Shown: in pieces, positions 1 through 64,000 of the stretch
How positions within the stretch are numbered: position 1 is the first letter of the stretch
Layout of the letters: every line of letters starts with the position of its first letter
Origin: Actinomycetota bacterium
GTDB lineage: Bacteria; Actinomycetota; Humimicrobiia; Humimicrobiales; Humimicrobiaceae
DNA: 64,000 bases
Assembly: GCA_028698215.1 (NCBI GenBank)
Contig: JAQVDY010000002.1
Coordinates: 1 to 64,000 of the forward strand
Direction of reading: 5' to 3'
Position numbers and translations under genes: made by a program
The notes under the pieces: model-generated
What the model was told of the DNA's origin: nothing
The model's input: only the letters and a program-made list of their open reading frames with translations
Databases searched by the model: none

Positions 1-1
1 G

Positions 2-160
2 GTAACCCGTTCAGCCCTGCAGAACGCAGCATCCATTGCTGCCCTGCTGCTTACCACCGAGGTAGTGGTAGCGGAAAAGCCAGAGCCTGAGAAGGCACCG
101 GCCATGCCGGGCGGGGGCGGAATGCCGGGCGGAATGCCGGGCGGAATGCCAATGATGTAA
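2..160 (+). CDS. groEL: GroEL chaperonin, C-terminal end (partial)
   Basis: The window opens inside this gene. The 52 visible codons encode the last part of a 60-kDa chaperonin: the segment [20 protein letters not shown] is the conserved end of the equatorial domain of GroEL, and the protein finishes with the typical flexible Gly-Gly-Met tail (repeated GGMP units ending in MM). GroEL forms the double-ring ATP-dependent folding chamber in the cytoplasm. The gene is followed 10 bases later by a strong terminator, so it is the last gene of its operon. Only the C-terminal tenth is visible; identity is nevertheless secure because of the tail. Confidence 0.95.
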
Positions 161-170
161 ACAGTAAAGA

Positions 171-201
171 AAAAAGCTGGTCTTAACGGCCAGCTTTTTT
201 T
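171..201 (+). terminator. Rho-independent terminator after groEL
   Basis: An A-run followed by GCTGG, a short loop and CCAGC, then seven T residues. The hairpin starts 10 bases after the groEL stop codon and the A/T flanks can extend the stem. It separates groEL from plsY. Confidence 0.9.
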
Positions 202-283
202 ATGGCCTAATGCTTGGTTATAAATTGAATAAATCATTAACTTATAGTAATATTTTTTTAACTTATTATGGGGACAAGCAGGT

Positions 284-931
284 GTGGCCATAGATTTCTT
301 TTATAAAACCTTATTTGTAATATTAACCTATCTTTTTGGTTCATTTCCTACTGCTTATGTAATTTACAAATTAAAAAAAGGTGCGGACATCAGGACCGAA
401 GGCAGCGGCAATGTAGGAGGGACCAATATAGCCAGGACCATGGGGGCAGGGGCAGGCATAACCACCATAATTCTGGATATGGTTAAAGGTTTTATACCTA
501 TGATGGCTGCTTATCTTATTTTTGGCAGTAATTTGCTGATGGCTTCCCTGGCTTCTGTGGCCGTTATATTGGGACATGACTTTCCTGTTTATCTCAAGTT
601 TAAGGGAGGCAAGGGTATAGCTACCTCTTTTGGGGCTATTGTAGGAATGTGCGCTTTTCCTTTTACCAGCCAGCCGGTATATTTAAGGATTGGCCCCATT
701 TTTACCATATTGCTGGCTGCGGCTATTTTTTTTGCTATATTCAGGATAGTTTCGGTTTGTTCCCTGGCAGCCACCGTGGCTACGCCGCTATCATTTTATT
801 TTTTTAGGTTTCCCATATTCATAGTAATAACGGCCACCGTATGGGCTATTCTAGCCTTGATTGCCCACAGGGGTAATATTGGTAGGCTGATAAGAAAAGA
901 AGAGAAAAAAATTAAAAGAAAAGGGGTTTAG
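284..931 (+). CDS. plsY: Glycerol-3-phosphate acyltransferase PlsY
   Basis: An integral membrane protein of 215 residues that transfers the acyl group from acyl-phosphate to glycerol-3-phosphate, the first step of phospholipid synthesis in most bacteria. Visible family motifs are the N-terminal GSFPTAYV segment, the SGNVGGTNIARTMG glycerol-3-phosphate-binding loop (about residues 41-54) and the GHDFPVYLKFKGGKGIATS loop (about 97-115). Several hydrophobic helices lie between them and a basic tail ends the protein. The start is GTG at 284. The length is normal for the family. The stop codon directly abuts the ATG of guaB3, so the two are probably co-transcribed. Confidence 0.93.
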   Translation: MAIDFFYKTLFVILTYLFGSFPTAYVIYKLKKGADIRTEGSGNVGGTNIARTMGAGAGITTIILDMVKGFIPMMAAYLIFGSNLLMASLASVAVILGHDFPVYLKFKGGKGIATSFGAIVGMCAFPFTSQPVYLRIGPIFTILLAAAIFFAIFRIVSVCSLAATVATPLSFYFFRFPIFIVITATVWAILALIAHRGNIGRLIRKEEKKIKRKGV

Positions 932-2092
932 ATGGAAGTTGAAATAGGCAAAGGTAAAACAGGCAGAAGGTCTTACGGTTTTGATGAGGTAGCCATTGTG
1001 CCCAGCAGGAGAACCAGGGACCCTGAAGATGTGGATATTACTGCCAACCTGGGAGGATTTGACCTGCAAATACCCTGCCTGGCTTCGGCCATGGATGGGG
1101 TAGTGGATGTGGATATGGCTATAGAGATGGGAAAAATAGGGGGATTAGCCGTGCTTAACCTGGAGGGAATACAAACCAGGTATGAAGATGCTGATGCGCA
1201 GTTGCAGCGGATAGCTGCTTTTGCCCCCCAGGAAGCTACCAGTAAAATGCAGGAAATTTATAAAGAGCCTGTCCAGGAAGAATTAATCGTAAAAAGGATA
1301 AAACAGTTAAAGGCTGCAAATATAATAACCTGTGCCTCATTAACCCCTCAAAAAGTAGAAAGATACTACCAGGTAGCAGTAGATGCCGGCCTGGACATAT
1401 TGGTAATACAAGGTACAGTAATAAGTGCAGAGCATGTGAGCCAGACCAAAAATCCCCTGGACTTAAAGGAGTTTATACCCAGATGCAAGATACCGGTTAT
1501 TGTAGGGGGCTGTGCTTCCTATTCCAGTGCCCTTCATTTAATGAGGACCGGGGCAGTAGGGGTGCTGGTGGGAGTAGGGCCAGGTGCAGCCTGTACTACC
1601 AGGCAAGTGCTTGGCATTGGAGTTCCCCAGGCTACTGCTATTGCTGATGCTGCTGCTGCTAGAATGCGGCATCTGGAGGAAACAGGGAATTATGTGGCAG
1701 TTATTGCTGACGGGGGAATGAGGACCGGGGGCGATATAGCCAAAGCCATAGCCTGCGGAGCGGACCTGGTAATGATAGGCTCGCCTCTTTCCAGGGCTAA
1801 GGAAGCACCAGGCAGAGGCTATCACTGGGGTATGGCCACTTTTCATCCGGAGCTTCCCCGGGGAACCAGGATCAAGACTGATGTAGTGGGCAGCCTCCGC
1901 CAGATTTTGATAGGGCCTGCATTTGAAAATGACGGAACCCTTAATTTATTTGGGGCGTTGAGGACATCCATGGCTACCTGTGGCTATGAGAGTATTAAGG
2001 ATTTTCAAAGGGCGGAAGTAATGGTGGCGCCATCCATAAAGACTGAAGGCAAAATGCATCAAAGGGAACAAAAAGTAGGAATGGGATTATAG
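932..2092 (+). CDS. guaB3: GuaB3-family IMP dehydrogenase (no CBS domains)
   Basis: A TIM-barrel enzyme of 386 residues in the IMP dehydrogenase/GMP reductase superfamily. The nucleotide-binding loop [11 protein letters not shown] (about 214-224) carries the catalytic cysteine C221, and the [11 protein letters not shown] segment binds the phosphate. It lacks the CBS pair found in classical GuaB and has the '[19 protein letters not shown]' opening typical of GuaB3, a subfamily known mainly from Actinobacteria and Cyanobacteria. It starts directly after plsY and is followed after 4 bases by guaA, which supports a role in converting IMP to XMP in GMP synthesis. A GMP-reductase-like activity cannot be excluded from sequence alone. 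Confidence 0.85.
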
Positions 2093-2096
2093 GATT

Positions 2097-3647
2097 ATGA
2101 AAAATAATACATTAAGCGGCATGGATTCGGTCCTGGTAGTAGATTTTGGCGGACAATACAGCCAACTCATAACCAGGAGGATAAGAGAGCTCAGGGTTTA
2201 TTCAGAGCTTATAGCCTATGATACACCCTTAGAGAAAGTAGTGGCTAGGAAGCCCAAAGGCCTGATTTTTTCCGGCTCGCCCTATAGCTTAAGTTCTGGT
2301 AAGTTTCCCCAGGTCAGCCGGAAATATTTATCCCTGGGTATACCTATTTTGGGCATATGCTTCGGTATGCAGTTAATAACCTATCTGCTGGGGGGCAAGA
2401 TTACGGCTGGGGGTAAAAACGAATATGGCAAGACAGAGATTAACCTGGATATAAGTTCTCCCCTTTTTGATGATTTAAAACCGGTAGAAACCTGCTGGAT
2501 GAGCCACAAGGATAGCGTGGAAATATTGCCGGAAGGATTCAAAGTCATAGCCTCTACAGCTAATCTTCCTATTGCCGGAATAGGCAATGAACAGGATAGG
2601 ATATTTGGAATACAATTCCACCCTGAAGTTATGCATACCCCCTCTGGAATGGATATATTGAATAATTTCCTGTTTAATATTTGTGATTGTAAACCCGACT
2701 GGACCATGGTGTCCATTATTGAGAAGAGGGTAGCCCAGATACAGGAAAAGGTGCAGGAGGGCAGGGTAATATGCGGACTTAGCGGTGGAGTGGATTCATC
2801 CGTAGCAGCTTTGCTGGTGCATAAAGCGGTAGGAGACAAGCTAACCTGTATCTTTGTAGATCACGGCTTGCTCAGGATGGGGGAGGCCAGCCAGGTGGAA
2901 AAAACTTTTAAAGAAAATTTCAAGGTGAACCTTATTTCTATTGATGCCCGGGACAGGTTCCTTAAAAAATTGAAAGGGGTAACCGAACCTGAGCAGAAAA
3001 GGAAGATAATAGGTAATGAATTTATCAGGATTTTTGAAGAGGAAGCTAAAAAAATAGATGAGGTTGATTACTTGGTACAGGGTACTTTGTATTCTGATGT
3101 GATTGAAAGCGGTACCAGGGATGCAGCCAAAATAAAAAGCCATCACAATGTGGGGGGATTACCTGCAGATATGCAGCTTAAGCTTATAGAGCCTTTAAGG
3201 TACCTTTTTAAAGATGAAGTCAGAAGGCTGGGAGTAGAGCTAGGCTTACCGGAAGACATAGTATGGCGGCAGCCTTTTCCCGGCCCGGGCCTGGCCATTA
3301 GGATTATAGGAGAGATTACCTCAGAAAGAATTTCCATTCTGCAAAAGGCAGACAACATTGTATTGGAAGAAATAAAAAGGGCGGATCTTTATGAGAAAAT
3401 ATGGCAGTCTTTTGCTATACTGCCCTGTATAAGAAGCGTGGGGGTAATGGGAGATGAGAGGACTTATGCCTATCCCATAGCCATCAGAGCTGTAAACAGT
3501 GATGATGCCATGACTGCCGATTGGGTAAGGTTGCCTTATGATATTCTGGAAAGAATTAGCAGCCGTATTATCAATGAGGTTGAAGGAGTTAACAGAGTAG
3601 TATATGATATAAGTTCCAAACCACCCAGTACCATAGAGTGGGAATAA
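2097..3647 (+). CDS. guaA: GMP synthase (glutamine-hydrolysing)
   Basis: A 516-residue two-domain enzyme that converts XMP to GMP with ATP and glutamine. The N-terminal class I glutamine amidotransferase domain has the nucleophile C88 in GICFGMQ and the His/Glu pair H175 and E177 in QFHPE. The ATP-pyrophosphatase domain begins near residue 205 and carries the P-loop SGGVDSS (229-235). The C-terminal dimerisation domain ends in IEWE, as is usual for GuaA. Full length. It lies 4 bases after guaB3, so the two consecutive steps from IMP to GMP are encoded together. Confidence 0.97.
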
Positions 3648-3671
3648 TGTTAATTTTTAAGGAGCTAAGAA

Positions 3672-3953
3672 ATGGATGAATTTCATAAAAAATTAAATCA
3701 GTACCGGGAAAAAATAAATGAGATAGACCAAAATATTGTAGACAACCTCAACCAGCGGGCCCAGCTGGTGCTGGAAGTTAAAAGGCTTAAGGAAGCAGAA
3801 GGCGTGCCTTTATATGATGCAAAAAGGGAAGAAGAGTTAATAAACAATATAGTCAAATACAATAAGGGTCCATTATATAATGATAATATTGTACAAATTT
3901 TTGAATCAATATTAAGAAACGTACAGATTTTGGAAAAAGACGAGAATCTCTAA
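3672..3953 (+). CDS. Chorismate mutase (AroQ/CM_2 type)
   Basis: A small all-helical protein of 93 residues that rearranges chorismate to prephenate for phenylalanine and tyrosine synthesis. The pattern YREKINEIDQNIVDNLNQRAQL, with an Arg in helix 1 and VKRLK shortly after, fits the CM_2 fold, as does the 'LYDAKREEELI' segment. A ribosome-binding site (AAGGAG) precedes the ATG. The next gene encodes DAHP synthase, so the first step of the shikimate route and its branch-point mutase sit side by side. Free-standing mutase, not fused to prephenate dehydratase or DAHP synthase. Confidence 0.85.
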   Translation: MDEFHKKLNQYREKINEIDQNIVDNLNQRAQLVLEVKRLKEAEGVPLYDAKREEELINNIVKYNKGPLYNDNIVQIFESILRNVQILEKDENL

Positions 3954-4025
3954 TTGAGGTTGAAATATACTTCAGTTTGCCTATAATTATTAAAATTTCC
4001 TAATTTTTTTAATTTAATATCAGTT

Positions 4026-4808
4026 ATGGAAGAAAACATAAAACTTATTAAGAAAAACTTTGTTACGGTTATTGCAGGGCCATGCGCAGTGGAAAGCTGG
4101 CAGCAGATTAATGCTATAGCCAAAGTGGTACATGATACAGGGCTTACTTTTATGAGGGGCGGTGCCTATAAGCCCCGGACTTCTCCCTATAGTTTTCAGG
4201 GCTTGGAGCTGAAGGGTTTGCAGTATTTACGAAAAGCAGCAGATGCGTTTGGATTAAAAGTAGTTACGGAAGTTACCGATGCGGCCAAGGTGGAAGATGT
4301 AGCTGAGTATGTGGATGTACTGCAAATAGGAACCAGAAACATGTCTAACTTTGCCCTGTTAAAAAAAGTAGGTAAAGTGGCAAATCAAAAAAATATGCCG
4401 GTCATCCTAAAAAGGGGTTGGGCTTCTACCATAAAGGAATGGCTGCTGGCAGTAGAATATATAACCCAGCAGGGTAACTGTGAAGTGGTTTTGTGCGAAA
4501 GGGGTATCAGGACTTTTGAAACAGATACCAGGTTTACCCTAGACCTTTCGGCTATACCGGTTATAAAAAAACTAAGCAAGTTACCTATCATTGTAGATCC
4601 CAGTCACGCAGTAGGGCAAAGCGATTTAGTGATACCCATGAGCAGGGCGGCAGTGGCAGTGGGTGCTGATGGACTGATAGTAGAATCCCACAATGATCCG
4701 GCTAAAGCCCTTTGCGACGGACAACAGGCCCTTACCCCCCGTGAGCTGAATGAAATGCTTCGCCAAGTAAAGAAAATAGCAGAGATATTCAATAAAAAGA
4801 TAAGGTAG
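4026..4808 (+). CDS. aroF: 3-deoxy-7-phosphoheptulonate (DAHP) synthase, type I-beta
   Basis: A 260-residue TIM-barrel enzyme that condenses phosphoenolpyruvate and erythrose-4-phosphate, the entry to aromatic amino acid synthesis. Diagnostic segments are IAGPCAVES (metal-binding Cys), [35 protein letters not shown] and the metal-binding VDPSHAVG. It lacks the N-terminal ferredoxin-like regulatory domain seen in some DAHP synthases. Feedback control may therefore depend on the neighbouring chorismate mutase, as reported for some type I-beta enzymes; that last point is inference. Confidence 0.93.
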
Positions 4809-4818
4809 CTGAACAGAA

Positions 4819-6957
4819 TTGGAGTTAGAAAAATACCTTAACCCCCAGCAGGTTCAAGCAGTTAAGAATACAGAAGGGCCTTTGCTGGTGATTGCCGGGG
4901 CTGGCAGCGGAAAGACCAGGGTCCTTACTTATAGGATTGCATATCTGGTAAAACACCTGAAAGTGGATCCATTTAATGTATTGGCCATAACCTTTACCAA
5001 TAAGGCAGCCCGGGAAATGAAAAAAAGGGTAATTGGTTTAGTGGGCAGGATAGGCGAATCCATGTGGGTCAGCACTTTTCATTCTTTTTGTGCCAGGGTA
5101 TTGCGTTCCGAAATATCCAAGCTGGGCATCTCTTCCAATTATGTGATATATGACCAGGATGACAGCATAAAGCTGGTAGCCAGGTGCATAAAAGATGCCA
5201 ACCTGGATATAAAGAGTTTCTCGCCCAGGGCTATAGCTGCGGTTATCAGCGATGCCAAGAACCGTTTAATTGATTTCGAGACTTTTTCTGAACAGGCTGC
5301 AGATTATTTTGAAAAACAAGCAGCTAAAATTTATACTGCCTACCAGGATCAGCTGTATAAAGCCAATGCCCTGGATTTTGATGATCTTTTAATGTACATG
5401 GTGGATATATTAAAACTCTTTCCAGAGGTTAAGAAAAAATACCAGGAAAAATTTAAATACATACTGGTAGACGAGTTTCAAGATACCAACCAGGCCCAAA
5501 ATGAGATAATAATGCTTCTCTCGGAAAGCCACCACCGGATTTGCGTGGTAGGAGACGATGACCAGAGTATTTATAGCTGGAGGGGAGCCGATATAAGGAA
5601 TATTATTGATTTTGACCGTCAATTTTCCCATACCAAGGTAATTAAACTGGAACAAAACTACCGTTCCACTCAGAACATACTGGATGCGGCTTATCAACTT
5701 ATCAAAAATAATGAGAGCCGGAAAGAGAAAAAGCTATGGACCCAGAATCCCAAGGGTGAGCTAATATCCAGTTATAGGGCTGAAGATGAAAAGAAGGAAG
5801 TAGCTTTTATACTGCAAAAGATTAACCAGTACCATGAATCAGGTAAAAACTACCGGGATTTTGCCGTCTTTTACCGCACTAATGCCCAGTCCAGGGCGGT
5901 GGAAGAACAGCTTATCAAACAGAATATCCCCTATAAGATTTTTGGCGGGGTAAGGTTTTATGACCGTAAAGAGATAAAGGATATGTTGGCTTATTTCAAG
6001 CTTATAGCCAATCCTTCCGATGTTATCAGCTTGACCAGGATAGTAAATGTCCCTTCACGTAAAATTGGTAAGAAAACCCTGGATACCATAGAAAAATATT
6101 CCCAAAGAAACCGTATTACCTTTTGTGAAGCTTTTTACCGCAGTGACGAAGTAGGTGAGCTGTCTGAAGGGGTAAAGAAAAGGATCTCCGACTTTATATC
6201 ATTTATGGCTGGCTTAAGGGAATTTATCCAGGAGGGGAGCCTGGGAAGCTTACTGGAAAAAATATGGACAGATACCGGGTATATGAAAGAATTAAAATCA
6301 GAGCAGACCATAGATGCTATGAACCGCATAGAAAATCTAAGGGAGCTGCTTACGGTAACCCTGGAATTTGAAGCCAGGGCTACTCAGGAAGGCTTTAGCA
6401 AGCTGGTATCTTTCCTGGAAGAGATTTCCCTGCTAACTGATATTGACAATTATGACCAGGATTCTGATGCCATGGTGCTTATGACCCTGCATAATGCCAA
6501 AGGCCTGGAGTTTCCGGTGGTATTTATTATTGGGATGGAAGAAGGTATTTTCCCTCACTCCAGGAGTATGGCCAGCCTGGATCAGCTGGAGGAGGAAAGA
6601 AGGCTTTGCTATGTGGGAATGACCAGGGCCCAGGAGAAGCTGTTTTTAACTTCCGCTAAAAGCCACAGCATTTACGGAGATACCAGGTTTAGTACCATTT
6701 CCAGGTTTTTAAAGGAAATACCCCCGCAATTGCTGGAAGATGAAAGCCCTAAAAAAATTCCGTTACCCGGTCTGGCTTCCAGGGAAATCCCGGAAATAGG
6801 AGCAGGAGAAATGGTAGAGCATAAACTATGGGGAAAAGGCCGGGTATTAAAGGTTAAAGAGCTGCCCCAGGATATAGAACTGGATATTGAGTTCGATAGC
6901 GTGGGACTAAAGCACTTGCTGGGAAGCTATGCCCCTATAAAGAAGGTTCACGGTTAA
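4819..6957 (+). CDS. pcrA: ATP-dependent DNA helicase PcrA/UvrD
   Basis: A superfamily 1A helicase of 712 residues used in repair and in removing obstacles from replication forks. Motif I is AGAGSGKT (26-33), motif Ia FTNKAAREMK, motif II VDEFQDTN, motif III GDDDQSIYSWRGAD, motif IV EQNYRST, motif V TLHNAKGLEF and motif VI VGMTRAQEKL. A short C-terminal basic Tudor-like domain (GEMVEHKLWGKGRVL) is present, as in PcrA. The start is TTG at 4819: the family N-terminus begins exactly there and no ATG is available. It ends 15 bases before the convergent thiamine operon. Confidence 0.95.
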   Translation: MELEKYLNPQQVQAVKNTEGPLLVIAGAGSGKTRVLTYRIAYLVKHLKVDPFNVLAITFTNKAAREMKKRVIGLVGRIGESMWVSTFHSFCARVLRSEISKLGISSNYVIYDQDDSIKLVARCIKDANLDIKSFSPRAIAAVISDAKNRLIDFETFSEQAADYFEKQAAKIYTAYQDQLYKANALDFDDLLMYMVDILKLFPEVKKKYQEKFKYILVDEFQDTNQAQNEIIMLLSESHHRICVVGDDDQSIYSWRGADIRNIIDFDRQFSHTKVIKLEQNYRSTQNILDAAYQLIKNNESRKEKKLWTQNPKGELISSYRAEDEKKEVAFILQKINQYHESGKNYRDFAVFYRTNAQSRAVEEQLIKQNIPYKIFGGVRFYDRKEIKDMLAYFKLIANPSDVISLTRIVNVPSRKIGKKTLDTIEKYSQRNRITFCEAFYRSDEVGELSEGVKKRISDFISFMAGLREFIQEGSLGSLLEKIWTDTGYMKELKSEQTIDAMNRIENLRELLTVTLEFEARATQEGFSKLVSFLEEISLLTDIDNYDQDSDAMVLMTLHNAKGLEFPVVFIIGMEEGIFPHSRSMASLDQLEEERRLCYVGMTRAQEKLFLTSAKSHSIYGDTRFSTISRFLKEIPPQLLEDESPKKIPLPGLASREIPEIGAGEMVEHKLWGKGRVLKVKELPQDIELDIEFDSVGLKHLLGSYAPIKKVHG

Positions 6958-6972
6958 GGAATTAGCTCAAGG

Positions 6973-7245
6973 TTAAGATAGGAATTTGAGCAGTTCCGAT
7001 ACCTCTTTTTCTGTTCCCGTAGTGAGAGTAGTTACCATAACTGCATTACCGTGTTTCCTGGCTGCCTGGTATGCTTTAAAGATAGACTGGTAAAGCTGGT
7101 CTTCATCTTGTGACCAGGCAACTGTGCTTAAAGGATTAATCTTATATTTTACCATTTGTCTACCCAGGCTGGCCCAAAAGGCATCTAATGCTTCATCTAT
7201 ATTTTGCTGCCTTACCGGGTAAAGGCTTATTTGTACGGCTATCAT
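6973..7245 (-). CDS. Small thiamine-binding protein (MTH1187/YqgV family)
   Basis: A 90-residue ferredoxin-like protein of the MTH1187/YqgV family, whose members bind thiamine or thiamine precursors. The opening MIAVQISLYPVRQ and the segment around PLSTVAWSQDEDQLYQSIFKAY match the family layout. It is the last gene of the riboswitch-controlled thiamine operon, 11 bases after the ATPase gene. That supports a role in handling thiamine or hydroxymethylpyrimidine. The exact function of the family is not settled. Confidence 0.75.
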   Translation of the reverse strand: MIAVQISLYPVRQQNIDEALDAFWASLGRQMVKYKINPLSTVAWSQDEDQLYQSIFKAYQAARKHGNAVMVTTLTTGTEKEVSELLKFLS

Positions 7246-7256
7246 AAGCTTGCTCC

Positions 7257-8006
7257 TTATAGTAGTTTTAATATTTCTTCCTTTACTTGGTTGAATTCTG
7301 GAGAGGTAAGTATGTTGATGTCCCGGGGCCTGGCAATATTTATATCGAATACCTTATTTACTAATGCAGGCCTTTGGCTGAGCAAATATATCCTATCGGA
7401 AAGGAACAGGGCTTCATCTATATCATGGGTTATAAACAGTATGGATGCATCCAGCTTGTCAAAAAGCCTTAAGAGCCAGGCCTGCATCTTCCTACGTGTT
7501 ATGGCATCCAAGCTGGCAAAGGGCTCATCTAAGAGCATGATATCCTGGGCAAAAAGATAGGTTCTTAGTAAAGCAGCCCTCTGCCTCATACCTCCTGAGA
7601 GCTGGGAAGGGTAATTTTGCTCAAAACCTTGTAGCCCGAACTCAGGAATATATCCGGCTGCTTTCCGGTGTGCACTTTTTTTGGTTTCACCCTTTATATA
7701 AAGGGGCAGGCATACATTATCCAATATATTGTTCCAGGGGAGGAGCAGGTCCTTCTGGTGCATGTAGCTTACCCTTCCGGTCTTGCCGTTATATAACTCG
7801 CTGTCAATTATTACTTTCCCCTGGTCTGGTTTCTCCAGGCCAGAAATAATATTAAACAGGGTGCTTTTTCCGCATCCGCTGGGTCCCAATATTGACACAA
7901 ATTGGCGCCGGTACAATTCCAGGTTTATATTTTCCAGGGTGTTTAGCCCTGGATAGCTTTTTTTTATGTCTATTACTTCCAGTATCTTGTCATTTTTATT
8001 GATCAT
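7257..8006 (-). CDS. thiZ: ABC transporter ATPase for thiamine precursor
   Basis: A 249-residue ABC ATPase. Walker A is GPSGCGKST (41-49), the signature LSGGMRQR, Walker B LLDEPF and the H-loop TH. It resembles the NitT/TauT/ThiZ group, which pairs with NMT1/THI5-type binding proteins. Its ATG overlaps the stop codon of the binding-protein gene (TAATG), so the two are translationally coupled. Placed behind a TPP riboswitch, it most likely energises uptake of a pyrimidine or thiamine breakdown product. Confidence 0.85.
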   Translation of the reverse strand: MINKNDKILEVIDIKKSYPGLNTLENINLELYRRQFVSILGPSGCGKSTLFNIISGLEKPDQGKVIIDSELYNGKTGRVSYMHQKDLLLPWNNILDNVCLPLYIKGETKKSAHRKAAGYIPEFGLQGFEQNYPSQLSGGMRQRAALLRTYLFAQDIMLLDEPFASLDAITRRKMQAWLLRLFDKLDASILFITHDIDEALFLSDRIYLLSQRPALVNKVFDINIARPRDINILTSPEFNQVKEEILKLL

Positions 8007-9007
8007 TATGGCTCCGGTAAAAATTCATTGGTGTAAGCTTGGTTAAAATCGAGGGGTTTACTGATAAGACCCTTTTCATACATCCAGCTGCTGAATCCTT
8101 CCCAAATTTCTTCTTTCATATAGCCCCATCCTTGGCTATGACTTATGTAATGAGTGGAAAGGTATTGCTGGCTGGCTATTATCATATCACTATCCAGCTC
8201 CGGGTTTTCCTTTAACAGAATCCGGGCTGCATCATCAGGCTGCTCAATACAGAACTGGTAGCCTTCCTGGGTAGCTTGAAGAAAATTTTCTACCAGCTGG
8301 GGATTTTCTTCTATGGTATTTTTGGAGGCGATAATTACCGGTGTATAGAAATTCAGCTGGGGATCCAAATCCTGAAGCAGCATAAAATCTAATGGAAAAC
8401 CCATAAGCTCTGCCCTTATTCCGTCCCATCCATAATATATCCAGGCAAAATCTATATCTCTCTGCACGCTGGCAAAAAAATCGGCAGCACCAATATTAAC
8501 CATTTCCAGCTGGGAATAGTCTGCTCCGTATTTATCCATCAAGCCTTTGAGCATGGCTTCTTCCATAGGGGAACCCCAGCCGCCGTACCTTTTGCCTTCA
8601 AAATCCGCAGGGGTATCTATATTCCTTTCGGCAGGGGAAGCAAAACCTGAGGTATTTTGCTGGATTATAGCCGCTACCGCCACTATGGGTAATGGCTGGT
8701 CTGCAGTTCGGGCATAAGTCACCTGTTCTTGATAGCTTATGCCAAAATCCCCTTTATTGGCTGCGATAAGCTCTGCACTGCCGCCCTCTGCAGGCTGTAT
8801 TATTTCAACTTCCAGCCCCATATCTTTATAGAAACCCTTATCCCTGGCCACATATAGGCCGGTGTGGTTGGTATTGGGCACCCAGTCCAGTATTACCGTA
8901 ATATTATTTAACTGCGCAGCGGAAGAAGCAGCGCAGGAAATAGATATAAAGGTTAAAAATAATATTGAAGCTATTAAAAAAATAAGTAATTTTTTTATTC
9001 TATTCAT
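8006..9007 (-). CDS. thiY: ABC substrate-binding lipoprotein, NMT1/THI5-like
   Basis: A 333-residue extracytoplasmic binding protein. The N-terminus has a hydrophobic signal peptide ending in a lipobox-like SISC, so it is probably lipid-anchored. The mature part begins with ITVILDWVPNTNHTGLYVA, characteristic of the NMT1/THI5-like family that binds formyl-aminopyrimidine or related thiamine precursors, and contains GYGLY-like and WAYYGWDG-like pocket segments (here FAWIYYGWDG). It sits between the permease and ATPase genes of a TPP-riboswitch operon. The ligand is inferred from context rather than read from the sequence. Confidence 0.85.
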   Translation of the reverse strand: MNRIKKLLIFLIASILFLTFISISCAASSAAQLNNITVILDWVPNTNHTGLYVARDKGFYKDMGLEVEIIQPAEGGSAELIAANKGDFGISYQEQVTYARTADQPLPIVAVAAIIQQNTSGFASPAERNIDTPADFEGKRYGGWGSPMEEAMLKGLMDKYGADYSQLEMVNIGAADFFASVQRDIDFAWIYYGWDGIRAELMGFPLDFMLLQDLDPQLNFYTPVIIASKNTIEENPQLVENFLQATQEGYQFCIEQPDDAARILLKENPELDSDMIIASQQYLSTHYISHSQGWGYMKEEIWEGFSSWMYEKGLISKPLDFNQAYTNEFLPEP

Positions 9008-9031
9008 GACAGTCCTTTCACCGATTAACTT

Positions 9032-9817
9032 TCACTTAATATATTCCAAATCTTTTTGGCTAGACCAGGGCATAGTCTTTTTTTCCACCAATTCTATAAG
9101 TTTTAACAGCAGTATGCTAAGAACAGTTATAACCAGTATGGCTGCAAACACCCTGTCGGTAGCAAAAGATTGCTTGGCCCTTATCATATACACACCAAGT
9201 CCTGCCTTGCCTCCCACCCATTCTCCAATAGTAGCCCCCATAATACTGTAGGTAGCTGCAATCTTCAGTCCCGAGAAAAACCCTGACATAGAGCCGGGCA
9301 GTTTTACATACCTGTATATCTGGCGCCGGCTAGAACCCATGGACCTTAACAGGTCTACAAGATCCTGGTCCACTGCTGCCAGGGATTGGATCAGGCTTAT
9401 GGTTATGGGAAAAAAACATATAAGTACAACTATGATAAGCTTGGGGGTATAGCCATAACCAAACCAGATTATAAATAGGGGAGCCACCACTATCAGGGGT
9501 ATGGTCTGGGAAATTATTAGCAGGGGGTAGACAGTTTTACTGAAACCCTGCAGGGCATCCATCAGTATTGAGATTAAAAATGAGAGGACTATAGCTATAA
9601 TAAAGCCAGTAAAGGCTTCATAAAGGGTGACCACTATATCGAATTGCATATCCCTGAAGCCTAAAATTAAGCTTGCTGCAATACTGCTGGGGGAAGGCAG
9701 AATATAAGCAGGAAAGGCATTTAGCCTGGCCAGCAGTTCCCATATAGCAATTATGGCCAAAATCAAAAGTACCGGATAATATCTGCTGATTTTGTTTCTA
9801 GCCAGCTTCCTTTCCAT
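9032..9817 (-). CDS. thiX: ABC transporter permease for thiamine precursor
   Basis: A 261-residue membrane protein with about six hydrophobic helices. The binding-protein-dependent transport signature is present as a variant of EAA...G (LLRSMGSSRRQIYRYVKLPG), the loop that contacts the ATPase. The N-terminal ISRYYPVLLILAIIAIWELL pattern is typical of ThiX/SsuC-type permeases. Encoded 1 base after thiN and upstream of the binding protein. Confidence 0.87.
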   Translation of the reverse strand: MERKLARNKISRYYPVLLILAIIAIWELLARLNAFPAYILPSPSSIAASLILGFRDMQFDIVVTLYEAFTGFIIAIVLSFLISILMDALQGFSKTVYPLLIISQTIPLIVVAPLFIIWFGYGYTPKLIIVVLICFFPITISLIQSLAAVDQDLVDLLRSMGSSRRQIYRYVKLPGSMSGFFSGLKIAATYSIMGATIGEWVGGKAGLGVYMIRAKQSFATDRVFAAILVITVLSILLLKLIELVEKKTMPWSSQKDLEYIK

Positions 9818-9818
9818 A

Positions 9819-10481
9819 TTACTGCAGCTCCTTTACTATGAGCAGCTTGCCTTCCCCTATTTCTATCTGGGCACAAGGTCCGGTAAATTCATTGCTTACT
9901 CCTCTTACCGGAGAAAACAGAAGCCTTTCATTTTTCAGCCGATATTTTAGCCCTTTGGTGTGGTTAACCACCGTATAGGGGGTTAACGAAAACAGGCTAA
10001 TCTCCATACCCCTGTTTCCCTCTAGGGTAGCTTTTTTAAAAACAGTAAATATTTCCTGTTTCTCGGTTATTATCCTTATGTCTATTTCCTGCAGCAAGGG
10101 ATCAGCCAATAACATTATATTGGCCAGGCTGTGGTCAATTCTTCCTCCTGTAGCCCCCAATATTATGGTTTGTCCTGCTCCTGCCCTTACTGCTTCCTTT
10201 ACCGCCAGGTAAGTGTCGGTATAATCTTTATGGGCAGGTTGTTGAATAAACTTTACCCCCTTTTTTTGCAGGCTGATTTTGGTCTGCAAGTTAATGCTGT
10301 CCATATCTCCAATAACTAAATGGGGAGTTAACCCCAGCCTTAAGGTATGGTCCGCGCCCCCGTCAGCACTAATGACCAGGTCAGGTTCGCTGAACCCCAA
10401 TTTAAATATGTTTTGCCTTATCTGTTCCAAATCTCCTATATGGCCATTGGCCACAATAATGTTTTTTTGCTTATTATCCAT
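9819..10481 (-). CDS. thiN: Thiamine pyrophosphokinase
   Basis: A 220-residue enzyme that transfers pyrophosphate from ATP to thiamine to give TPP. The N-terminal domain has the family motifs ISADGGADHTLRLGLTPHLVIGDMDS and the QPAHKDYTDTYLAV segment, which supply the metal- and ATP-binding acids. ILGATGGRIDHSLANIMLL follows near residue 110, and the C-terminal beta domain ends with GVSNEF. It is the first gene after the TPP riboswitch, so the enzyme that makes TPP is switched off by its own product. Confidence 0.95.
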   Translation of the reverse strand: MDNKQKNIIVANGHIGDLEQIRQNIFKLGFSEPDLVISADGGADHTLRLGLTPHLVIGDMDSINLQTKISLQKKGVKFIQQPAHKDYTDTYLAVKEAVRAGAGQTIILGATGGRIDHSLANIMLLADPLLQEIDIRIITEKQEIFTVFKKATLEGNRGMEISLFSLTPYTVVNHTKGLKYRLKNERLLFSPVRGVSNEFTGPCAQIEIGEGKLLIVKELQ

Positions 10482-10492
10482 AGTTTCCTTTC

Positions 10493-10522
10493 AAAAAAAA
10501 AGCCAACCTGACATAGGTTGGC
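10493..10522 (-). terminator. Riboswitch expression-platform terminator
   Basis: Read on the minus strand: GCCAACCT, a five-base loop, AGGTTGGC, then nine T residues. It lies between the TPP aptamer and the thiN start codon, which is where a transcription-terminating riboswitch places its terminator. Its loop and 3' arm contain GTCAGGT, complementary to ACCTGAC inside the aptamer. Confidence 0.93.
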
Positions 10523-10539
10523 ATACTAATATTAGCTAC

Positions 10540-10622
10540 ACTTCCCTACGCTAGCATTATCTAGGTCAGGTGGTTGGGGTCGGCATAAACATGCCCTCTC
10601 AGCCTTCTGGCTCCCCCAGCGC
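10540..10622 (-). promoter_or_regulatory. TPP riboswitch (THI element) controlling the thiamine operon
   Basis: On the minus strand the conserved THI-box blocks appear in order: GGGGAGCC, CTGAGAGGGC, GACCCC, ACCTGACC, then TAATGCTAGCGTAGGGAA. The first GCGCTGGG pairs only locally with flanking bases to close the element. Binding of thiamine pyrophosphate should stabilise the aptamer and free the downstream terminator to form. The five genes from thiN to the small thiamine-binding protein follow on the same strand. Confidence 0.97.
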
Positions 10623-10726
10623 TTGAATATTCAATTTTCAAAGAATTTTCATTATAATAATAACAGTTTTACTGATTATAGATTACCACCAACCGGTAAA
10701 AAGTCAAATGGGGTGATTAAAAGTTT

Positions 10727-11764
10727 ATGAAGTTGACCGAAAGAAAAAAAGAAATTATAAAGCAGGTGGTGCTTAGGTTTATAAGGGATGCAGAACCAGT
10801 ATCTTCCAAAAGTGTGGCTTCCAGCCCGGAACTAAATTTAAGTACGGCTACCATAAGAAGGGAGATGTCCGAACTGGAAGAAATGGGGTATTTGACTCAT
10901 CCCCATACCTCTGCAGGCAGGGTGCCAACCGATGAAGGATACCGCTATTATGTGGATAATTTTTTACAGACAGGTTCCGCTGAGCTGGTCCCGGACAGCA
11001 GCCTGGCCAATCTGGACCTGGGTTTGAGCCGGGATATGGAGCTGGATACCATATTGAAGAAATCTTCAGAGAACCTGGCCCGGATAACCAGCTATTTATC
11101 CATGGTAGTAGCTCCGGCTATTAGCCAGAGCAAGCTAAGGCATATAGAGCTGCTGAAGCTGGAAGGCAATAATTATTTAATGGTGCTTATTACGGATAAT
11201 GGCCATGTTTACAAAAGAAACTTTAGTGGGGAGGGTTCTTATTCCAACCTGGACCTGCAGGCATTGGTTAACTCTCTCAACTTGCAGTTTAAGGATAAGT
11301 ATATTTCGGAGATTTATTCTACGGGCTTGAAGCTGCCGGAAAGTGAATCCCACCTGGTGCTGCTGGCTAAAAGGGTTATGGACCTAATCCGTGATTACGC
11401 TAGTGAAGGCATACAGTATAACCGGATTTTTGTACACGGAACTTCAGATGTGCTTAATCAGCCGGAATTTATAGATTTGGCTAAAATCAGGAAAGTATTG
11501 AGGGTAATAGAAAATGAATATATGCTGATGCAGGTTTTACTGGATACGTCTAAAGAGAATGAATTTATCATAAAGATCGGATCCGAGGTATTTGACCAGG
11601 AGACTGATGAGCTAAGCCTGGTAGCATCTAAATACAAAATCCATAACCAGCCTTCGGGAGCTATAGGTATTCTGGGCCCCAAGAGAATGGATTACTGTAA
11701 GGTCATAAATGTAATTAACCTGTTTAAGGTTAATTTAAATGAAATCTTTGCTTCCAGGACCTGA
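10727..11764 (+). CDS. hrcA: Heat-inducible transcription repressor HrcA
   Basis: A 345-residue repressor of heat-shock operons that binds CIRCE operators and is kept active by GroEL. The N-terminal winged helix includes PVSSKSVA and LSTATIRREMSELEEMGYLTHPHTSAGRVPTDEGYRYYV, the most conserved HrcA stretch (about residues 25-70). A GAF-like central domain and a C-terminal segment with GSE and IGILGPKRMDY follow. It is directly followed by dnaJ with no grpE or dnaK between, which is unusual. I see no CIRCE repeat in front of it. Confidence 0.96.
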   Translation: MKLTERKKEIIKQVVLRFIRDAEPVSSKSVASSPELNLSTATIRREMSELEEMGYLTHPHTSAGRVPTDEGYRYYVDNFLQTGSAELVPDSSLANLDLGLSRDMELDTILKKSSENLARITSYLSMVVAPAISQSKLRHIELLKLEGNNYLMVLITDNGHVYKRNFSGEGSYSNLDLQALVNSLNLQFKDKYISEIYSTGLKLPESESHLVLLAKRVMDLIRDYASEGIQYNRIFVHGTSDVLNQPEFIDLAKIRKVLRVIENEYMLMQVLLDTSKENEFIIKIGSEVFDQETDELSLVASKYKIHNQPSGAIGILGPKRMDYCKVINVINLFKVNLNEIFASRT

Positions 11765-11834
11765 TTGGAAAAATATATCCAAATAAGTTATTATTTCTAA
11801 CTTTGAGTATATTAATGTTGAGGTGAGGTAAGAA

Positions 11835-12962
11835 TTGGCGCAAAAAAGGGACTATTATGAAGTACTGGGTGTTTCCAGGCAGTGCAGCAAAGAAGAATTA
11901 AAGAAAGCCTACCGGAAACTGGCCCACAAATACCATCCGGACGTAAATAACGGTGATGGGGATGCTGAAGAAAAATTCAAGGAGATATCAGAAGCTTATG
12001 CGGTGTTAAGCAATGATGATAAAAGAATGCAGTATGACCAGTTTGGTTTTAGCCGCAATTTATTTAATGAAGCAGATTTCAGCAGTGTTTTTGAAGAGTT
12101 TAATTTTGGGGATATTTTTAATGCGTTCTTCGGATCCGGCTTTGGTGGAGGGTTTTCCTCCCAGAGAAGGTCCAGAAGCCGGGGATCTGATGTAGAAGCT
12201 GGAATTAAATTAAGTTTTAAAGAAGCTGCTTTTGGGGCTAAAAAGGAAGTTGAATTTTTTGTAGATGACATTTGCCAGGATTGTGGAGGCAAGGGCAGCC
12301 AAAGTGAAGAAGGTATAAAAACCTGCTCCCAGTGCAGGGGCACAGGGCAGGTAAGAATCCAGAGGCAGACTTTTTTAGGCAGCATAGTTACTTCTTCCAC
12401 TTGCAGAAACTGTGAAGGAAGCGGTAAGGTAATAACCGATCCCTGTCCTAAATGCCAGGGAAGCGGCTATTATCAGCAAAAAAAGAAATTAAAGGTAGAT
12501 ATTCCTGCTGGTATCCATAACGGGGACAGGCTCAGGGTAGCGGGTAGAGGTAATTCTGCTGGCATAAGCGGACTAAATGGTGATTTGTACGTCTCGGTGG
12601 AAATAGAACCCCATCCATCATTAAAAAGGGAAGGGGATAATGTTATATCGGAGGTGGAAATATCTTTTGCCCAGGCAGCTCTGGGTTGTAAGGTAGTGGT
12701 TGAAACCCTGGATGGCGAAGAGGAAATAAATATTAAGCCGGGGACCCAGCCTGAAACCAAAAAGATACTTAAAGCCCAAGGTTTTGTGCCCCTTAACGGG
12801 TACAGGAGGGCTGACCATATTGTTACCATAAAGGTCAGCATACCCACCCGCCTTTCGGGGCAGGAAGCAGAGTTATTGGCTAAATATGCAGAAGGCAGGG
12901 GAGAAGAGGTAGGAGACAGTAGTGACTTTTTCTCCAATCTAAAAAAAGCATTTAAAAGGTAA
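11835..12962 (+). CDS. dnaJ: Chaperone DnaJ (Hsp40, class A)
   Basis: A 375-residue co-chaperone that stimulates DnaK ATPase and holds unfolded proteins. The J domain contains the HPD triad (KYHPDVN, about residue 34). A Gly/Phe-rich linker follows (GFGGGF), then the zinc domain with four CxxCxGxG units ([32 protein letters not shown]) and the C-terminal substrate domains. The start is TTG at 11835, preceded by GAGGTGAGG. Complete class A architecture. It belongs to the hrcA-dnaJ-rsmE-mtaB group. Confidence 0.96.
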
Positions 12963-12973
12963 ACGGCATTTAA

Positions 12974-13690
12974 ATGAGTTATCCCTATTTTTTCATAGAT
13001 CCCCAGCACATAAACAAGGACCAGGCTCTGCTGAAAGGGGATGATTTTTTTCACCTGAAAAAAGTACTGAGGGCCAGCCCTCAGGACAAGGTTATGTTTT
13101 CGGATGACAGTGGCTGCCGCTACCAGGCAAAAGTTGCTGCGGTAGAAGAAAAGCAGATTGTCCTATCCATAGATTCCCGTAAGGCTGTAGGTAAAAGGTT
13201 CCCTTTAATAGTGCTCTACCAATGTATACTTAAGAAAAATGCTATGGAGCTACTGCTGCAGAAAGCATGTGAGATAGGGGCTGATATCATAGTGCCGGTA
13301 TATAGCCAAAGGGTAGTAGCAGGTATAGGCAAGGTTAAAACTGAAAGATGGCAGAAAATTGCCCGCCAGGCCAGCATGCAGAGCAAAAGGGATTATATGA
13401 CTGAAGTAAGGCCCCCTTTAACTATTGATAAGATAAACCCTAAAGACCACGGCTTGTTCCTATTGCCCTATGAAGAATCTGATTTAAGGTTTACGCTGGA
13501 AAAAGGGTTAGGACTGGAAAGTTTAGGTTTATTGGTAGGGCCTGAAGGAGGGTTTGAAGCCAGGGAAGTGGAAATGCTTAAGCAAAAAGGCGCATCGGTA
13601 ATAAGTTTTGGAAAAAATATTCTAAGGGCCGAGACAGCAGCTTGGTACTTGCTTTCGGTTATAGATTACACTTTAAAGGATAATGCATAG
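12974..13690 (+). CDS. rsmE: 16S rRNA m3U1498 methyltransferase RsmE
   Basis: A 238-residue SPOUT-type methyltransferase. An N-terminal PUA-like domain (HLKKVLRASPQDKVMFSD) precedes the knotted SAM-binding domain with LLVGPEGGFEAREVE and the C-terminal FGKNILRAETAAWYLLS. It methylates U1498 of 16S rRNA. It begins 11 bases after dnaJ and overlaps the start of mtaB by 8 bases, in keeping with the usual dnaJ-rsmE-mtaB order. Confidence 0.93.
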   Translation: MSYPYFFIDPQHINKDQALLKGDDFFHLKKVLRASPQDKVMFSDDSGCRYQAKVAAVEEKQIVLSIDSRKAVGKRFPLIVLYQCILKKNAMELLLQKACEIGADIIVPVYSQRVVAGIGKVKTERWQKIARQASMQSKRDYMTEVRPPLTIDKINPKDHGLFLLPYEESDLRFTLEKGLGLESLGLLVGPEGGFEAREVEMLKQKGASVISFGKNILRAETAAWYLLSVIDYTLKDNA

Positions 13691-14951
13691 TTATTATATA
13701 CATACACTGGGCTGTAAGGTTAACCAGGCCGAATCTGATTTGATAATGGCCATGCTGGCTGAAGCTGGCTACCATAGGGTAGAGCTAAATGAATCACCAC
13801 AATGGTGTATCCTAAATACCTGTACTGTAACTGCGCACAGTGATAAGAAAGTCAGGCAGGCCATAAGAAAGATAAAAAAAACCAATCCAGGGTCCAAGCT
13901 AGCTGTTATAGGCTGTTACCCTGTACTAAACCGGGAGAAGGCTATAGGCATGGGTGCAGATTTTACAGCGGGAAACCAGGACAAATTGAAAGCGGTTAAT
14001 TTTATAGTCCAGAATACAAAAAACATCCATGCCCACCCGGTTCATGAACCTCCCATACACAGCCGGCCTTTAATCAAAGTACAGGATGGGTGCCGGCAAT
14101 TTTGTAGTTATTGTATAGTACCTATAGTTAGGGGGCCTTACTACAGCAGGCCTTCTGCGGAGATAATTGACCATATCAATAAAGTAGCCGGCCAGGGGTT
14201 TGAAGAGGTAGTGCTTACCGGGATCCATATCGGAAAGTACGGGGTGGATTTAACAGGTGGATACGGATTGGGCAGCTTATTGGAGGATATATTATCTCAT
14301 ACTGGCATAAAAAGAGTGAGAATAAGCTCCATGGAAATTGGAGAAGTTAGCCCCGACTTAATTGAACTTATGGCAGGTATTGGTAACCGGATATGCAGGC
14401 ATTTACACCTTCCCCTTCAAAGCGGAAGCAATAAGGTTTTGCGCTTAATGAACCGGCCCTATAGCTGTGAATATTTTTTAGAAAAGTTAACCTTTATCCA
14501 GGAAAAAATACCCAATATAGCGGTAACTACAGATATAATGGTAGGTTTTCCGGGAGAAGATGATTTAGATTTTGAGCATACCATGGCTGCTGTACGGCAG
14601 GCCGGCTTTGCTAAACTGCATGTCTTTAAATATTCTAAGAGGGCTAACACCAAAGCCAGTTTTCTAAAGCAGCAAGTGGATGAAGGGACCAAGAAGTACC
14701 GTAGCCAGCTGGCTTCAGGGCTGGGCCGAAAATTAAGGGCCCAATATATTGAAAAACAGCTGGGGCAAACCCTGGAAGTGGTGTTAGAAAAATGCTTTCC
14801 CCATTATGTATGTGGAATGTCCGAGAACTATATTCAGGTATTTTTTGAGTTAAAAAGAGAAGCTTTTAAAGGTAAAATCTATAGGGTAACAGGGGAAAAG
14901 ATGCATAGAAACGGCATATGGGGTACAATAGATAGCAATCTTGGTTTGTAG
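13683..14951 (+). CDS. mtaB: tRNA t6A37 methylthiotransferase MtaB
   Basis: A 422-residue radical-SAM enzyme that adds a methylthio group to t6A37 of tRNAs reading ANN codons. The UPF0004 domain supplies three cysteines (LGCKVNQ, LNTCTVT, VIGCYPV) for one iron-sulfur cluster. The radical-SAM cluster motif is CRQFCSYC (CxxxCxxC). HLHLPLQSGSNKVLRLMNR and GFPGE are further family blocks. The C-terminus looks like a short TRAM-type region. Overlaps rsmE by 8 bases. Confidence 0.93.
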   Translation: MHSYYIHTLGCKVNQAESDLIMAMLAEAGYHRVELNESPQWCILNTCTVTAHSDKKVRQAIRKIKKTNPGSKLAVIGCYPVLNREKAIGMGADFTAGNQDKLKAVNFIVQNTKNIHAHPVHEPPIHSRPLIKVQDGCRQFCSYCIVPIVRGPYYSRPSAEIIDHINKVAGQGFEEVVLTGIHIGKYGVDLTGGYGLGSLLEDILSHTGIKRVRISSMEIGEVSPDLIELMAGIGNRICRHLHLPLQSGSNKVLRLMNRPYSCEYFLEKLTFIQEKIPNIAVTTDIMVGFPGEDDLDFEHTMAAVRQAGFAKLHVFKYSKRANTKASFLKQQVDEGTKKYRSQLASGLGRKLRAQYIEKQLGQTLEVVLEKCFPHYVCGMSENYIQVFFELKREAFKGKIYRVTGEKMHRNGIWGTIDSNLGL

Positions 14952-15023
14952 TTAACTTGTAATTAACCAGCAATAGTGTATAATTTTTCATTTGATAAAA
15001 ATTGGTTTGGCAGGAGGGCAATA

Positions 15024-15365
15024 ATGGATTGTCTTTTTTGCAGAATAGCAAATAAAGAAATAGATAGTGAAATAGTTTTAGAGACAGAAAATGTAATGGT
15101 GTTTAAAGATATAAATCCTCAGGCGCCTGTGCACCTGTTGGCAATACCTAAGCAGCATGTGGATTCTATTATGGAAGCGGGGAACCTTCCCCTGGAGGTA
15201 TTGGGGGAAATAATGGAGGTCATAGCCAAGGTTGCCAAAGACTATAACCTGGAAAAAGACGGATTCAGGGTGGTTACCAATACAGGCAGGGGAGCAGGTC
15301 AAAGTGTAGACCATTTGCATTTTCACATCTTGGGCAAAAGACAATTTAGCTGGCCTCCTGGTTAA
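15024..15365 (+). CDS. HIT-family nucleotide hydrolase (Hint-like)
   Basis: A 113-residue histidine-triad protein starting MDCLFCRIANKEI, with the catalytic triad DHLHFHIL near the end. Hint-type proteins hydrolyse purine nucleoside phosphoramidates and similar adenylylated compounds. The start was placed at the ATG at 15024 because AGGAGG sits just upstream and the family begins at this Met. A longer frame from 14976 adds 16 unconserved residues. Conserved neighbour of mtaB in this gene order. Confidence 0.92.
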   Translation: MDCLFCRIANKEIDSEIVLETENVMVFKDINPQAPVHLLAIPKQHVDSIMEAGNLPLEVLGEIMEVIAKVAKDYNLEKDGFRVVTNTGRGAGQSVDHLHFHILGKRQFSWPPG

Positions 15366-15412
15366 AAAATGGTGCTATAACAGGTAGCATATAATAAAGG
15401 GGAGGGATTTTT

Positions 15413-16423
15413 TTGTCTCCAATTACACAAAAAATTCATCTTGATTTTAATAAAAATCATTCCATAGCAGAGCTGCTGGGCCACAAAGATCAAGTTATAA
15501 GGCAGATTGAAGAAGAATACAATGTGGATATTTTTGTTCTGGGAAATGTAGTTGAAGTATCCGGAAAAAAGAATAATGTGGAAAAAGTAGCCAGGCTTCT
15601 ACAGGACTTGGTGCTACAAATAAACCTGGGCCAAAGCATAAACCAGCACAAATTGGATGGTCCAATAGAGCTGGCTGAAAACAAACAGGGTTTAAAATCA
15701 GCTGATATTTTTGCCAGCCAAATAGTTATAAATGGCGGCAAAAAGATAAAACCCAGGACCCAGGGGCAGCTGCGTTATGTGCAATCCATAAAAAATAATA
15801 CCATAGTATTTGGAATAGGCCCTGCCGGAACCGGTAAAACTTATCTGGCCCTGGCTATGGCTGTAAATGCATTATGCCAGAATGAAATAGGTAGAATAAT
15901 TTTAGTTAAGCCGGTAGTGGAAGCAGGAGAAAAATTAGGGTATCTTCCCGGAGATATATATGACAAGGTTAGTCCCTACCTTAAGCCTTTGTATGATGCC
16001 TTATACGAGATGCTGGATGTAGAAATATTCCAGCAGTATATGGATATGGGCATTATCGAAGTAGTCCCCCTAGCCTATATGAGGGGCAGGACCTTAAATG
16101 ATTCCTTTATAATACTGGATGAAGCCCAGAATGCTTCTCCAGAGCAGATGAAGATGTTTCTAACCAGGCTGGGCTTTGGCTCTAAAGTAGTTATAACCGG
16201 AGATATAACCCAAATAGACCTTCCCCGGGAAAAAGAATCAGGCCTGGTGCTGGTTAAAGATATTTTAAAAGAAATTGAAGGTATAGAGTTTGTATATCTT
16301 ACCTCCAAGGATGTTATCAGGCATAAGCTGGTACAAAAAATAGTAGATGCCTATAAATCCTATGAAGATAGTAAAGAAACAGAACAAAAGATAGATAAAA
16401 TAGATGATAGCCAAGAACAATAA
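15413..16423 (+). CDS. PhoH-like ATPase (PhoH/YbeZ family)
   Basis: A 336-residue cytoplasmic ATPase. A short N-terminal KH-like region is followed by the Walker A motif GPAGTGKT (about 137-144), the Walker B/DEAQ segment ILDEAQN and GDITQIDLP. The start is TTG at 15413, preceded by GGGGAGGG. PhoH/YbeZ proteins act with YbeY in rRNA processing; ybeY lies two genes downstream. Overlaps the start of pgpH by 20 bases. Confidence 0.92.
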   Translation: MSPITQKIHLDFNKNHSIAELLGHKDQVIRQIEEEYNVDIFVLGNVVEVSGKKNNVEKVARLLQDLVLQINLGQSINQHKLDGPIELAENKQGLKSADIFASQIVINGGKKIKPRTQGQLRYVQSIKNNTIVFGIGPAGTGKTYLALAMAVNALCQNEIGRIILVKPVVEAGEKLGYLPGDIYDKVSPYLKPLYDALYEMLDVEIFQQYMDMGIIEVVPLAYMRGRTLNDSFIILDEAQNASPEQMKMFLTRLGFGSKVVITGDITQIDLPREKESGLVLVKDILKEIEGIEFVYLTSKDVIRHKLVQKIVDAYKSYEDSKETEQKIDKIDDSQEQ

Positions 16424-18575
16424 ATTAAAAACCCGGACCCAGGAAATCATAAAAGCTGAAAATGGCGATGGCCCCAAGACGAGATGGTTCTTGAGTCCTT
16501 GGGCTAAAAAAGTATATATTTTTGTGCTGTCTTTGGCAGCTATTGTAGCTATGCTATCCTATAATTTTACTCCGAATATAGAAATTGAGCTGGGGAGACC
16601 CGCCCCCCGTACCATTAAGGCTACCAAAAATTTGGAATTTGAAGATGAGGCTCAAACAGAAGAAAACCGGATGCGTAATGAAGCAGCTGCCGAAGATGTA
16701 TATGTCTATGATGCCAATGCCTTAAACGGAGAGCAAGGTACACTGTATCAAATAAAATATTTCTTCAATCTGACCGGTATTGTTCAGAAGGATGATACTA
16801 AAATTTTTGAAGAAAAAGTAGATTACCTTACTAACCTTTTAGGCAATTCCTATACTGAATCAGTCATAACTGCTGCCTTGAATTTAAGCGTGGAGGATCG
16901 GGAGCTGCTGAGTGAAAAAGCTCAGGAGATAGCAAGAGAGGTTATGGGCCAGGCTATCAAACCAAATCAGATCGATGCCGCTAAACAGCAGGTTGCTGAT
17001 TTGGTAAGGGAGGATGAACAGATAGCCAATAGCTATCAAACCTTGATTATCAGTGTACTTCAACAGAATCTACAGCCGACAGCTGTGTTTGATCCGGAAG
17101 CCACTCAGGCTGCCAAAGAAGATGCCAGGTTAAATACCCCTCCTACCATGATCAGTATCCTGGAAGGCCAGACCATTGTATATGAAGGCGAAATAGTAAA
17201 TAATGACGATATTGAGATTTTGCAGAGGCTGGGCTTGCTGGAAAGGGAATTTAACTGGAGCCGTTTTTTTTATACTATGTTTATCACCTTTACTGTATTG
17301 TTTTTGTTCGGGTTTTACATACGGCATTTTAATAAAAATGTATACCATAATACTAAAAAGCTGGTATTGCTGGCTCTCATACTTATAATATTTACCGGCA
17401 TTATTAAGGTATTGACCGTGTTGGCTTCCATTCACCTGCCTCTGTGGAATTACCTGTTTCCTGTGATTGCTGCTTCCATGCTATGTACTATAATTTTTGA
17501 TTCCAGAATGGCCATAATACTGACTATTTCTATGGGGGTCTTTTTAGGTATTGCTACAGATTTTGATTTTAACCTAGCCATAGCCTATATCATGGGTGCT
17601 ATTTTTTCAACATATCTGGTATCCAATATATCCCAGCGTTCCACTGTAATGCGGGCCGGCTTTATTAGTTCGCTGGTATTGGGATTTCTGTTTCTGGCCA
17701 TAAACCTAATCGGAGGGGAAGTACAAAGCATAGCCCTTTATACTATGCTGGGGATCCTTAATGGTATAATATGTGCCATATTGGCCATAGGGCTGCTCCC
17801 GTTTATAGAGTCTACTTTCAATATAGTTACCGCTATGGGATTGCTGGAGCTGTCACATACCGATCAGCCCCTGTTAAAAGAACTGCTGATAACTGCTCCC
17901 GGTACCTATAACCACAGCCTGCTGGTAGGGCACCTGGCTGAAAATGCAGCTAAAGCCATAGGGGCAGATGCTCTTTTGGTAAAAGTGGCAGCCCTTTACC
18001 ACGATTTAGGAAAAATGAAGAGGCCGGAATACTTCTATGAAAACCAGGCAGACATTGAAAACGTGCACGACAGGCTGAATCCTTCCATGAGCAGAAATAT
18101 AATTGCCAATCATATTAAGGATGGGATTGAAGTAGCCATTAAAAATAAGATTCCTAAAAAAGTAATCCAGATAATATCCCAGCATCATGGAAATTCTTTA
18201 ATTACCTATTTTTATGAAAAACAGAAAGGTATGGAGTCTTTTAGGTATACCAATGGCGAGTCCAGCAGCCTTAAAGGGCATTTCAGGTATCCTTCCAAAA
18301 AGCCTCAGAGTAAAGAAGCAGCAATACTGATGCTGGCCGATTCTACAGAAGCAGCAGTAAGGTCAATTGATAAGATGACTCCTAAAAAGATTGAGCAGAT
18401 GGTTAGCGATATAGTGGAGGATAAGATAGCCGATGGCCAGTTGTCTGAGGCTAATATAACTTTAAGGGAAATAGAAATTGTAAAAAACAGCCTTATAGAC
18501 GGTTTAATATCCATTCACCATTCCCGTATCACCTACCCTGAGCCTGCCAAGGAAGTGACGGAAGTTAGAAAATGA
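16404..18575 (+). CDS. pgpH: Membrane HD-domain phosphohydrolase, PgpH/YqfF type
   Basis: A 723-residue membrane protein. An N-terminal helix (about 33-52) is followed by a large extracytoplasmic 7TMR-HDED domain, a seven-helix membrane region (about 290-480) and a cytoplasmic HD domain with YHDLGK (H near 533) and a later SQHHG. PgpH-type enzymes degrade cyclic di-AMP to pApA, so this gene suggests cyclic di-AMP signalling. Its ATG lies within the end of phoH and its stop overlaps the ybeY start, giving a tightly coupled phoH-pgpH-ybeY unit. Confidence 0.9.
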   Translation: MIAKNNKLKTRTQEIIKAENGDGPKTRWFLSPWAKKVYIFVLSLAAIVAMLSYNFTPNIEIELGRPAPRTIKATKNLEFEDEAQTEENRMRNEAAAEDVYVYDANALNGEQGTLYQIKYFFNLTGIVQKDDTKIFEEKVDYLTNLLGNSYTESVITAALNLSVEDRELLSEKAQEIAREVMGQAIKPNQIDAAKQQVADLVREDEQIANSYQTLIISVLQQNLQPTAVFDPEATQAAKEDARLNTPPTMISILEGQTIVYEGEIVNNDDIEILQRLGLLEREFNWSRFFYTMFITFTVLFLFGFYIRHFNKNVYHNTKKLVLLALILIIFTGIIKVLTVLASIHLPLWNYLFPVIAASMLCTIIFDSRMAIILTISMGVFLGIATDFDFNLAIAYIMGAIFSTYLVSNISQRSTVMRAGFISSLVLGFLFLAINLIGGEVQSIALYTMLGILNGIICAILAIGLLPFIESTFNIVTAMGLLELSHTDQPLLKELLITAPGTYNHSLLVGHLAENAAKAIGADALLVKVAALYHDLGKMKRPEYFYENQADIENVHDRLNPSMSRNIIANHIKDGIEVAIKNKIPKKVIQIISQHHGNSLITYFYEKQKGMESFRYTNGESSSLKGHFRYPSKKPQSKEAAILMLADSTEAAVRSIDKMTPKKIEQMVSDIVEDKIADGQLSEANITLREIEIVKNSLIDGLISIHHSRITYPEPAKEVTEVRK

Positions 18576-19063
18576 AAGTAAATTTAATAAACAGGCAGGA
18601 CGAGATAAAGCTGAATCTCGGTTTGATAAAGAAAGTGGCTTCTTTTGTCTCCTGCCATTTTGATAAGGATAAAAAATATGAGGTAAACCTCATATTGGTT
18701 TCCAAAGAAGAGATCAGGCAAATAAATAACCAATATCGGCAGAAGGATGCTGCTACGGATGTGATTTCCTTTTCATACCTATTTGAAAAAGACCGGGAAG
18801 ATATAAAGCAGGAGATTGAGCAGGAAAAAGAAATGCATGGCTTCTATACCATGGGAGAAATAATTATCTGTCCTTTAGTGGCTCAGGATAATGCTTCCAG
18901 CCAAAGAGGTAATTGGAATCTTAATTTAGAAATATGCCTGTTAATAGTGCATGGTTTTCTGCATATCTATGGTTACGATCATGAAAATCAAAAAGATAAA
19001 ACGGTAATGTTTGATTTGCAGGAAGCTATACTGCAAGACACAGCCAAAGCTTTGAATCTATAA
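18572..19063 (+). CDS. ybeY: Endoribonuclease YbeY
   Basis: A 163-residue single-domain metalloprotein for 16S rRNA 3' maturation and ribosome quality control. The zinc-binding signature HGFLHIYGYDH (HGxLHxxGxDH) is intact near residue 130, and the family block DVISFSY is also present. Its ATG overlaps the pgpH stop (ATGA). A gap of 80 bases follows before era. Confidence 0.95.
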   Translation: MKVNLINRQDEIKLNLGLIKKVASFVSCHFDKDKKYEVNLILVSKEEIRQINNQYRQKDAATDVISFSYLFEKDREDIKQEIEQEKEMHGFYTMGEIIICPLVAQDNASSQRGNWNLNLEICLLIVHGFLHIYGYDHENQKDKTVMFDLQEAILQDTAKALNL

Positions 19064-19143
19064 CGGTTTTTTATGTCCATAGAAAAGGTTTGACAAATAT
19101 TGTAAAATTTAGCATAGGTATATTTTTTTGCTTAAAAAAGGTT

Positions 19144-20043
19144 ATGAAACAATTTAAATCTGGATTTGTAGGTTTAGCAGGGAGAACTAATGTAGGTAAG
19201 TCTACTTTTATAAATCAAGCCCTGGGACAGAAGGTTACTATCAGTACCAGTAGGTCACAAACTACCAGGGATAGGGTAAACTGCATCTATAACAGTAAAT
19301 CTTCGCAAATTATATTTGTAGATTGCCCTGGTTTTTTTAAACCCCAGAACCTGCTGGGGAAGAAGCTTAACCGGCTGGCAGAAAAAGTATTGGATGATTC
19401 CGACCTGCTGCTGGTGATGGTGGACGTATCGGAGGGTATAGGTGGGGGAGACCTATATGTGTTTGAAAAAATAAGGGAAAAGCCGCAACCCAAAATATTG
19501 CTGTTAAATAAAATAGATATAACTGAAAAAGACCAGTTAATACAGGAACAAAAAAAAGTAGAGCATCTCCAATATTTTAAGGAAATTATAGCTATTTCAG
19601 CCAAATCAGGATACAATCTGGACAAATGCCTGGCAGCCATTGAAGAAAACCTTCCCCCAGGTCCCCAGTATTTTAACTTGGATATGGTTACCGATCAGCC
19701 TCAGGATAAGCTGGTTGCAGATATAATCAGGGAAAAGCTTGCTTCCTACCTACTGCAGGAACTGCCCCACAGCATTACGGTTACCGTAAGCTCCATAGAA
19801 GACAGTACCACTAAGTCTGGTGAGACCATAATTAATGTATATGCAGATATTTTTGTAGAAAAGAAATCACAGAAAGCCATTGTGATAGGCAAGGCAGGAA
19901 GCAGGTTAAAGAAAGTGGGAGAACAAGCCCGAAAGGAACTTGAAAAGTTATGGAAAAAAAAGGTTTTCTTACAGCTATGGGTAAAGGTGGAGCAGAATTG
20001 GACCAAGGATGAAGCAATTTTAAATAAGCTTGGATATTATTAA
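19144..20043 (+). CDS. era: GTPase Era
   Basis: A 299-residue GTPase for 30S subunit assembly. G1 is GRTNVGKST, G3 DCPGF (a Cys where most Era proteins have Thr), G4 NKID and G5 SAKSG. The C-terminal KH domain contains VIGKAGSRLKKVG, which binds the 3' end of 16S rRNA. I chose the ATG at 19144: AAGG lies 5 bases upstream and the family begins KSGFVGLAGR. A frame extension to 19090 adds 18 unconserved residues. Confidence 0.95.
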   Translation: MKQFKSGFVGLAGRTNVGKSTFINQALGQKVTISTSRSQTTRDRVNCIYNSKSSQIIFVDCPGFFKPQNLLGKKLNRLAEKVLDDSDLLLVMVDVSEGIGGGDLYVFEKIREKPQPKILLLNKIDITEKDQLIQEQKKVEHLQYFKEIIAISAKSGYNLDKCLAAIEENLPPGPQYFNLDMVTDQPQDKLVADIIREKLASYLLQELPHSITVTVSSIEDSTTKSGETIINVYADIFVEKKSQKAIVIGKAGSRLKKVGEQARKELEKLWKKKVFLQLWVKVEQNWTKDEAILNKLGYY

Positions 20044-20062
20044 TTATTATATATAGGGTAGG

Positions 20063-20773
20063 GTGATTAAAACGTTAACCAAAGAACAACTTGCCAAAAC
20101 TATTGACCAGACTTTACTTAGGCCGATAAGTACTATTAAAAATATTGAGCAGCTTTGCCGGGAGGCAAAAAAACAGCATTTTGCTGCAGTAACTATCAGC
20201 CCCTCTTTTGTAGTTACTGCCAAGAATCTGCTTTCAGGTACAGATGTAAAGGTATGCTCGGTAGTCGGCTTTCCCATGGGGGCCAATACCATAGAAAGCA
20301 AGGTTTTTGAAGCCAGGGATAATGTCAGGAAAGGTGCAGATGAGCTGGATGTGGTTATAAATCTAGGGGCTCTTAAAGGCGGTAATTACGATTATATTGA
20401 AAGGGAAATAAGCCTTATAGTAAGTGTGATAAGACGGGAACAGATGGCTGAATATAATAAGCATATTAATATTAAATTTATTATAGAGACTGGAGTACTG
20501 ACCAAAGAGGAAGTAAAGAGGGTCTGCAAAATTATAGAAGAAGCAGGGGCGGACTTTATTGAGACTTCTACCGGCTTTGGCGTAAGGGGAGTTGAGCTGG
20601 ACGACATAAGGCTTATCAGGGAAGTGGTAACCAGGAATATTGGAGTGAAGGCTTCTGGAGGCATAAGGACTTTTGCCGATGCCCAAGCCTTAATTGATGC
20701 AGGGGCTACCAGGCTGGGTACCAGTAGCGGCATAACTATAATGGAGGAGTATTCCAGTTTTTTTGATAAATAA
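20063..20773 (+). CDS. deoC: Deoxyribose-phosphate aldolase (DeoC) homologue with altered active site
   Basis: A 236-residue TIM-barrel protein of the DeoC/LacD aldolase family, which normally cleaves 2-deoxyribose-5-phosphate. Family blocks VCSVVGFPMGA, GADELDVVINLGALKGGN and VKASGGIRTFADA are present, including the proton-relay lysine K196. The Schiff-base lysine, expected in FIKTSTG, is replaced by glutamate: residues 164-171 read ADFIETST with E167. The codon is GAG at 20561-20563. The start is GTG at 20063. Either the enzyme is inactive as an aldolase or it does something else. It lies between era and recO, 2 bases before recO. Confidence 0.85.
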   Translation: MIKTLTKEQLAKTIDQTLLRPISTIKNIEQLCREAKKQHFAAVTISPSFVVTAKNLLSGTDVKVCSVVGFPMGANTIESKVFEARDNVRKGADELDVVINLGALKGGNYDYIEREISLIVSVIRREQMAEYNKHINIKFIIETGVLTKEEVKRVCKIIEEAGADFIETSTGFGVRGVELDDIRLIREVVTRNIGVKASGGIRTFADAQALIDAGATRLGTSSGITIMEEYSSFFDK

Positions 20774-20775
20774 AA

Positions 20776-21561
20776 ATGTCTTCCTATAAAGCTAAAGCTT
20801 TGATTTTAAGAACTTATAAGCTGGGTGAATATGACAAGATAGTAAAAATGTATTCGCAAGCATCCGGCTTAATAAGTGCCGTGGCCAAGGGGGCCAGAAA
20901 ATCAAGAAGCAGGTTTGGGGGAAGGCTGGAGCTATTTAACCTTATAGACCTGGAGATGTATGGCGGCAAATCTTTGGATATATTATCTCAGGCAGAAATT
21001 ATTGAGAGCTTTAAGAACATATCCAGCGATTTCAGCCGCTTTGTTTTTTGCCAGCTTATAGCCAAAATTATATTAAAAACCCAGTCTGGTATAAGTGAAC
21101 CTAACCCCGACCTGTTCAAGCTTATTTATTTAAGCTTTAGAGAGATTAACTCAGTTTCTGTCGATGACATGGTTTCTTTAAAAAAGATTATGTGTTTTTT
21201 TATCGGGAAATTTCTGTTGCTTGCCGGATACAGCCCCTTGCTTGATTCATGCTGCCGCTGTAACACCAAACTGGAAAATGACTTTAATAGCGGGCATAAC
21301 CGGAGGGTAACTTTGTCTTACAGGCTGGGAGGGGTTGTCTGCAGCCAATGTCTCTCTGACGGTGAAGGGGGAACTTTGTTGGAGGCCAAAAGCTTTAGGT
21401 TTTTAGTAAGTGTGTTTAAACTAAAAATTGAAGACATAAGGGATATTGAAATAGATGCTTCCGCCTTAAAAAAAGTATATAAATTTTTAGAAAACTATAT
21501 TATCTATCATACAGGCTGTGACTTAGAAAGTTTCAAATACTTAAAAAAGATTGGGATATAA
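20776..21561 (+). CDS. recO: DNA repair protein RecO
   Basis: A 261-residue recombination mediator that helps load RecA with RecR. The N-terminal OB fold begins KAKALILRTYKLGEYDKIVKMY and includes VAKGARKSRSRFGG. The C-terminal helical domain carries a four-cysteine zinc site (CCRCNTK and CSQC). Length and position after era agree with the usual gene order. Overlaps nothing; the next gene begins 14 bases downstream. Confidence 0.92.
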   Translation: MSSYKAKALILRTYKLGEYDKIVKMYSQASGLISAVAKGARKSRSRFGGRLELFNLIDLEMYGGKSLDILSQAEIIESFKNISSDFSRFVFCQLIAKIILKTQSGISEPNPDLFKLIYLSFREINSVSVDDMVSLKKIMCFFIGKFLLLAGYSPLLDSCCRCNTKLENDFNSGHNRRVTLSYRLGGVVCSQCLSDGEGGTLLEAKSFRFLVSVFKLKIEDIRDIEIDASALKKVYKFLENYIIYHTGCDLESFKYLKKIGI

Positions 21562-21574
21562 AGGAATATTTAAA

Positions 21575-22093
21575 ATGAAAGCACTGGCTATAATAGGCTC
21601 TCCCCATAAGAATGGAAATAGTGCTGGGCTGTTAAGGTTGGTTTTAAAACAGATAGATTCCAAATATGATAGTGAAGAATTGTTCTTGAAAGGCTTGGAT
21701 CTAAATCCCTGCAATGGCTGCCACTATTGTGAACAGAAAAATAAATGTGTTATTAAAGATGATATGCAGGAAATTTATGGGAAAATGGAAAAAGCTGACT
21801 TAATAATATTATCGACCCCTTCCTATATGGGAGGGCCTGCTTCCAGGCTTAGGATATTTATGGAGAGAAGCTGGTATTTAAGGAAAGGACAAATGGAGGG
21901 CAAGCTGGGTACATATATTATTACTGGAAGAAGAAAAATAGGCCCGGTTGTCCTGGAGCTACAGGAATATTTACTTAGGCTCCAGCTAAAGGTCTTACCG
22001 GGTATCCTGGGCTTTGGCTTTGGTCCCGGGACAGTGCTTAAAGATAAGGAAGCAGTAGCAGAAGTTGGCAAGCTGGCAAGAAAGCTTACTTGA
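21575..22093 (+). CDS. NADPH-dependent FMN reductase / flavodoxin-like protein
   Basis: A 172-residue flavodoxin-fold protein. The phosphate-binding loop is GSPHKNGNSA near the N-terminus, followed by the cysteine-bearing NPCNGCHYCEQKNKC and the flavin-ring segment STPSYMGGPASRLRIFMER. These features match the 'iron-sulfur flavoprotein-like' NADPH-FMN reductase family in anaerobes, which passes electrons between flavin and, in some members, an iron-sulfur cluster. ATG at 21575 has AAGGA upstream. The physiological partner is unknown. Confidence 0.82.
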   Translation: MKALAIIGSPHKNGNSAGLLRLVLKQIDSKYDSEELFLKGLDLNPCNGCHYCEQKNKCVIKDDMQEIYGKMEKADLIILSTPSYMGGPASRLRIFMERSWYLRKGQMEGKLGTYIITGRRKIGPVVLELQEYLLRLQLKVLPGILGFGFGPGTVLKDKEAVAEVGKLARKLT

Positions 22094-22153
22094 ATTATGG
22101 GTTTATGTTCATTATTATAAAGGCATTATGAGAAATTATTGGATGGAGACAAT

Positions 22154-22453
22154 ATGCAAGATTTAATCCAATTTGAGGATATAGATATGGCTAGGAAAAC
22201 TTTGGGTTTAAAACAAATAAGTTCTATCCAGGAAATAAAGAATGCATACCGCAAGCTTTCTCTTAAGCATCACCCTGACAGGGCTGGGTCAAAAGGGGAA
22301 GAAAAATTTAAGCAAATCAGCTTCTCTTACCGCCTATTAATGGACTACAGCTATAAGTATCCAATATCTTTTACCAGGGAAAGGGTTAAGGATATTGAAG
22401 AAGCAGAATACGAAAAGTATCATCAGGAAAGATTCTACAGTACTTGGTTTTAA
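22154..22453 (+). CDS. Small J-domain protein
   Basis: About 99 residues with an internal J domain: LGLKQISSIQEIKNAYRKLS followed by the HPD motif (KHHPDRAG) and FKQISFSYRLLMDY. It has no glycine-rich or zinc domain and ends shortly after the J domain, so it is a minimal DnaK-stimulating protein of unknown client. I prefer the ATG at 22154, with GGAG 5 bases upstream, over a TTG at 22139. Stand-alone gene between the flavoprotein and glyQ. Confidence 0.75.
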   Translation: MQDLIQFEDIDMARKTLGLKQISSIQEIKNAYRKLSLKHHPDRAGSKGEEKFKQISFSYRLLMDYSYKYPISFTRERVKDIEEAEYEKYHQERFYSTWF

Positions 22454-22513
22454 GCTGGGCCGGCTGTAATTCATAATTGACGTTTCTACCTATAGTTATT
22501 ACAATGTTAGATT

Positions 22514-23389
22514 ATGAATTTTCAGGATATAATTTTTAATTTACAAAAATATTGGAGCGGTCAGGGCTGCATTATCAGGCAGCCTTTGGATTTGGAAAAA
22601 GGTGCCGGTACTTTTAATCCGGACACCTTTTTAAGGTGCCTGGGCCCCGAACCCTGGAAGGTAGCTTATGTGGAACCTTCACGCAGGCCTACTGACGGAA
22701 GATACGGGGAGAATCCGTTCAGGAGCCAGTTTTATTACCAGTATCAGGTACTTTTAAAACCTTCCCCAGACCAGGCGGTAGAACTTTACCTGGGTTCCCT
22801 GGAGAGCCTGGGAATAGATTTAAAAAATCATGATATCAGGTTTGTAGAAGATGACTGGGCTTCGCCTACTATAGGAGCAGCGGGTTTAGGCTGGGAAGTA
22901 TGGGCGGATGGTATGGAGATTACCCAATTTACCTATTTTCAGCAGATGGGAGGAATTAGCTTGAAACCAGTCTCTGTCGAACTTACATATGGCCTGGAGA
23001 GGATTGCCATGTATCTCCAGGATAAGGATAGTTTCTGGGAGCTTAAATGGAATGATGAAATTACCTATGCTGATGTCTTGCTGGAGTCCGAGAAACAGTG
23101 GTGTGTCTATAATTTTGAGCTGGCTGATGTGGAAATGCTGCTGGACCTGTTTGAAAAGTTTGAAAAAGAATTCTACCGCATTATGGAAAAGGACCTGGTA
23201 TTTGTAGCCTGTGAATTTGTTTTGAAGTGTTCTCATGTTTTTAACCTTTTAGATGCCAGGGAGGCCATCAGCGTATCGGAACGAACCTCCTATATTGGCA
23301 GGGTTAGGAATTTAGCTAAAAAATTATGCAAAGCTTATGTAAAACAAAGGAAAGAGTTAGGTTTTCCGTTAACTAAATGTCATGAATAA
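22514..23389 (+). CDS. glyQ: Glycyl-tRNA synthetase alpha subunit
   Basis: A 291-residue catalytic subunit of the alpha2-beta2 glycyl-tRNA synthetase. It opens with [19 protein letters not shown] and contains [34 protein letters not shown] and [21 protein letters not shown], all highly conserved in GlyQ. Full length. Overlaps glyS by 8 bases. Confidence 0.97.
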
Positions 23390-25472
23390 AGATTTAGTTT
23401 TTGAAATTGGAACTGAAGAGCTCCCATCTTCCTGTATACTGGAAGGTGTGGAGGGGCTAAAAGATATATTGATCCGCAAACTAAAGCAGGAAAGGGTCAG
23501 TTTCTTGCAGGTGGACACCTTGGGGACTCCCCGCAGGCTTACCGCAATAGTAAAAGGTATAGATGAGATGCAAAACTCCCAACAGAGGGTAATTACAGGA
23601 CCTCCCAAAAAAATAGCTTTTGAAGCTGACGGCACTCCAACCCAGGCAGCTATAGGTTTTGCTAGAAGTTTAGGCTTAAAAGCAGATGAACTGGAAGAAA
23701 TTGATACCGAAAGGGGAATATATTTGGGCAAGACCGTCCAGGAGGAAGGCAAGCCTGTCTTGGAGGTACTGCCTGATTTGCTTAAACAGGCTATAACTGA
23801 TATTTCATTTTCAAAACAGATGTACTGGGGCGATTACAGTTTAAAATTTGCCCGGCCAATAAGATGGATACTGGCCTTATGGGGAGATAAAGTGGTTGAT
23901 TTTGAAATAGAAAACCTTAAATCAGGCCGGTTAACCTATGGACTAAGAACTATTCCTGATAATCCGTTAGCGGTTGAAAATGCTGACTGTTATTTGGATC
24001 TTATTGCTTCTAAAGGGATGATAATGATTAATCCGGATCACAGGTGCCAGAAGATTTTGGATTCATTAAGCTGGATGGAACAAAACCAGTGGGGTGGCAA
24101 ATACCAGGTGGTAATGGACCATGAACTGCTGGCGGAAGTGGTTAATCTGGTAGAGTTTCCCCATGTGTTGGCAGGCAAATTTTCCGATCATTTTTTATAT
24201 ATCCCCCAGGATATCCTTATAAAAGCCATAGAATACCATCAGAGGTATTTTGCCGTAATTGATGAAAAAGGGCAGGTAACTAATAATTTTTTAGTAGTGC
24301 AAAACGGGACAGATGACAACAGCGGTGATATCATTAAGGGAAACCAGAGGGTCCTGGAAGCCAGGTTAAGCGATGCTGCTTTTTTCTATGAGGAAGATAA
24401 AAAACATGGTTTTGACCAATGGCTGGAAAAACTTAAAGGAGTTATTTTCTACTCAGGCCTAGGCAGCATGCATGATAAAGTAAACAGGCTGGAAAAGCTG
24501 GCCCAGTATTTAAGCATGGAGCTGGGACAAAGCCATATTAAAGACGATGCATGCAGGGCTGCCCGCTTATGCAAATGTGACCTGGTAACCAATATGGTAG
24601 TTGAATTTCCAGAGCTCCAGGGGGTAGTAGGCAGGGAATATGCTTTAGAAAAGGGAGAAAACAGCAAGGTAGCCAATGCTATATTTGAACACTACCTGCC
24701 CCGGTTTGCAGAAGATATTCTTCCAGAATCTGAAACTGGAGCCGTTTTATCTATTGCTGATAAGATTGATACTACTTGCGGCATGTTTTTATTGGATAAT
24801 ATTCCAACCGGGTCTGAAGATCCTTTTGCCTTAAGAAGAAAAGCTTCAGGGATAGTGTCCAGCATACTGGACCGTAAATATGATCTGGACTTAAATCAGC
24901 TGATTGAATTCAACCTTAATCTTTATTTAGATACATTTGATATTGAAAAACCTTCGCACATTGTAGAAAAAATATTGGATTTTATGCTGGCCCGGTACAG
25001 GTTCCGGCTGGAAAAAGAAGGAAAGAGGCTGGATATTATGGAAGCTGTGGCCGCAACTGGGGTATTTTCAGTGGTAGATATGGACAACAGGTATAGGGCC
25101 CTTCAAAAATTCATAGAGGAGCAGCATATTGAGCTTATAGCTAATCCCATGATTAGATGCCAGAATATAATAAAGGGAGGCCAAGCGGGGCAGATAGCAG
25201 AGGGCCTGTTAAAAGAAGAAGGAGAAAGACAGCTCTATCTTTCTATACAAGACATGGAAGATAAATTTCTTGGGCTGAAAAAAGAAAAGGATTACTTTAG
25301 TATGCTGGAAGAGCTTAAAAATTTTGGCCGGGCAGTAGATAATTTCTTCGACCAGGTATTAGTGATGGACCAAGATGAGGATATAAAAAATAATAGGATA
25401 AGCCTGGTAAAATCAGCCCGGGACCTGTATCTTAATGTTGCAGATTTTTCTAAGCTGGTCATGGAGGGATAA
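23382..25472 (+). CDS. glyS: Glycyl-tRNA synthetase beta subunit
   Basis: A 696-residue tRNA-binding subunit of glycyl-tRNA synthetase. The opening [30 protein letters not shown] and YHQRYFAV are family landmarks. An HD-like domain and a C-terminal anticodon-binding region ([19 protein letters not shown]) follow. Co-translated with glyQ, as expected for the two-subunit enzyme. Confidence 0.97.
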
Positions 25473-25544
25473 AACTTTTAGGGTTTTAATCCAATAGTAA
25501 ACAACTTATAATTATTTAAAATATTTTATGGGAAGGATTAAAGA

Positions 25545-28166
25545 ATGACAGAAAAGAAATACGTATATTTTTTTGGTGAAGGCGCAAAGGAAATGAAAAA
25601 GCTTCTAGGTGGGAAGGGAGCAAACCTTTCAGAGATGACTAATATTGGTCTTCCTGTTCCTCCTGGATTTACCATCACTACTGAAGTGTGTAATCTTTTT
25701 TATGAATTAGGCAAGAGATATCCTGAAGGACTGCAGGAACAGATTGACGGGAGTTTGAAAAAACTGGAACAAAAAATGGACGCTGTGCTGGGAGATAAAG
25801 ACAATCCCCTCCTGGTTTCGGTAAGGTCCGGTGCCGCAATTTCCATGCCGGGCATGATGGATACAGTACTAAACTTGGGCCTAAATGATATTACTGTAAA
25901 CGGCCTTATTATTAAGACCGGGAATGAGAGATTCGGCTGGGATTCATACCGAAGGTTTATTCAAATGTTTGGTGATGTAGTAATGGAAGTAGAGCATGAT
26001 AAGTTTGAACATGCCATGCAGTCAATGAAAAACAAAAAAGGCGTAAAGTTTGATACTGATTTAACTGCTGAAGACCTAAAGCAGTTGGTGGATGAATACA
26101 AGCAGATAATCAATGAATCAGCTGGAAAAAGCTTTCCCCAAAACCCCAGGGAGCAGCTGCAGATGTCTGTTGATGCTGTATTTGGTTCCTGGAATAATAA
26201 GAGGGCTATAACTTACCGTAACCTGCATGATATCCCTCATAGTATAGGTACAGCAGTAAATGTGCAGGCTATGGTATTCGGTAACATGGGTGAAAACTCT
26301 GGTACTGGTGTTGCTTTTACCAGGAACCCTTCTACCGGTGAGAACCTGGAATATGGGGAATATCTAATAAATGCCCAGGGAGAAGATGTGGTGGCAGGTA
26401 TCAGGACTCCCCAGCCCATAACCAAGCTAAAAGAAGAAATGCCAGAGATATATGACCAGCTTATGGACATATTCAAAAAACTGGAACAGCATTACAGGGA
26501 AATGCAGGACCTAGAATTCACTATCCAGGAAGGTAAGCTTTATATGCTTCAGACCAGAACCGGCAAAAGGACGGCAGCTGCTGCCCTGCAAATTGCTGTG
26601 GATATGGAAAAAGAGGGACTGATAGACAAAAGGACAGCAGTGATGAGGGTAGAGCCGCAACAGCTGGACCAGCTGCTTCATAAACAAATTGATAAGAACG
26701 CCAAACAGGGTGCTGATCTGCTGGCTAAAGGCTTACCAGCTTCTCCCGGCGCTGCTTTGGGCCGGGTAGTATTTGATGCAGATGAAGCAGTAAGGGAATC
26801 TGCGAATGGGCCTGTTGTTCTGGTAAGAACAGAAACTTCTCCCGAAGATATTGAAGGAATGTCAGTGGCTCAGGGCATACTTACTTCCCGGGGCGGAATG
26901 ACCTCACATGCTGCAGTGGTAGCTAGGGGAATGGGCAAATGCTGTGTAGCTGGCTGTGAGACAATAAAGGTATTTGCTGATCAGAAATATTTTACTGTAA
27001 ACGGCCAGAAGGTAAATAAAGGCGACTGGATTACACTGGACGGCTCTACTGGAGAGGTATTTCTGGGGCAGCTGGAAGTGGTGGATCCAGAAATTTCAGG
27101 AAATTTCGAGTTATTCATGGAATGGATTGACCAGTTCAGCAAAATAGGGGTAAGGACTAATGCAGATACTCCCCATGATGCTGGGGTAGCGTTAAAATTT
27201 GGGGCAGAAGGTATAGGCCTTTGCCGTACAGAGCATATGTTTTTTGAAGCTAACCGGATAAAAGCGGTTAGAAAGATGATAGTGGCTTCCAGCGAAGAGG
27301 AAAGAAGGAAAGCTTTAATGACTATTCTTCCATACCAGAAGCAGGATTTCATAGATATATTAAAAGTAATGGAAGGCAAGCCGGTTACCATTAGGCTGCT
27401 GGATCCTCCCCTACATGAATTTTTGCCTTCAGAAGAAGAAGACATTAAGGAAATAGCCGGGGAATTAAATATTGATCCCCAAGAGCTGGCAGCTACTGTA
27501 AGGTCTCTGCATGAAACTAACCCAATGCTGGGCCATAGGGGTTGCAGGCTTTCAATTACCTATCCGGAGATTTTGGAAATGCAGGCCAGAGCTATTTTTG
27601 AAGCTGCTATAGAACTAACTGAACAGGGGATAGAGGTAAAACCGGAAGTTATGATTCCCCTGGCCGGCACTGTTAAGGAAATAAAGATTCTAAAAGATCA
27701 GATTGTAGAGATTGCTGAAGCACTAATAAAGGAAAAGGGAGTCAAGTTCGAGTATAAAGTCGGAACCATGATTGAAATACCCAGGGCTTGTGTGGTAGCA
27801 GATCAAATAGCTAAGGAAGCAGAATTCTTTAGTTTTGGTACCAATGACCTTACCCAGATGACTTTTGGTTTTTCCAGAGATGATGCTGGTAAATTTTTGC
27901 CCGATTATATTGAAAAAGGTATTTTGGAAAAAGATCCTTTTGCTACCCTGGACATAGAGGGGGTAGGGCAGCTAGTATTGATGGGCATACAAAAAGGCAG
28001 GTCTACCCGAAAAGACCTTAAGATAGGAATATGCGGGGAGCATGGCGGTGACCCCAACTCGGTTAAATTCTGCCACCAGGCAGGAATGGATTATGTGAGC
28101 TGCTCGCCCTATCGGGTTCCAATAGCCAGGCTTGCTGCTGCGCAGGCTAATCTGGAAGACCAATAA
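25545..28166 (+). CDS. ppdK: Pyruvate, phosphate dikinase
   Basis: An 873-residue enzyme that interconverts pyruvate, ATP and phosphate with PEP, AMP and pyrophosphate. The N-terminal ATP-grasp part starts with GGKGANLSEM and has SVRSGAAISMPGMMDTVLN. The phosphohistidine domain has GGMTSHAAVVARGMGK (His near 455), and the C-terminal PEP/pyruvate barrel has GTMIEIPRAC, SFGTNDLTQM and GICGEHGGDP. Full length. In anaerobes it usually serves glycolysis or gluconeogenesis with pyrophosphate. It is followed by a strong terminator. Confidence 0.97.
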   Translation: MTEKKYVYFFGEGAKEMKKLLGGKGANLSEMTNIGLPVPPGFTITTEVCNLFYELGKRYPEGLQEQIDGSLKKLEQKMDAVLGDKDNPLLVSVRSGAAISMPGMMDTVLNLGLNDITVNGLIIKTGNERFGWDSYRRFIQMFGDVVMEVEHDKFEHAMQSMKNKKGVKFDTDLTAEDLKQLVDEYKQIINESAGKSFPQNPREQLQMSVDAVFGSWNNKRAITYRNLHDIPHSIGTAVNVQAMVFGNMGENSGTGVAFTRNPSTGENLEYGEYLINAQGEDVVAGIRTPQPITKLKEEMPEIYDQLMDIFKKLEQHYREMQDLEFTIQEGKLYMLQTRTGKRTAAAALQIAVDMEKEGLIDKRTAVMRVEPQQLDQLLHKQIDKNAKQGADLLAKGLPASPGAALGRVVFDADEAVRESANGPVVLVRTETSPEDIEGMSVAQGILTSRGGMTSHAAVVARGMGKCCVAGCETIKVFADQKYFTVNGQKVNKGDWITLDGSTGEVFLGQLEVVDPEISGNFELFMEWIDQFSKIGVRTNADTPHDAGVALKFGAEGIGLCRTEHMFFEANRIKAVRKMIVASSEEERRKALMTILPYQKQDFIDILKVMEGKPVTIRLLDPPLHEFLPSEEEDIKEIAGELNIDPQELAATVRSLHETNPMLGHRGCRLSITYPEILEMQARAIFEAAIELTEQGIEVKPEVMIPLAGTVKEIKILKDQIVEIAEALIKEKGVKFEYKVGTMIEIPRACVVADQIAKEAEFFSFGTNDLTQMTFGFSRDDAGKFLPDYIEKGILEKDPFATLDIEGVGQLVLMGIQKGRSTRKDLKIGICGEHGGDPNSVKFCHQAGMDYVSCSPYRVPIARLAAAQANLEDQ

Positions 28167-28171
28167 ACAGT

Positions 28172-28200
28172 AAGGGCAGCCTTAAAGCTGCCCTTTTTTT
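28172..28200 (+). terminator. Rho-independent terminator after ppdK
   Basis: AAGGGCAGC, a six-base loop and GCTGCCCTT followed by a run of T residues, starting 5 bases after the ppdK stop. Nine perfect base pairs. Confidence 0.95.
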
Positions 28201-28278
28201 ATGACTATGACTTACAATTACCCCTTGGAATTTGATAGAATGTGATATAGTCTATTAAAATAATTGCCAGGAGCCCAC

Positions 28279-30147
28279 ATGGCCAGAAGCCTGAAAGAAG
28301 GCGAAGTAGATGAAGTTAAAAGCAGATCTGATATCATTGATATAATATCCGGGTATGTCAATTTAAAGAAACGGGGAAAAAACTATATTGGGCTTTGCCC
28401 CTTCCACCAGGAAAAAACACCCTCTTTTAATGTCGACTCCAGCCGGCAGTTCTATCATTGCTTTGGCTGCGGCGAGGGCGGTGATGTTATCAGTTTTCTG
28501 ATGAAAATGGAGAACCTCGATTTTTTAGAATCGGTGGAGTTTCTGGCCAAAAAAATCGGTTACCAGCTAAAGTACAGCAGCAGCGGCTCCTCTAAGAGCC
28601 GCAAATTAAAAGAAAGGCTGTTTGAAATTAATCTTTTAGCCAAAAATTATTACCATTTTGTCTTAGATAATCCCAAAGCGGGGTCTAAAGCGGTTCAGTA
28701 CCTAACACAAAGAGGATTTAGCTCATCTACCATGGATGAATTTGAAGTAGGCTACAGCTTAAAGAAATGGGATTATTTTTCCCAGCTGGCTAAAAAAAGA
28801 GGTTTTAGTGACTATGAGTTGATAGAGTCGGGGTTGTCTATCAGCAGCCGTAACCGGCAGCAGGGAGTCTATGACCGTTTCAGGGAGAGAATTATGTTTC
28901 CCATTGAAGACGTAGTAGGTAAAACTATTGGCTTTGGGGGCAGGATATTGGATACAGGTAGGCCTAAAACCTCCAAGTATATAAATACTCCCGAAACCAA
29001 GATTTATTCCAAAAGCAAAAATATATATAATATCCATCGGGCCAAAAACTTCATAGTGGAGCAGGACAAGGTTCTGATAGTAGAAGGTTATACTGATGTT
29101 ATGGCTTTATGGCAAAGCGGTATCAAGAATATAGTGGCCAGCTTGGGGACTGCCCTCACCAGTGAACAGATTAAGCTTTTGGGCAGGTTTACCAAGAATA
29201 TAGGATTGGTATTTGATAGCGACCAAGCAGGGCTGTCGGCTTCAATTAAAGGAGTAGAAAGGTTGAGGGAATATAATCAAAACCTGGATCTCTATCATGA
29301 AAGCAATATAAATATAGAGGTAGTTATTCTAGAACAAGGATATGACCCGGCAGATTATGTTATAAAAAAAGGTAAGGAAGTTTTTTTACAAAAGGTATCA
29401 GAAGCAGAAAATATTATAGACTTCACCATTAATATTATTATAAAAAAATATGATATCAGCAATTTAAACCAAAAGCTGAGGGCTAGCCAGGAACTTCTGG
29501 CTTTTATAAATACCTTGGGTTCAAAAATTGTACAGGAGGAATGCATTAAAAAGATTGCACAAAAATTAGATTTAAAAGAGGATTTGCTGTTTGAAGAGCT
29601 GATGTTAAAAAAATCCAGGGCTATTGAGAAAGCAGCTGGTTCTCAACCGCAGGAGATAGAAGAAACAGTCGATTCACCCCAAAAAAGATTAGAGGTGGAA
29701 GCTTTAAGGTTAATGATAAATGGAGAAGGATTGGCCCAGGAATATTTTTTGGGATTGGATAAAAAATTTTTTAAATTTGAGGATACGGCAGGCCTGTTTT
29801 TAATTATTAAAGATGTGCTGTCTAAAAAAAACCCGGAACAGCTAAACTTTCCCTTAGAAATTACGTCAGATTTACTAAAAGCGCCTGGGGTTCAAAAGCT
29901 ATATAATCTCATCTATTTTGACCCTAAATCTTACCGTAATGGCAAAGTGACCTGTGAAGAGGTTTTAACCAATTTAAAGCTGTCTTTTATCTCTGAAAAA
30001 ATTAATGGTTTAAGGAACCAAATGCTTCAAATTGAAGATAAGATAAAAAAGGGTTTGGAAAGCCAGCAGTCAAAGGAGCAATATGACCAAATGTATTCCC
30101 AGTTAATAAAGCTGGAGCAGGAAAAAATTAAAATTAAAAACTCTTGA
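28279..30147 (+). CDS. dnaG: DNA primase
   Basis: A 622-residue primase that makes RNA primers at the replication fork. The CHC2 zinc domain (CPFHQEKTPSF then FHCFGCGEGGDVISF-like) is followed by the TOPRIM core with VEGYTDVMALWQSG, LGTALT and FDSDQAG. The C-terminal helicase-interaction region is divergent, as is usual. I chose ATG at 28279, which has CAGGAG 6 bases upstream and gives the standard N-terminus; a TTG at 28264 is in frame. Followed by rpoD in the classic macromolecular-synthesis order. Confidence 0.95.
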   Translation: MARSLKEGEVDEVKSRSDIIDIISGYVNLKKRGKNYIGLCPFHQEKTPSFNVDSSRQFYHCFGCGEGGDVISFLMKMENLDFLESVEFLAKKIGYQLKYSSSGSSKSRKLKERLFEINLLAKNYYHFVLDNPKAGSKAVQYLTQRGFSSSTMDEFEVGYSLKKWDYFSQLAKKRGFSDYELIESGLSISSRNRQQGVYDRFRERIMFPIEDVVGKTIGFGGRILDTGRPKTSKYINTPETKIYSKSKNIYNIHRAKNFIVEQDKVLIVEGYTDVMALWQSGIKNIVASLGTALTSEQIKLLGRFTKNIGLVFDSDQAGLSASIKGVERLREYNQNLDLYHESNINIEVVILEQGYDPADYVIKKGKEVFLQKVSEAENIIDFTINIIIKKYDISNLNQKLRASQELLAFINTLGSKIVQEECIKKIAQKLDLKEDLLFEELMLKKSRAIEKAAGSQPQEIEETVDSPQKRLEVEALRLMINGEGLAQEYFLGLDKKFFKFEDTAGLFLIIKDVLSKKNPEQLNFPLEITSDLLKAPGVQKLYNLIYFDPKSYRNGKVTCEEVLTNLKLSFISEKINGLRNQMLQIEDKIKKGLESQQSKEQYDQMYSQLIKLEQEKIKIKNS

Positions 30148-30171
30148 TATTTATGTAATAATATGTAGAAT
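30144..30171 (+). promoter_or_regulatory. Predicted sigma-70-type promoter for rpoD
   Basis: TTGATA at 30144-30149, a 16-base spacer, then TAGAAT at 30166-30171. Both boxes are 5/6 matches to consensus. The -35 box overlaps the dnaG stop. The same TAGAAT -10 occurs in the promoter predicted at 48849. Confidence 0.45.
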
Positions 30172-30229
30172 ATAGGTTTTGTTTTAAGAGAAAATTCATT
30201 TTTTTAATATATTTGAGGTGACACAAATA

Positions 30230-31327
30230 ATGAAAAGAGGGGCTGAATTTAAACTTGATGAGGTCAAGGCTTTAATCAGTAAAGGCAAGGAGGAGGGGCT
30301 GCTAACTACAGAAGAGATAGGGGAAGCCCTAGCAGAAGTTGATCTTAACAAGGAACAAATTGAAAGTATTTATGATGTACTTCAGAACCTGGGCATAGAA
30401 ATTGTCAGCGAAGAAGATGAAGATATTGATACTGTTAGTCCCGCTAGTAAAGAAGTTGATTCCCTGAAAAAAAAGCTGGACTTGACTATCAAATCTCCCA
30501 CTAATGACCCGGTAAGGATGTACTTAAAAGAGATAGGGAAGGTAAGGCTGCTTACTGCAGTGGAAGAAGTACAGTTGGCTAAAAGAATCAAAAAGGGAGA
30601 TATGGCGGCCAAGAGGAAACTGGTAGAAGCAAACCTGAGACTGGTAGTAAGCATTGCCAAAAAATATGTAGGCAGGGGCATGCTTTTTCTAGACCTCATA
30701 CAGGAGGGCAATCTGGGTTTGATAAGGGCAGTAGAAAAGTTCGACCATACTAAGGGATATAAATTTTCTACCTATGCTACCTGGTGGATTAGGCAGGCTA
30801 TCACCAGGGCCATTGCGGATCAGGCAAGAACAATAAGGATACCGGTTCATATGGTAGAGACTATAAACAAACTGATTAGGATTCAGAGACAGCTGCTGCA
30901 GAAGCTAGGCAGGGAACCTTCTCCGGAAGAGATAGCTAAACAGATGGAATTTTCTCCTGAAAAAGTGAGAGAGATTATGAAGATCTCCCAGGAGCCGGTG
31001 TCTTTGGAAACACCCATTGGGGAAGAGGAAGACAGCCATCTGGGGGATTTTATCGAAGACTCAGAAGTGGAAGCCCCTTCTGATGCTGCTTCTTTTACCA
31101 TGCTGCAGGAACAGCTGCAGGAGGTTTTAAATACTCTTAATGAAAGAGAGCGCAAGGTTATTCAATTAAGATTCGGCTTGCAGGATGGTCATCCCAGAAC
31201 CCTGGAAGAAGTAGGCCGGGAGTTTGGGGTTACCAGGGAGAGGATAAGACAGATTGAATCTAAAACCCTGAGCAAATTAAGACACCCCAACCGCAGCGGA
31301 GCCTTAAAGGATTTTCTGGAAATCTAG
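30230..31327 (+). CDS. rpoD: RNA polymerase primary sigma factor RpoD (SigA)
   Basis: A primary sigma factor of about 365 residues. Region 1.1 is acidic. Region 2 has [17 protein letters not shown] and the -10 recognition segment [20 protein letters not shown]. Region 3 follows, and region 4.2 has [20 protein letters not shown], which reads the -35 box. The ATG at 30230 with GAGGTGA upstream is preferred to GTG at 30218. It follows dnaG and precedes tRNA-Asn. Confidence 0.96.
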
Positions 31328-31352
31328 TTTATAGGGTCTTGCCAGAATTTAC

Positions 31353-31380
31353 TTGCAATAAAAATATTCTATATTATAAT
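31353..31380 (+). promoter_or_regulatory. Predicted promoter of tRNA-Asn
   Basis: TTGCAA at 31353-31358, a 16-base spacer and a perfect TATAAT at 31375-31380. The tRNA begins 20 bases after the -10 box, so the spacing to a likely start site is sensible. Confidence 0.6.
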
Positions 31381-31399
31381 AACTGAACGTGTAAGGCTT

Positions 31400-31474
<75 letters not shown>

Positions 31475-31481
31475 ACAACTT

Positions 31482-31754
31482 TTAATATACGTCATTATGT
31501 TTTCCAATATCAATCGGAATTACCGTTTTTTCTTCAATAATTAAATCAACGCAAATCCTATATGAGATATTAATTGAAACTGAATATAAATCTGATAATT
31601 TACCCTTTAATTTATGCAAGCGAAGTGATGGGTGAAATACATTTATTTCTATTAACTTCAAAGTCTTTTCGTATTGAGAGATAATTTCAGGGTGAATTTT
31701 TAAAAACTTTTTAGCCCTCTTAATATAAGTTTCAGTATATATTATTTTATTCAC
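31482..31754 (-). CDS. RelE/ParE-superfamily toxin (YafQ/YoeB-like)
   Basis: A 90-residue basic protein with the compact RelE fold: an N-terminal strand (IIYTETYIKRAKKFLK), then HPSLRLHKLKGKLSDLYSVSINISYRI and the terminal IDIGKHNDVY. These match the 'HxLxGxxxxxYSxxIxxxYRI' pattern of RelE/YafQ-type mRNA interferases, which cleave mRNA on the ribosome. It overlaps the antitoxin gene by 8 bases and ends 8 bases from the tRNA-Asn 3' end on the opposite strand. Confidence 0.82.
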   Translation of the reverse strand: MNKIIYTETYIKRAKKFLKIHPEIISQYEKTLKLIEINVFHPSLRLHKLKGKLSDLYSVSINISYRICVDLIIEEKTVIPIDIGKHNDVY

Positions 31755-32004
31755 TAGTTATTCTTCTAATGTGTTCTTCAACAGATTCTTCAATAAATTT
31801 GCCATTTTTCATATCTCTTCTTGACTCGATAAGGGCAATTTCAAGTTCGCACTCTCTCAAGCTATTATAGGCTGCCATAGGCAAAACGACATATTCATTC
31901 TTTCCTCTTACAGTAATAATAACTGCACTGTCACTTGAGGTTGCATCTTTTAATGCGGAAGCACCTTTTTGTTTTAACTCGCTTGCTGTTAATATTTTTA
32001 CCAT
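31747..32004 (-). CDS. Phd/YefM-family antitoxin
   Basis: An 85-residue antitoxin. The N-terminal DNA-binding half follows the Phd/YefM pattern (ILTASELKQKGASALKDA then AVIITVRGKNEYVVLPMAAYNSL), and the acidic, helical C-terminus would wrap around the toxin. Its ATG has AAAGGAG 7 bases upstream. The promoter in front carries paired AGTAC palindromes that fit a YefM-type operator, so the pair is probably autoregulated. Confidence 0.85.
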   Translation of the reverse strand: MVKILTASELKQKGASALKDATSSDSAVIITVRGKNEYVVLPMAAYNSLRECELEIALIESRRDMKNGKFIEESVEEHIRRITSE

Positions 32005-32019
32005 AATAATACTCCTTTT

Positions 32020-32057
32020 AGTACTTTTAATAGTACAAAATAATATACTTTTGTCAA
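32020..32057 (-). promoter_or_regulatory. Promoter and paired operator of the toxin-antitoxin operon
   Basis: On the minus strand there is a perfect -35 TTGACA (plus 32052-32057), a 16-base spacer and a -10 TACTAT (32030-32035). Two short palindromes, AGTACT (32020-32025) and TGTACT/AGTACA (32032-32037), overlap and follow the -10 box with centres exactly 12 bases apart. YefM-YoeB operators are known to use TGTACA cores 12 bases apart, so the layout strongly suggests autorepression. Confidence 0.7.
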
Positions 32058-32384
32058 TTACCTTATTCTAATTATTTTTATCTTTAATAATTCAATGAGA
32101 AATTGGTTAGAACTTTTAAAGGGTATCTAACAATATCCATGGATTAAGAATATTTGGCATACCCGGTTTGAAATAATTCCGCAATTGGCTATAATGTAAA
32201 TCATATTTTGCGGGTTAAACCGCAGGTAAACCTGAATTACTGTTTTCTTTAAGTACGGGGATACCCTTCTCAGGGCTTTTCGCCCAAAATCTGGGACATC
32301 AATCAAAAGTTATTGTTATTACTTACCTAAGCTAAAACCAAGTAAAATTTAAAGGACATAATAATAAAAAGGAGTTGCCAGAAA
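32058..32384. other. Intergenic region with a cluster of short hairpins
   Basis: About 330 bases without a gene. Within 32210-32285 four small inverted repeats follow one another: GCGG/CCGC, CAGGT/ACCTG, GGG/CCC and GGGC/GCCC around TTTTC. The block lies about 100 bases ahead of the lipoprotein gene at 32385, whose ATG has AAAGGAG upstream. It could be a structured mRNA leader. I could not match it to a riboswitch class that I know. Confidence 0.35.
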
Positions 32385-33629
32385 ATGATTAGGATCAAGA
32401 ATACTAAATTGCGGTATAGAAGCTATATGATTAAAGCGGCTTTTATCCTTCTAATATTTACCCTTACTCTTGCAGCTGTTTCTTGCAAACAGGAAACTGC
32501 GGCCAGTAAGATAGAATACCTGCCACCACTAAATCTTAGCATAACAGGATTTACGGGAAGCGGGGAAGACGTGACAATCAATCTTGTGTGGGACGGGCCA
32601 GATACAAATAGCAAAGTTATCCAGTATATCGTGTATAAAATTGATGTGGGGGCAGCTCAAAAGGTAGAGCCTGGAAACGAGGAAGAGATAAATCAAGATT
32701 GGTTGTATAAAAATGCGGAAGAGATATACCAAACTACCCACAAAAACTGTAAACACCTAATTGGAAATAGAGATTATTGTTTCTTTGTAACCGCCATTTA
32801 TGAAGGAGATATCCATAGCGAACCCAGCAATATTGCATGCAGCGGATCTGATATAGATATACCTAGCGGTGGTTCCGGCATGGGGGAAAATAATGGGGAC
32901 GGTTCTATTGCAGAAGAGGTAAAAGATTCTGATCAAAAAGACTTTGGCCTAGATACAATACTTAGTGGACCGTGCGGCAATCCGTATTATCCTATAGTCA
33001 AGGGAGCATCATATGCTTACCAGGTTACAGGCACACGGTCATGGATTCAAACCCATACAATATTAGATGTGAATGAAAAAGGCTTCACGGAGGAAGTAGT
33101 GCAGGATATTGTCACAAATACCTATGAATGGGAATGCATGTCAGAAGGCCTTATCAATACATATAGCGGGATCATGACTACCGAAAATGATACGGTTAAC
33201 ACTACCTCGGCTGGAGAAGGAATAACCATTCCTGCTTCAATATTAATCGGGGATACCTGGAAGCAGACATGCCAGTTAATTTCTTCAGATGGAAAGGGGC
33301 AGGGAGAGCTGCAAAGGTCACTGACTTACAACCGGACCGCGATTACTATTGAAACAGTGACCGTACCCGCTGGAACATTTGAGGCAATAAGAGTAGATTA
33401 TGATTTAGAAGCAGACGCTAGCATGGAAACTTCTGACGGCCACTCTCTTCCGCTTGGTATTGATTATAGTTCTGGCAGTGAGTGGTACGTAGAGAATATA
33501 GGACTTATAAAAAAGACTGCTGGCGTCAAATTAGATAGTATGGACACCCCTGATGGACCATCAGTACCAATCTCAATAGATACCGAAGGTGTGTATGAAT
33601 TGATTGAATATAATCTACCTGGCAGCTAG
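32385..33629 (+). CDS. Putative secreted lipoprotein with a fibronectin-like N-terminal part
   Basis: A 414-residue protein with an N-terminal hydrophobic segment ending AAVSCK, a plausible lipobox. Residues about 45-150 (LNLSITGFTGSGEDVTINLVWDG to YCFFVTAIYEG) resemble a fibronectin type III-like beta sandwich. After a Gly/Ser linker (GGSGMGENNGDG) the C-terminal 220 residues begin NPYYPIVKGASYAY and look like a beta-rich domain of the TapB/DUF3108-like kind. It is probably surface-exposed. No function can be assigned. It lies in the accessory pocket behind tRNA-Asn. Confidence 0.65.
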   Translation: MIRIKNTKLRYRSYMIKAAFILLIFTLTLAAVSCKQETAASKIEYLPPLNLSITGFTGSGEDVTINLVWDGPDTNSKVIQYIVYKIDVGAAQKVEPGNEEEINQDWLYKNAEEIYQTTHKNCKHLIGNRDYCFFVTAIYEGDIHSEPSNIACSGSDIDIPSGGSGMGENNGDGSIAEEVKDSDQKDFGLDTILSGPCGNPYYPIVKGASYAYQVTGTRSWIQTHTILDVNEKGFTEEVVQDIVTNTYEWECMSEGLINTYSGIMTTENDTVNTTSAGEGITIPASILIGDTWKQTCQLISSDGKGQGELQRSLTYNRTAITIETVTVPAGTFEAIRVDYDLEADASMETSDGHSLPLGIDYSSGSEWYVENIGLIKKTAGVKLDSMDTPDGPSVPISIDTEGVYELIEYNLPGS

Positions 33630-33793
33630 TATCTGGGGAGAGTATCAGGTATTTCAGGTCAAAAGCTAAGAAGTTTTTAATTTTTTAAAGATGCCAATTC
33701 CTCTAGATAAATCAATATTATTCAAGGATTACAAGTTTTAAGAATTATTAAATCAATAAGTAGTTGAATTAAGAAGGAGAAATCAGTTCCTAA

Positions 33794-34057
33794 ATAATAG
33801 CTTCATATCTGTGTATTTTCCATGTTGCTATATCTACTCTCTTTTTTGATGGCTATAGGGAAAAGAGCCATGTATATATCGAAAGGTATCCGGAAGAGAA
33901 ATATGTAAAAAACAATATATTGGATAAAGAGTGGGTTGAGCTGCTTGACTATTGCAGAGAAACAAGACATAAAGACCAAGCTAATCTTAGTTTCTTTTCA
34001 ACAGAGGAAGATATTATAAATGCTTTGGAACCTGCAAAATCGTTTTTAATCAAATAG
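33794..34057 (+). pseudogene. Remnant of a HEPN-domain protein (N-terminus missing)
   Basis: An open frame of 87 codons with no ATG, GTG or TTG at its beginning; an in-frame stop lies at 33791. The peptide (ASYLCIFHVAIST, then EKSHVYIERYPEEKYVKNN, ILDKEWVELLDYCRETRH and FSTEEDIINALEPAKSFL) follows the C-terminal two thirds of HEPN-domain proteins. These read 'AAYYAMFHAA...K.H......FVK...LDKEL...L...R..ADY......EEA......AKEF'. The N-terminal 40 or so residues are missing. HEPN proteins are frequent toxin partners of MNT antitoxins. Together with the intact toxin pair nearby this suggests a degraded defence island. Confidence 0.5.
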
Positions 34058-34175
34058 AGAGCTCGCTGGAAAAAATATCCGGATAGATAAATAAGTTACT
34101 TATCATACGTTTTATTTTTTCTAATTCTTTTATAATTTGGTTCATAATTTTAAAGGTTGGGGAAGCCAGTAAATT

Positions 34176-34337
34176 TTACTTCAATAATTCTGAAATCTTA
34201 AACACTTCTTTTTTATCAACAAATCTGTCATTAATATTCTGATGGAATATGCTTGATAACAATGTCTGATAGATGATACCTTCGATCTTAAAAATAATTA
34301 TGCAAGTTTTAAGTTGTTTGAAGCCAAAAATCAGCTG
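34176..34337 (-). pseudogene. Possible remnant of a CopG/BrnA-like antitoxin
   Basis: On the minus strand a 53-codon open frame ends in GIIYQTLLSSIFHQNINDRF followed by a Lys-rich tail. This resembles the end of CopG/BrnA-type antitoxins, whose C-terminal part reads 'GIPYQTLISSILHKYV.GRL'. The frame begins after a stop at 34338 and has no start codon, and the N-terminal DNA-binding strand is not recognisable. The rest of 34058-34378 shows nothing I can identify. Confidence 0.4.
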
Positions 34338-34378
34338 TTATATACTTTAGCTATATAAACTGCCAAAAGGTTTTCTAC

Positions 34379-36943
34379 ATGAATGATTTGAATCTAAGAG
34401 ATTATTTCTATAAAAATTTAAGCAGGAACAAGGCTTATCTTTATTACCGCGGCAAGTTCAGAACTTGGAAATACAGCTCCAAAGACGTTCTTGATTATGC
34501 CCTAAAGTTTTCATCAATGCTTAAGGAATCAGGAATAGAAAAAGGTGACAGGATAGCCATTAAAGCCCAGAGCGGCCCGGAGTGGCTAGTGGTTTTTATA
34601 GGGGCTATAATGGCAGGAGTGGTGACCGTTCCCCTTGACATGCATTCAAGCAGAGATTTCTTAAATAGAGTTATAAAGGATGCAGAGCCGAAATTACTGC
34701 TGATAGGGCAGGAGAAGGAAGAGGAATTAGAAGGAATTTCTAAAGAAGTGCTCTTTATGGAGAATTTGGAAGATATGATTTCTTCCCGACAGCCGCTGGA
34801 CTACAAAAAGGTTACGGTTAAAAAGGATGATATTGTAGAAATAATATATACCTCTGGTACTACTTCTGTTCCTAAAGGAGTAATGCTAAATTATAAAAAT
34901 ATTGAGGCAAATCTTAAAATGGCCCTGCCCCTTATAAGTAAGTGGAAAAAATTCCTTAAATATATGTCAAAATCAAAACTGCTTTCTATTGTTCCCCTGT
35001 CCCATATGTACGGTCAGGTAGTGGGTCTCTTTGTCCCAATATCCATAGACCTTACCGTGTTTTTTACCCACAGCATGATGCCCAGAGATATTTTCGAGGT
35101 TATAAAAAAGGAAAGGATAGTGGCATTAGGCGCCCTCCCTCATCAGCTCAAGACAATCAAGGACTACATGGTGGATACCTATAAACTAGATTCACCCCGC
35201 TTTAGGTCTGTTTTTGAAAAGTATAAGAATAAAAAATGGTGGATAAGATATTTAAGATTCCTAGCACTACATATGAGGATTGGGATCAGCTGGTTGGGGA
35301 TTATCTCAGGAGGAGCTGAGGTAAGCAAGGAAGTTGACCAATTCTACCGCACTATTGCTTATGGATTTTTCCAGGGGTACGGACTTACTGAGACCGCGCC
35401 TATAGTTGCCCTATATGACCCTACCAAGAACAAGGCAGGTTCAGTGGGCAGTTTTCTGGATAATGAGAATATAAAGGTGGAAGATGGAGAGCTGTATGTA
35501 AAAGGTGACACCGTTACTCCCGGGTATTTCAAAAATGAGGAAAAAACCAGCGAGTCCTTTAAAGATGGTTGGTTTAAAACTGGTGACCTGGTAGAGGTGG
35601 ATGAAGAAGGGAATGTATTTTTTAAGGGAAGAAAAGATGATGTTATCGTTAAAGAAAGCGGAATAAACATATATCCTTCTGACATAGAGGGCAGGTTCAG
35701 CGAAGATGAGGACATAGATGATTGTGTGGTATTTGGCCTGGAAGCAGATGGCAAAAAAGATATTATTGCTATTTTGCTTCCCAGGGACAGAGAGGCAGCA
35801 GAAGAAGAAGTAAAAAAAATTGTACAGAAGATAAATTCAGGACTTAATATTCACCAGAGAATTGATGATTATTTCATTTGGAGGGGCAAGGATTTTCCCC
35901 GAACTCCTGCTATGAATATTAAAAAAGGTGAGTTGCTTGAGAAAGTTAGGGAGGCCCAGAAGGATAAAAGATCGAAGCTGGCTTCGGACCTGGCTGAAGA
36001 ATATGAAAAAGAGGAAAAACAAGATATCTACAGCATAATTGAAAAGATAAAAAAATCAGCTGGGAAAAGGGATGAAAATGCTACTCTTGAGAAGGATCTA
36101 GGAATGGATTCACTGGATTTAATTAGTTTTTCTTCTGAGCTTGAAGAAAATTACGGGGTGGATGCTTCCCAGCTGGATCTGTCGGGCGATACCAGGGTAA
36201 AGGATATAGAGGAAAAACTAAAGAACCCGTCAAAAAAATCAGCCAAACTGCCCTTTTTCCCCTTTGCATATAATTATTTTTTTATTGGGCTTAGAACTGT
36301 ATTTCAGTACCTTATTTTCCCTTTTACCAGGATGCTCTACCGTACCAGGATAAAGGGAAAAGAGAATTTAAAAAATCTGGATATCCCCACAGCATTTATC
36401 TCTAACCATGTTTCAATAATGGATACTCTGGTTATATTGTTTACCCTTCCCCTAAAGCTAAGGGTAAAGATGACTGTAGTTATGTCTATAGGCCATCATT
36501 TTAACCACTTTTTTGAAAGAAAGGGCAATTTATTGAGGAGGTTTATAGAAGGCATAGGTTTTTACCTTTTCATAAGCCTGTACATAAATGTTATCCCCCT
36601 GTCTCAGGTTTTCGGTTTTGCCCAGGTTTTTAAAAATGCAGGAAAGGCTATAGACAGAGGTTGGAATATATTAATCTTTCCGGAAGGCTCAGTAACAGAA
36701 GACGGAAGTCTCCAGGAATTTGAGCCAGGTATTGGAGTAATATGCAAAGATATGAAATTACCGGTAATTCCCATGAAAATAGATGGCTTGTTTAATATTT
36801 TGAGAACTGGCATTCTGCCTATTGCCCATATGCCAAGATTGCCTATGGTGAAGGTCAATATTGGAAAACAGGTTTACCGCAAACAGGGGAGCTACGAGGA
36901 GATTGCCAAAAGCTTCTATAATATCCTAAAGGATGAACTGTAG
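34379..36943 (+). CDS. Fused acyl-ACP/CoA synthetase, acyl carrier and PlsC-type acyltransferase (Aas-like)
   Basis: An 854-residue three-part protein. Residues 1 to about 530 are an AMP-forming acyl ligase: IIYTSGTTSVPKGVML, GYGLTETAP, FKTGDLVEV, GRKDDVIVKESGINIYPSDIE and a C-terminal catalytic lysine in MNIKKGEL. Residues about 550-625 are an acyl carrier domain with the phosphopantetheine serine in LGMDSLDL. The last 220 residues are a PlsC-type acyltransferase with NHVSIMD (HX4D) and FPEGS. Bacterial Aas joins the two enzymes in the opposite order and lacks the carrier domain. The likely role is activating fatty acids and transferring them to lysophospholipids at the membrane. It stands alone. 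Confidence 0.82.
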   Translation: MNDLNLRDYFYKNLSRNKAYLYYRGKFRTWKYSSKDVLDYALKFSSMLKESGIEKGDRIAIKAQSGPEWLVVFIGAIMAGVVTVPLDMHSSRDFLNRVIKDAEPKLLLIGQEKEEELEGISKEVLFMENLEDMISSRQPLDYKKVTVKKDDIVEIIYTSGTTSVPKGVMLNYKNIEANLKMALPLISKWKKFLKYMSKSKLLSIVPLSHMYGQVVGLFVPISIDLTVFFTHSMMPRDIFEVIKKERIVALGALPHQLKTIKDYMVDTYKLDSPRFRSVFEKYKNKKWWIRYLRFLALHMRIGISWLGIISGGAEVSKEVDQFYRTIAYGFFQGYGLTETAPIVALYDPTKNKAGSVGSFLDNENIKVEDGELYVKGDTVTPGYFKNEEKTSESFKDGWFKTGDLVEVDEEGNVFFKGRKDDVIVKESGINIYPSDIEGRFSEDEDIDDCVVFGLEADGKKDIIAILLPRDREAAEEEVKKIVQKINSGLNIHQRIDDYFIWRGKDFPRTPAMNIKKGELLEKVREAQKDKRSKLASDLAEEYEKEEKQDIYSIIEKIKKSAGKRDENATLEKDLGMDSLDLISFSSELEENYGVDASQLDLSGDTRVKDIEEKLKNPSKKSAKLPFFPFAYNYFFIGLRTVFQYLIFPFTRMLYRTRIKGKENLKNLDIPTAFISNHVSIMDTLVILFTLPLKLRVKMTVVMSIGHHFNHFFERKGNLLRRFIEGIGFYLFISLYINVIPLSQVFGFAQVFKNAGKAIDRGWNILIFPEGSVTEDGSLQEFEPGIGVICKDMKLPVIPMKIDGLFNILRTGILPIAHMPRLPMVKVNIGKQVYRKQGSYEEIAKSFYNILKDEL

Positions 36944-37567
36944 ACCCAATAGTGACTTTTATCATTATCGCCATAAAATAATATTTAATATTTTGGGCTT
37001 ACAGGAAGTTAAACTGTAAGCACCAAGCTTAGGTAGTACATATTAAACAATATGATATATTCTTTAAACTCTCAGATTGTAATTAATTGAAATTTAATAA
37101 CCGTAATCTATTTCGGGGAAAAATGAAATATGAGACTATCATTATCAATAATATGCTGAGCATAAGCTTGTGTATATACATGGGGTTAATCGATAACACA
37201 CCAGTATTTGATGCACAGAAAAAATTTTGTACTTTAGATGGGAAGACTTTAAGGCTAGAAGTACAAATTACCAAAATACTAAATTCGGCAATAAGTTAAA
37301 TGAATATATCATTCTTTTACCGTCTGAAAATTTTATAAAAACGCAAAAGGTAGAAGAATATATTGAAAACCTGGAATTTTATTAAAAACTATCCTATCCT
37401 ATAAAGCAGCTGTAAGGCAAGAAAAGGTGTGAAATAAGTTTATTCTTTATCATACCTGACATTAGTAAAAACCATTAATTCTTTTTAATCATCAAAAGTT
37501 TAGAATTTATGGGGAGGAAGTTCCTGTTCAGCACATAAATCTTTTATTTTTCTTATTAATCAGCAGA
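36944..37567. other. Intergenic region with a hairpin and a short open frame
   Basis: No convincing gene. A perfect 8-bp hairpin, GCTTACAG/CTGTAAGC (36997-37021), follows the Aas-like gene and may help end its transcript, although no T-run follows. An open frame of 57 codons at 37212-37385 on the plus strand has good protein-like composition but no ATG. Its peptide (FRWEDFKARSTNYQ, later KVEEYIENLEFY) matches no family I recognise. It could be a decayed gene end. Confidence 0.4.
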
Positions 37568-37918
37568 TTATCTTAAATTTTTTAGGTAGCTTTTTAAGGC
37601 TGAAGCATTATTATGTTGCTGGTCTTTGGCAGCAAAAAGCAAGGTAATAGTCCCCCTATCTTTCTCAAGCTTGAGTAATTGTTCTACCTGGTCTCTTTTT
37701 GCTTCCAATTCTTTAGAATATTTCTCTTTAAAGTCATCCCATTTATCCTCGTCATGGGAAAACCATTTTCTTAATTCATTACTTGGTGCCAGATGCTTTA
37801 GCCACAAATCTAGACCAGCATCTTCCCGGGATAGGCCCCTGGGCCATATTCTATCCACCAGGATGCGCATTCCATCTTGAGGAGAAGACTGGTCATAAAT
37901 TCTTTTTATTTTAATCAT
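37568..37918 (-). CDS. DUF488-family protein (YeaO-like)
   Basis: About 116 residues. The opening IKIKRIYDQSSPQDGMRILVDRIWPRGL is the hallmark of DUF488/YeaO proteins, as are KHLAPSNELRKWFSHD and the terminal TLLFAAKDQQHNNA. The function is unknown; members are small cytosolic proteins. I placed the start at the ATG at 37918, where the family begins, rather than 45 bases further out. No ribosome-binding site stands out. Confidence 0.85.
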   Translation of the reverse strand: MIKIKRIYDQSSPQDGMRILVDRIWPRGLSREDAGLDLWLKHLAPSNELRKWFSHDEDKWDDFKEKYSKELEAKRDQVEQLLKLEKDRGTITLLFAAKDQQHNNASALKSYLKNLR

Positions 37919-38150
37919 GATATTACTATAGTATATAGTTTGATAATAATTATAGTATCGCAACTGATTAAATAAAACATAATAATATTAAGGCAGCAGA
38001 AGATTTTGTGGACAAATAGCCTAAACTAGCTTAAAGGGGGATGTAGGGTTTTTATTTTTATAATTTCCCTAAGTAGATATTATAACCGCTCATAAAGTAC
38101 TTCCATTAAACAGTAATCATATCATAGATAAAAGATTTTAAAATCTATTA

Positions 38151-38521
38151 TTATTTTCTCATAAGAGACCAGTTAACATCGGTACAGGTTATTTCCATTC
38201 CCCAGGGAGCCCACCTTATTTCATCCTGGGAGATAAGCAAATAGGTAAATTGATAATCCCCGGAAGTAAAAGTAATGATGTCATCTCCTATCACCCAAAA
38301 GCCTTCAGTGATAATGGGATCCACACCGCTTTCCAAGTAAGTTTCTTCCATGTAAAAGGTACCATCGGTATTAATAGTAATTTCAGCCTGAAGGCCGGGG
38401 CAGTCCGCGCAGGGGAGAATTCCCTCAAAACTACTATGTAATCCAGACTTGCTGCATGCTGTGGCCAAAAATGAAACAGTAATTAAAACAATTATGAAAA
38501 TGATAAATAATGTTTTTTCAC
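38151..38521 (-). CDS. NlpE-like lipoprotein with a frameshift in its signal peptide
   Basis: The mature part reads EGILPCADCPGLQAEITINT, then DGTFYMEETYL: this is the NlpE N-terminal pattern with its CxxC, a small beta barrel linked to copper and surface stress sensing. The frame can be read upstream through a fine lipoprotein signal (LFIIFIIVLITVSFLATAC), but no start codon exists in that frame. A GTG with AAGGG upstream lies at 38519-38521 in another frame. One extra A in the run of six A residues at 38513-38518 would join them. This is either a true frameshift, a slippage site or a sequencing error. Confidence 0.6.
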
Positions 38522-38685
38522 AACTTAGCCCTTATTTAAATAATATTGATACAATATGAATCCCATTACTGCTAATATCCGATATGATAAACTTCAATTA
38601 TGTTGAAAGTCCGACATATTTATCCGCTTAGCGTCAAGCGCAACCACAACCACCATATAGCTTTTATTAATACTGGAATAATCAA

Positions 38686-39000
38686 TTATACATAGGTGTC
38701 AAAAACCCTGGATTGTGACCAGTTTGGCTTATTCCTTTTTACAAAAGTTTTATGGTTTTCAGAGTCCTGATAATTGTCATGGTCTGTTTTGCTGGCAAAA
38801 ATAATATGCAGTCCCACCTGAAAATCCTTGATATTAACCGCCCGGTCGTGTTCTGCTACCAGACGGCCCACATAAAAGCTGATTATTCCAGGATTATCCT
38901 TTAAATACAGGTAGCAGTCTTCAATCAGGGATTCTATTGCCTTTTCTGAATCATCTTTTAAGGTAAAGTAAACATTGTGCGCTAATTTTTGGTTATCCAT
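38686..39000 (-). CDS. Dabb-family (stress-responsive alpha/beta barrel) protein
   Basis: 104 residues. HNVYFTLKDDSEKAIESLIEDC, the central GIISFYVGR and VGLHIIFASKTDHDNYQDSE follow the Dabb pattern, a small dimeric ferredoxin-like barrel. Function of bacterial members is mostly unknown. AAGGAG lies 7 bases upstream of the ATG. Confidence 0.8.
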   Translation of the reverse strand: MDNQKLAHNVYFTLKDDSEKAIESLIEDCYLYLKDNPGIISFYVGRLVAEHDRAVNIKDFQVGLHIIFASKTDHDNYQDSENHKTFVKRNKPNWSQSRVFDTYV

Positions 39001-39144
39001 TTTTTCTCCTTGCTTTTATTTTTTCAATTGTAGGCTTAAACAGCAATAATCAGTTAAGGTAAAGCATGCTTGCCAACTTAAAAGACTATAAATATTATAC
39101 TATAATCCTTGAGGTATTATAAAAGGAAATCATTAAGATAATAT

Positions 39145-40335
39145 TCAAGTTCCAGAGTATTCATTTACCGCCAGATATATCTCTATTATGTTTTCTGCCG
39201 GGGTGCCGGGCATACATTCATGAGAAGGAGACAGGATTATTCCCCCCTTGTCTGCCCAGAGTTCTATTACTTTTTTTACTTCTCTCCTCACTTCTGCCCG
39301 GCTTCCTTTAAACAAAAGTTTTTGTACATCCATGCCCCCGTGCAGACAAACCGAATTACCAAAATTTTTATATACTTTTTCTAGATTCATGTCCTTAGCT
39401 GAAGTCTGCACCACATCAAATATGTCTATGCCTGCATCTATCATCAGTGGTAATACCTTGTTGACATTTCCACAGCAATGCCAATCAAAAAACAGGTTGT
39501 ATTTTTTAACCTCTGCAATTAATTCCTGGTAGAAAGGGAGAAAATATCTCTTAAAATCTTCAGGGCTGAAGAACAAATCCTGCTGGGTGGCTACATCATC
39601 CCAGGAGCAATAAAATTCTGCCTGGGGGCCAAAGTTTTCTAGCTCAAGGCGGTTATACTCCAGGCAGTATTGGCTGGCCAGCTTAACTATTTTCTCTGCC
39701 AGCTTCTTGTTGCCGGCCATATCCATAAGGAAGCGGTCCATGCCCCTAAGGTAACTGCAAATCATAAACAGGCTGTTAAAACTTCCCATAGCTATAAATT
39801 CATTACGCTTGCTTAAGTTTAGCAGGCTGATTTTCCGGTCATCGTCCTCAAGTGATTGCCTTAATACCTTATCTTTTTGTTCGTAATAAAGGTTTACCAT
39901 ATGACTGAAGTCAAAATATTCCAATTTAGAAATCAAAAAATTCTCATTTATTTCACTGGCTGATTCTATAGAAGCCAGGGGAGGATCTAGAAACCTGGGG
40001 TACTCATAATCAAACTCTGCTATCCTTTTAGCAATAGCCCTGATGCCCAAGACATGAAACATGCAGTCGTCTTGGATATAGGGCTCAGGGGGAGGGGGGC
40101 CATTGTATTTGGCATGAAATGTAGAAAAATAGCAAACATTGTGTCCCATAGCCCAAAAATCTGCTCCCAATTTTTCCAGTAGAATATCTTTAATACTAAT
40201 AAAGTCATCCGTGGGCTCAATATTGAAATGTTTAAGCAAAGCAGAAGTTACATTTTTAAGTCCCCGGTAGGAAGTTGGTATCCTATCTACGCTTTTTAAA
40301 TTTATAGCCCTAACAGCTCTTTCTTTTTTATTCAT
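39145..40335 (-). CDS. Uroporphyrinogen decarboxylase (URO-D) superfamily protein
   Basis: 396 residues with the URO-D TIM-barrel layout. The N-terminus KKERAVRAINLKSVDRIP, the metal-binding WHCCGNVNKVLPLMIDAGID and LHGGMDVQKLLFKGSR are typical. A further signature lies near the end (LSPSHECMPGTPAENI). In anaerobes such proteins are often corrinoid-linked methyltransferases (MtaA/MtbA-like) rather than haem enzymes. There are no haem, corrinoid-protein or methyltransferase genes nearby, so the substrate is open. Confidence 0.75.
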   Translation of the reverse strand: MNKKERAVRAINLKSVDRIPTSYRGLKNVTSALLKHFNIEPTDDFISIKDILLEKLGADFWAMGHNVCYFSTFHAKYNGPPPPEPYIQDDCMFHVLGIRAIAKRIAEFDYEYPRFLDPPLASIESASEINENFLISKLEYFDFSHMVNLYYEQKDKVLRQSLEDDDRKISLLNLSKRNEFIAMGSFNSLFMICSYLRGMDRFLMDMAGNKKLAEKIVKLASQYCLEYNRLELENFGPQAEFYCSWDDVATQQDLFFSPEDFKRYFLPFYQELIAEVKKYNLFFDWHCCGNVNKVLPLMIDAGIDIFDVVQTSAKDMNLEKVYKNFGNSVCLHGGMDVQKLLFKGSRAEVRREVKKVIELWADKGGIILSPSHECMPGTPAENIIEIYLAVNEYSGT

Positions 40336-40489
40336 GTTTTGCTTTGGTGGGGGACAACACCATTTTCCTTTTAATTTTAAACTAATTTATGCTGTTTTTA
40401 AATTATTAGCCTAAATGGGTTAAAATGTAAATAACGGTTAAACTTAGCGTTTGGCGTCCAGGCTATATTTTTTTATTTTTCACCATCTT

Positions 40490-41023
40490 TTAGAGACCTA
40501 AGTCTATATAAACAATATTCTGGGGAGGAATATTAAGGTCAGTTAACACCAGCACCAGTTCCTTAACATCCGTGTCTACATCAAAAGTGGCAGAGTAGGT
40601 ATGCTCGGTACCCGGAATAATTTCCTGTAGGGTACAAGCCTGTTCAGGACTGAAAAAAGCAAAAGCTGGCAAACAGATGGAATAGCTATTGCCTTTATCA
40701 TCAATAGCTGTAAGGTCATACAGTACCCTAGGTTCCTGACCTGTATTTTCTACTGTAAAGGTTATGCCTATAAACTTACCGTATTCTGTCTCCAAAAAAG
40801 CATCACTTCCATCATCTATAAGTAGTGTGCCCAAGTCTGTGGTTTCATTTATCACCCATATTATATCGCCGGCAACAGCTTCCTGACCAACTGCTAATTT
40901 TTCTACATTGGAGATATCAACTTCAGGCACAGAACCAGTTTCAGCTATATTTTGCTGGCAACCGTTTATTAAAAAAAGGACTGCCAGTACCGGGACCATG
41001 AATAGAAATATATACTTCTTCAT
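40490..41023 (-). CDS. DUF4352-type lipoprotein
   Basis: About 177 residues. The signal peptide ends in the lipobox LINGC. The mature part contains GKFIGITFTVENTGQEPRVL, the immunoglobulin-like core of DUF4352, and an acidic C-terminal beta region. I chose ATG at 41023 because AGGAG lies just upstream; an in-frame ATG at 41041 lacks such a site. Probably an outer-face membrane-anchored protein of unknown function. Confidence 0.72.
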   Translation of the reverse strand: MKKYIFLFMVPVLAVLFLINGCQQNIAETGSVPEVDISNVEKLAVGQEAVAGDIIWVINETTDLGTLLIDDGSDAFLETEYGKFIGITFTVENTGQEPRVLYDLTAIDDKGNSYSICLPAFAFFSPEQACTLQEIIPGTEHTYSATFDVDTDVKELVLVLTDLNIPPQNIVYIDLGL

Positions 41024-41075
41024 TTTATTTTCTCCTATCATTTTTAATAGATAACAATAATTTTAGTTTCTTTTC

Positions 41076-41516
41076 CTAACCCCTTAAATATTTTAAATCT
41101 TGCAGTATTTCTTCTGCATGCCGGGCAGGGTTAACCGTTGAATAGGCTTTAGCTATTATGCCATCAGGGTTAACCAGGTATGATACTCTTTTAGTAACCA
41201 GGCCGCGGGCATGGTACTTACTTATAACTTCTTTATTGGGATCTGAAAGAAGGGTGAGAGTAATACCATATTTGTCAGCAAACTTCTTATGGCTTTGGGG
41301 AAGATCCGGGCTTATACCAATGACCTCTGCATTTAGATCCTTAAACTTATCCAGGTTTTCTTTAAAATTATTTGCTTCCTTGGTACAGCCGGGGCTATCA
41401 TCCTTGGGATAAAAATAAATAATAACCCATTTATCCCTGTATTCAAACAAAGCATGCGACTTGTTGTTTTGGTCTATTAGTGTAAAATCAGGTGCTTTGG
41501 TATTTTCCTTTAGCAT
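41076..41516 (-). CDS. bcp: Thiol peroxidase Bcp (peroxiredoxin, 1-Cys form)
   Basis: 146 residues of the PrxQ/Bcp family, which reduces hydroperoxides. The peroxidatic cysteine is C44 in the motif SPGCTKEA. The usual resolving cysteine five residues later is asparagine (N49) and no other cysteine occurs, so this is a 1-Cys variant that must be reduced by an outside thiol. Part of a minus-strand group with a superoxide reductase, giving a two-step oxygen defence suited to an anaerobe. Confidence 0.92.
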   Translation of the reverse strand: MLKENTKAPDFTLIDQNNKSHALFEYRDKWVIIYFYPKDDSPGCTKEANNFKENLDKFKDLNAEVIGISPDLPQSHKKFADKYGITLTLLSDPNKEVISKYHARGLVTKRVSYLVNPDGIIAKAYSTVNPARHAEEILQDLKYLRG

Positions 41517-41542
41517 GTATTTCCTTTCCGTTTGATTCCACC

Positions 41543-41568
41543 TTCCAGGCTTGATTAGAAGCCTGGAA
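41543..41568. repeat. Perfect 10-bp inverted repeat between minus-strand genes
   Basis: TTCCAGGCTT, six bases, AAGCCTGGAA. It lies 55 bases past the end of the helical lipoprotein gene and 27 bases before bcp. It is strong enough to act as a terminator or mRNA-processing hairpin, but no T-run follows on the minus strand. Confidence 0.7.
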
Positions 41569-41622
41569 CCCTTGTTTTAGTTTAGCATCCTCTTTTTTAA
41601 ATCCCTTAAGGCTATATCTGCG

Positions 41623-42210
41623 CTATAGCCTTTCCAGTTCCAGCTCTTTCTGATTAATTCCCAAGCTCTTAGCTGCTTGGTCAAAAATGTTGAATATCTT
41701 GTCTATTTCCAGCCAAAATACCTCTTCCAGCAGATAGGCGGTATCACTTATCTCTGATAACGTCTGGGCATCTGCACCCTCTTCAAACTTGTAGAGGAAT
41801 ATAATTCTATAGCCCACAATATCCAAGGCATACCGGTGTGCCTGTTCAGCTATGCCCGGTGGTATTATTTTTTCCAAATTTTGGTATAACTGCTCATATT
41901 TTGTTCTCAGCTGACCGGCATAAACCATTTTCTCTTTAGGGGTTGAACCTGGCTCATTAAATTCTTCCAGTAACGGTTCTGTTTCCATAATATATTGGGA
42001 CCATAATGGAAAGAATTCCTGGCTGAATTGATTAAATTCCCTTAGTTGAGACTCAAATTGGGGTACTGAATTTATCTCAATGCTGGCAGTAAATTTGGCC
42101 TGCAAATCATGAGTGGAGAAAGAATAGTCCAAGCTGCTATTTTCTTTTTGGCAGCCAACAGATGCAATAACGGCGGCTATTATAATGACTATAAATATCT
42201 TTCTCCACAT
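41623..42210 (-). CDS. Helical lipoprotein of unknown function
   Basis: 195 residues. The signal peptide ends in the lipobox IASVGC. The mature protein is predicted to be mostly helical, with FNQFSQEFFPLWSQYI, PLLEEFNEPGS, YEQLYQNLEKIIPPG, RYALDIVGYR and YKFEEGAD as landmarks. The same spacing of landmarks recurs in the protein encoded at 46245-46760, so the two share a domain of about 115 residues. I do not recognise the family. It begins 6 bases after superoxide reductase and is probably co-transcribed with it. Confidence 0.65.
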   Translation of the reverse strand: MWRKIFIVIIIAAVIASVGCQKENSSLDYSFSTHDLQAKFTASIEINSVPQFESQLREFNQFSQEFFPLWSQYIMETEPLLEEFNEPGSTPKEKMVYAGQLRTKYEQLYQNLEKIIPPGIAEQAHRYALDIVGYRIIFLYKFEEGADAQTLSEISDTAYLLEEVFWLEIDKIFNIFDQAAKSLGINQKELELERL

Positions 42211-42216
42211 GGTTAA

Positions 42217-42615
42217 TCAGCTGTTTAATTTTAACTGTTTAGAGCTTTGCCATAGGCCATGTATATTACAATAGGATGAAGCCAGCAGGTTACCCTGTTT
42301 TTCAGTAGTAAGAGAAAAAACCCCTTTGTAATTGGTGTATACAGTACTGGTATCTGCCCCCTGTACAGAGCTGCCGTGAGCTGAAAAATTAATATCGCCA
42401 ATATGTATGGGATATTTATCCCCATCTGGCAGGAAAAATAGGGAGATCCAGGTTATATGGTGTTGGGTAGTGTTAGGATGCGCAATTTCTTTTCCAATGC
42501 TAATCTTTATTTCAACCGGCTCTCCCTTTTTGGCGCCCGGCTCTACTTCTATTACTGGAACATGTTTTTCTGTTTTAAAATCTGCAGTTTGCAATAATTG
42601 ATCTAAATTAGCCAT
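42217..42615 (-). CDS. Superoxide reductase (neelaredoxin type)
   Basis: 132 residues. All ligands of the Fe(His)4Cys centre can be seen: EKH at 16-18, HPNTTQHH (47, 53, 54) and the C-terminal SYCNIHGLW (C117, H120). The N-terminal desulforedoxin domain is absent, so it is the one-iron neelaredoxin type. It reduces superoxide to hydrogen peroxide without making oxygen, a hallmark of anaerobes. AAAGGA lies before the ATG. Confidence 0.92.
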   Translation of the reverse strand: MANLDQLLQTADFKTEKHVPVIEVEPGAKKGEPVEIKISIGKEIAHPNTTQHHITWISLFFLPDGDKYPIHIGDINFSAHGSSVQGADTSTVYTNYKGVFSLTTEKQGNLLASSYCNIHGLWQSSKQLKLNS

Positions 42616-42837
42616 TTTTGTCCTTTCCCATAATTGTAATGATTTAATTTTAGCTATAGACTGGGATTAAGTTAACGGCAGTAGGTACAGTTTGCATCAT
42701 CAAAAAGTACGGGTTTATACTGGCCATAAGTATAGATAGCTTAAAGCAATAGGCTAAAATCTTGACTAAAATCAGTTAGCCTTTAGACTATAAACATAGA
42801 ATATTTTCCATAATTAAAAAGAGGGAGATAAAACACC

Positions 42838-43965
42838 ATGCCTAAATCCCTGGTTAGCTATTACGCTCCTGCCGGTAGGAGTACTTTAGAGGAAATTGAA
42901 AACCAAAAAAGGTTATTAAGACAGTATCATGGCCCGGTAAGCAGATTTTACGATGCAGTTACCGAATTGGTTTTAATATTGAATAGAGACAGGCAGATAG
43001 TGTATTTTAATTCTGCTGCTGCTGCTTTGCTGGGAGAAGATAATCCCAATCATCTTTATGGTTTAAGGCCGGGGGAAGCTTTGGGGTGTAGCTATTCCTG
43101 TCTTTACAGCGGGGGCTGCGGGACCAGTGAATATTGCACGCAGTGTGGGGCGGTAAATGCCATACTGTCAGCTTTAAATAATAAAGCTGACCTCAGGGAG
43201 TGCAGGATTTTAAAAGGGCCCCGGATGGAGGCTTTAAATCTATTAATCCGTACTACCCCCTTAAGATTGGAAGGACAAAATTTCAGCATTCTGGCTATTA
43301 CTGATATAAGTAACGAAAAAAGAAGGCAGGTGCTGGAAAGGATTTTTTTCCATGATTTAATGAACACTGCATCAGCAATTCAATTACTCTCCAATGCAAT
43401 AAACTCCAAGCAACAGGAGATAAGAGGCAATCCCCAATGGGCCAGCCTTTTGGCTGGAATTAAACAGCTTATAGCTGAACTTAAATCACAGAAGGAATTG
43501 CTGGCAGCTGAAAACGGGGAGTTACTGGTAGAACGAGTGCCGGTAGATGCAAATGCCATTATTAAGAATTTATCAGAAACCTTTAACCAGCGCTTTACAG
43601 ACCGGGAAGTTGTGGTGCAATGCTTCCAGGAAAAAATGGTCTTAAATACAGACCAGGGGTTATTTACCAGGGTATTGGAGAATATGGTATTAAACGCATT
43701 AGAAGCCAGCCCTCCCGGACAAAAGGTTATAGTTTCTAGTGAACTGGTGGATGGTTTTGCTGAATTTAGGGTTCACAATGCAGGATTCATACCCAAAGAG
43801 CACCAATTACAGCTTTTCCAGAGGTCCTTTACTACCAAGGGTGCAGGCAGGGGCCTGGGTACATACAGCATGAAATTGCTAAGCGAGCAATATTTGGAGG
43901 GCAGTATTAGTTTTAAAAGTTCGCTGGAACAGGGGACTACATTTATTGCCCGCTATCCTGCATAA
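42838..43965 (+). CDS. Soluble PAS sensor histidine kinase with a cysteine-rich PAS domain
   Basis: 375 residues with no membrane segment. A PAS domain (about 35-155) contains five cysteines, C84, C88, C94, C100 and C103, in CSYSC, GGCG and CTQC groups. The phosphoacceptor region has FFHDLMNTAS (H172) and the ATPase part has VLENMVLNALEASP, with FTTKGAGRGLGTYSMKLL near the end. Such cysteine-rich PAS kinases may bind a metal, haem or iron-sulfur centre and so sense redox state. The next gene is a second kinase. Its cognate regulator is not certain. Confidence 0.85.
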   Translation: MPKSLVSYYAPAGRSTLEEIENQKRLLRQYHGPVSRFYDAVTELVLILNRDRQIVYFNSAAAALLGEDNPNHLYGLRPGEALGCSYSCLYSGGCGTSEYCTQCGAVNAILSALNNKADLRECRILKGPRMEALNLLIRTTPLRLEGQNFSILAITDISNEKRRQVLERIFFHDLMNTASAIQLLSNAINSKQQEIRGNPQWASLLAGIKQLIAELKSQKELLAAENGELLVERVPVDANAIIKNLSETFNQRFTDREVVVQCFQEKMVLNTDQGLFTRVLENMVLNALEASPPGQKVIVSSELVDGFAEFRVHNAGFIPKEHQLQLFQRSFTTKGAGRGLGTYSMKLLSEQYLEGSISFKSSLEQGTTFIARYPA

Positions 43966-43994
43966 TTGTTAATGCAGACATAAAGGTTTAAATA

Positions 43995-46112
43995 TTGGCA
44001 ACAGCTTTCTTTAGAAAAAACTATTTACTTTTAATTTTGGGGCTGGCTTCCATTGCAGGGCTCTATTTATTAAGCCTATACAGTTACATTATCTACCACA
44101 GTATCATAGAGCTGTTTAGTATAATAATAGCCATCGGCATTTTCGTAGTGGCCTGGAATTCCAGGAAATATCTGGATAATCACTTTCTTCTATTTGTGGG
44201 CTTATCTTATTTTTTCGTAGCCATATTGGATTTACTGCATACCCTAGCCTACAGCGGTTCAGGAGTATTTATTGGATTTATCGAATCAGACCTGGCTACC
44301 CAGCTGTGGATTGCAGCCAGGTATATGCAGAGCGTATCTTTACTTTTAGCCTTATTGTTTATAACTAGAAGGTTAAATTTAAAGATCCAGTTTGTTATCT
44401 ATTCTATAGTAACTATACTATTATTATTATCAATATTTTACTGGGAGGTTTTTCCTGCCTGTTTTATTGAGGGCTCAGGGCTTACCCAGTTTAAAATCAT
44501 CAGTGAATACATAATTTCTTTTATATTGGCAGCGGCTGTAGTTTTATTATTTTTTTACCGCAGTGAATTTAACCCCAAAATATTTTCTTTAATCATAGCT
44601 TCCCTGGCATTAACCATAGTATCTGAGCTAATGTTCACTCTATATGACGATGTATACGGATTGTTTAACCAGTTAGGCCATTTCCTTAAATTTGTATCTT
44701 TCTTTTTAATTTATAAAGCGGTAATAGAAACTGGCTTTTCACAACCTTTAGACTTATTGTTTTTCAAATTAAAACAGGGTGAAAAAGAAATTAAGGATAA
44801 TGAGAAAAAGTTCAGGTCGCTTTTCTTATCTATGAATGAGGCGGTATGTCTGCAGGAACTGCTTTATGATGCTAATGGCCAGGTTATTGATTACAAGATA
44901 GTGGATGTTAACCCTTCTTTTGTTTTTATAACCGGTTGGCCAAGAGAGCAGGTTGTAGGGCGGAAAGCCTCTGAAACTTATGGAACCGATATTCCATACC
45001 TGGATGCTTATCTAAAGGTGATAAAAACTGGGGATCCGGTCCGGTTTGAAACCTATTTTCCTGCCCTGGATAAATATCTGTCCCTATCTGCTTTTTCACC
45101 CGCCAAGGGTAAAATTGCTACTGTTTTTTCTGATATCACCCAAAGGAAAAAGGCTGAGCTGGAAATTGAAAGCCTGTCCAGGTTTACTTTGGAAAACCCT
45201 AATCCCGTCATGAGGATAGATAAAAAGAATTCCATAATCTATGCCAATGATCCAGCTCAGCAAATACTGGCAAATATGGGTGATAAACAGAAAACCGAAT
45301 TTATAAAGGTGCTGCAAAAATCTGCTGAAAGCTACAATAGGGAGGAAGGCTCAGCAGTAACCGAAATTACCCTGGGCAAACTTATATATGAATTTACAAT
45401 AGTACCGGTAAAAGAGTCAAATTACCTAAATATATATGGAACAGATATTACTATAAGAAAAAATGCAGAAAAGCTGCAAAAAAAGATAGCCAGGGAAAGG
45501 GCTTTAAGCCAAGAGCGTAACAAGCTGGCCCGGGAACTTCATGATACTGTAACCCAAACCCTTTTTTCTGCAAACCTTATTGCGGGAACTATACCTAAAT
45601 TATGGGAAAAAGATCCGAATGCGGTAGCCAAAAGGTTGGAAGAAATCAAACTTCTTTACCAGGCAGCCCTAAAAGAAATGAGGATATTGCTGTATGAATT
45701 AAAACCTTCTGCCTTAAAAGATGAAAATCTTATCAATTTGCTTAACCAATTAGTTAAATCTATTGAATCCAAGTCCAAAATACCGGTTACCCTCTCGGTA
45801 GAAGGCGAGTATAAGTATCCCTCTAAAATTGAGTTTGGATTTTACCGTATAGCACAAGAAGCTTTAAATAATATCATAAAACATTCTTCTGCCACCCAGG
45901 CCTATATCATTATAAAAAGCAATCCTCAAAACCTGGAACTTACCATACAGGATAACGGCCGGGGCTTTGATCCCGAAACTGTGCCTTCTACTAATCTAGG
46001 TTTAAATATAATGAAAGAGAGGGCAAGGATAATGGGTGCTTCCATAAACATTAAAAGTGTGCCTGATGAAGGTACCCGGATACATGTGGTCTTCTCCAAA
46101 GCTGTTAAATAA
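43995..46112 (+). CDS. Membrane sensor histidine kinase, MASE3-PAS-HisKA_3
   Basis: 705 residues. The first 245 form a multi-helix MASE3-type membrane sensor (LFVGLSYFFVAILDLLHTLAYSG). Two PAS-like segments follow (about 265-395 and 395-495). The NarX/LiaS-type kinase core has the dimerisation His in LARELHDTVTQTLFSANL (H516) and the ATPase motif QDNGRGF. The start is TTG at 43995 with AAAGG upstream. Its HisKA_3 type matches the NarL-type regulator at 46948. Confidence 0.87.
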   Translation: MATAFFRKNYLLLILGLASIAGLYLLSLYSYIIYHSIIELFSIIIAIGIFVVAWNSRKYLDNHFLLFVGLSYFFVAILDLLHTLAYSGSGVFIGFIESDLATQLWIAARYMQSVSLLLALLFITRRLNLKIQFVIYSIVTILLLLSIFYWEVFPACFIEGSGLTQFKIISEYIISFILAAAVVLLFFYRSEFNPKIFSLIIASLALTIVSELMFTLYDDVYGLFNQLGHFLKFVSFFLIYKAVIETGFSQPLDLLFFKLKQGEKEIKDNEKKFRSLFLSMNEAVCLQELLYDANGQVIDYKIVDVNPSFVFITGWPREQVVGRKASETYGTDIPYLDAYLKVIKTGDPVRFETYFPALDKYLSLSAFSPAKGKIATVFSDITQRKKAELEIESLSRFTLENPNPVMRIDKKNSIIYANDPAQQILANMGDKQKTEFIKVLQKSAESYNREEGSAVTEITLGKLIYEFTIVPVKESNYLNIYGTDITIRKNAEKLQKKIARERALSQERNKLARELHDTVTQTLFSANLIAGTIPKLWEKDPNAVAKRLEEIKLLYQAALKEMRILLYELKPSALKDENLINLLNQLVKSIESKSKIPVTLSVEGEYKYPSKIEFGFYRIAQEALNNIIKHSSATQAYIIIKSNPQNLELTIQDNGRGFDPETVPSTNLGLNIMKERARIMGASINIKSVPDEGTRIHVVFSKAVK

Positions 46113-46244
46113 GAATATTTATCTGTGCTTTAGTTTAGTTAAATCCCCTACTTTTTTCCTCTAAATACTGTACTTAGTACTATTACTATAGTGATGATTT
46201 CAGTATAGTCTTATAAATATATCAGATATTGAGGGGGAATTAAG

Positions 46245-46760
46245 GTGAAGAGCAAAATAGAATATAGAGATAATCATTTGGCAAAAATAATTGAATTAAA
46301 GATCCAGATACAAGCTTCTCAACTGGTTTGGGACTTAGGTCTAATGTCAGAGGGCCCGCAGTTGGAAATATCTAATTTTTATCAATTTTATAAAAGTTTT
46401 AGCCGCATTTGGGAAAGGTACCATAATAGAATTTCACCACTTCTAAGCGATTTTAATTATAAATCCAATATCAGGCATATATATGCTGAAATTATTGCTG
46501 CCCAATACAGCAAATACTTGGAATCTTTGGAACAGCTGGAAGTTCCTCCCAATCTAATATCAGCTTTTAACCGATACCGGCAATCGATTATAGCCCGTAA
46601 ATGTTGGGTGCAGTCATACCGGCAAGGCATAGACAGCATATATGATGCTGATCATTTGGATTACCAGCAAGACTATCAATTTTGGTGTTCACTGGGCCAG
46701 CAGTATCTAAAATTAAGTGAAACCAATAAAGCTTCTGAAAAGCCTTGCGTTGTGGCCTAA
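46245..46760 (+). CDS. Helical protein of unknown function, related to the lipoprotein at 41623
   Basis: 171 residues, no signal peptide, mostly helical. Landmarks FYQFYKSFSRIWERY, SPLLSDFN, YSKYLESLEQLEVPP, RYRQSI and YRQGIDS align with those of the lipoprotein encoded at 41623-42210 (FNQF, LW, PLLEEFN, YEQLYQNLEKIIPP, RYALDI, YKFEEGAD). The start is GTG at 46245 with GAGGGGG upstream. It sits between the membrane kinase and its likely response regulator, so it may belong to that signalling unit. No function known. Confidence 0.62.
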   Translation: MKSKIEYRDNHLAKIIELKIQIQASQLVWDLGLMSEGPQLEISNFYQFYKSFSRIWERYHNRISPLLSDFNYKSNIRHIYAEIIAAQYSKYLESLEQLEVPPNLISAFNRYRQSIIARKCWVQSYRQGIDSIYDADHLDYQQDYQFWCSLGQQYLKLSETNKASEKPCVVA

Positions 46761-46947
46761 ACTGTAAGCTTTAACTGCTAATATAATCTTTAGATTAATT
46801 TTTCCCCTAAATACCTGCAGCACAGATATGTTCAAGCTTGCCGGGTATAAATTAATTTAATACAAAATAATAATGTTAATCTCAAGTCTAAATTGCTATA
46901 ATTAACCATATGATAGGAAAATCTTAAACTTATAGCATATCTTAACC

Positions 46948-47574
46948 ATGATTAAAGTATTGGTAACTGATGACCATTTGTTGGTAAGGCAAGGCATAAG
47001 GGCTTTGCTGGAAATGTGTGATGATATTGAGATTGTGGGAGAAGCAGAAAACGGCCACCAGGCATTTGAATTATGTCTAGAATTTAACCCGGATATAGTG
47101 TTGATGGATTTAATAATGCCCGGGTTAAGTGGAGTAGAAACCATTAAAACCATCCTAAAGGATATGCCCCAAGCCAAAATCGTAGTCTTAACCAGTTTTG
47201 TAGATAAGAAACTCATTGAAGAATCACTTAAGGCTGGAGCTATAGGGTACGTATTAAAAAATGTATCCGGAGACGACCTGATAGAAATAATTAGAAATGC
47301 CTATCAAGGCAAACCTACCCTTTCTTCGGAAGCCAGTGATTTCTTAATATCTAATTTAAAGAGGCCTTCAATTGAAGATTTTAGCTTAACCAACCAGGAA
47401 CAAAACATATTATCCTGCCTGGCTGATGGCCTATCCAATAAGGAAATAGCTAAGAAGCTGGTATTAAGCGTATCTACCGTGAAGTTTCATGTAAGCAATA
47501 TATTAACCAAGCTGGGTGCTTCCAGCAGGGCGGAAGCAGTATCCATTGCTCTAAAGAATAAACTGGTCGAATGA
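46948..47574 (+). CDS. NarL/LuxR-type response regulator
   Basis: 208 residues. The receiver domain has the acidic pair DD (8-9), the phosphorylation site D54 in VLMDLIMPG and the lysine in KNVSGDD. The LuxR-type helix-turn-helix (LTNQEQNILSCLADGLSNKE to VKFHVSNILTKLGASSRAEA) binds DNA. It is most likely phosphorylated by the HisKA_3 kinase at 43995, with which it is separated only by the helical gene. Confidence 0.93.
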   Translation: MIKVLVTDDHLLVRQGIRALLEMCDDIEIVGEAENGHQAFELCLEFNPDIVLMDLIMPGLSGVETIKTILKDMPQAKIVVLTSFVDKKLIEESLKAGAIGYVLKNVSGDDLIEIIRNAYQGKPTLSSEASDFLISNLKRPSIEDFSLTNQEQNILSCLADGLSNKEIAKKLVLSVSTVKFHVSNILTKLGASSRAEAVSIALKNKLVE

Positions 47575-47684
47575 CCAGTATAAACCTCTACTTTTTATCT
47601 TAAATTATCCATACTTAATACTATTACCTAAATATTTCCCCCCACCTATAATGATTAAACTACATTTTAAATAGGGAGGGGTGC

Positions 47685-48215
47685 ATGAGATCCATAAAAG
47701 TTTTAATGCTAATAGAAGACTTATTTGATGATAAGGAAGCATTGTATCCTTATTACCGCATGAAAGAAGAAGGCTATGAGGTTACCACGATAGGGCCAGT
47801 TGCTGGAAAAGAGTATCAGGGTAAATATGGCATAACCCTAAAAGCAGATTTATCGGCCAAGGAAGTGGAACTAAATGATGTTTCAGCCTTAATTATTCCT
47901 GGAGGATATGCTCCGGACAAAATGAGGAAAAATAAAGATATGGTAGATGTTGTAAGAAAAATATACCAACAGGGAGGGGTAGTAGCAGCAATATGCCACG
48001 GTCCCTGGATGCTGGTAGAGGCTGACGCAATTAAAGATAAAAAAGTTACAGGAGCAAGCTCCATATCTACCGACCTTAAAAATGCAGGCGGCAGCTTTGT
48101 TGATTGTGAAGTAGTAATTTCTGGAAATATTATTACCTCTAGGGGCCCAGACGACTTGCCTGTTTTCTGTAAATCAATAATCGGTCTTATAAGTCAAAAA
48201 GTTCAAAATAATTAG
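47685..48215 (+). CDS. DJ-1/PfpI-family protein
   Basis: 176 residues of the PfpI subgroup. The nucleophile elbow AAICHGPWML holds C104 and H105, with E11 (LIEDLFDD) near the active site. GGYAPDKMR and ITSRGPDDLP are further PfpI landmarks. Members act as glyoxalase III-type or deglycase enzymes, or as stress proteases; which applies cannot be told. AGGGAGGGG lies upstream of the ATG. Confidence 0.87.
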   Translation: MRSIKVLMLIEDLFDDKEALYPYYRMKEEGYEVTTIGPVAGKEYQGKYGITLKADLSAKEVELNDVSALIIPGGYAPDKMRKNKDMVDVVRKIYQQGGVVAAICHGPWMLVEADAIKDKKVTGASSISTDLKNAGGSFVDCEVVISGNIITSRGPDDLPVFCKSIIGLISQKVQNN

Positions 48216-48289
48216 TGAATGAAAGCAAATATAAATACATTAATGAATAAATTGGCTGCCAGCCATTAAATGGAATATCAGGAGGAGAA

Positions 48290-48517
48290 ATGTACGAGGA
48301 TTTAATGTTTCAAAAATGCCCTAAATGTGGTACCTGGCTGTATAGGAAAAGAAAATTTCACGAAGGGATAACCGGAGCTTTGGCTAAGGATATAAAGATT
48401 ATTAAAGATTCTGATGGCGATTCTGTTTATGTTTGCAATAACTGCCAGGCTAAGCTGGTTCATGTTATCACCAAGGGAAAACCTTTAGTATATAGGTATT
48501 CTCATTCCAAGCAGTGA
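48290..48517 (+). CDS. Small zinc-ribbon protein
   Basis: 75 residues with two CxxC pairs, CPKC (about 10-13) and CNNC, the pattern of a zinc ribbon. It is basic and has no other domain. AGGAGGAG precedes the ATG, indicating good translation. I cannot assign a function; it may be regulated with the preceding DJ-1-type gene. Confidence 0.68.
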   Translation: MYEDLMFQKCPKCGTWLYRKRKFHEGITGALAKDIKIIKDSDGDSVYVCNNCQAKLVHVITKGKPLVYRYSHSKQ

Positions 48518-48566
48518 ATTTAGCCCCTATTTTGAATCTGCCTGGTATAACAACATATTATTTTAT

Positions 48567-48602
48567 GTTTAACCCTAATTTGGTTTCAAATGAGGGCTAA
48601 AC
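48567..48602. repeat. Long imperfect inverted repeat
   Basis: GTTTA-CCCT-ATTTG pairs with CAAAT-AGGG-TAAAC around a GTTT loop, 14 pairs interrupted by two single mismatches. It lies 50 bases after the zinc-ribbon gene. It could end the upstream transcript, although no T-run follows. The remaining 48603-48824 shows nothing identifiable. Confidence 0.6.
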
Positions 48603-48824
48603 ATGCTATTTGATAAATGTTTGGCTTAAAGATCGCAGGCCAAATCCAGGAGTAAATAAAAGCATAGAGGTAATTTTTACTGGCCTTTAGGAAAGGTTAG
48701 AAAGATTAAAAATATTGAAATATCTGGATTTTTTAAACATCCCTAGATAAAGCACGAGATTAAATTGAAATATTTATGGCTATGCTAATACTAAAATGCT
48801 CATAAAATAAATACACAGGTTGAG

Positions 48825-48854
48825 TTGACAATCACAAGTTTGGTAGGTTAGAAT
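48825..48854 (+). promoter_or_regulatory. Predicted promoter of the sugar ABC transporter operon
   Basis: A perfect TTGACA at 48825-48830, an 18-base spacer and TAGAAT (5/6) at 48849-48854, 105 bases ahead of the ATPase gene. TTAATCGT at 48894-48901, downstream of the -10 box, recurs upstream of two other genes of the locus and may be an operator half-site. Confidence 0.6.
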
Positions 48855-48958
48855 TACATAAATAAAATAATTTTATTATAACCCAATAATTACTTAATCG
48901 TATAGACAAGACAAAATAAGCATAATTAAAATCATAAATAGAGAAGGATTAAAGAATT

Positions 48959-50446
48959 ATGGCTGATGAGGTAATTCTTAGCTTGAATAATATTTCCAAA
49001 GGTTTCCCGGGAGTACAAGCCCTAAAAGATGTTTCCTTTGAACTAAGAAAAGGCGAAGTCCATGGAATATGTGGAGAAAATGGTGCCGGCAAATCCACAC
49101 TTATCAAGATTGTATCGGGAGCTTATCAACCAGATGAAGGTGAAATCTACTTTGAAGGTAAAAAGGTGTCCCTGGATCCATATACAGCCATGAACCTGGG
49201 CATACAGACTATCTACCAGGAGCATACCATTTTCCCTCATTTGAGTATTACTGAAAATATTTTTGTGGGAATGGAAATTACCAATAACGGTATTATGCAG
49301 AAAGTGGAAATGCGCAAGAAAACAGCTGAAGTTCTAGAATATCTCCATAGCGACCTCAATCCTGATCAGCTGGTGAACGACCTGTCGTCAGGAGAACAAA
49401 AAATAGTAGAGATTGCCAAGGCTCTGGTGCTGGACCGTAAAGTAATAATAATGGATGAGCCTACCGCTTCTTTTTCGGTGAGTGAAATTGATAATTTGCT
49501 GGAGATTGTAAATAAAATTAAGAAAACCGGAATTGGAGTTATCTATATTTCTCACCATTTGGAGGAAGTGTTTAAAGTTGCGGACAGGATTAGTGTACTA
49601 AGAGATGGAATGCATGTAAAAACTTGCGATGTAGGTGAAGTTGATGAGTCTCAGCTAATTAAGTACATGGTTGGCCGCGATGCATCTGCTTTTTACCATC
49701 GTGAATTTTATGAGCCCGGTGAAACAGTGTTGGAAGTAGAGAACCTCTCGGGTAATGGGGTAAAAGATATATCGTTTGAGGTCAAAAGGGGAGAAATTCT
49801 AGGTTTTGCTGGAATGGTAGGTTCGGGTAGATCTGAGCTTATGACTCTTCTTTTTGGAGGTGCCGAAAAAATAGATGGACGCATTTCTATTTTGGGGCAA
49901 GAGGTTAATTTAAAAGACCCCAGTGATGCAATAAGGAATAAGATGTGCTACATCACTGAAGACCGGCAGTTTACCGGCTTGTTTTTAATTCATTCCATAG
50001 CCCGCAATATAATGATTGCCGATATGGTCAATACCAAAGGATCCACCATAACCCCTACCAATGAGGTAGAGATTGGAGACCGAATGGTTAAGAAACTTAA
50101 TATAAAGGCACCCAATTCACAGATGCTGGCAGGGAATCTTTCAGGCGGCAACCAGCAAAAAGTTGTTTTAGCCAAGTGGTTTAATACCAATGGGGAGATT
50201 TTTATCTTTGATGAGCCCACCAGAGGTATAGATGTAGGAGCCAAACAGGAAATCTATCAGCTGATGACTAATCTCTTAGAAGAAGGCAAGGCTATAGTAA
50301 TGGTCTCTTCTGATATGCCGGAGATAGCTTCCATGAGTGACCGGATTATGGTTATGAAAGCAGGCCAGATTGAAGGGGAGCTAAAAAGGGAAGAAATCAG
50401 TGAGGAAAATATACTTGAGTTATCAATAGGAGGTAAAAAAATATGA
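48959..50446 (+). CDS. Sugar ABC importer ATPase, tandem (RbsA/XylG/MglA type)
   Basis: 495 residues with two ABC domains in one chain, as in ribose-type carbohydrate importers. Domain 1 has Walker A GENGAGKST (about 38-46), signature LSSGEQK and MDEPTASFS. Domain 2 has the degenerate Walker A GMVGSGRSE, signature LSGGNQQKV and FDEPTRGIDVG. It energises sugar uptake. Its stop overlaps the permease start (ATGA), so they are coupled. The sugar cannot be read from the sequence. Confidence 0.94.
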   Translation: MADEVILSLNNISKGFPGVQALKDVSFELRKGEVHGICGENGAGKSTLIKIVSGAYQPDEGEIYFEGKKVSLDPYTAMNLGIQTIYQEHTIFPHLSITENIFVGMEITNNGIMQKVEMRKKTAEVLEYLHSDLNPDQLVNDLSSGEQKIVEIAKALVLDRKVIIMDEPTASFSVSEIDNLLEIVNKIKKTGIGVIYISHHLEEVFKVADRISVLRDGMHVKTCDVGEVDESQLIKYMVGRDASAFYHREFYEPGETVLEVENLSGNGVKDISFEVKRGEILGFAGMVGSGRSELMTLLFGGAEKIDGRISILGQEVNLKDPSDAIRNKMCYITEDRQFTGLFLIHSIARNIMIADMVNTKGSTITPTNEVEIGDRMVKKLNIKAPNSQMLAGNLSGGNQQKVVLAKWFNTNGEIFIFDEPTRGIDVGAKQEIYQLMTNLLEEGKAIVMVSSDMPEIASMSDRIMVMKAGQIEGELKREEISEENILELSIGGKKI

Positions 50447-51498
50447 AACAGTCGCCTGAACCGGAAAGAAGAAAAGGTTTTGCGCTTTTTGGAAGGGGAG
50501 AAAATTCTACGGTTTTGATGATTACCATTTTTTTCTTCATTGCCATAGTGCTTATACAGGTTATTACCAGTGCTGTTGCTGGAGGCGTAACTTACCCCTC
50601 GTTTATAAGCCCAGTTAACTTATTGAATATATTTATGCAGGTGGCTGCTGTGGGAATTATGGCTATGGGTATGTCTGTAGTAATGATTGGCGGAGGAATA
50701 GACCTATCGGTTGGTATGTTGGTTTCCCTGGTAGCTCTTTACTTTGCCAAAGCTTTTAGGGACTGGAATTATCCTGTAGCTGTGGCTATTGCTTCTATTG
50801 TAGTAATAGCAATTTTACTGGAAACAGCTATGGGCTGGATAATTTCCCGCTTTAAGGTAGAGCCTTTTATTATTACTCTGGGTGGTATGATAGCATTCAG
50901 GGGGATTGCTCTCCTAATTTGCCGTTCGCAGGAAATTAGTACCCAGGGCATCCTGAATCCGCTAAAAGCTAATCTAATTGAAGGGGCAAAAGGGCCATCA
51001 GGGTTATCACTTACTATACCTGTGTATGTTATTGTTTTCCTAGTTATAACCGTGATTATGTGGTGGCTGCTGAAATACACCAAGTATGGCAGAAGGGTTT
51101 ATGCGGTAGGAGCAAACCGTAATGCTGCCTATCTAGCCGGTATTGATGTAAAAAATATTATGATGTCTACCTATGCTCTAAACGGATTTCTGGTTTCTAT
51201 CGCTTCCTTCATGTTGTTAGCTCGAGTTAATACCGCTATAATAACTGTAGGACAGAATTTGGAAATTGATGTTATTGCTGCCACGGTTGTAGGCGGAGTT
51301 GCACTTTCAGGAGGCAAAGGAAATATTTGGGGTACTTTTATTGGAGCGATTTTATTGGGTTCTATTGCTAATGCTATGAATATCCTTCGTCTGCAAAGCG
51401 AGTGGCAGTTTGTAGCTAAGGGTATAATTATAATAGCAGCAGTTACTGCCGGTGCTATTGTTCAGGCCAGAAGCCAGAGGATGAAACAAATCAGATAA
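50443..51498 (+). CDS. Sugar ABC importer permease (RbsC type)
   Basis: 351 residues, eight to ten membrane helices. Family landmarks MGMSVVMIGGGIDLSVG, FIITLGGMIAFRG, YGRRVYAVGANRNAAYLAGI and VGGVALSGGKGNIWGT (the loop contacting the ATPase) are all present. A single permease gene implies a homodimeric channel, as in the ribose importer. Confidence 0.93.
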   Translation: MKQSPEPERRKGFALFGRGENSTVLMITIFFFIAIVLIQVITSAVAGGVTYPSFISPVNLLNIFMQVAAVGIMAMGMSVVMIGGGIDLSVGMLVSLVALYFAKAFRDWNYPVAVAIASIVVIAILLETAMGWIISRFKVEPFIITLGGMIAFRGIALLICRSQEISTQGILNPLKANLIEGAKGPSGLSLTIPVYVIVFLVITVIMWWLLKYTKYGRRVYAVGANRNAAYLAGIDVKNIMMSTYALNGFLVSIASFMLLARVNTAIITVGQNLEIDVIAATVVGGVALSGGKGNIWGTFIGAILLGSIANAMNILRLQSEWQFVAKGIIIIAAVTAGAIVQARSQRMKQIR

Positions 51499-51544
51499 GG
51501 TAAATTCATAAAAAAATAATTAGTTTTTTGGAAAAATATATTTG

Positions 51545-51568
51545 CTGTAACTTATTTAATCGTTACAG
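51545..51568. promoter_or_regulatory. Inverted repeat in front of the binding-protein gene
   Basis: CTGTAAC and GTTACAG, perfect 7-bp arms around 10 bases that include TTTAAT. It lies in the 118-base gap between permease and binding-protein genes. It could be a repressor operator or an mRNA hairpin raising the amount of binding protein relative to the membrane parts. TTAATCGT (51556-51563) overlaps it. Confidence 0.45.
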
Positions 51569-51616
51569 TATTATATAAATAGAAATGATAACAAGAAAGG
51601 AAAGAGGTAAAAAGCA

Positions 51617-52858
51617 ATGAAGAGAATATTAGTTCTCCTAATCGTAGTTGCTTTGGCGATTACATTCTCATTCGCAGGTTGTACAGCACAAGCACCTGCG
51701 GAAGAAGCGGCTGAAGCTCCTGCGGAAGAGCCTGCAGCTGAAGAACCTGCAGCTGAAGAACCTGCAGCGGAAGAGCCTGCAGCTGAAGAGCCTGCAGCTG
51801 AAGAACCTGCAGCTGAAGTACAGACTCTGGATATAGGTTTCTATGCTGACGGCGCAGACTCCTACTATCAGGTAATGGTAGACACTATGCAGGCATGTGC
51901 AGATGCTGATCCTGAAACAGAGTGGACAATCGATTATAAAGTTGGACAGAACACCGCAGCAGAACAGCTGCAGGCAGTTGAAGACTTTATAACCGCTGGA
52001 TATGACGCTATAGTAGTTATCCAGAACTCTGCTGATACAACATCTGAGTGTATAACCAAATGCCAGGCAGCAGGCATTCCTTACTTCGGCGCTGCCCACA
52101 GCTTTGCATCAGCTCCAAATGCAACTGATGCTGCTGGATCATGCTGTTATAACTTTGTAGAAGCCGGTGTCTATGCTGGCGAAGACGCTTTAGCAAGAGG
52201 CGTTAAGAAAGTTATAAATATTGAAGGCCAGCTGGGCCAGGGTAGTGCAGGCGCACAAACACTGGGCTTTTTGAAAGCATATGAAGATGCTGGAATGAGC
52301 CTGGGGGGCCCTACTGCTGAAGAAGTAGCTACCAAAAAAACTGAAGCTAGCCTGGATGGAACTCAGGATATAGAAGTTGTATTCTGGGCTTCAGGCGGAT
52401 GGTTCTCAGATCCTGCACAGAAAGCAATGACTGATGCTATCACATCTCTCGGAGTTGACGGTTTTGATGGTGCATATGTGCAGAACGATCCTATGATGGA
52501 AGGTGTTCTGATGGCCATGGAAGAAGCAGGACTAAATTCTTCTGACTACTGGTTAGGAGCATCAAACGGTAGAGAGATCTCATGGCAGTGGGTTAAAGAT
52601 GGCGTAATAACCATGGATGTTAACCAGACCGCAGCTCTTGAAGGCGACACCCTGTATCAGCAGGTTAAAGCTCACTTCAATGGCGACGAATACAGAAAAT
52701 ACATTCATCCATACTTAACACCTTATAATGTTGATAATATTAACGATGTTGCCCTAGTTCCTTTCTCCGATGTAGATGCATACATGGCTGGAAGAGAAGC
52801 AGGCGACTTTGTTACTGATATCAACGATCCTAAATTTGTTGATCAGGAAGGATTTTAA
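51617..52858 (+). CDS. Sugar ABC substrate-binding lipoprotein (RbsB-like)
   Basis: 413 residues. A signal peptide with lipobox SFAGC is followed by an Ala/Glu/Pro-rich linker made of repeated AEEPA units (about residues 37-66). The periplasmic-binding-protein type 1 fold starts at TLDIGFYADG. NTAAEQLQAVEDFITAGYDAIVV and the later FDGAYVQND follow the ribose-binding pattern. The linker probably spaces the binding domain from the membrane or across the cell wall. Ligand unknown; the downstream genes suggest a sugar or sugar acid with a branched or four-to-six-carbon chain. Confidence 0.9.
   Translation: MKRILVLLIVVALAITFSFAGCTAQAPAEEAAEAPAEEPAAEEPAAEEPAAEEPAAEEPAAEEPAAEVQTLDIGFYADGADSYYQVMVDTMQACADADPETEWTIDYKVGQNTAAEQLQAVEDFITAGYDAIVVIQNSADTTSECITKCQAAGIPYFGAAHSFASAPNATDAAGSCCYNFVEAGVYAGEDALARGVKKVINIEGQLGQGSAGAQTLGFLKAYEDAGMSLGGPTAEEVATKKTEASLDGTQDIEVVFWASGGWFSDPAQKAMTDAITSLGVDGFDGAYVQNDPMMEGVLMAMEEAGLNSSDYWLGASNGREISWQWVKDGVITMDVNQTAALEGDTLYQQVKAHFNGDEYRKYIHPYLTPYNVDNINDVALVPFSDVDAYMAGREAGDFVTDINDPKFVDQEGF
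51725..51814 (+). repeat. Six tandem 15-bp repeats coding for the AEEPA linker
   Basis: Six consecutive copies of GAAGARCCTGCAGCN, in frame, encoding Glu-Glu-Pro-Ala-Ala. Near-identity at DNA level, including third positions, suggests recent expansion by slippage. Confidence 0.95.
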
Positions 52859-52952
52859 GGTTAACTAGTAAGATAAAGGATGACAGAAGGACTTAATAGA
52901 AGCTGGATAAATGTATTAGAAGAAATTAAGTCTAACAGCAGAGATACAATAA

Positions 52953-52993
52953 AAATAATCAGGGGTTCTATATAGGCCCCTGATTATTTTTTT
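52953..52993 (+). terminator. Rho-independent terminator after the binding-protein gene
   Basis: AAATAATCAGGGG, an 11-base loop and CCCCTGATTATTT running into a T-run. Thirteen base pairs. It separates the transporter operon from the enzymes that follow. Confidence 0.95.
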
Positions 52994-53131
52994 CCTGGTT
53001 ATTTTGGGCATTTTGTTATTTTATGTGTTTAGTAGTTTAATGGTTTCAAAAGCAAAGCTATGGTTAAGAAGCGATCACAGGACTAAAACCATAAAACCTA
53101 TAAATCAGAAACATATTCAAGGAGGAAAAAT

Positions 53132-53962
53132 ATGGGTAAAAGATATACCAAGCAAGAAGTTGTGGATCGATTACAGGCGGAAATAAAAAAAGGTAAGCCA
53201 TTATTTATGCCTAATTGTGGAATGGGCATTTCCGCTAAATTTCAGGAGAAAGGAGGCTCAGATATCATTTGCATATCTCCTACCAGCTACTGGAGGCTCA
53301 AAGGGCAAGGTTCTTTGGCCGCTTTTCTGCCTTTCTATGACATAAACCAGGTAGTATTTGACCTCGCTAAGGAAATTGTGCCGGTAGTAAGTGAAGTACC
53401 TCTAATTGGCCTTACCGGCCCCCATAACCCATTGCTGCCACACCAGAAGCACCTGGAAATATTAAAAGAGTTAGGCCTCTCCGGTATTAATCCTTTTATA
53501 AGTAAACTTTATGGAGAAAGCTTCAGTGAACAGATAGAGCATATAGGAATGGGCTGGAAGAATGAGGTGGAAATAGTGGAAGTTGCCCAAAAAATGGATA
53601 TGTTTACCTTTTCCTATGCATTTTCGCCCGAAGAAGCATCTATTTTAGCCCAAGCTGGAGCGGATATAATAGCTTCCCATGTGGGCTCTACTAAAGGCGG
53701 TTCCATTGGGGCCAAAACATCATTGACCTTAGAGGAAGCTGCCCAGCTAAGCCAGGAGATTTTTGATGCTGCCCGAAAAGTTAATAAGGATGTAATCCTG
53801 TTTGCACACGGGGGACCCATTGAAGGACCTAAAGAAGTGGAATATGTATTTAAAAATACAGATGCACAAGGATTCACTGGTGGCTCCGCTGCTGAAAGGA
53901 TGCCTATAGAAAAAGCAATACTGGAAGTAACCCAAGCTTATAAAAATGTACCAATGAAATAA
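53132..53962 (+). CDS. PF09370-type 'PEP hydrolase' TIM-barrel protein, copy 1
   Basis: 276 residues. Family blocks: MPNCGMGISAKFQEKGGSD, ISPTSYWRLKGQGSLAAFLP, the catalytic-looking FAHGGPIEGP and GFTGGSAAERMPIEKAI. The family is an isocitrate-lyase/PEP-mutase-like TIM barrel annotated as PEP hydrolase or 'TIM-barrel signal transduction protein'; a biochemical role is not established. GGAGG precedes the ATG. It is followed after 20 bases by the Tm-1-like gene, and these two domains form one protein, Tm-1, in plants. Compared with copies 2 and 3 it has CIS in place of GLY before the tyrosine/tryptophan block. Confidence 0.85.
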   Translation: MGKRYTKQEVVDRLQAEIKKGKPLFMPNCGMGISAKFQEKGGSDIICISPTSYWRLKGQGSLAAFLPFYDINQVVFDLAKEIVPVVSEVPLIGLTGPHNPLLPHQKHLEILKELGLSGINPFISKLYGESFSEQIEHIGMGWKNEVEIVEVAQKMDMFTFSYAFSPEEASILAQAGADIIASHVGSTKGGSIGAKTSLTLEEAAQLSQEIFDAARKVNKDVILFAHGGPIEGPKEVEYVFKNTDAQGFTGGSAAERMPIEKAILEVTQAYKNVPMK

Positions 53963-53982
53963 ACAAAATTGAAGGAATAAAC

Positions 53983-55368
53983 ATGAATGATAAAAAACCA
54001 AATATTTTATGCATAGGCGTACTGGACACCAAGGGTGACGAAATAAAGTTCCTAGCCCGGGAATGCCAAAAACTGGGAGCTAACGCCAAGATAATGGAGC
54101 TGAGCCTGGGTGGTGAGGTAGGATGGGCCGATATCTCTTTGTCTGAAGTGCTGGCAGAAGATGGAATACATAAAGAGGATGTATTTAAAGCTTCAAGGAC
54201 TGAAGCCATAGAGATTGTGGGAAAAGCTGGAGCTAAAAAGATGGCCAAGCTTTATGAAGAAGGCCAGGTAGATGGAGTTATCGCCTGGTCTGGATCAGTA
54301 GGAACTACAGTCAGCACTATGACTATGAGGGCCCTACCTATAGGAGTCCCCAAGATAATGCTTTCCACTTGTGCAGCCAGCGATGTTAGCTCCTGGTTGG
54401 GAAGTAAAGATATTTACATCTCCAACCCCATATCGGAAAAGGGGGTTAACCGGGTTACCAGGAAAATTGTGGCTAATGCCACCGCTGCTATCGTAGCTAT
54501 GGCCAAAGTGGGAGAAATATCTGAAAAAGAAGCCAAGCCTTTGGCTGCGGTAACCGCCTATGGTACTACTACCCCTGCAGTTATGAGATTATCGAAATAT
54601 ATGGAAGAAAAAAGAGGCTTTGATACCATAACCATACATCAGGTAGGTACCGGTGCTACCATGGAGGACTTGATAAGGTCCAGGATGATTACTGCTGTTT
54701 ACGACATTACTATTGGAGAGCTCAGCAACAACTATTATGGCAGTATATATGGGATTGATCCAGACTGGGAAGGAGAAAGGCTGACTGCTGCCAGTGATAT
54801 GGGTATACCCCAGATAGTATGTCCGGGAGGGCTGGCCCAGTGTGCTTATGGTCCCCTTAAGACCATGCCCGGCAAGATCATGGAGGAATATAAACAAGGC
54901 AAGAGGGTATCTTACCAGAACTCCAGGGAGCCCTATATACATAATTCAGCAGTTACTATTATTGCGCCTACCCTGGAAGAAACAGAATTATTTGCCACAG
55001 AGATAATAGAAAAGCTGAATAGAACCACTGGTCCTACTGCCCTGGTACTTCCTCTCAGGGGATGGAGCGCTTATGACCAATCGGTAGAGCAGGCTACAGT
55101 GGAAAGAGGATGGGCTAAGGAAAAAGGTGATGGCCCGGTTTGGATACCGGATCCCGATAATCCAAAGTGGTCTAAGAGAGCTACTACCATGTGGAACATA
55201 TTCAAGCAAAAAATAGACAAAGATAATCCTAATCTGGATCTTATAGTATGCAATAACCATATTTTGGATATTGTTTTTACTGATTTTTTAAACCGGATTA
55301 TGGGGGATATGCTGGATGGAAGATGGACCAAAGGGTCATACCGGGATATGGAGAACATAGTAGAATAA
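53983..55368 (+). CDS. Tm-1-like ATP-binding protein (UPF0261, PF06792)
   Basis: 461 residues. The N-terminus ILCIGVLDTKGDEIKFLA is the most typical UPF0261 stretch. AWSGSVGTTVSTMTMRALPIG, PKIMLSTCAASDV and the later QVGTGATMEDLI (about 220-235) are further blocks. The tomato homologue binds ATP through this domain and blocks tobamovirus replication; bacterial function is unknown. Placed directly after a PF09370 protein and inside a sugar-utilisation locus, a role in activating or phosphorylating a substrate is possible but inferred. A strong terminator follows 19 bases after the stop. Confidence 0.87.
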   Translation: MNDKKPNILCIGVLDTKGDEIKFLARECQKLGANAKIMELSLGGEVGWADISLSEVLAEDGIHKEDVFKASRTEAIEIVGKAGAKKMAKLYEEGQVDGVIAWSGSVGTTVSTMTMRALPIGVPKIMLSTCAASDVSSWLGSKDIYISNPISEKGVNRVTRKIVANATAAIVAMAKVGEISEKEAKPLAAVTAYGTTTPAVMRLSKYMEEKRGFDTITIHQVGTGATMEDLIRSRMITAVYDITIGELSNNYYGSIYGIDPDWEGERLTAASDMGIPQIVCPGGLAQCAYGPLKTMPGKIMEEYKQGKRVSYQNSREPYIHNSAVTIIAPTLEETELFATEIIEKLNRTTGPTALVLPLRGWSAYDQSVEQATVERGWAKEKGDGPVWIPDPDNPKWSKRATTMWNIFKQKIDKDNPNLDLIVCNNHILDIVFTDFLNRIMGDMLDGRWTKGSYRDMENIVE

Positions 55369-55386
55369 AAACTAAAAACATCTGTA

Positions 55387-55420
55387 AAAAATACCCTGGT
55401 TTAACCTCCAGGGTATTTTT
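55387..55420. terminator. Bidirectional terminator between the Tm-1-like and MFS genes
   Basis: AAAAATACCCTGG, eight bases, CCAGGGTATTTTT: 13 perfect pairs with A- and T-runs on both sides, so it can end transcripts from both strands. The stop codon of the MFS gene lies in its loop. Confidence 0.95.
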
Positions 55421-56606
55421 TTATTTTATTTGTATAAAAAATTTTAACCAGGATCATAACCGTGGTCATTCCCATAGCAATAGGGGCTATGGCCATAGAC
55501 CACGACATATGGTACTGGGAAGTGAGCCTGGTGAGAAAAGGGGCAGCTGACACCCCTATATTTACGGCGGCAAATACAATACTGGCCAATACCCCCCGTC
55601 CATGGGGATAGATAGTGCTGGTAGATGAGATACCTAAAGTAATAATGCCTGAACAGCCTATACCTGCCATAAATATGGCGGCCAGGGACCCTATGGTTTG
55701 GTTTAGGGGGATAAAAACAGCCATGGATACTATAGCAATAATGGATAATATCAGCATTATATAGTTGGATTTGATTTTTCCCGCAATAGCTCCAGTAATC
55801 ATCCTGCCTATCAGTACTGCCAGCCAGAACAGGGAAGCAGCCCAACCTGCAGTGTTTACATCAAACAATTTTTCTACTCTTAAGAAAGTGGGGGCCCAGG
55901 TGGCTACTACTGTTTCAGAAATGCAGTAGAACAGAAGCAGCAGGCATCCCAGAACAAATATGATGTTTCTCTGGCGGTCTGTAAATATGTCTTTTAGGCT
56001 TATTCTTTCTTCCTCCTCTTCTTCCGGCTGGCCTTTTTTGCCCCTTTTTAACCAAATATATAGAGCCATAATTATAAAGGTTAAAAATATCATGATGTAA
56101 TAGGAGTATCTCCAGTTAAGGCTGTTGTTTATCAGCAGGGAAGCAATAAGGGGGGCTATAAAATTTCCTATAGGATAGAAGCTTAGAAAAATAGTGGTCA
56201 GCCGGTCTTTGTTTTTTATTTTGTTTTCTAATACGTATTTAGTGGCCTGGATCCAGATCACACCTGCTGCGTAACCTAACAGGAAATATAATATATAAAA
56301 AAGATATAAATTGTTAACCAAACTCAATAAAAACAGAATAGGCACTATAAGCACATATCCGGCCATTATTACCTTAAACTTTTTAAATTTACGGTTATAC
56401 ATAACTGAAGTAAGCTGGCCCAATATCATCCCTATGGTAAAGAAGGTAAATATCAGGCTTAAATCTGCAGCATTGTTTCCTGTGCTGGCCCCAATTTCTA
56501 ACAGCATGGGGGAAGCAGTCATAAAATAAACGGGCACTATAAAAATAGCGAGGTAATTAGGAATTTCCCTTAAATAATCAATAAAATTGTCTTTTCTTTT
56601 TTCCAA
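55401..56606 (-). CDS. MFS transporter
   Basis: 401 residues with about twelve membrane helices and a charged central loop (PEEEEEERISLKDIF, about 200-215). The loop motif between helices 2 and 3 is only weakly like the MFS consensus (GQLTSVMYNRKFKK). The start is TTG at 56606 with AAGGG upstream. It is transcribed away from the RuBisCO-like gene. Its position inside the locus suggests that it carries a substrate or product of the pathway; the direction of transport is unknown. Confidence 0.82.
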   Translation of the reverse strand: MEKRKDNFIDYLREIPNYLAIFIVPVYFMTASPMLLEIGASTGNNAADLSLIFTFFTIGMILGQLTSVMYNRKFKKFKVIMAGYVLIVPILFLLSLVNNLYLFYILYFLLGYAAGVIWIQATKYVLENKIKNKDRLTTIFLSFYPIGNFIAPLIASLLINNSLNWRYSYYIMIFLTFIIMALYIWLKRGKKGQPEEEEEERISLKDIFTDRQRNIIFVLGCLLLLFYCISETVVATWAPTFLRVEKLFDVNTAGWAASLFWLAVLIGRMITGAIAGKIKSNYIMLILSIIAIVSMAVFIPLNQTIGSLAAIFMAGIGCSGIITLGISSTSTIYPHGRGVLASIVFAAVNIGVSAAPFLTRLTSQYHMSWSMAIAPIAMGMTTVMILVKIFYTNKIKKYPGG

Positions 56607-56890
56607 ATCCCTTTTCTATTCCAGATTAGGCTTCAATTTTAATTCATTAAGTTCAAGAATATTGAACACTATATCAAATTTAAACTTTTTAATAAACTAA
56701 ATAGTGGGCTAAAAAAGTAAGGGCAAAATATTTGTAAAACCATTAACCAGCGGATGATAAATATCCCTAGAGAAAAGTCTAGGGCAGCAGCATCTTCCTG
56801 GCCTTAAACTTTACCAATTTGATATTTGCACCATTATATGGTATTAAATTTAGAATATTATGACACAATTACTATAAGAGGAGCATTCTT
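56607..56890. promoter_or_regulatory. Divergent control region between MFS and RuBisCO-like genes
   Basis: A 284-base region with three clean palindromes: GTTCAA-N5-TTGAAC (56651-56667), CCCTAGA-N6-TCTAGGG (56765-56784) and ACCAT-TAT-ATGGT (56830-56842). The first lies near the MFS gene, the last near the RuBisCO-like gene. They are candidate operators for a shared regulator. I cannot assign -35/-10 boxes with confidence. AAGAGGAG precedes the RuBisCO-like ATG. Confidence 0.5.
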
Positions 56891-58174
56891 ATGAGCCATT
56901 ATCAAATAAATGAACCGGTAGGTTTGCCGGAAGAAATATATGAAGGAGATTATATAATTGCTACCTATTTTTTCCAGGCTCCCCGGGGAATAGATATCTA
57001 CCAAAAGGCCAAGTCCTTTGCAGTAGGGCAAACCTTGGGTACCTGGCTTCCTGTTCCTGGCATAACTGATGAAATGAAGAAAAAATACGGGGGCAGGATT
57101 GTAGCTTTGTATGATATACCCCCGGCAGAGCTGATACCTGACGAGCCAGAGCAGACTGCCCATATAGTACAGATTGCATTTCCGGATCATAATTTTGATA
57201 CCCAGTTTCCGATGCTTATGGTTACTTTGCTGGGAAATGATGTATCAACTTCTGCCCAGGTAAAATTACTGGATATAAAGTTTTCCCATCACTTTTTAAA
57301 GGCCTTTCCGGGGCCTAAATTCGGCATTCCCGGGTTGTACGAGTACTTTAAAATAAACCGGAGGCCAATTATTTTGAATATGGTTAAACCCTGCCTGGGG
57401 TACACTCCCCCGGAAGGGGCCAAGATTTTTAAAAGCATAGCCAGGGGTGGAGTAGATATTATTAAAGATGATGAGCTTTTAGCCCAAACCTCTTATAGCC
57501 CCATCCTGGACCGGGTAAAACAGTACACTGAAGCAGCCAGGGAAGTAGAACAAGAAACAGGGCATCTGGTTCGCTATTGCGTTAATATTACCGATAGGCA
57601 GGATAAGATGATCGAACATGCTAAGATAGCCAGGGAAGCGGGTGCTGGAGCGCTTCTGGTAAACTTTGTAGCCACAGGACTAGGTGCTTTGCAGGCATTA
57701 AGGGAAACAGATATTGATATCCCTATTCTGGCTCACTATGCTTCCGCGGGTGCCATTACCGAGTCTCCTTTTACCGGGCTGTCCACCCAGCTGCTTCTAG
57801 GAAAACTGTCCAGGCTGGCCGGTGCTGATATGTGCATGTTTAGTTCACCTTACAGCACCTATCCTTTTATTAAAAGAAGATATTCGCAGATTGCGGATAC
57901 CCAAAGGTTGCCACTGGGATCCATTAGGGAAACCATGCCGGTCATAGGGGGAGGAATGACTCCACGGTCGGGGGAAAGAGTAGTAAATGATTTAGGTAAA
58001 GAAGTTGTACTGGCAGTGGGAGGAGCCATATTGGGCCATCCCCTGGGGCCTACCGAAGGGGCAAAGGCTATGATGGAAGCAGCAGAGGCCCTGGGCCAAG
58101 GCGTACCTCTTGACCAGTGGGCTAAGGAAAAAGGGAGCGAAGCCCTGAAGATATCACTGGAGAAATGGCAATAA
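56891..58174 (+). CDS. RuBisCO-like protein (form IV), probably a decarboxylase or isomerase of a sugar-acid phosphate
   Basis: 427 residues with the RuBisCO large-subunit fold. The segment NMVKPCLG keeps the lysine matching K175 (K166 here). The carbamate/metal triad is intact: IIKDDE with K192, D194 and E195, equal to K201, D203 and E204 of RuBisCO. GTW (T51, W52), GND (N116) and AVGGAILGHPLG (phosphate site) are kept. R295 is Tyr (AHYASAG), loop-6 K334 and H327 are absent, and S379 is Gly (VIGGGM). So it cannot carboxylate RuBP but can still bind and enolise a phosphorylated substrate. The isomerase gene 16 bases downstream suggests OiaX-type decarboxylation of 3-oxo-isoapionate-4-phosphate; other form IV functions (MtnW, OiaT) remain possible. 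Confidence 0.9.
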   Translation: MSHYQINEPVGLPEEIYEGDYIIATYFFQAPRGIDIYQKAKSFAVGQTLGTWLPVPGITDEMKKKYGGRIVALYDIPPAELIPDEPEQTAHIVQIAFPDHNFDTQFPMLMVTLLGNDVSTSAQVKLLDIKFSHHFLKAFPGPKFGIPGLYEYFKINRRPIILNMVKPCLGYTPPEGAKIFKSIARGGVDIIKDDELLAQTSYSPILDRVKQYTEAAREVEQETGHLVRYCVNITDRQDKMIEHAKIAREAGAGALLVNFVATGLGALQALRETDIDIPILAHYASAGAITESPFTGLSTQLLLGKLSRLAGADMCMFSSPYSTYPFIKRRYSQIADTQRLPLGSIRETMPVIGGGMTPRSGERVVNDLGKEVVLAVGGAILGHPLGPTEGAKAMMEAAEALGQGVPLDQWAKEKGSEALKISLEKWQ

Positions 58175-58190
58175 CAGGGAAAGGCAAACA

Positions 58191-59003
58191 ATGAATTACC
58201 AAAAAAAAATGGTGGTAGGTTCCAGCTGGAAGATATATTTTAAATCTATTACCAAGTCTATAGAATACATAGAGGTTTTGGGGAAAAATCTAGATTTTGT
58301 GGATGAGTCCAAACTGGAAATATACACCTTACCGGACTTTATATCCCTGGGGGCAATTTCAACCTTGGAGCGTAATCCTCTTATCCATCTGGGTGCCCAG
58401 GATATGTTCTGGGAAGATCAAGGCCCATATACCGGTGAAGTATCACCTTTATTGCTAAAGGATATTGGGTGTAAATATGTTTATATCGGCCATTCAGAAA
58501 GAAGAATATATTTTGGTGAAAATGACCATACTATTAACCAGAAAGTTCTGGCTGCCTACAGAAATGGTTTGATCCCCATTCTACTGGTGGGTGAAACTTG
58601 GGAGGAATATAAGGCAGGACAAACTGCGGAAGTTTTAAGACAGCAGCTGGGTATTGCTTTGGAAGGCATTCCTGCTTCTTTTCTTAAAGAACTGGTACTG
58701 GTCTATGAACCCCGGTGGGCTATAGGCAAAAAAGAAACTGCTTCCCGGGAAGTAATCCAAAAATCCCATCTATTGGTACAGGAGGCTATTGGTCAATTAT
58801 ATGGCCAGGACATGTCTTCAGTGGCCAGGGTTATATATGGGGGAAGCGTTAACTATGACAATAGCCAGGACATAATAAAAATTCCTGAAGTGGATGGCTT
58901 GGCCATAACCAGGGGTGCTTTAGACCCTGCAGAATTTGTAAAAATTATAAAATTAGTAGCACAGGAAGCAGGGGAGCGTGCGGGTAGAAACAATCAGGGT
59001 TAA
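58191..59003 (+). CDS. Triosephosphate-isomerase homologue, L-erythrulose-1-phosphate isomerase type
   Basis: 270 residues of the TIM family. Catalytic residues are kept: K14 in VVGSSWKIY, H101 in IGHSERR and E173 in VYEPRWAIG; the phosphate loop is GGSVN. It differs from glycolytic enzymes by having one extra residue before WK (GSSWK in place of GNWK) and Val for the usual Cys before GET. The same GxSWK arrangement is known from L-erythrulose-1-phosphate isomerases (EryH/LerI). It follows the RuBisCO-like gene, whose predicted product in the OiaX reaction is L-erythrulose-1-phosphate. A 26-base overlap joins it to the next gene. Confidence 0.82.
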   Translation: MNYQKKMVVGSSWKIYFKSITKSIEYIEVLGKNLDFVDESKLEIYTLPDFISLGAISTLERNPLIHLGAQDMFWEDQGPYTGEVSPLLLKDIGCKYVYIGHSERRIYFGENDHTINQKVLAAYRNGLIPILLVGETWEEYKAGQTAEVLRQQLGIALEGIPASFLKELVLVYEPRWAIGKKETASREVIQKSHLLVQEAIGQLYGQDMSSVARVIYGGSVNYDNSQDIIKIPEVDGLAITRGALDPAEFVKIIKLVAQEAGERAGRNNQG

Positions 59004-59910
59004 AAAAAGCAAGCCGGTAGATGGCCTGATCAGCAATCCCCTTAAATGCCGAAAAGGTGAGCTTAAGTTAGTTTTGCTGGGAACCGGGAATCCCTTTGGA
59101 GGATTTTACCGTACCCGTCCAGCCAGCATACTGGTAGCCGGAAGTCATTATTTTTTAATAGATTGTGGCAGCGGGGCCGTACAAAGACTTCTGCAGGCGG
59201 GGGTATTTCCTTCCCAGGTAAACCATTTATTTTTTACCCACCATCATGCGGACCATAATGCTGGTTTTATAGATTTTGTCTATACCAGCTGCTTCCCCCG
59301 GGAAGTGCCAAGAAGGGAACAAAAATTGATGGTACTAGGACCTACCAATACGGTTCAAGTATTAACCAAGATGCGGGATTCCCTTGATTATGATTTTAGC
59401 ACCAGGCCTTCTTTTACCCCGGAGGTAACAGAGATAGAGTATAAGCAGTCTAATGGAGGGCTGGTCTACCAACAGGATGATGTTAAGGTGTTTGCCTTTG
59501 AGGTGGACCATGGCAATTACAGCCCTGCAGTAGGCTACCGGTTTGAATACTTGGGGAAAGTGGTGGTTTTCTCTGGCGATACCAGGCCCTGTGAGGGTAT
59601 AAGGCGTTACTCGAAAGGTGCCCATATCTTGGTGCATGAATCCTATAACCCCCAATTCGTTAAACTTGCTGGAAGTATTTATGGCAATAGCGATACGGCT
59701 GTCATTATTAATAATGCCCAAAAAAAGCATACTTCGGTTCAAGAGGTGGCCCAGTTAGCTGCCCAATGCCAGGTAAACCACCTGGTGCTTACCCATCATA
59801 TACCCTCCATTACCCCTGCCCGGGAAGTGGAAAGGGAATATATAAAGGGGATGAAAAAGATTTTCAAGGGGCCTATTACCGTAGGCAGGGATTTAACCTT
59901 AATATCTTGA
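58978..59910 (+). CDS. Metallo-beta-lactamase-fold hydrolase (RNase Z/arylsulfatase-like)
   Basis: 310 residues. The metal motif is THHHADHNAG, with further ligands in FSGDT and LTHH, as in the RNase Z-like branch. The entry LGTGNPFGGFYRTRPASILV is typical of that branch. Many members hydrolyse lactones, phosphodiesters or sulfate esters. The start is GTG at 58978, inside the end of the isomerase gene, with AGGGGAG upstream, so it is translationally coupled. A lactonase role in the pathway would make sense but is inferred. Confidence 0.8.
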   Translation: MRVETIRVKKSKPVDGLISNPLKCRKGELKLVLLGTGNPFGGFYRTRPASILVAGSHYFLIDCGSGAVQRLLQAGVFPSQVNHLFFTHHHADHNAGFIDFVYTSCFPREVPRREQKLMVLGPTNTVQVLTKMRDSLDYDFSTRPSFTPEVTEIEYKQSNGGLVYQQDDVKVFAFEVDHGNYSPAVGYRFEYLGKVVVFSGDTRPCEGIRRYSKGAHILVHESYNPQFVKLAGSIYGNSDTAVIINNAQKKHTSVQEVAQLAAQCQVNHLVLTHHIPSITPAREVEREYIKGMKKIFKGPITVGRDLTLIS

Positions 59911-59969
59911 ATTAAGGTTAACAAAATATTTAAATAAAGTGAAAATATAGATAGTTTATGGAGGAATAG

Positions 59970-60818
59970 ATGATTATAGGGATCAGCAGCATGATTTTGG
60001 GAGACCAGGAGAAAATACTGGACAGGGATGAGATAAGCTTTTTGGCAGGTTCAGGCTTAAAATATTTAGAACTATCCAACTATCATAAACTGGATGAGAG
60101 ATCTATGGGATTTTTAAAGGATTCCGGGATAGCTTTATATTCCATACATGCTGATTATAATGATTGTGATATTTCAGAAACAAACTTAACAATCAGAACC
60201 AAAGGCATGGAGGATGCCTTGTCCAGGATAGATATAGCAGCCAGGTGGGGAGCAAAGATTTTGGTCGTACATCCTGGAGGATGGTTTGATGACCATTCCG
60301 AAGGTGAAAGAACCCTAAACTGCATGGAAAGCCTGGTCAGGATATGCAACTATGCAGAACCAAAGGGGATTAAAGTGGCAGTGGAAAATCTGCCCATGGG
60401 GTTTTTCGGAGAGGATTTAGAAACCTTAAGCTGCATACTTGCTGAGGTTAGAAAAAAGGTAAATAGGCCAGAAAATATAGGGATATGCCTGGATACCGGG
60501 CATGCTCATTTAACTGAAAATCTATATGATATATTGTCAGAGTTTAAGGATTCAATCTTTACCATGCACCTACAGGACAATAATGGGGACCAAAACCGCA
60601 GTAAAAAAGACGCTTTGGATGACCTGCACCTGCCTCCGGGGCAAGGTGGCATAGATTGGCGGCGTTTTTTTATTACTTTGGAGGATATAGGCTACAGGGG
60701 GGCTATTATCTTTGAGCTTAAAGGGGATTCCATAAAAGGCCAGGACAAAAATTTTATTATGGGTAAGCTTAGGGAATTCTTAAGCCGGGAACCCTATTTT
60801 AGAAATAAGATAAGGTAG
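59970..60818 (+). CDS. Sugar-phosphate isomerase/epimerase-type TIM barrel (AP endonuclease 2 family)
   Basis: 282 residues of the xylose-isomerase-like family. Metal-ligand segments are VHPGG, VENLPMG (Glu), CLDTGHAH (Asp, His), MHLQDN (His) and FELKG (Glu). Members isomerise or epimerise keto-sugars or decarboxylate sugar acids (such as OiaC). GGAGG precedes the ATG. Sequence alone does not say which reaction applies. It is the last gene before a 279-base gap. Confidence 0.8.
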   Translation: MIIGISSMILGDQEKILDRDEISFLAGSGLKYLELSNYHKLDERSMGFLKDSGIALYSIHADYNDCDISETNLTIRTKGMEDALSRIDIAARWGAKILVVHPGGWFDDHSEGERTLNCMESLVRICNYAEPKGIKVAVENLPMGFFGEDLETLSCILAEVRKKVNRPENIGICLDTGHAHLTENLYDILSEFKDSIFTMHLQDNNGDQNRSKKDALDDLHLPPGQGGIDWRRFFITLEDIGYRGAIIFELKGDSIKGQDKNFIMGKLREFLSREPYFRNKIR

Positions 60819-61097
60819 GTTAAGGGTAGAATTCTAAGGAACAAGCTGGGAAATTACATTATTTTTACTTTTCGTGCTGATTGTTAAACGATTAAATCTT
60901 TGATACTATTTTAATTAAAGGTAAGTTAAAAATGGTTAAAAGAAGTACTTTTGTTTGCTGCAGAAGCATTTAAATAAGCTGTTTTTAACTAAAAATTAAG
61001 CATTTCCTTATCTGACAGCAGCAGGCATATTAATAAAATTTATAGGTCCTTTTTATCATTATTATCAATTAGATTTATCCCTAAACAAGGAGGAACA
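60819..61097. promoter_or_regulatory. Intergenic region ahead of the second enzyme group
   Basis: A near-palindrome TTAAAC-GATTAA (60884-60895, one mismatch, central CG) resembles LacI-family operators and shares ACGATTAA with the reverse complement of sites at 48894 and 51556. A promoter would be expected here, since a new group of three genes starts after it, but no clear -35/-10 pair stands out. GAGGA precedes the next GTG. Confidence 0.4.
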
Positions 61098-61964
61098 GTG
61101 AATAAAAAATTTACCAGGAAAGAAGTTATTGAAAGGTTAAAGCAATCCATAAAGAAGAAAAAAGCAATCCTATTGGCCAGTGCCGGGGACGGTTTTACTG
61201 CCAAATTGCTGGAAAAAGGCGGAATTGACTTAATAGGACTATATAATACCGGAGTATATCGGCATTACGGCATAGGTTCACTTTCCGGCCTTCTGCCCAT
61301 AGGCAGGAACAATCAAATGGTTCTAGATTATGCCCCTTCGGTCATACAGAGACTTAACGGCACCCCTCTGGTGGCAGGATTTTGCGCCCAGGATCCAGCT
61401 ACTTTATGGGAGCAGTTATTTCGGGAGATAAAGGATATGGGAATTATCGGGGTCCAAAATTTCCCTACAGTAGGATTAATTGATGCCGGCTCAGTATTCA
61501 GGATGAATTTGGAAGAATCAGGCCTGGGTTTTGATCAGGAAGTTGAAATGCTAAGACTGGCCCATAAGATGGACCTTTTTACAGTGGGCTATTGCTTTAC
61601 CCCGGATGAAGCTAGAGCGGTTGCTGAAGCAGGAGTGGATATTGTTGCTGTTCACTGTGGATGCACAACGGGAGGTCTTACCGGGGTTAAATCAGTAATG
61701 ACTATCCAGGATGCCATAGGTATCACTAATGAATTTATAGAAATTGCCAAGGAAGCCAGGCCTGAACATGATTTTATGGTTATTACCCATGGGGGCCCAA
61801 TGGATAATGTGGAAAATTCCCAAAAAGTGCTGGCTGGTACTGAAGCTGTAGGTTATACCTGCGGTTCCAGCATAGAAAGAACCGCGGTAGAGCCTGTGCT
61901 GATAAAAGCTACCCAGGAATTTAAGAATATGGATATAAATGTACCGGACTGGTTTAAATTGTAG
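61098..61964 (+). CDS. PF09370-type 'PEP hydrolase' TIM-barrel protein, copy 2
   Basis: 288 residues, start GTG at 61098 with AGGAGG upstream. Blocks: SAGDGFTAKLLEKGGIDLIG, YNTGVYRHYGIGSLSGLLP, FCAQDP, ITHGGPMDN and CGSSIERTAVEP. It is closer to copy 3 than to copy 1 in the first block (DLIGLY). The tryptophan seen before R in the other copies is tyrosine here, and the acid after HGGP is shifted. This suggests the three copies act on related but different substrates. Possible partner of the amidohydrolase that follows. Confidence 0.83.
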   Translation: MNKKFTRKEVIERLKQSIKKKKAILLASAGDGFTAKLLEKGGIDLIGLYNTGVYRHYGIGSLSGLLPIGRNNQMVLDYAPSVIQRLNGTPLVAGFCAQDPATLWEQLFREIKDMGIIGVQNFPTVGLIDAGSVFRMNLEESGLGFDQEVEMLRLAHKMDLFTVGYCFTPDEARAVAEAGVDIVAVHCGCTTGGLTGVKSVMTIQDAIGITNEFIEIAKEARPEHDFMVITHGGPMDNVENSQKVLAGTEAVGYTCGSSIERTAVEPVLIKATQEFKNMDINVPDWFKL

Positions 61965-62022
61965 GCCGGCGGTTAAATTAAGATTAAGGTTAAGCATAAA
62001 AAAATTGCAAATGGAGGCTTAA

Positions 62023-62907
62023 ATGTTAATAGATGCTCATACCCACCTGTGGCCTGGTGACGAGACCACGCCTTCAATGGTGGCTTATTTGAAGAAAAGA
62101 AATATCTGGGATCCTTCCAGCAGGGCCTTAACAGCAGAAGGTTTGCTGGAAGTAATGGATAAGGAAGAAATTGAAATCAGCCTGGTTGCCGGTATATCTT
62201 TAAAGACCGGGGCTGATAATGAGGTATACCGAAAAGTAAATAATTACCTGGCATCAGAGATAAATAAAGGCAACCAACGTCTTTTGGGATTAGCAGTAGC
62301 TGATCCTTTAGGGGGCCAGTCTTCCCTGGACCTTATTAAGGAATTTATTGAAGATTTTGGTTTTAAGGGATTAAAGCTGCACCCTTCATTTCAGGAATTC
62401 TACCCCCATGACCAAAAGCTATATCCCTTGTACGAATTAATGGAAAACTATAGGCTGCCAATTCTTTTCCACACCGGTTATATAGGTATTGCCCCCTTTA
62501 AAAATTATTATTCCATGCCGGAATATTTGGATCAGGTAGCCGGAGACTTCCCTAATCTTACCATATTGCTGTCCCATGCAGGTAAGCCCTGGTTTGACGA
62601 TACTGCAGTCATGCTCAGGAAGCATGCTAATGTGTATGTGGATGTTAGCAGTAATATGGGGCGGCCACAGGATTTAGCCTATAAGCCTATGGAAGAATTC
62701 TTATATAAAGTAAAGATATGGGTAGGTAATTTTGACCGGTTACTGTTTGGTTCGGACTATCCGTTATATGACCAGAGGGACACCTTATCTGCTATATACA
62801 GAGCGGCTGATTCTCTAAACCAAACTTATAATAATTTTATTTCAGATGACGATATGGAAAAAATATTTTACAGAAACAGTCAAAAATTAATAGATTCGTG
62901 GGGGTAA
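62023..62907 (+). CDS. Amidohydrolase-family metal-dependent hydrolase (amidohydrolase 2)
   Basis: 294 residues of the PF04909 family. DAHTH at the N-terminus, KLHPSFQEF, FHTGYIG, LLSHAGKPW and GSDYPL near the end supply the metal ligands. Members are hydrolases, lactonases or decarboxylases of small organic acids. GGAGG precedes the ATG. It is followed after a single base by PF09370 copy 3, so the two are probably co-translated. A lactonase or decarboxylase step is plausible but unproven. Confidence 0.82.
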   Translation: MLIDAHTHLWPGDETTPSMVAYLKKRNIWDPSSRALTAEGLLEVMDKEEIEISLVAGISLKTGADNEVYRKVNNYLASEINKGNQRLLGLAVADPLGGQSSLDLIKEFIEDFGFKGLKLHPSFQEFYPHDQKLYPLYELMENYRLPILFHTGYIGIAPFKNYYSMPEYLDQVAGDFPNLTILLSHAGKPWFDDTAVMLRKHANVYVDVSSNMGRPQDLAYKPMEEFLYKVKIWVGNFDRLLFGSDYPLYDQRDTLSAIYRAADSLNQTYNNFISDDDMEKIFYRNSQKLIDSWG

Positions 62908-62908
62908 A

Positions 62909-63742
62909 ATGGCAAAGAGATATTCAAGAGAAGAAATACTGCAACAGCTTCGGGAGCAGGTTAGCAACAATAAAGCCGTATTTATGTTTGGAGCAGGCAT
63001 AGGGCTTACTGCCAAATGTGCAGAATTAGGAGGGGCGGACCTAATTGGCCTTTATTCGACTGCCTTTTGGAGGATGATGGGTACTTCTTCCCTTATGGCC
63101 TGGTTGCCTTATTCCAATGCTAATGACGAACTGGTAAAATATTCAAAAGCCATTCTTCCCGTGGTCAAGCATACACCATGCATAGCGGGCATAGGTGCCC
63201 ATGATCCTACCAGGGACATAAATTTATTTGTAGATGAGATTATGGATTTGGGTTTTTCAGGAGTCAGTAACGAACCTTTTGTTGGTATTTATGGAAAAGG
63301 TTTTGCCGATATGCTGGAAAATGCGGGGATTGGCTTCTCCCGGGAAGTAGAATTGATTAGGATAGCACACCGCAACAATATTTTTACCCTTGCCTGGACG
63401 TTCGATGCTGGCCAGGCAGAAAGAATGGCGGAAGCAGGAGCAGATGTAATTGGGGCTATGATTGGTTTGACTGCTGGTGGTTTAAGCGGAGCCAAGGATA
63501 CCATAACACTGGAAAGTGCGGTCCGGGATACCCAAGAGATTTGCAAGGCTGCTCAAAAAATAAACCCTGATGCCATTATTATTACCCACGGGGGACCATT
63601 TGAAGACGTAAAAACGGCTCAATATTCTATTTTGCATACAGATGCGGTGGGTTATGCCTCTGGTTCCAGCGGAGAAAGAATTCCTACCGAAAAGGCAATT
63701 ATCGATATTACTAAAGAGTATAAGGCAATGAGCACTGGTTAA
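62909..63742 (+). CDS. PF09370-type 'PEP hydrolase' TIM-barrel protein, copy 3
   Basis: 277 residues. Blocks: FGAGIGLTAKCAELGGADLIG, YSTAFWRMMGTSSLMAWLP, ITHGGPFED and YASGSSGERIPTEKAI, the closest of the three to the family pattern. Its start lies 1 base after the amidohydrolase stop. Between this gene and 63915 nothing is recognisable. Three diverged copies in one locus point to a central role of this family in the pathway. Confidence 0.85.
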   Translation: MAKRYSREEILQQLREQVSNNKAVFMFGAGIGLTAKCAELGGADLIGLYSTAFWRMMGTSSLMAWLPYSNANDELVKYSKAILPVVKHTPCIAGIGAHDPTRDINLFVDEIMDLGFSGVSNEPFVGIYGKGFADMLENAGIGFSREVELIRIAHRNNIFTLAWTFDAGQAERMAEAGADVIGAMIGLTAGGLSGAKDTITLESAVRDTQEICKAAQKINPDAIIITHGGPFEDVKTAQYSILHTDAVGYASGSSGERIPTEKAIIDITKEYKAMSTG

Positions 63743-63915
63743 TTTTTGCCAGGTATGTTTTAAGGCTAAATTTTAGTAAACTGGCTCTGTAGCCTGGGAT
63801 GGAATGGCTAATAAAAGGTATGTCTGGAATAGGGAAGGTTAGCCTTATTTATATATACCTGTTTATTTTGTAGAATAAAAATGTTTATTAATATTAAAGC
63901 TGCCCATATCAAGAT

Positions 63916-64000
63916 ATGAATGATGCAGAGTTTCTAAAGGAATTAATACGACGTAAGAATAGTATTGACCGCAAAGAAAAATTTGAACAGTTCTTTAAAT
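63916..64000 (+). CDS. Start of an unidentified gene (partial)
   Basis: An ATG at 63916 opens a frame of at least 28 codons running off the window, with charged residues (AEFLKELIRRKNS) and no stop. No clear ribosome-binding site. It is too short to identify. Confidence 0.4.
   Translation, partial: MNDAEFLKELIRRKNSIDRKEKFEQFFK

Follow-up and report, generated by a model that had tools for sequence, protein, structure and literature searches.

What does a RuBisCO-like protein (RLP) do in a gene cluster that also encodes a Tm-1-like protein and three PF09370 barrels? The metabolic role of most RLPs is not known, and the same holds for the Tm-1/PF09370 pair, which in land plants forms a single fused protein, known in tomato as an antiviral factor. 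The cluster lies in a stretch of 64,000 nucleotides (the window) on contig C2 of a 1.78-Mb, 98% complete genome. The nearest named relatives of this genome are Actinomycetota MAGs including Candidatus Humimicrobium, and the source is a Humimicrobiia-type Actinomycetota genome.

The gene set that the earlier note had described between 48825 and 63742 is real. All 13 named genes are intact ORFs at the given positions in the ORF list of the window, and profile searches matched their Pfam families far above cut-off (Peripla_BP_4, PF09370 three times against a model cut-off of 33.8 bits, UPF0261 N and C, MFS_1, RuBisCO_large N and C, TIM, Lactamase_B_2, AP_endonuc_2 and Amidohydro_2). The ABC ATPase and permease were identified from ORF translations, with no HMM. 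The end of the cluster had been set too early at 63742, as it runs on to a PAS-LuxR regulator and an OYE-like flavoprotein (63916-66203). The features are as follows.

48959..50446, plus strand: ABC importer ATPase (ribose/CUT2 type); ORF; a 54% identical gene is present in the G368 RLP locus.
50443..51498, plus strand: ABC importer permease; ORF with a 4-base overlap with the ATPase gene.
51617..52858, plus strand: ABC substrate-binding protein (CUT2 sugar type); PF13407, 90 bits; CUT2 sugar-binding structures matched weakly.
53132..53962, plus strand: PF09370 copy 1; 277 bits; orthologues of 67-79% identity adjoin Tm-1 in G060, G105, G148 and G351.
53983..55368, plus strand: Tm-1-like/UPF0261 protein of a long (461 aa) subfamily; PF06792 and PF23189.
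55401..56606, minus strand: MFS transporter; PF07690; neighbour of RLP in G060, G105, G223 and G004.
56891..58174, plus strand: RLP of a putative new clade; PF00016/PF02788; K166, K192, D194 and E195 retained.
58191..59003, plus strand: TPI-fold isomerase (TIM), distinct from glycolytic TPI; PF00121 and loop motifs.
58978..59910, plus strand: metallo-beta-lactamase-fold (MBL) hydrolase; PF12706; a 59% identical gene lies immediately 3' of RLP in G368.
59970..60818, plus strand: xylose-isomerase-like (XI-like) TIM barrel of epimerase/isomerase type; PF01261; 37-39% homologues in G060 and G105.
61098..61964, plus strand: PF09370 copy 2; 290 bits; 75% orthologue in G223.
62023..62907, plus strand: amidohydrolase (Amidohydro_2); PF04909; metal ligands retained in the alignment.
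62909..63742, plus strand: PF09370 copy 3; 315 bits; 64-75% orthologues in G223 and G019.
63916-64806 (the window holds 63916..64000), plus strand: PAS-LuxR regulator; family match on the continuing contig.
64944-66203, beyond the window: OYE-like flavoprotein; family match; among the most conserved members of the cluster.

The sizes of the intergenic gaps suggest several transcription units, namely the ABC genes, PF09370 copy 1 with Tm-1, the reversed MFS gene, RLP-TIM-MBL-XI, and PF09370 copy 2 with the amidohydrolase and PF09370 copy 3. Directly upstream of the cluster (window 43995-48215) are genes for a sensor kinase, a LuxR-type response regulator and a DJ-1/PfpI-like protein.

Close RLP homologues, of 58-71% identity, were found in 11 of 40 genomes of the class. 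They recur next to MFS, Tm-1, PF09370, amidohydrolase, XI-like and OYE genes, and the locus is thus a conserved, rearranging catabolic cluster in Humimicrobiia. In both G060 and G105, XI-MFS-RLP is convergent with Tm-1 and PF09370, with a DeoR regulator, an amidohydrolase and a ComB-type phosphatase further out; the OYE gene adjoins XI in G060, and an OYE fragment lies at the contig edge in G105. G004 has MFS-RLP convergent with a Tm-1 fragment at the end of the contig, and the gene row in G223 reads PF09370-3, ComB, TIM, PAS-LuxR, OYE, MFS, RLP. In G368, RLP-MBL is accompanied by a divergent ABC importer and by PF09370 and Tm-1 genes from other subfamilies. Several further genera of the family (g2, g4 and g7) share the synteny, so that chance clustering is untenable. 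The ComB-type (PF04029) phosphatase gene kept in the clusters of relatives (L040:15784-16650; L047:1197-2093) is missing from that of the window.

The genomes with RLP also differ from the others of the class in gene content. An OYE gene of at least 77% identity is present in 8 of 11 RLP genomes versus 1 of 29 others (Fisher p 1.8e-5), the long Tm-1 in 6 of 11 versus none of 29 (p 1.2e-4) and PF09370 in 8 of 11 versus 5 of 29 (p 0.0017), values that ignore shared ancestry and incomplete bins and are indications only. The co-occurrence of families proposed earlier was thus borne out in homologous loci.

By family, the RLP belongs to form IV, as indicated by its PF00016/PF02788 matches and by Foldseek TM scores of 0.8-0.9 to RLPs. 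A residue survey showed that residues needed for carboxylation in RuBisCO are replaced (E60 by G, K177 by C, R295 by Y, H327 by M and K334 by T), whereas the equivalents of K175, K201, D203, E204 and H294 are retained (K166, K192, D194, E195 and H282). The protein is thereby predicted to carry the carbamate/Mg site and an equivalent of the K175 base. With this base and the Mg site in place but without R295, H327 and K334, the protein is expected to enolise its bound substrate rather than carboxylate it. Its predicted structure (pLDDT 80) is nearest to those of MtnW, with TM scores of 0.84-0.91.

Two characterised RLPs were considered as identities for the protein. MtnW was ruled out by the score (277 bits against its model, for a cut-off of 514), by N116 in the column of MtnW Lys98, the catalytic base of that enzyme, and by the lack of mtn genes in the cluster. 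OiaX, of which the RLP had been proposed to be an analogue, was rejected as well: the protein scored 175 bits against the curated model, for a cut-off of 700, it falls outside the OiaX clade, R295 is replaced by Tyr, and a DUF1537 kinase is missing from the genome.

In a tree of 45 rows, with long branches flagged, the RLP clade had a support of 100/100. It is sister (96/95) to a group of Actinomycetota RLPs, and the joint group joins MtnW (100/98), with OiaX outside. Given the long branches, exclusion from the OiaX clade is surer than the exact placement next to MtnW. On this evidence the protein appears to represent a new subfamily of form IV relative to the sequences in the tree, among which neither the Rhodospirillum-type isomerase nor the Hakuba RLP (see below) figured. 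In the sister clade, an FGGY-family sugar kinase adjoins RLP in every one of the 23 Actinomycetota loci checked, all of the main subgroup, a linkage suggesting that RLPs of this branch act on phosphorylated ketoses. The residues retained and lost, together with this kinase linkage, argue that the RLP of the window is probably an enolising, isomerase-type protein.

Other settings of RLP genes were observed along the way. Sister-clade loci (L053-L058, L064-L078, L121, L122) often also have a saccharopine-dehydrogenase-like gene, making up a second uncharacterised RLP system. The genes next to another subclade (L059:5823-11101) encode a class II aldolase, a rhamnulokinase-like kinase and a protein resembling sugar isomerases, which weakly matched sulfoquinovose isomerase. 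The neighbours of a more distant RLP (L063:201-8231), as read by eye from translations, comprise two UroD-type methyltransferases, a corrinoid protein and proteins of pyruvate dehydrogenase type.

The TIM gene starts 16 bases after RLP, an order also seen in G276, in which the TIM gene (L050:5290-5780) is split in two frames, probably by an assembly error or as a pseudogene. As the canonical glycolytic TPI sits elsewhere in the genome, in a GAPDH-PGK-TPI run on contig C20, the TIM protein of the cluster is an additional, non-glycolytic one. It retains the catalytic Lys, His (GHSERR) and Glu (YEPxW), with GSSWK in place of GNWK, loss of the GTG of loop 6, and TR in loop 8 where TPI has GG and LerI GR. 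Three of these features recur in LerI: the TPI Asn before W/F-K and the GTG of loop 6 are missing there too, and loop 8 has an Arg. The protein had been called LerI-like, which is only partly borne out. Overall score favours TPI, and identity to LerI (35-36%) does not exceed that to TPI (37%); two loops of the active site nevertheless depart from TPI, one toward LerI, and the protein likely acts on a non-triose substrate. The proposed flow to a four-carbon ketose phosphate is weakened by the rejection of OiaX, which leaves this partial resemblance to LerI as its one basis.

PF09370 copy 1 and Tm-1 are adjacent, with a 20-base gap, and both families matched are those of the UPF0261/PF09370 pair. 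Among the 40 genomes of the class, the long Tm-1 subfamily is found only in six, each with the RLP clade. All three PF09370 copies of the window retain the conserved residues of the family. A recent tandem duplication was ruled out, as each copy has its own orthologues of 64-79% identity elsewhere; because of these separate orthologues, the three copies probably do different jobs. Five stretches of plasmid PF09370 loci showed pairing with Tm-1 and at times sugar-ABC, Gfo/Idh or cupin genes, with no RLP. A further PF09370 copy is present on contig C11 with Tm-1 and an MtaA-like methyltransferase (L006:8428-11613), an arrangement also found in G019 (L093). PF09370/Tm-1 genes of another subfamily (L099, L100) are linked to genes of pyruvate dehydrogenase type and to those for a formyltransferase and a class II aldolase-like protein.

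Uptake of a sugar by the ABC importer had also been proposed. The importer genes are present, but the MFS gene is the transporter conserved in the closest syntenic loci, and the importer is linked only in G368; ABC uptake as a core feature of the cluster is therefore doubtful. The structure matches of the binding protein are too weak for naming its ligand. Those of the amidohydrolase, to the Amidohydro_2 decarboxylase/hydratase group, carry little weight, as the model is of low confidence (pLDDT 62).

The reading that we favour, with slightly better than even confidence, is that the cluster mediates catabolism of a carbohydrate-derived compound, with the new form IV RLP at its centre as an enolase or isomerase; we infer the reactions and their order. 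The MFS transporter, and perhaps the ABC importer too, would import the compound, which the XI-like, MBL and amidohydrolase proteins may isomerise, open and trim. The RLP would act as a Mg-dependent enolase/isomerase, binding a phosphorylated ketose (or keto-acid) at its carbamylated-Lys/Asp/Glu metal site, with K166 aiding proton transfer, and would release an isomerised sugar phosphate without fixing CO2. The TPI-fold isomerase could then catalyse a ketose/aldose or ketose/ketose phosphate step. PF09370 and Tm-1, usual partners, may perform another step; the OYE flavoprotein would add or remove electrons. Against this reading, the cluster offers no kinase gene for the phosphorylation step, and the nine FGGY kinases of the genome include no orthologue of the RLP-linked one (best 31%). 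A more specific version, namely that in anaerobic carbohydrate degradation the ATP-binding Tm-1-like protein and PF09370 barrels supply a phosphorylated or cleaved intermediate for the RLP isomerase, is a tentative proposal that we hold at low confidence.

The locus may instead be two unrelated modules side by side, RLP-TIM-MBL-XI and OYE-regulator-PF09370-amidohydrolase-Tm-1, acting on different substrates, as three genomes break the linkage. The OYE, regulator, amidohydrolase and PF09370-3 genes are present in G019 without RLP, G276 has RLP followed directly by TIM without OYE or a clear PF09370, and in G351 the RLP is unlinked to the OYE, Tm-1 and PF09370 genes. Gaps of 270-285 bases and the reversed MFS gene also lie between the units. 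Nevertheless, the halves are relinked in differing gene orders in G060, G105, G223 and G004, and they co-occur beyond chance. We thus consider separate modules unlikely. Several genomes link RLP to MFS and to Tm-1-PF09370, which argues for a single cluster.

Two known pathways offer other readings, and we regard both as improbable. In methylthioadenosine or 5-deoxyadenosine salvage, the RLP would be the MtnW enolase or a Rhodospirillum-type 5-methylthioribulose-1-phosphate isomerase. MtnW is its closest characterised relative by sequence and fold, and the genome has an MtnA-family gene, so that methylthioribose chemistry may occur elsewhere in the cell; this gene is nevertheless on another contig, in a housekeeping setting without mtn neighbours, and the low MtnW score and loss of Lys98 speak against salvage. 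Also implausible is a D-apionate-type pathway, in which the RLP would be an OiaX-like 3-oxo-isoapionate-4-phosphate decarboxylase and the TIM protein LerI, ending at D-erythrulose-4-phosphate. The known plasmid OiaX operon (OiaX, DUF1537 kinase, TPI-like, RpiB, dehydrogenase, ribose-type binding protein) resembles the RLP-TIM order and ribose-type importer of the window, the TIM loops share the LerI features described above, and RpiB homologues, which are common, are present in the genome. Yet the RLP is outside the OiaX clade with supports of 98/93 and 100/99, lacks the R295 kept in OiaX and scores far below the OiaX cut-off, and a profile search for the DUF1537 kinase (PF07005) gave no match anywhere in the 98% complete genome.

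The recurring cluster joins the RLP and the Tm-1/PF09370 pair with sugar-type transport, a TPI-like isomerase and an OYE flavoprotein, a small set of enzymes that can be tested and might reveal what the RLP and the pair each do. If Tm-1 and PF09370 do feed the RLP isomerase, this would be the first metabolic role for this RLP clade and for an orphan pair shared with plants.

In agreement with the earlier note, neither the families scanned nor the literature searched, which included few subscription papers, turned up a described pathway that combines these genes; within the same scope, no function was found for the Tm-1/PF09370 pair. The closest characterised RLP is MtnW (2,3-diketo-5-methylthiopentyl-1-phosphate enolase), about 37% identical to the RLP and with the same metal site and K175 equivalent; the RLP differs from it by the Asn at Lys98, a score under the family cut-off and the lack of methionine-salvage neighbours. 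The OiaX/OiaK/LerI pathway for D-apionate likewise pairs its RLP with a TPI-like isomerase, LerI, which the TIM loop changes resemble, and with a ribose-type importer. It differs in that the RLP of the window is in another clade without an OiaX-type active site, the genome lacks OiaK, and the PF09370, Tm-1, OYE and amidohydrolase genes are extra. RLPs of this clade without assigned function were reported earlier (PMC7325909), and their link to PF09370, Tm-1 and OYE was not found described. In that report, the surroundings of a form IV RLP in a Hakuba actinobacterium (UBA1414 clade) include genes for a DeoR-type regulator and an epimerase-domain protein (PMC7325909); compared by description only, this RLP is alike in being of form IV and from related Actinomycetota, and the gene set of the window is not described there. 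Lastly, UPF0261 and PF09370 are a co-evolving pair, fused in plant Tm-1, and 97.4% of genomes with the TIM-barrel (PF09370) protein also carry UPF0261 (PMC5028733). The adjacent Tm-1-like and PF09370 genes of the window resemble such pairs, from which the cluster differs by its three PF09370 copies, its 461-aa Tm-1 and the linkage to RLP and OYE.
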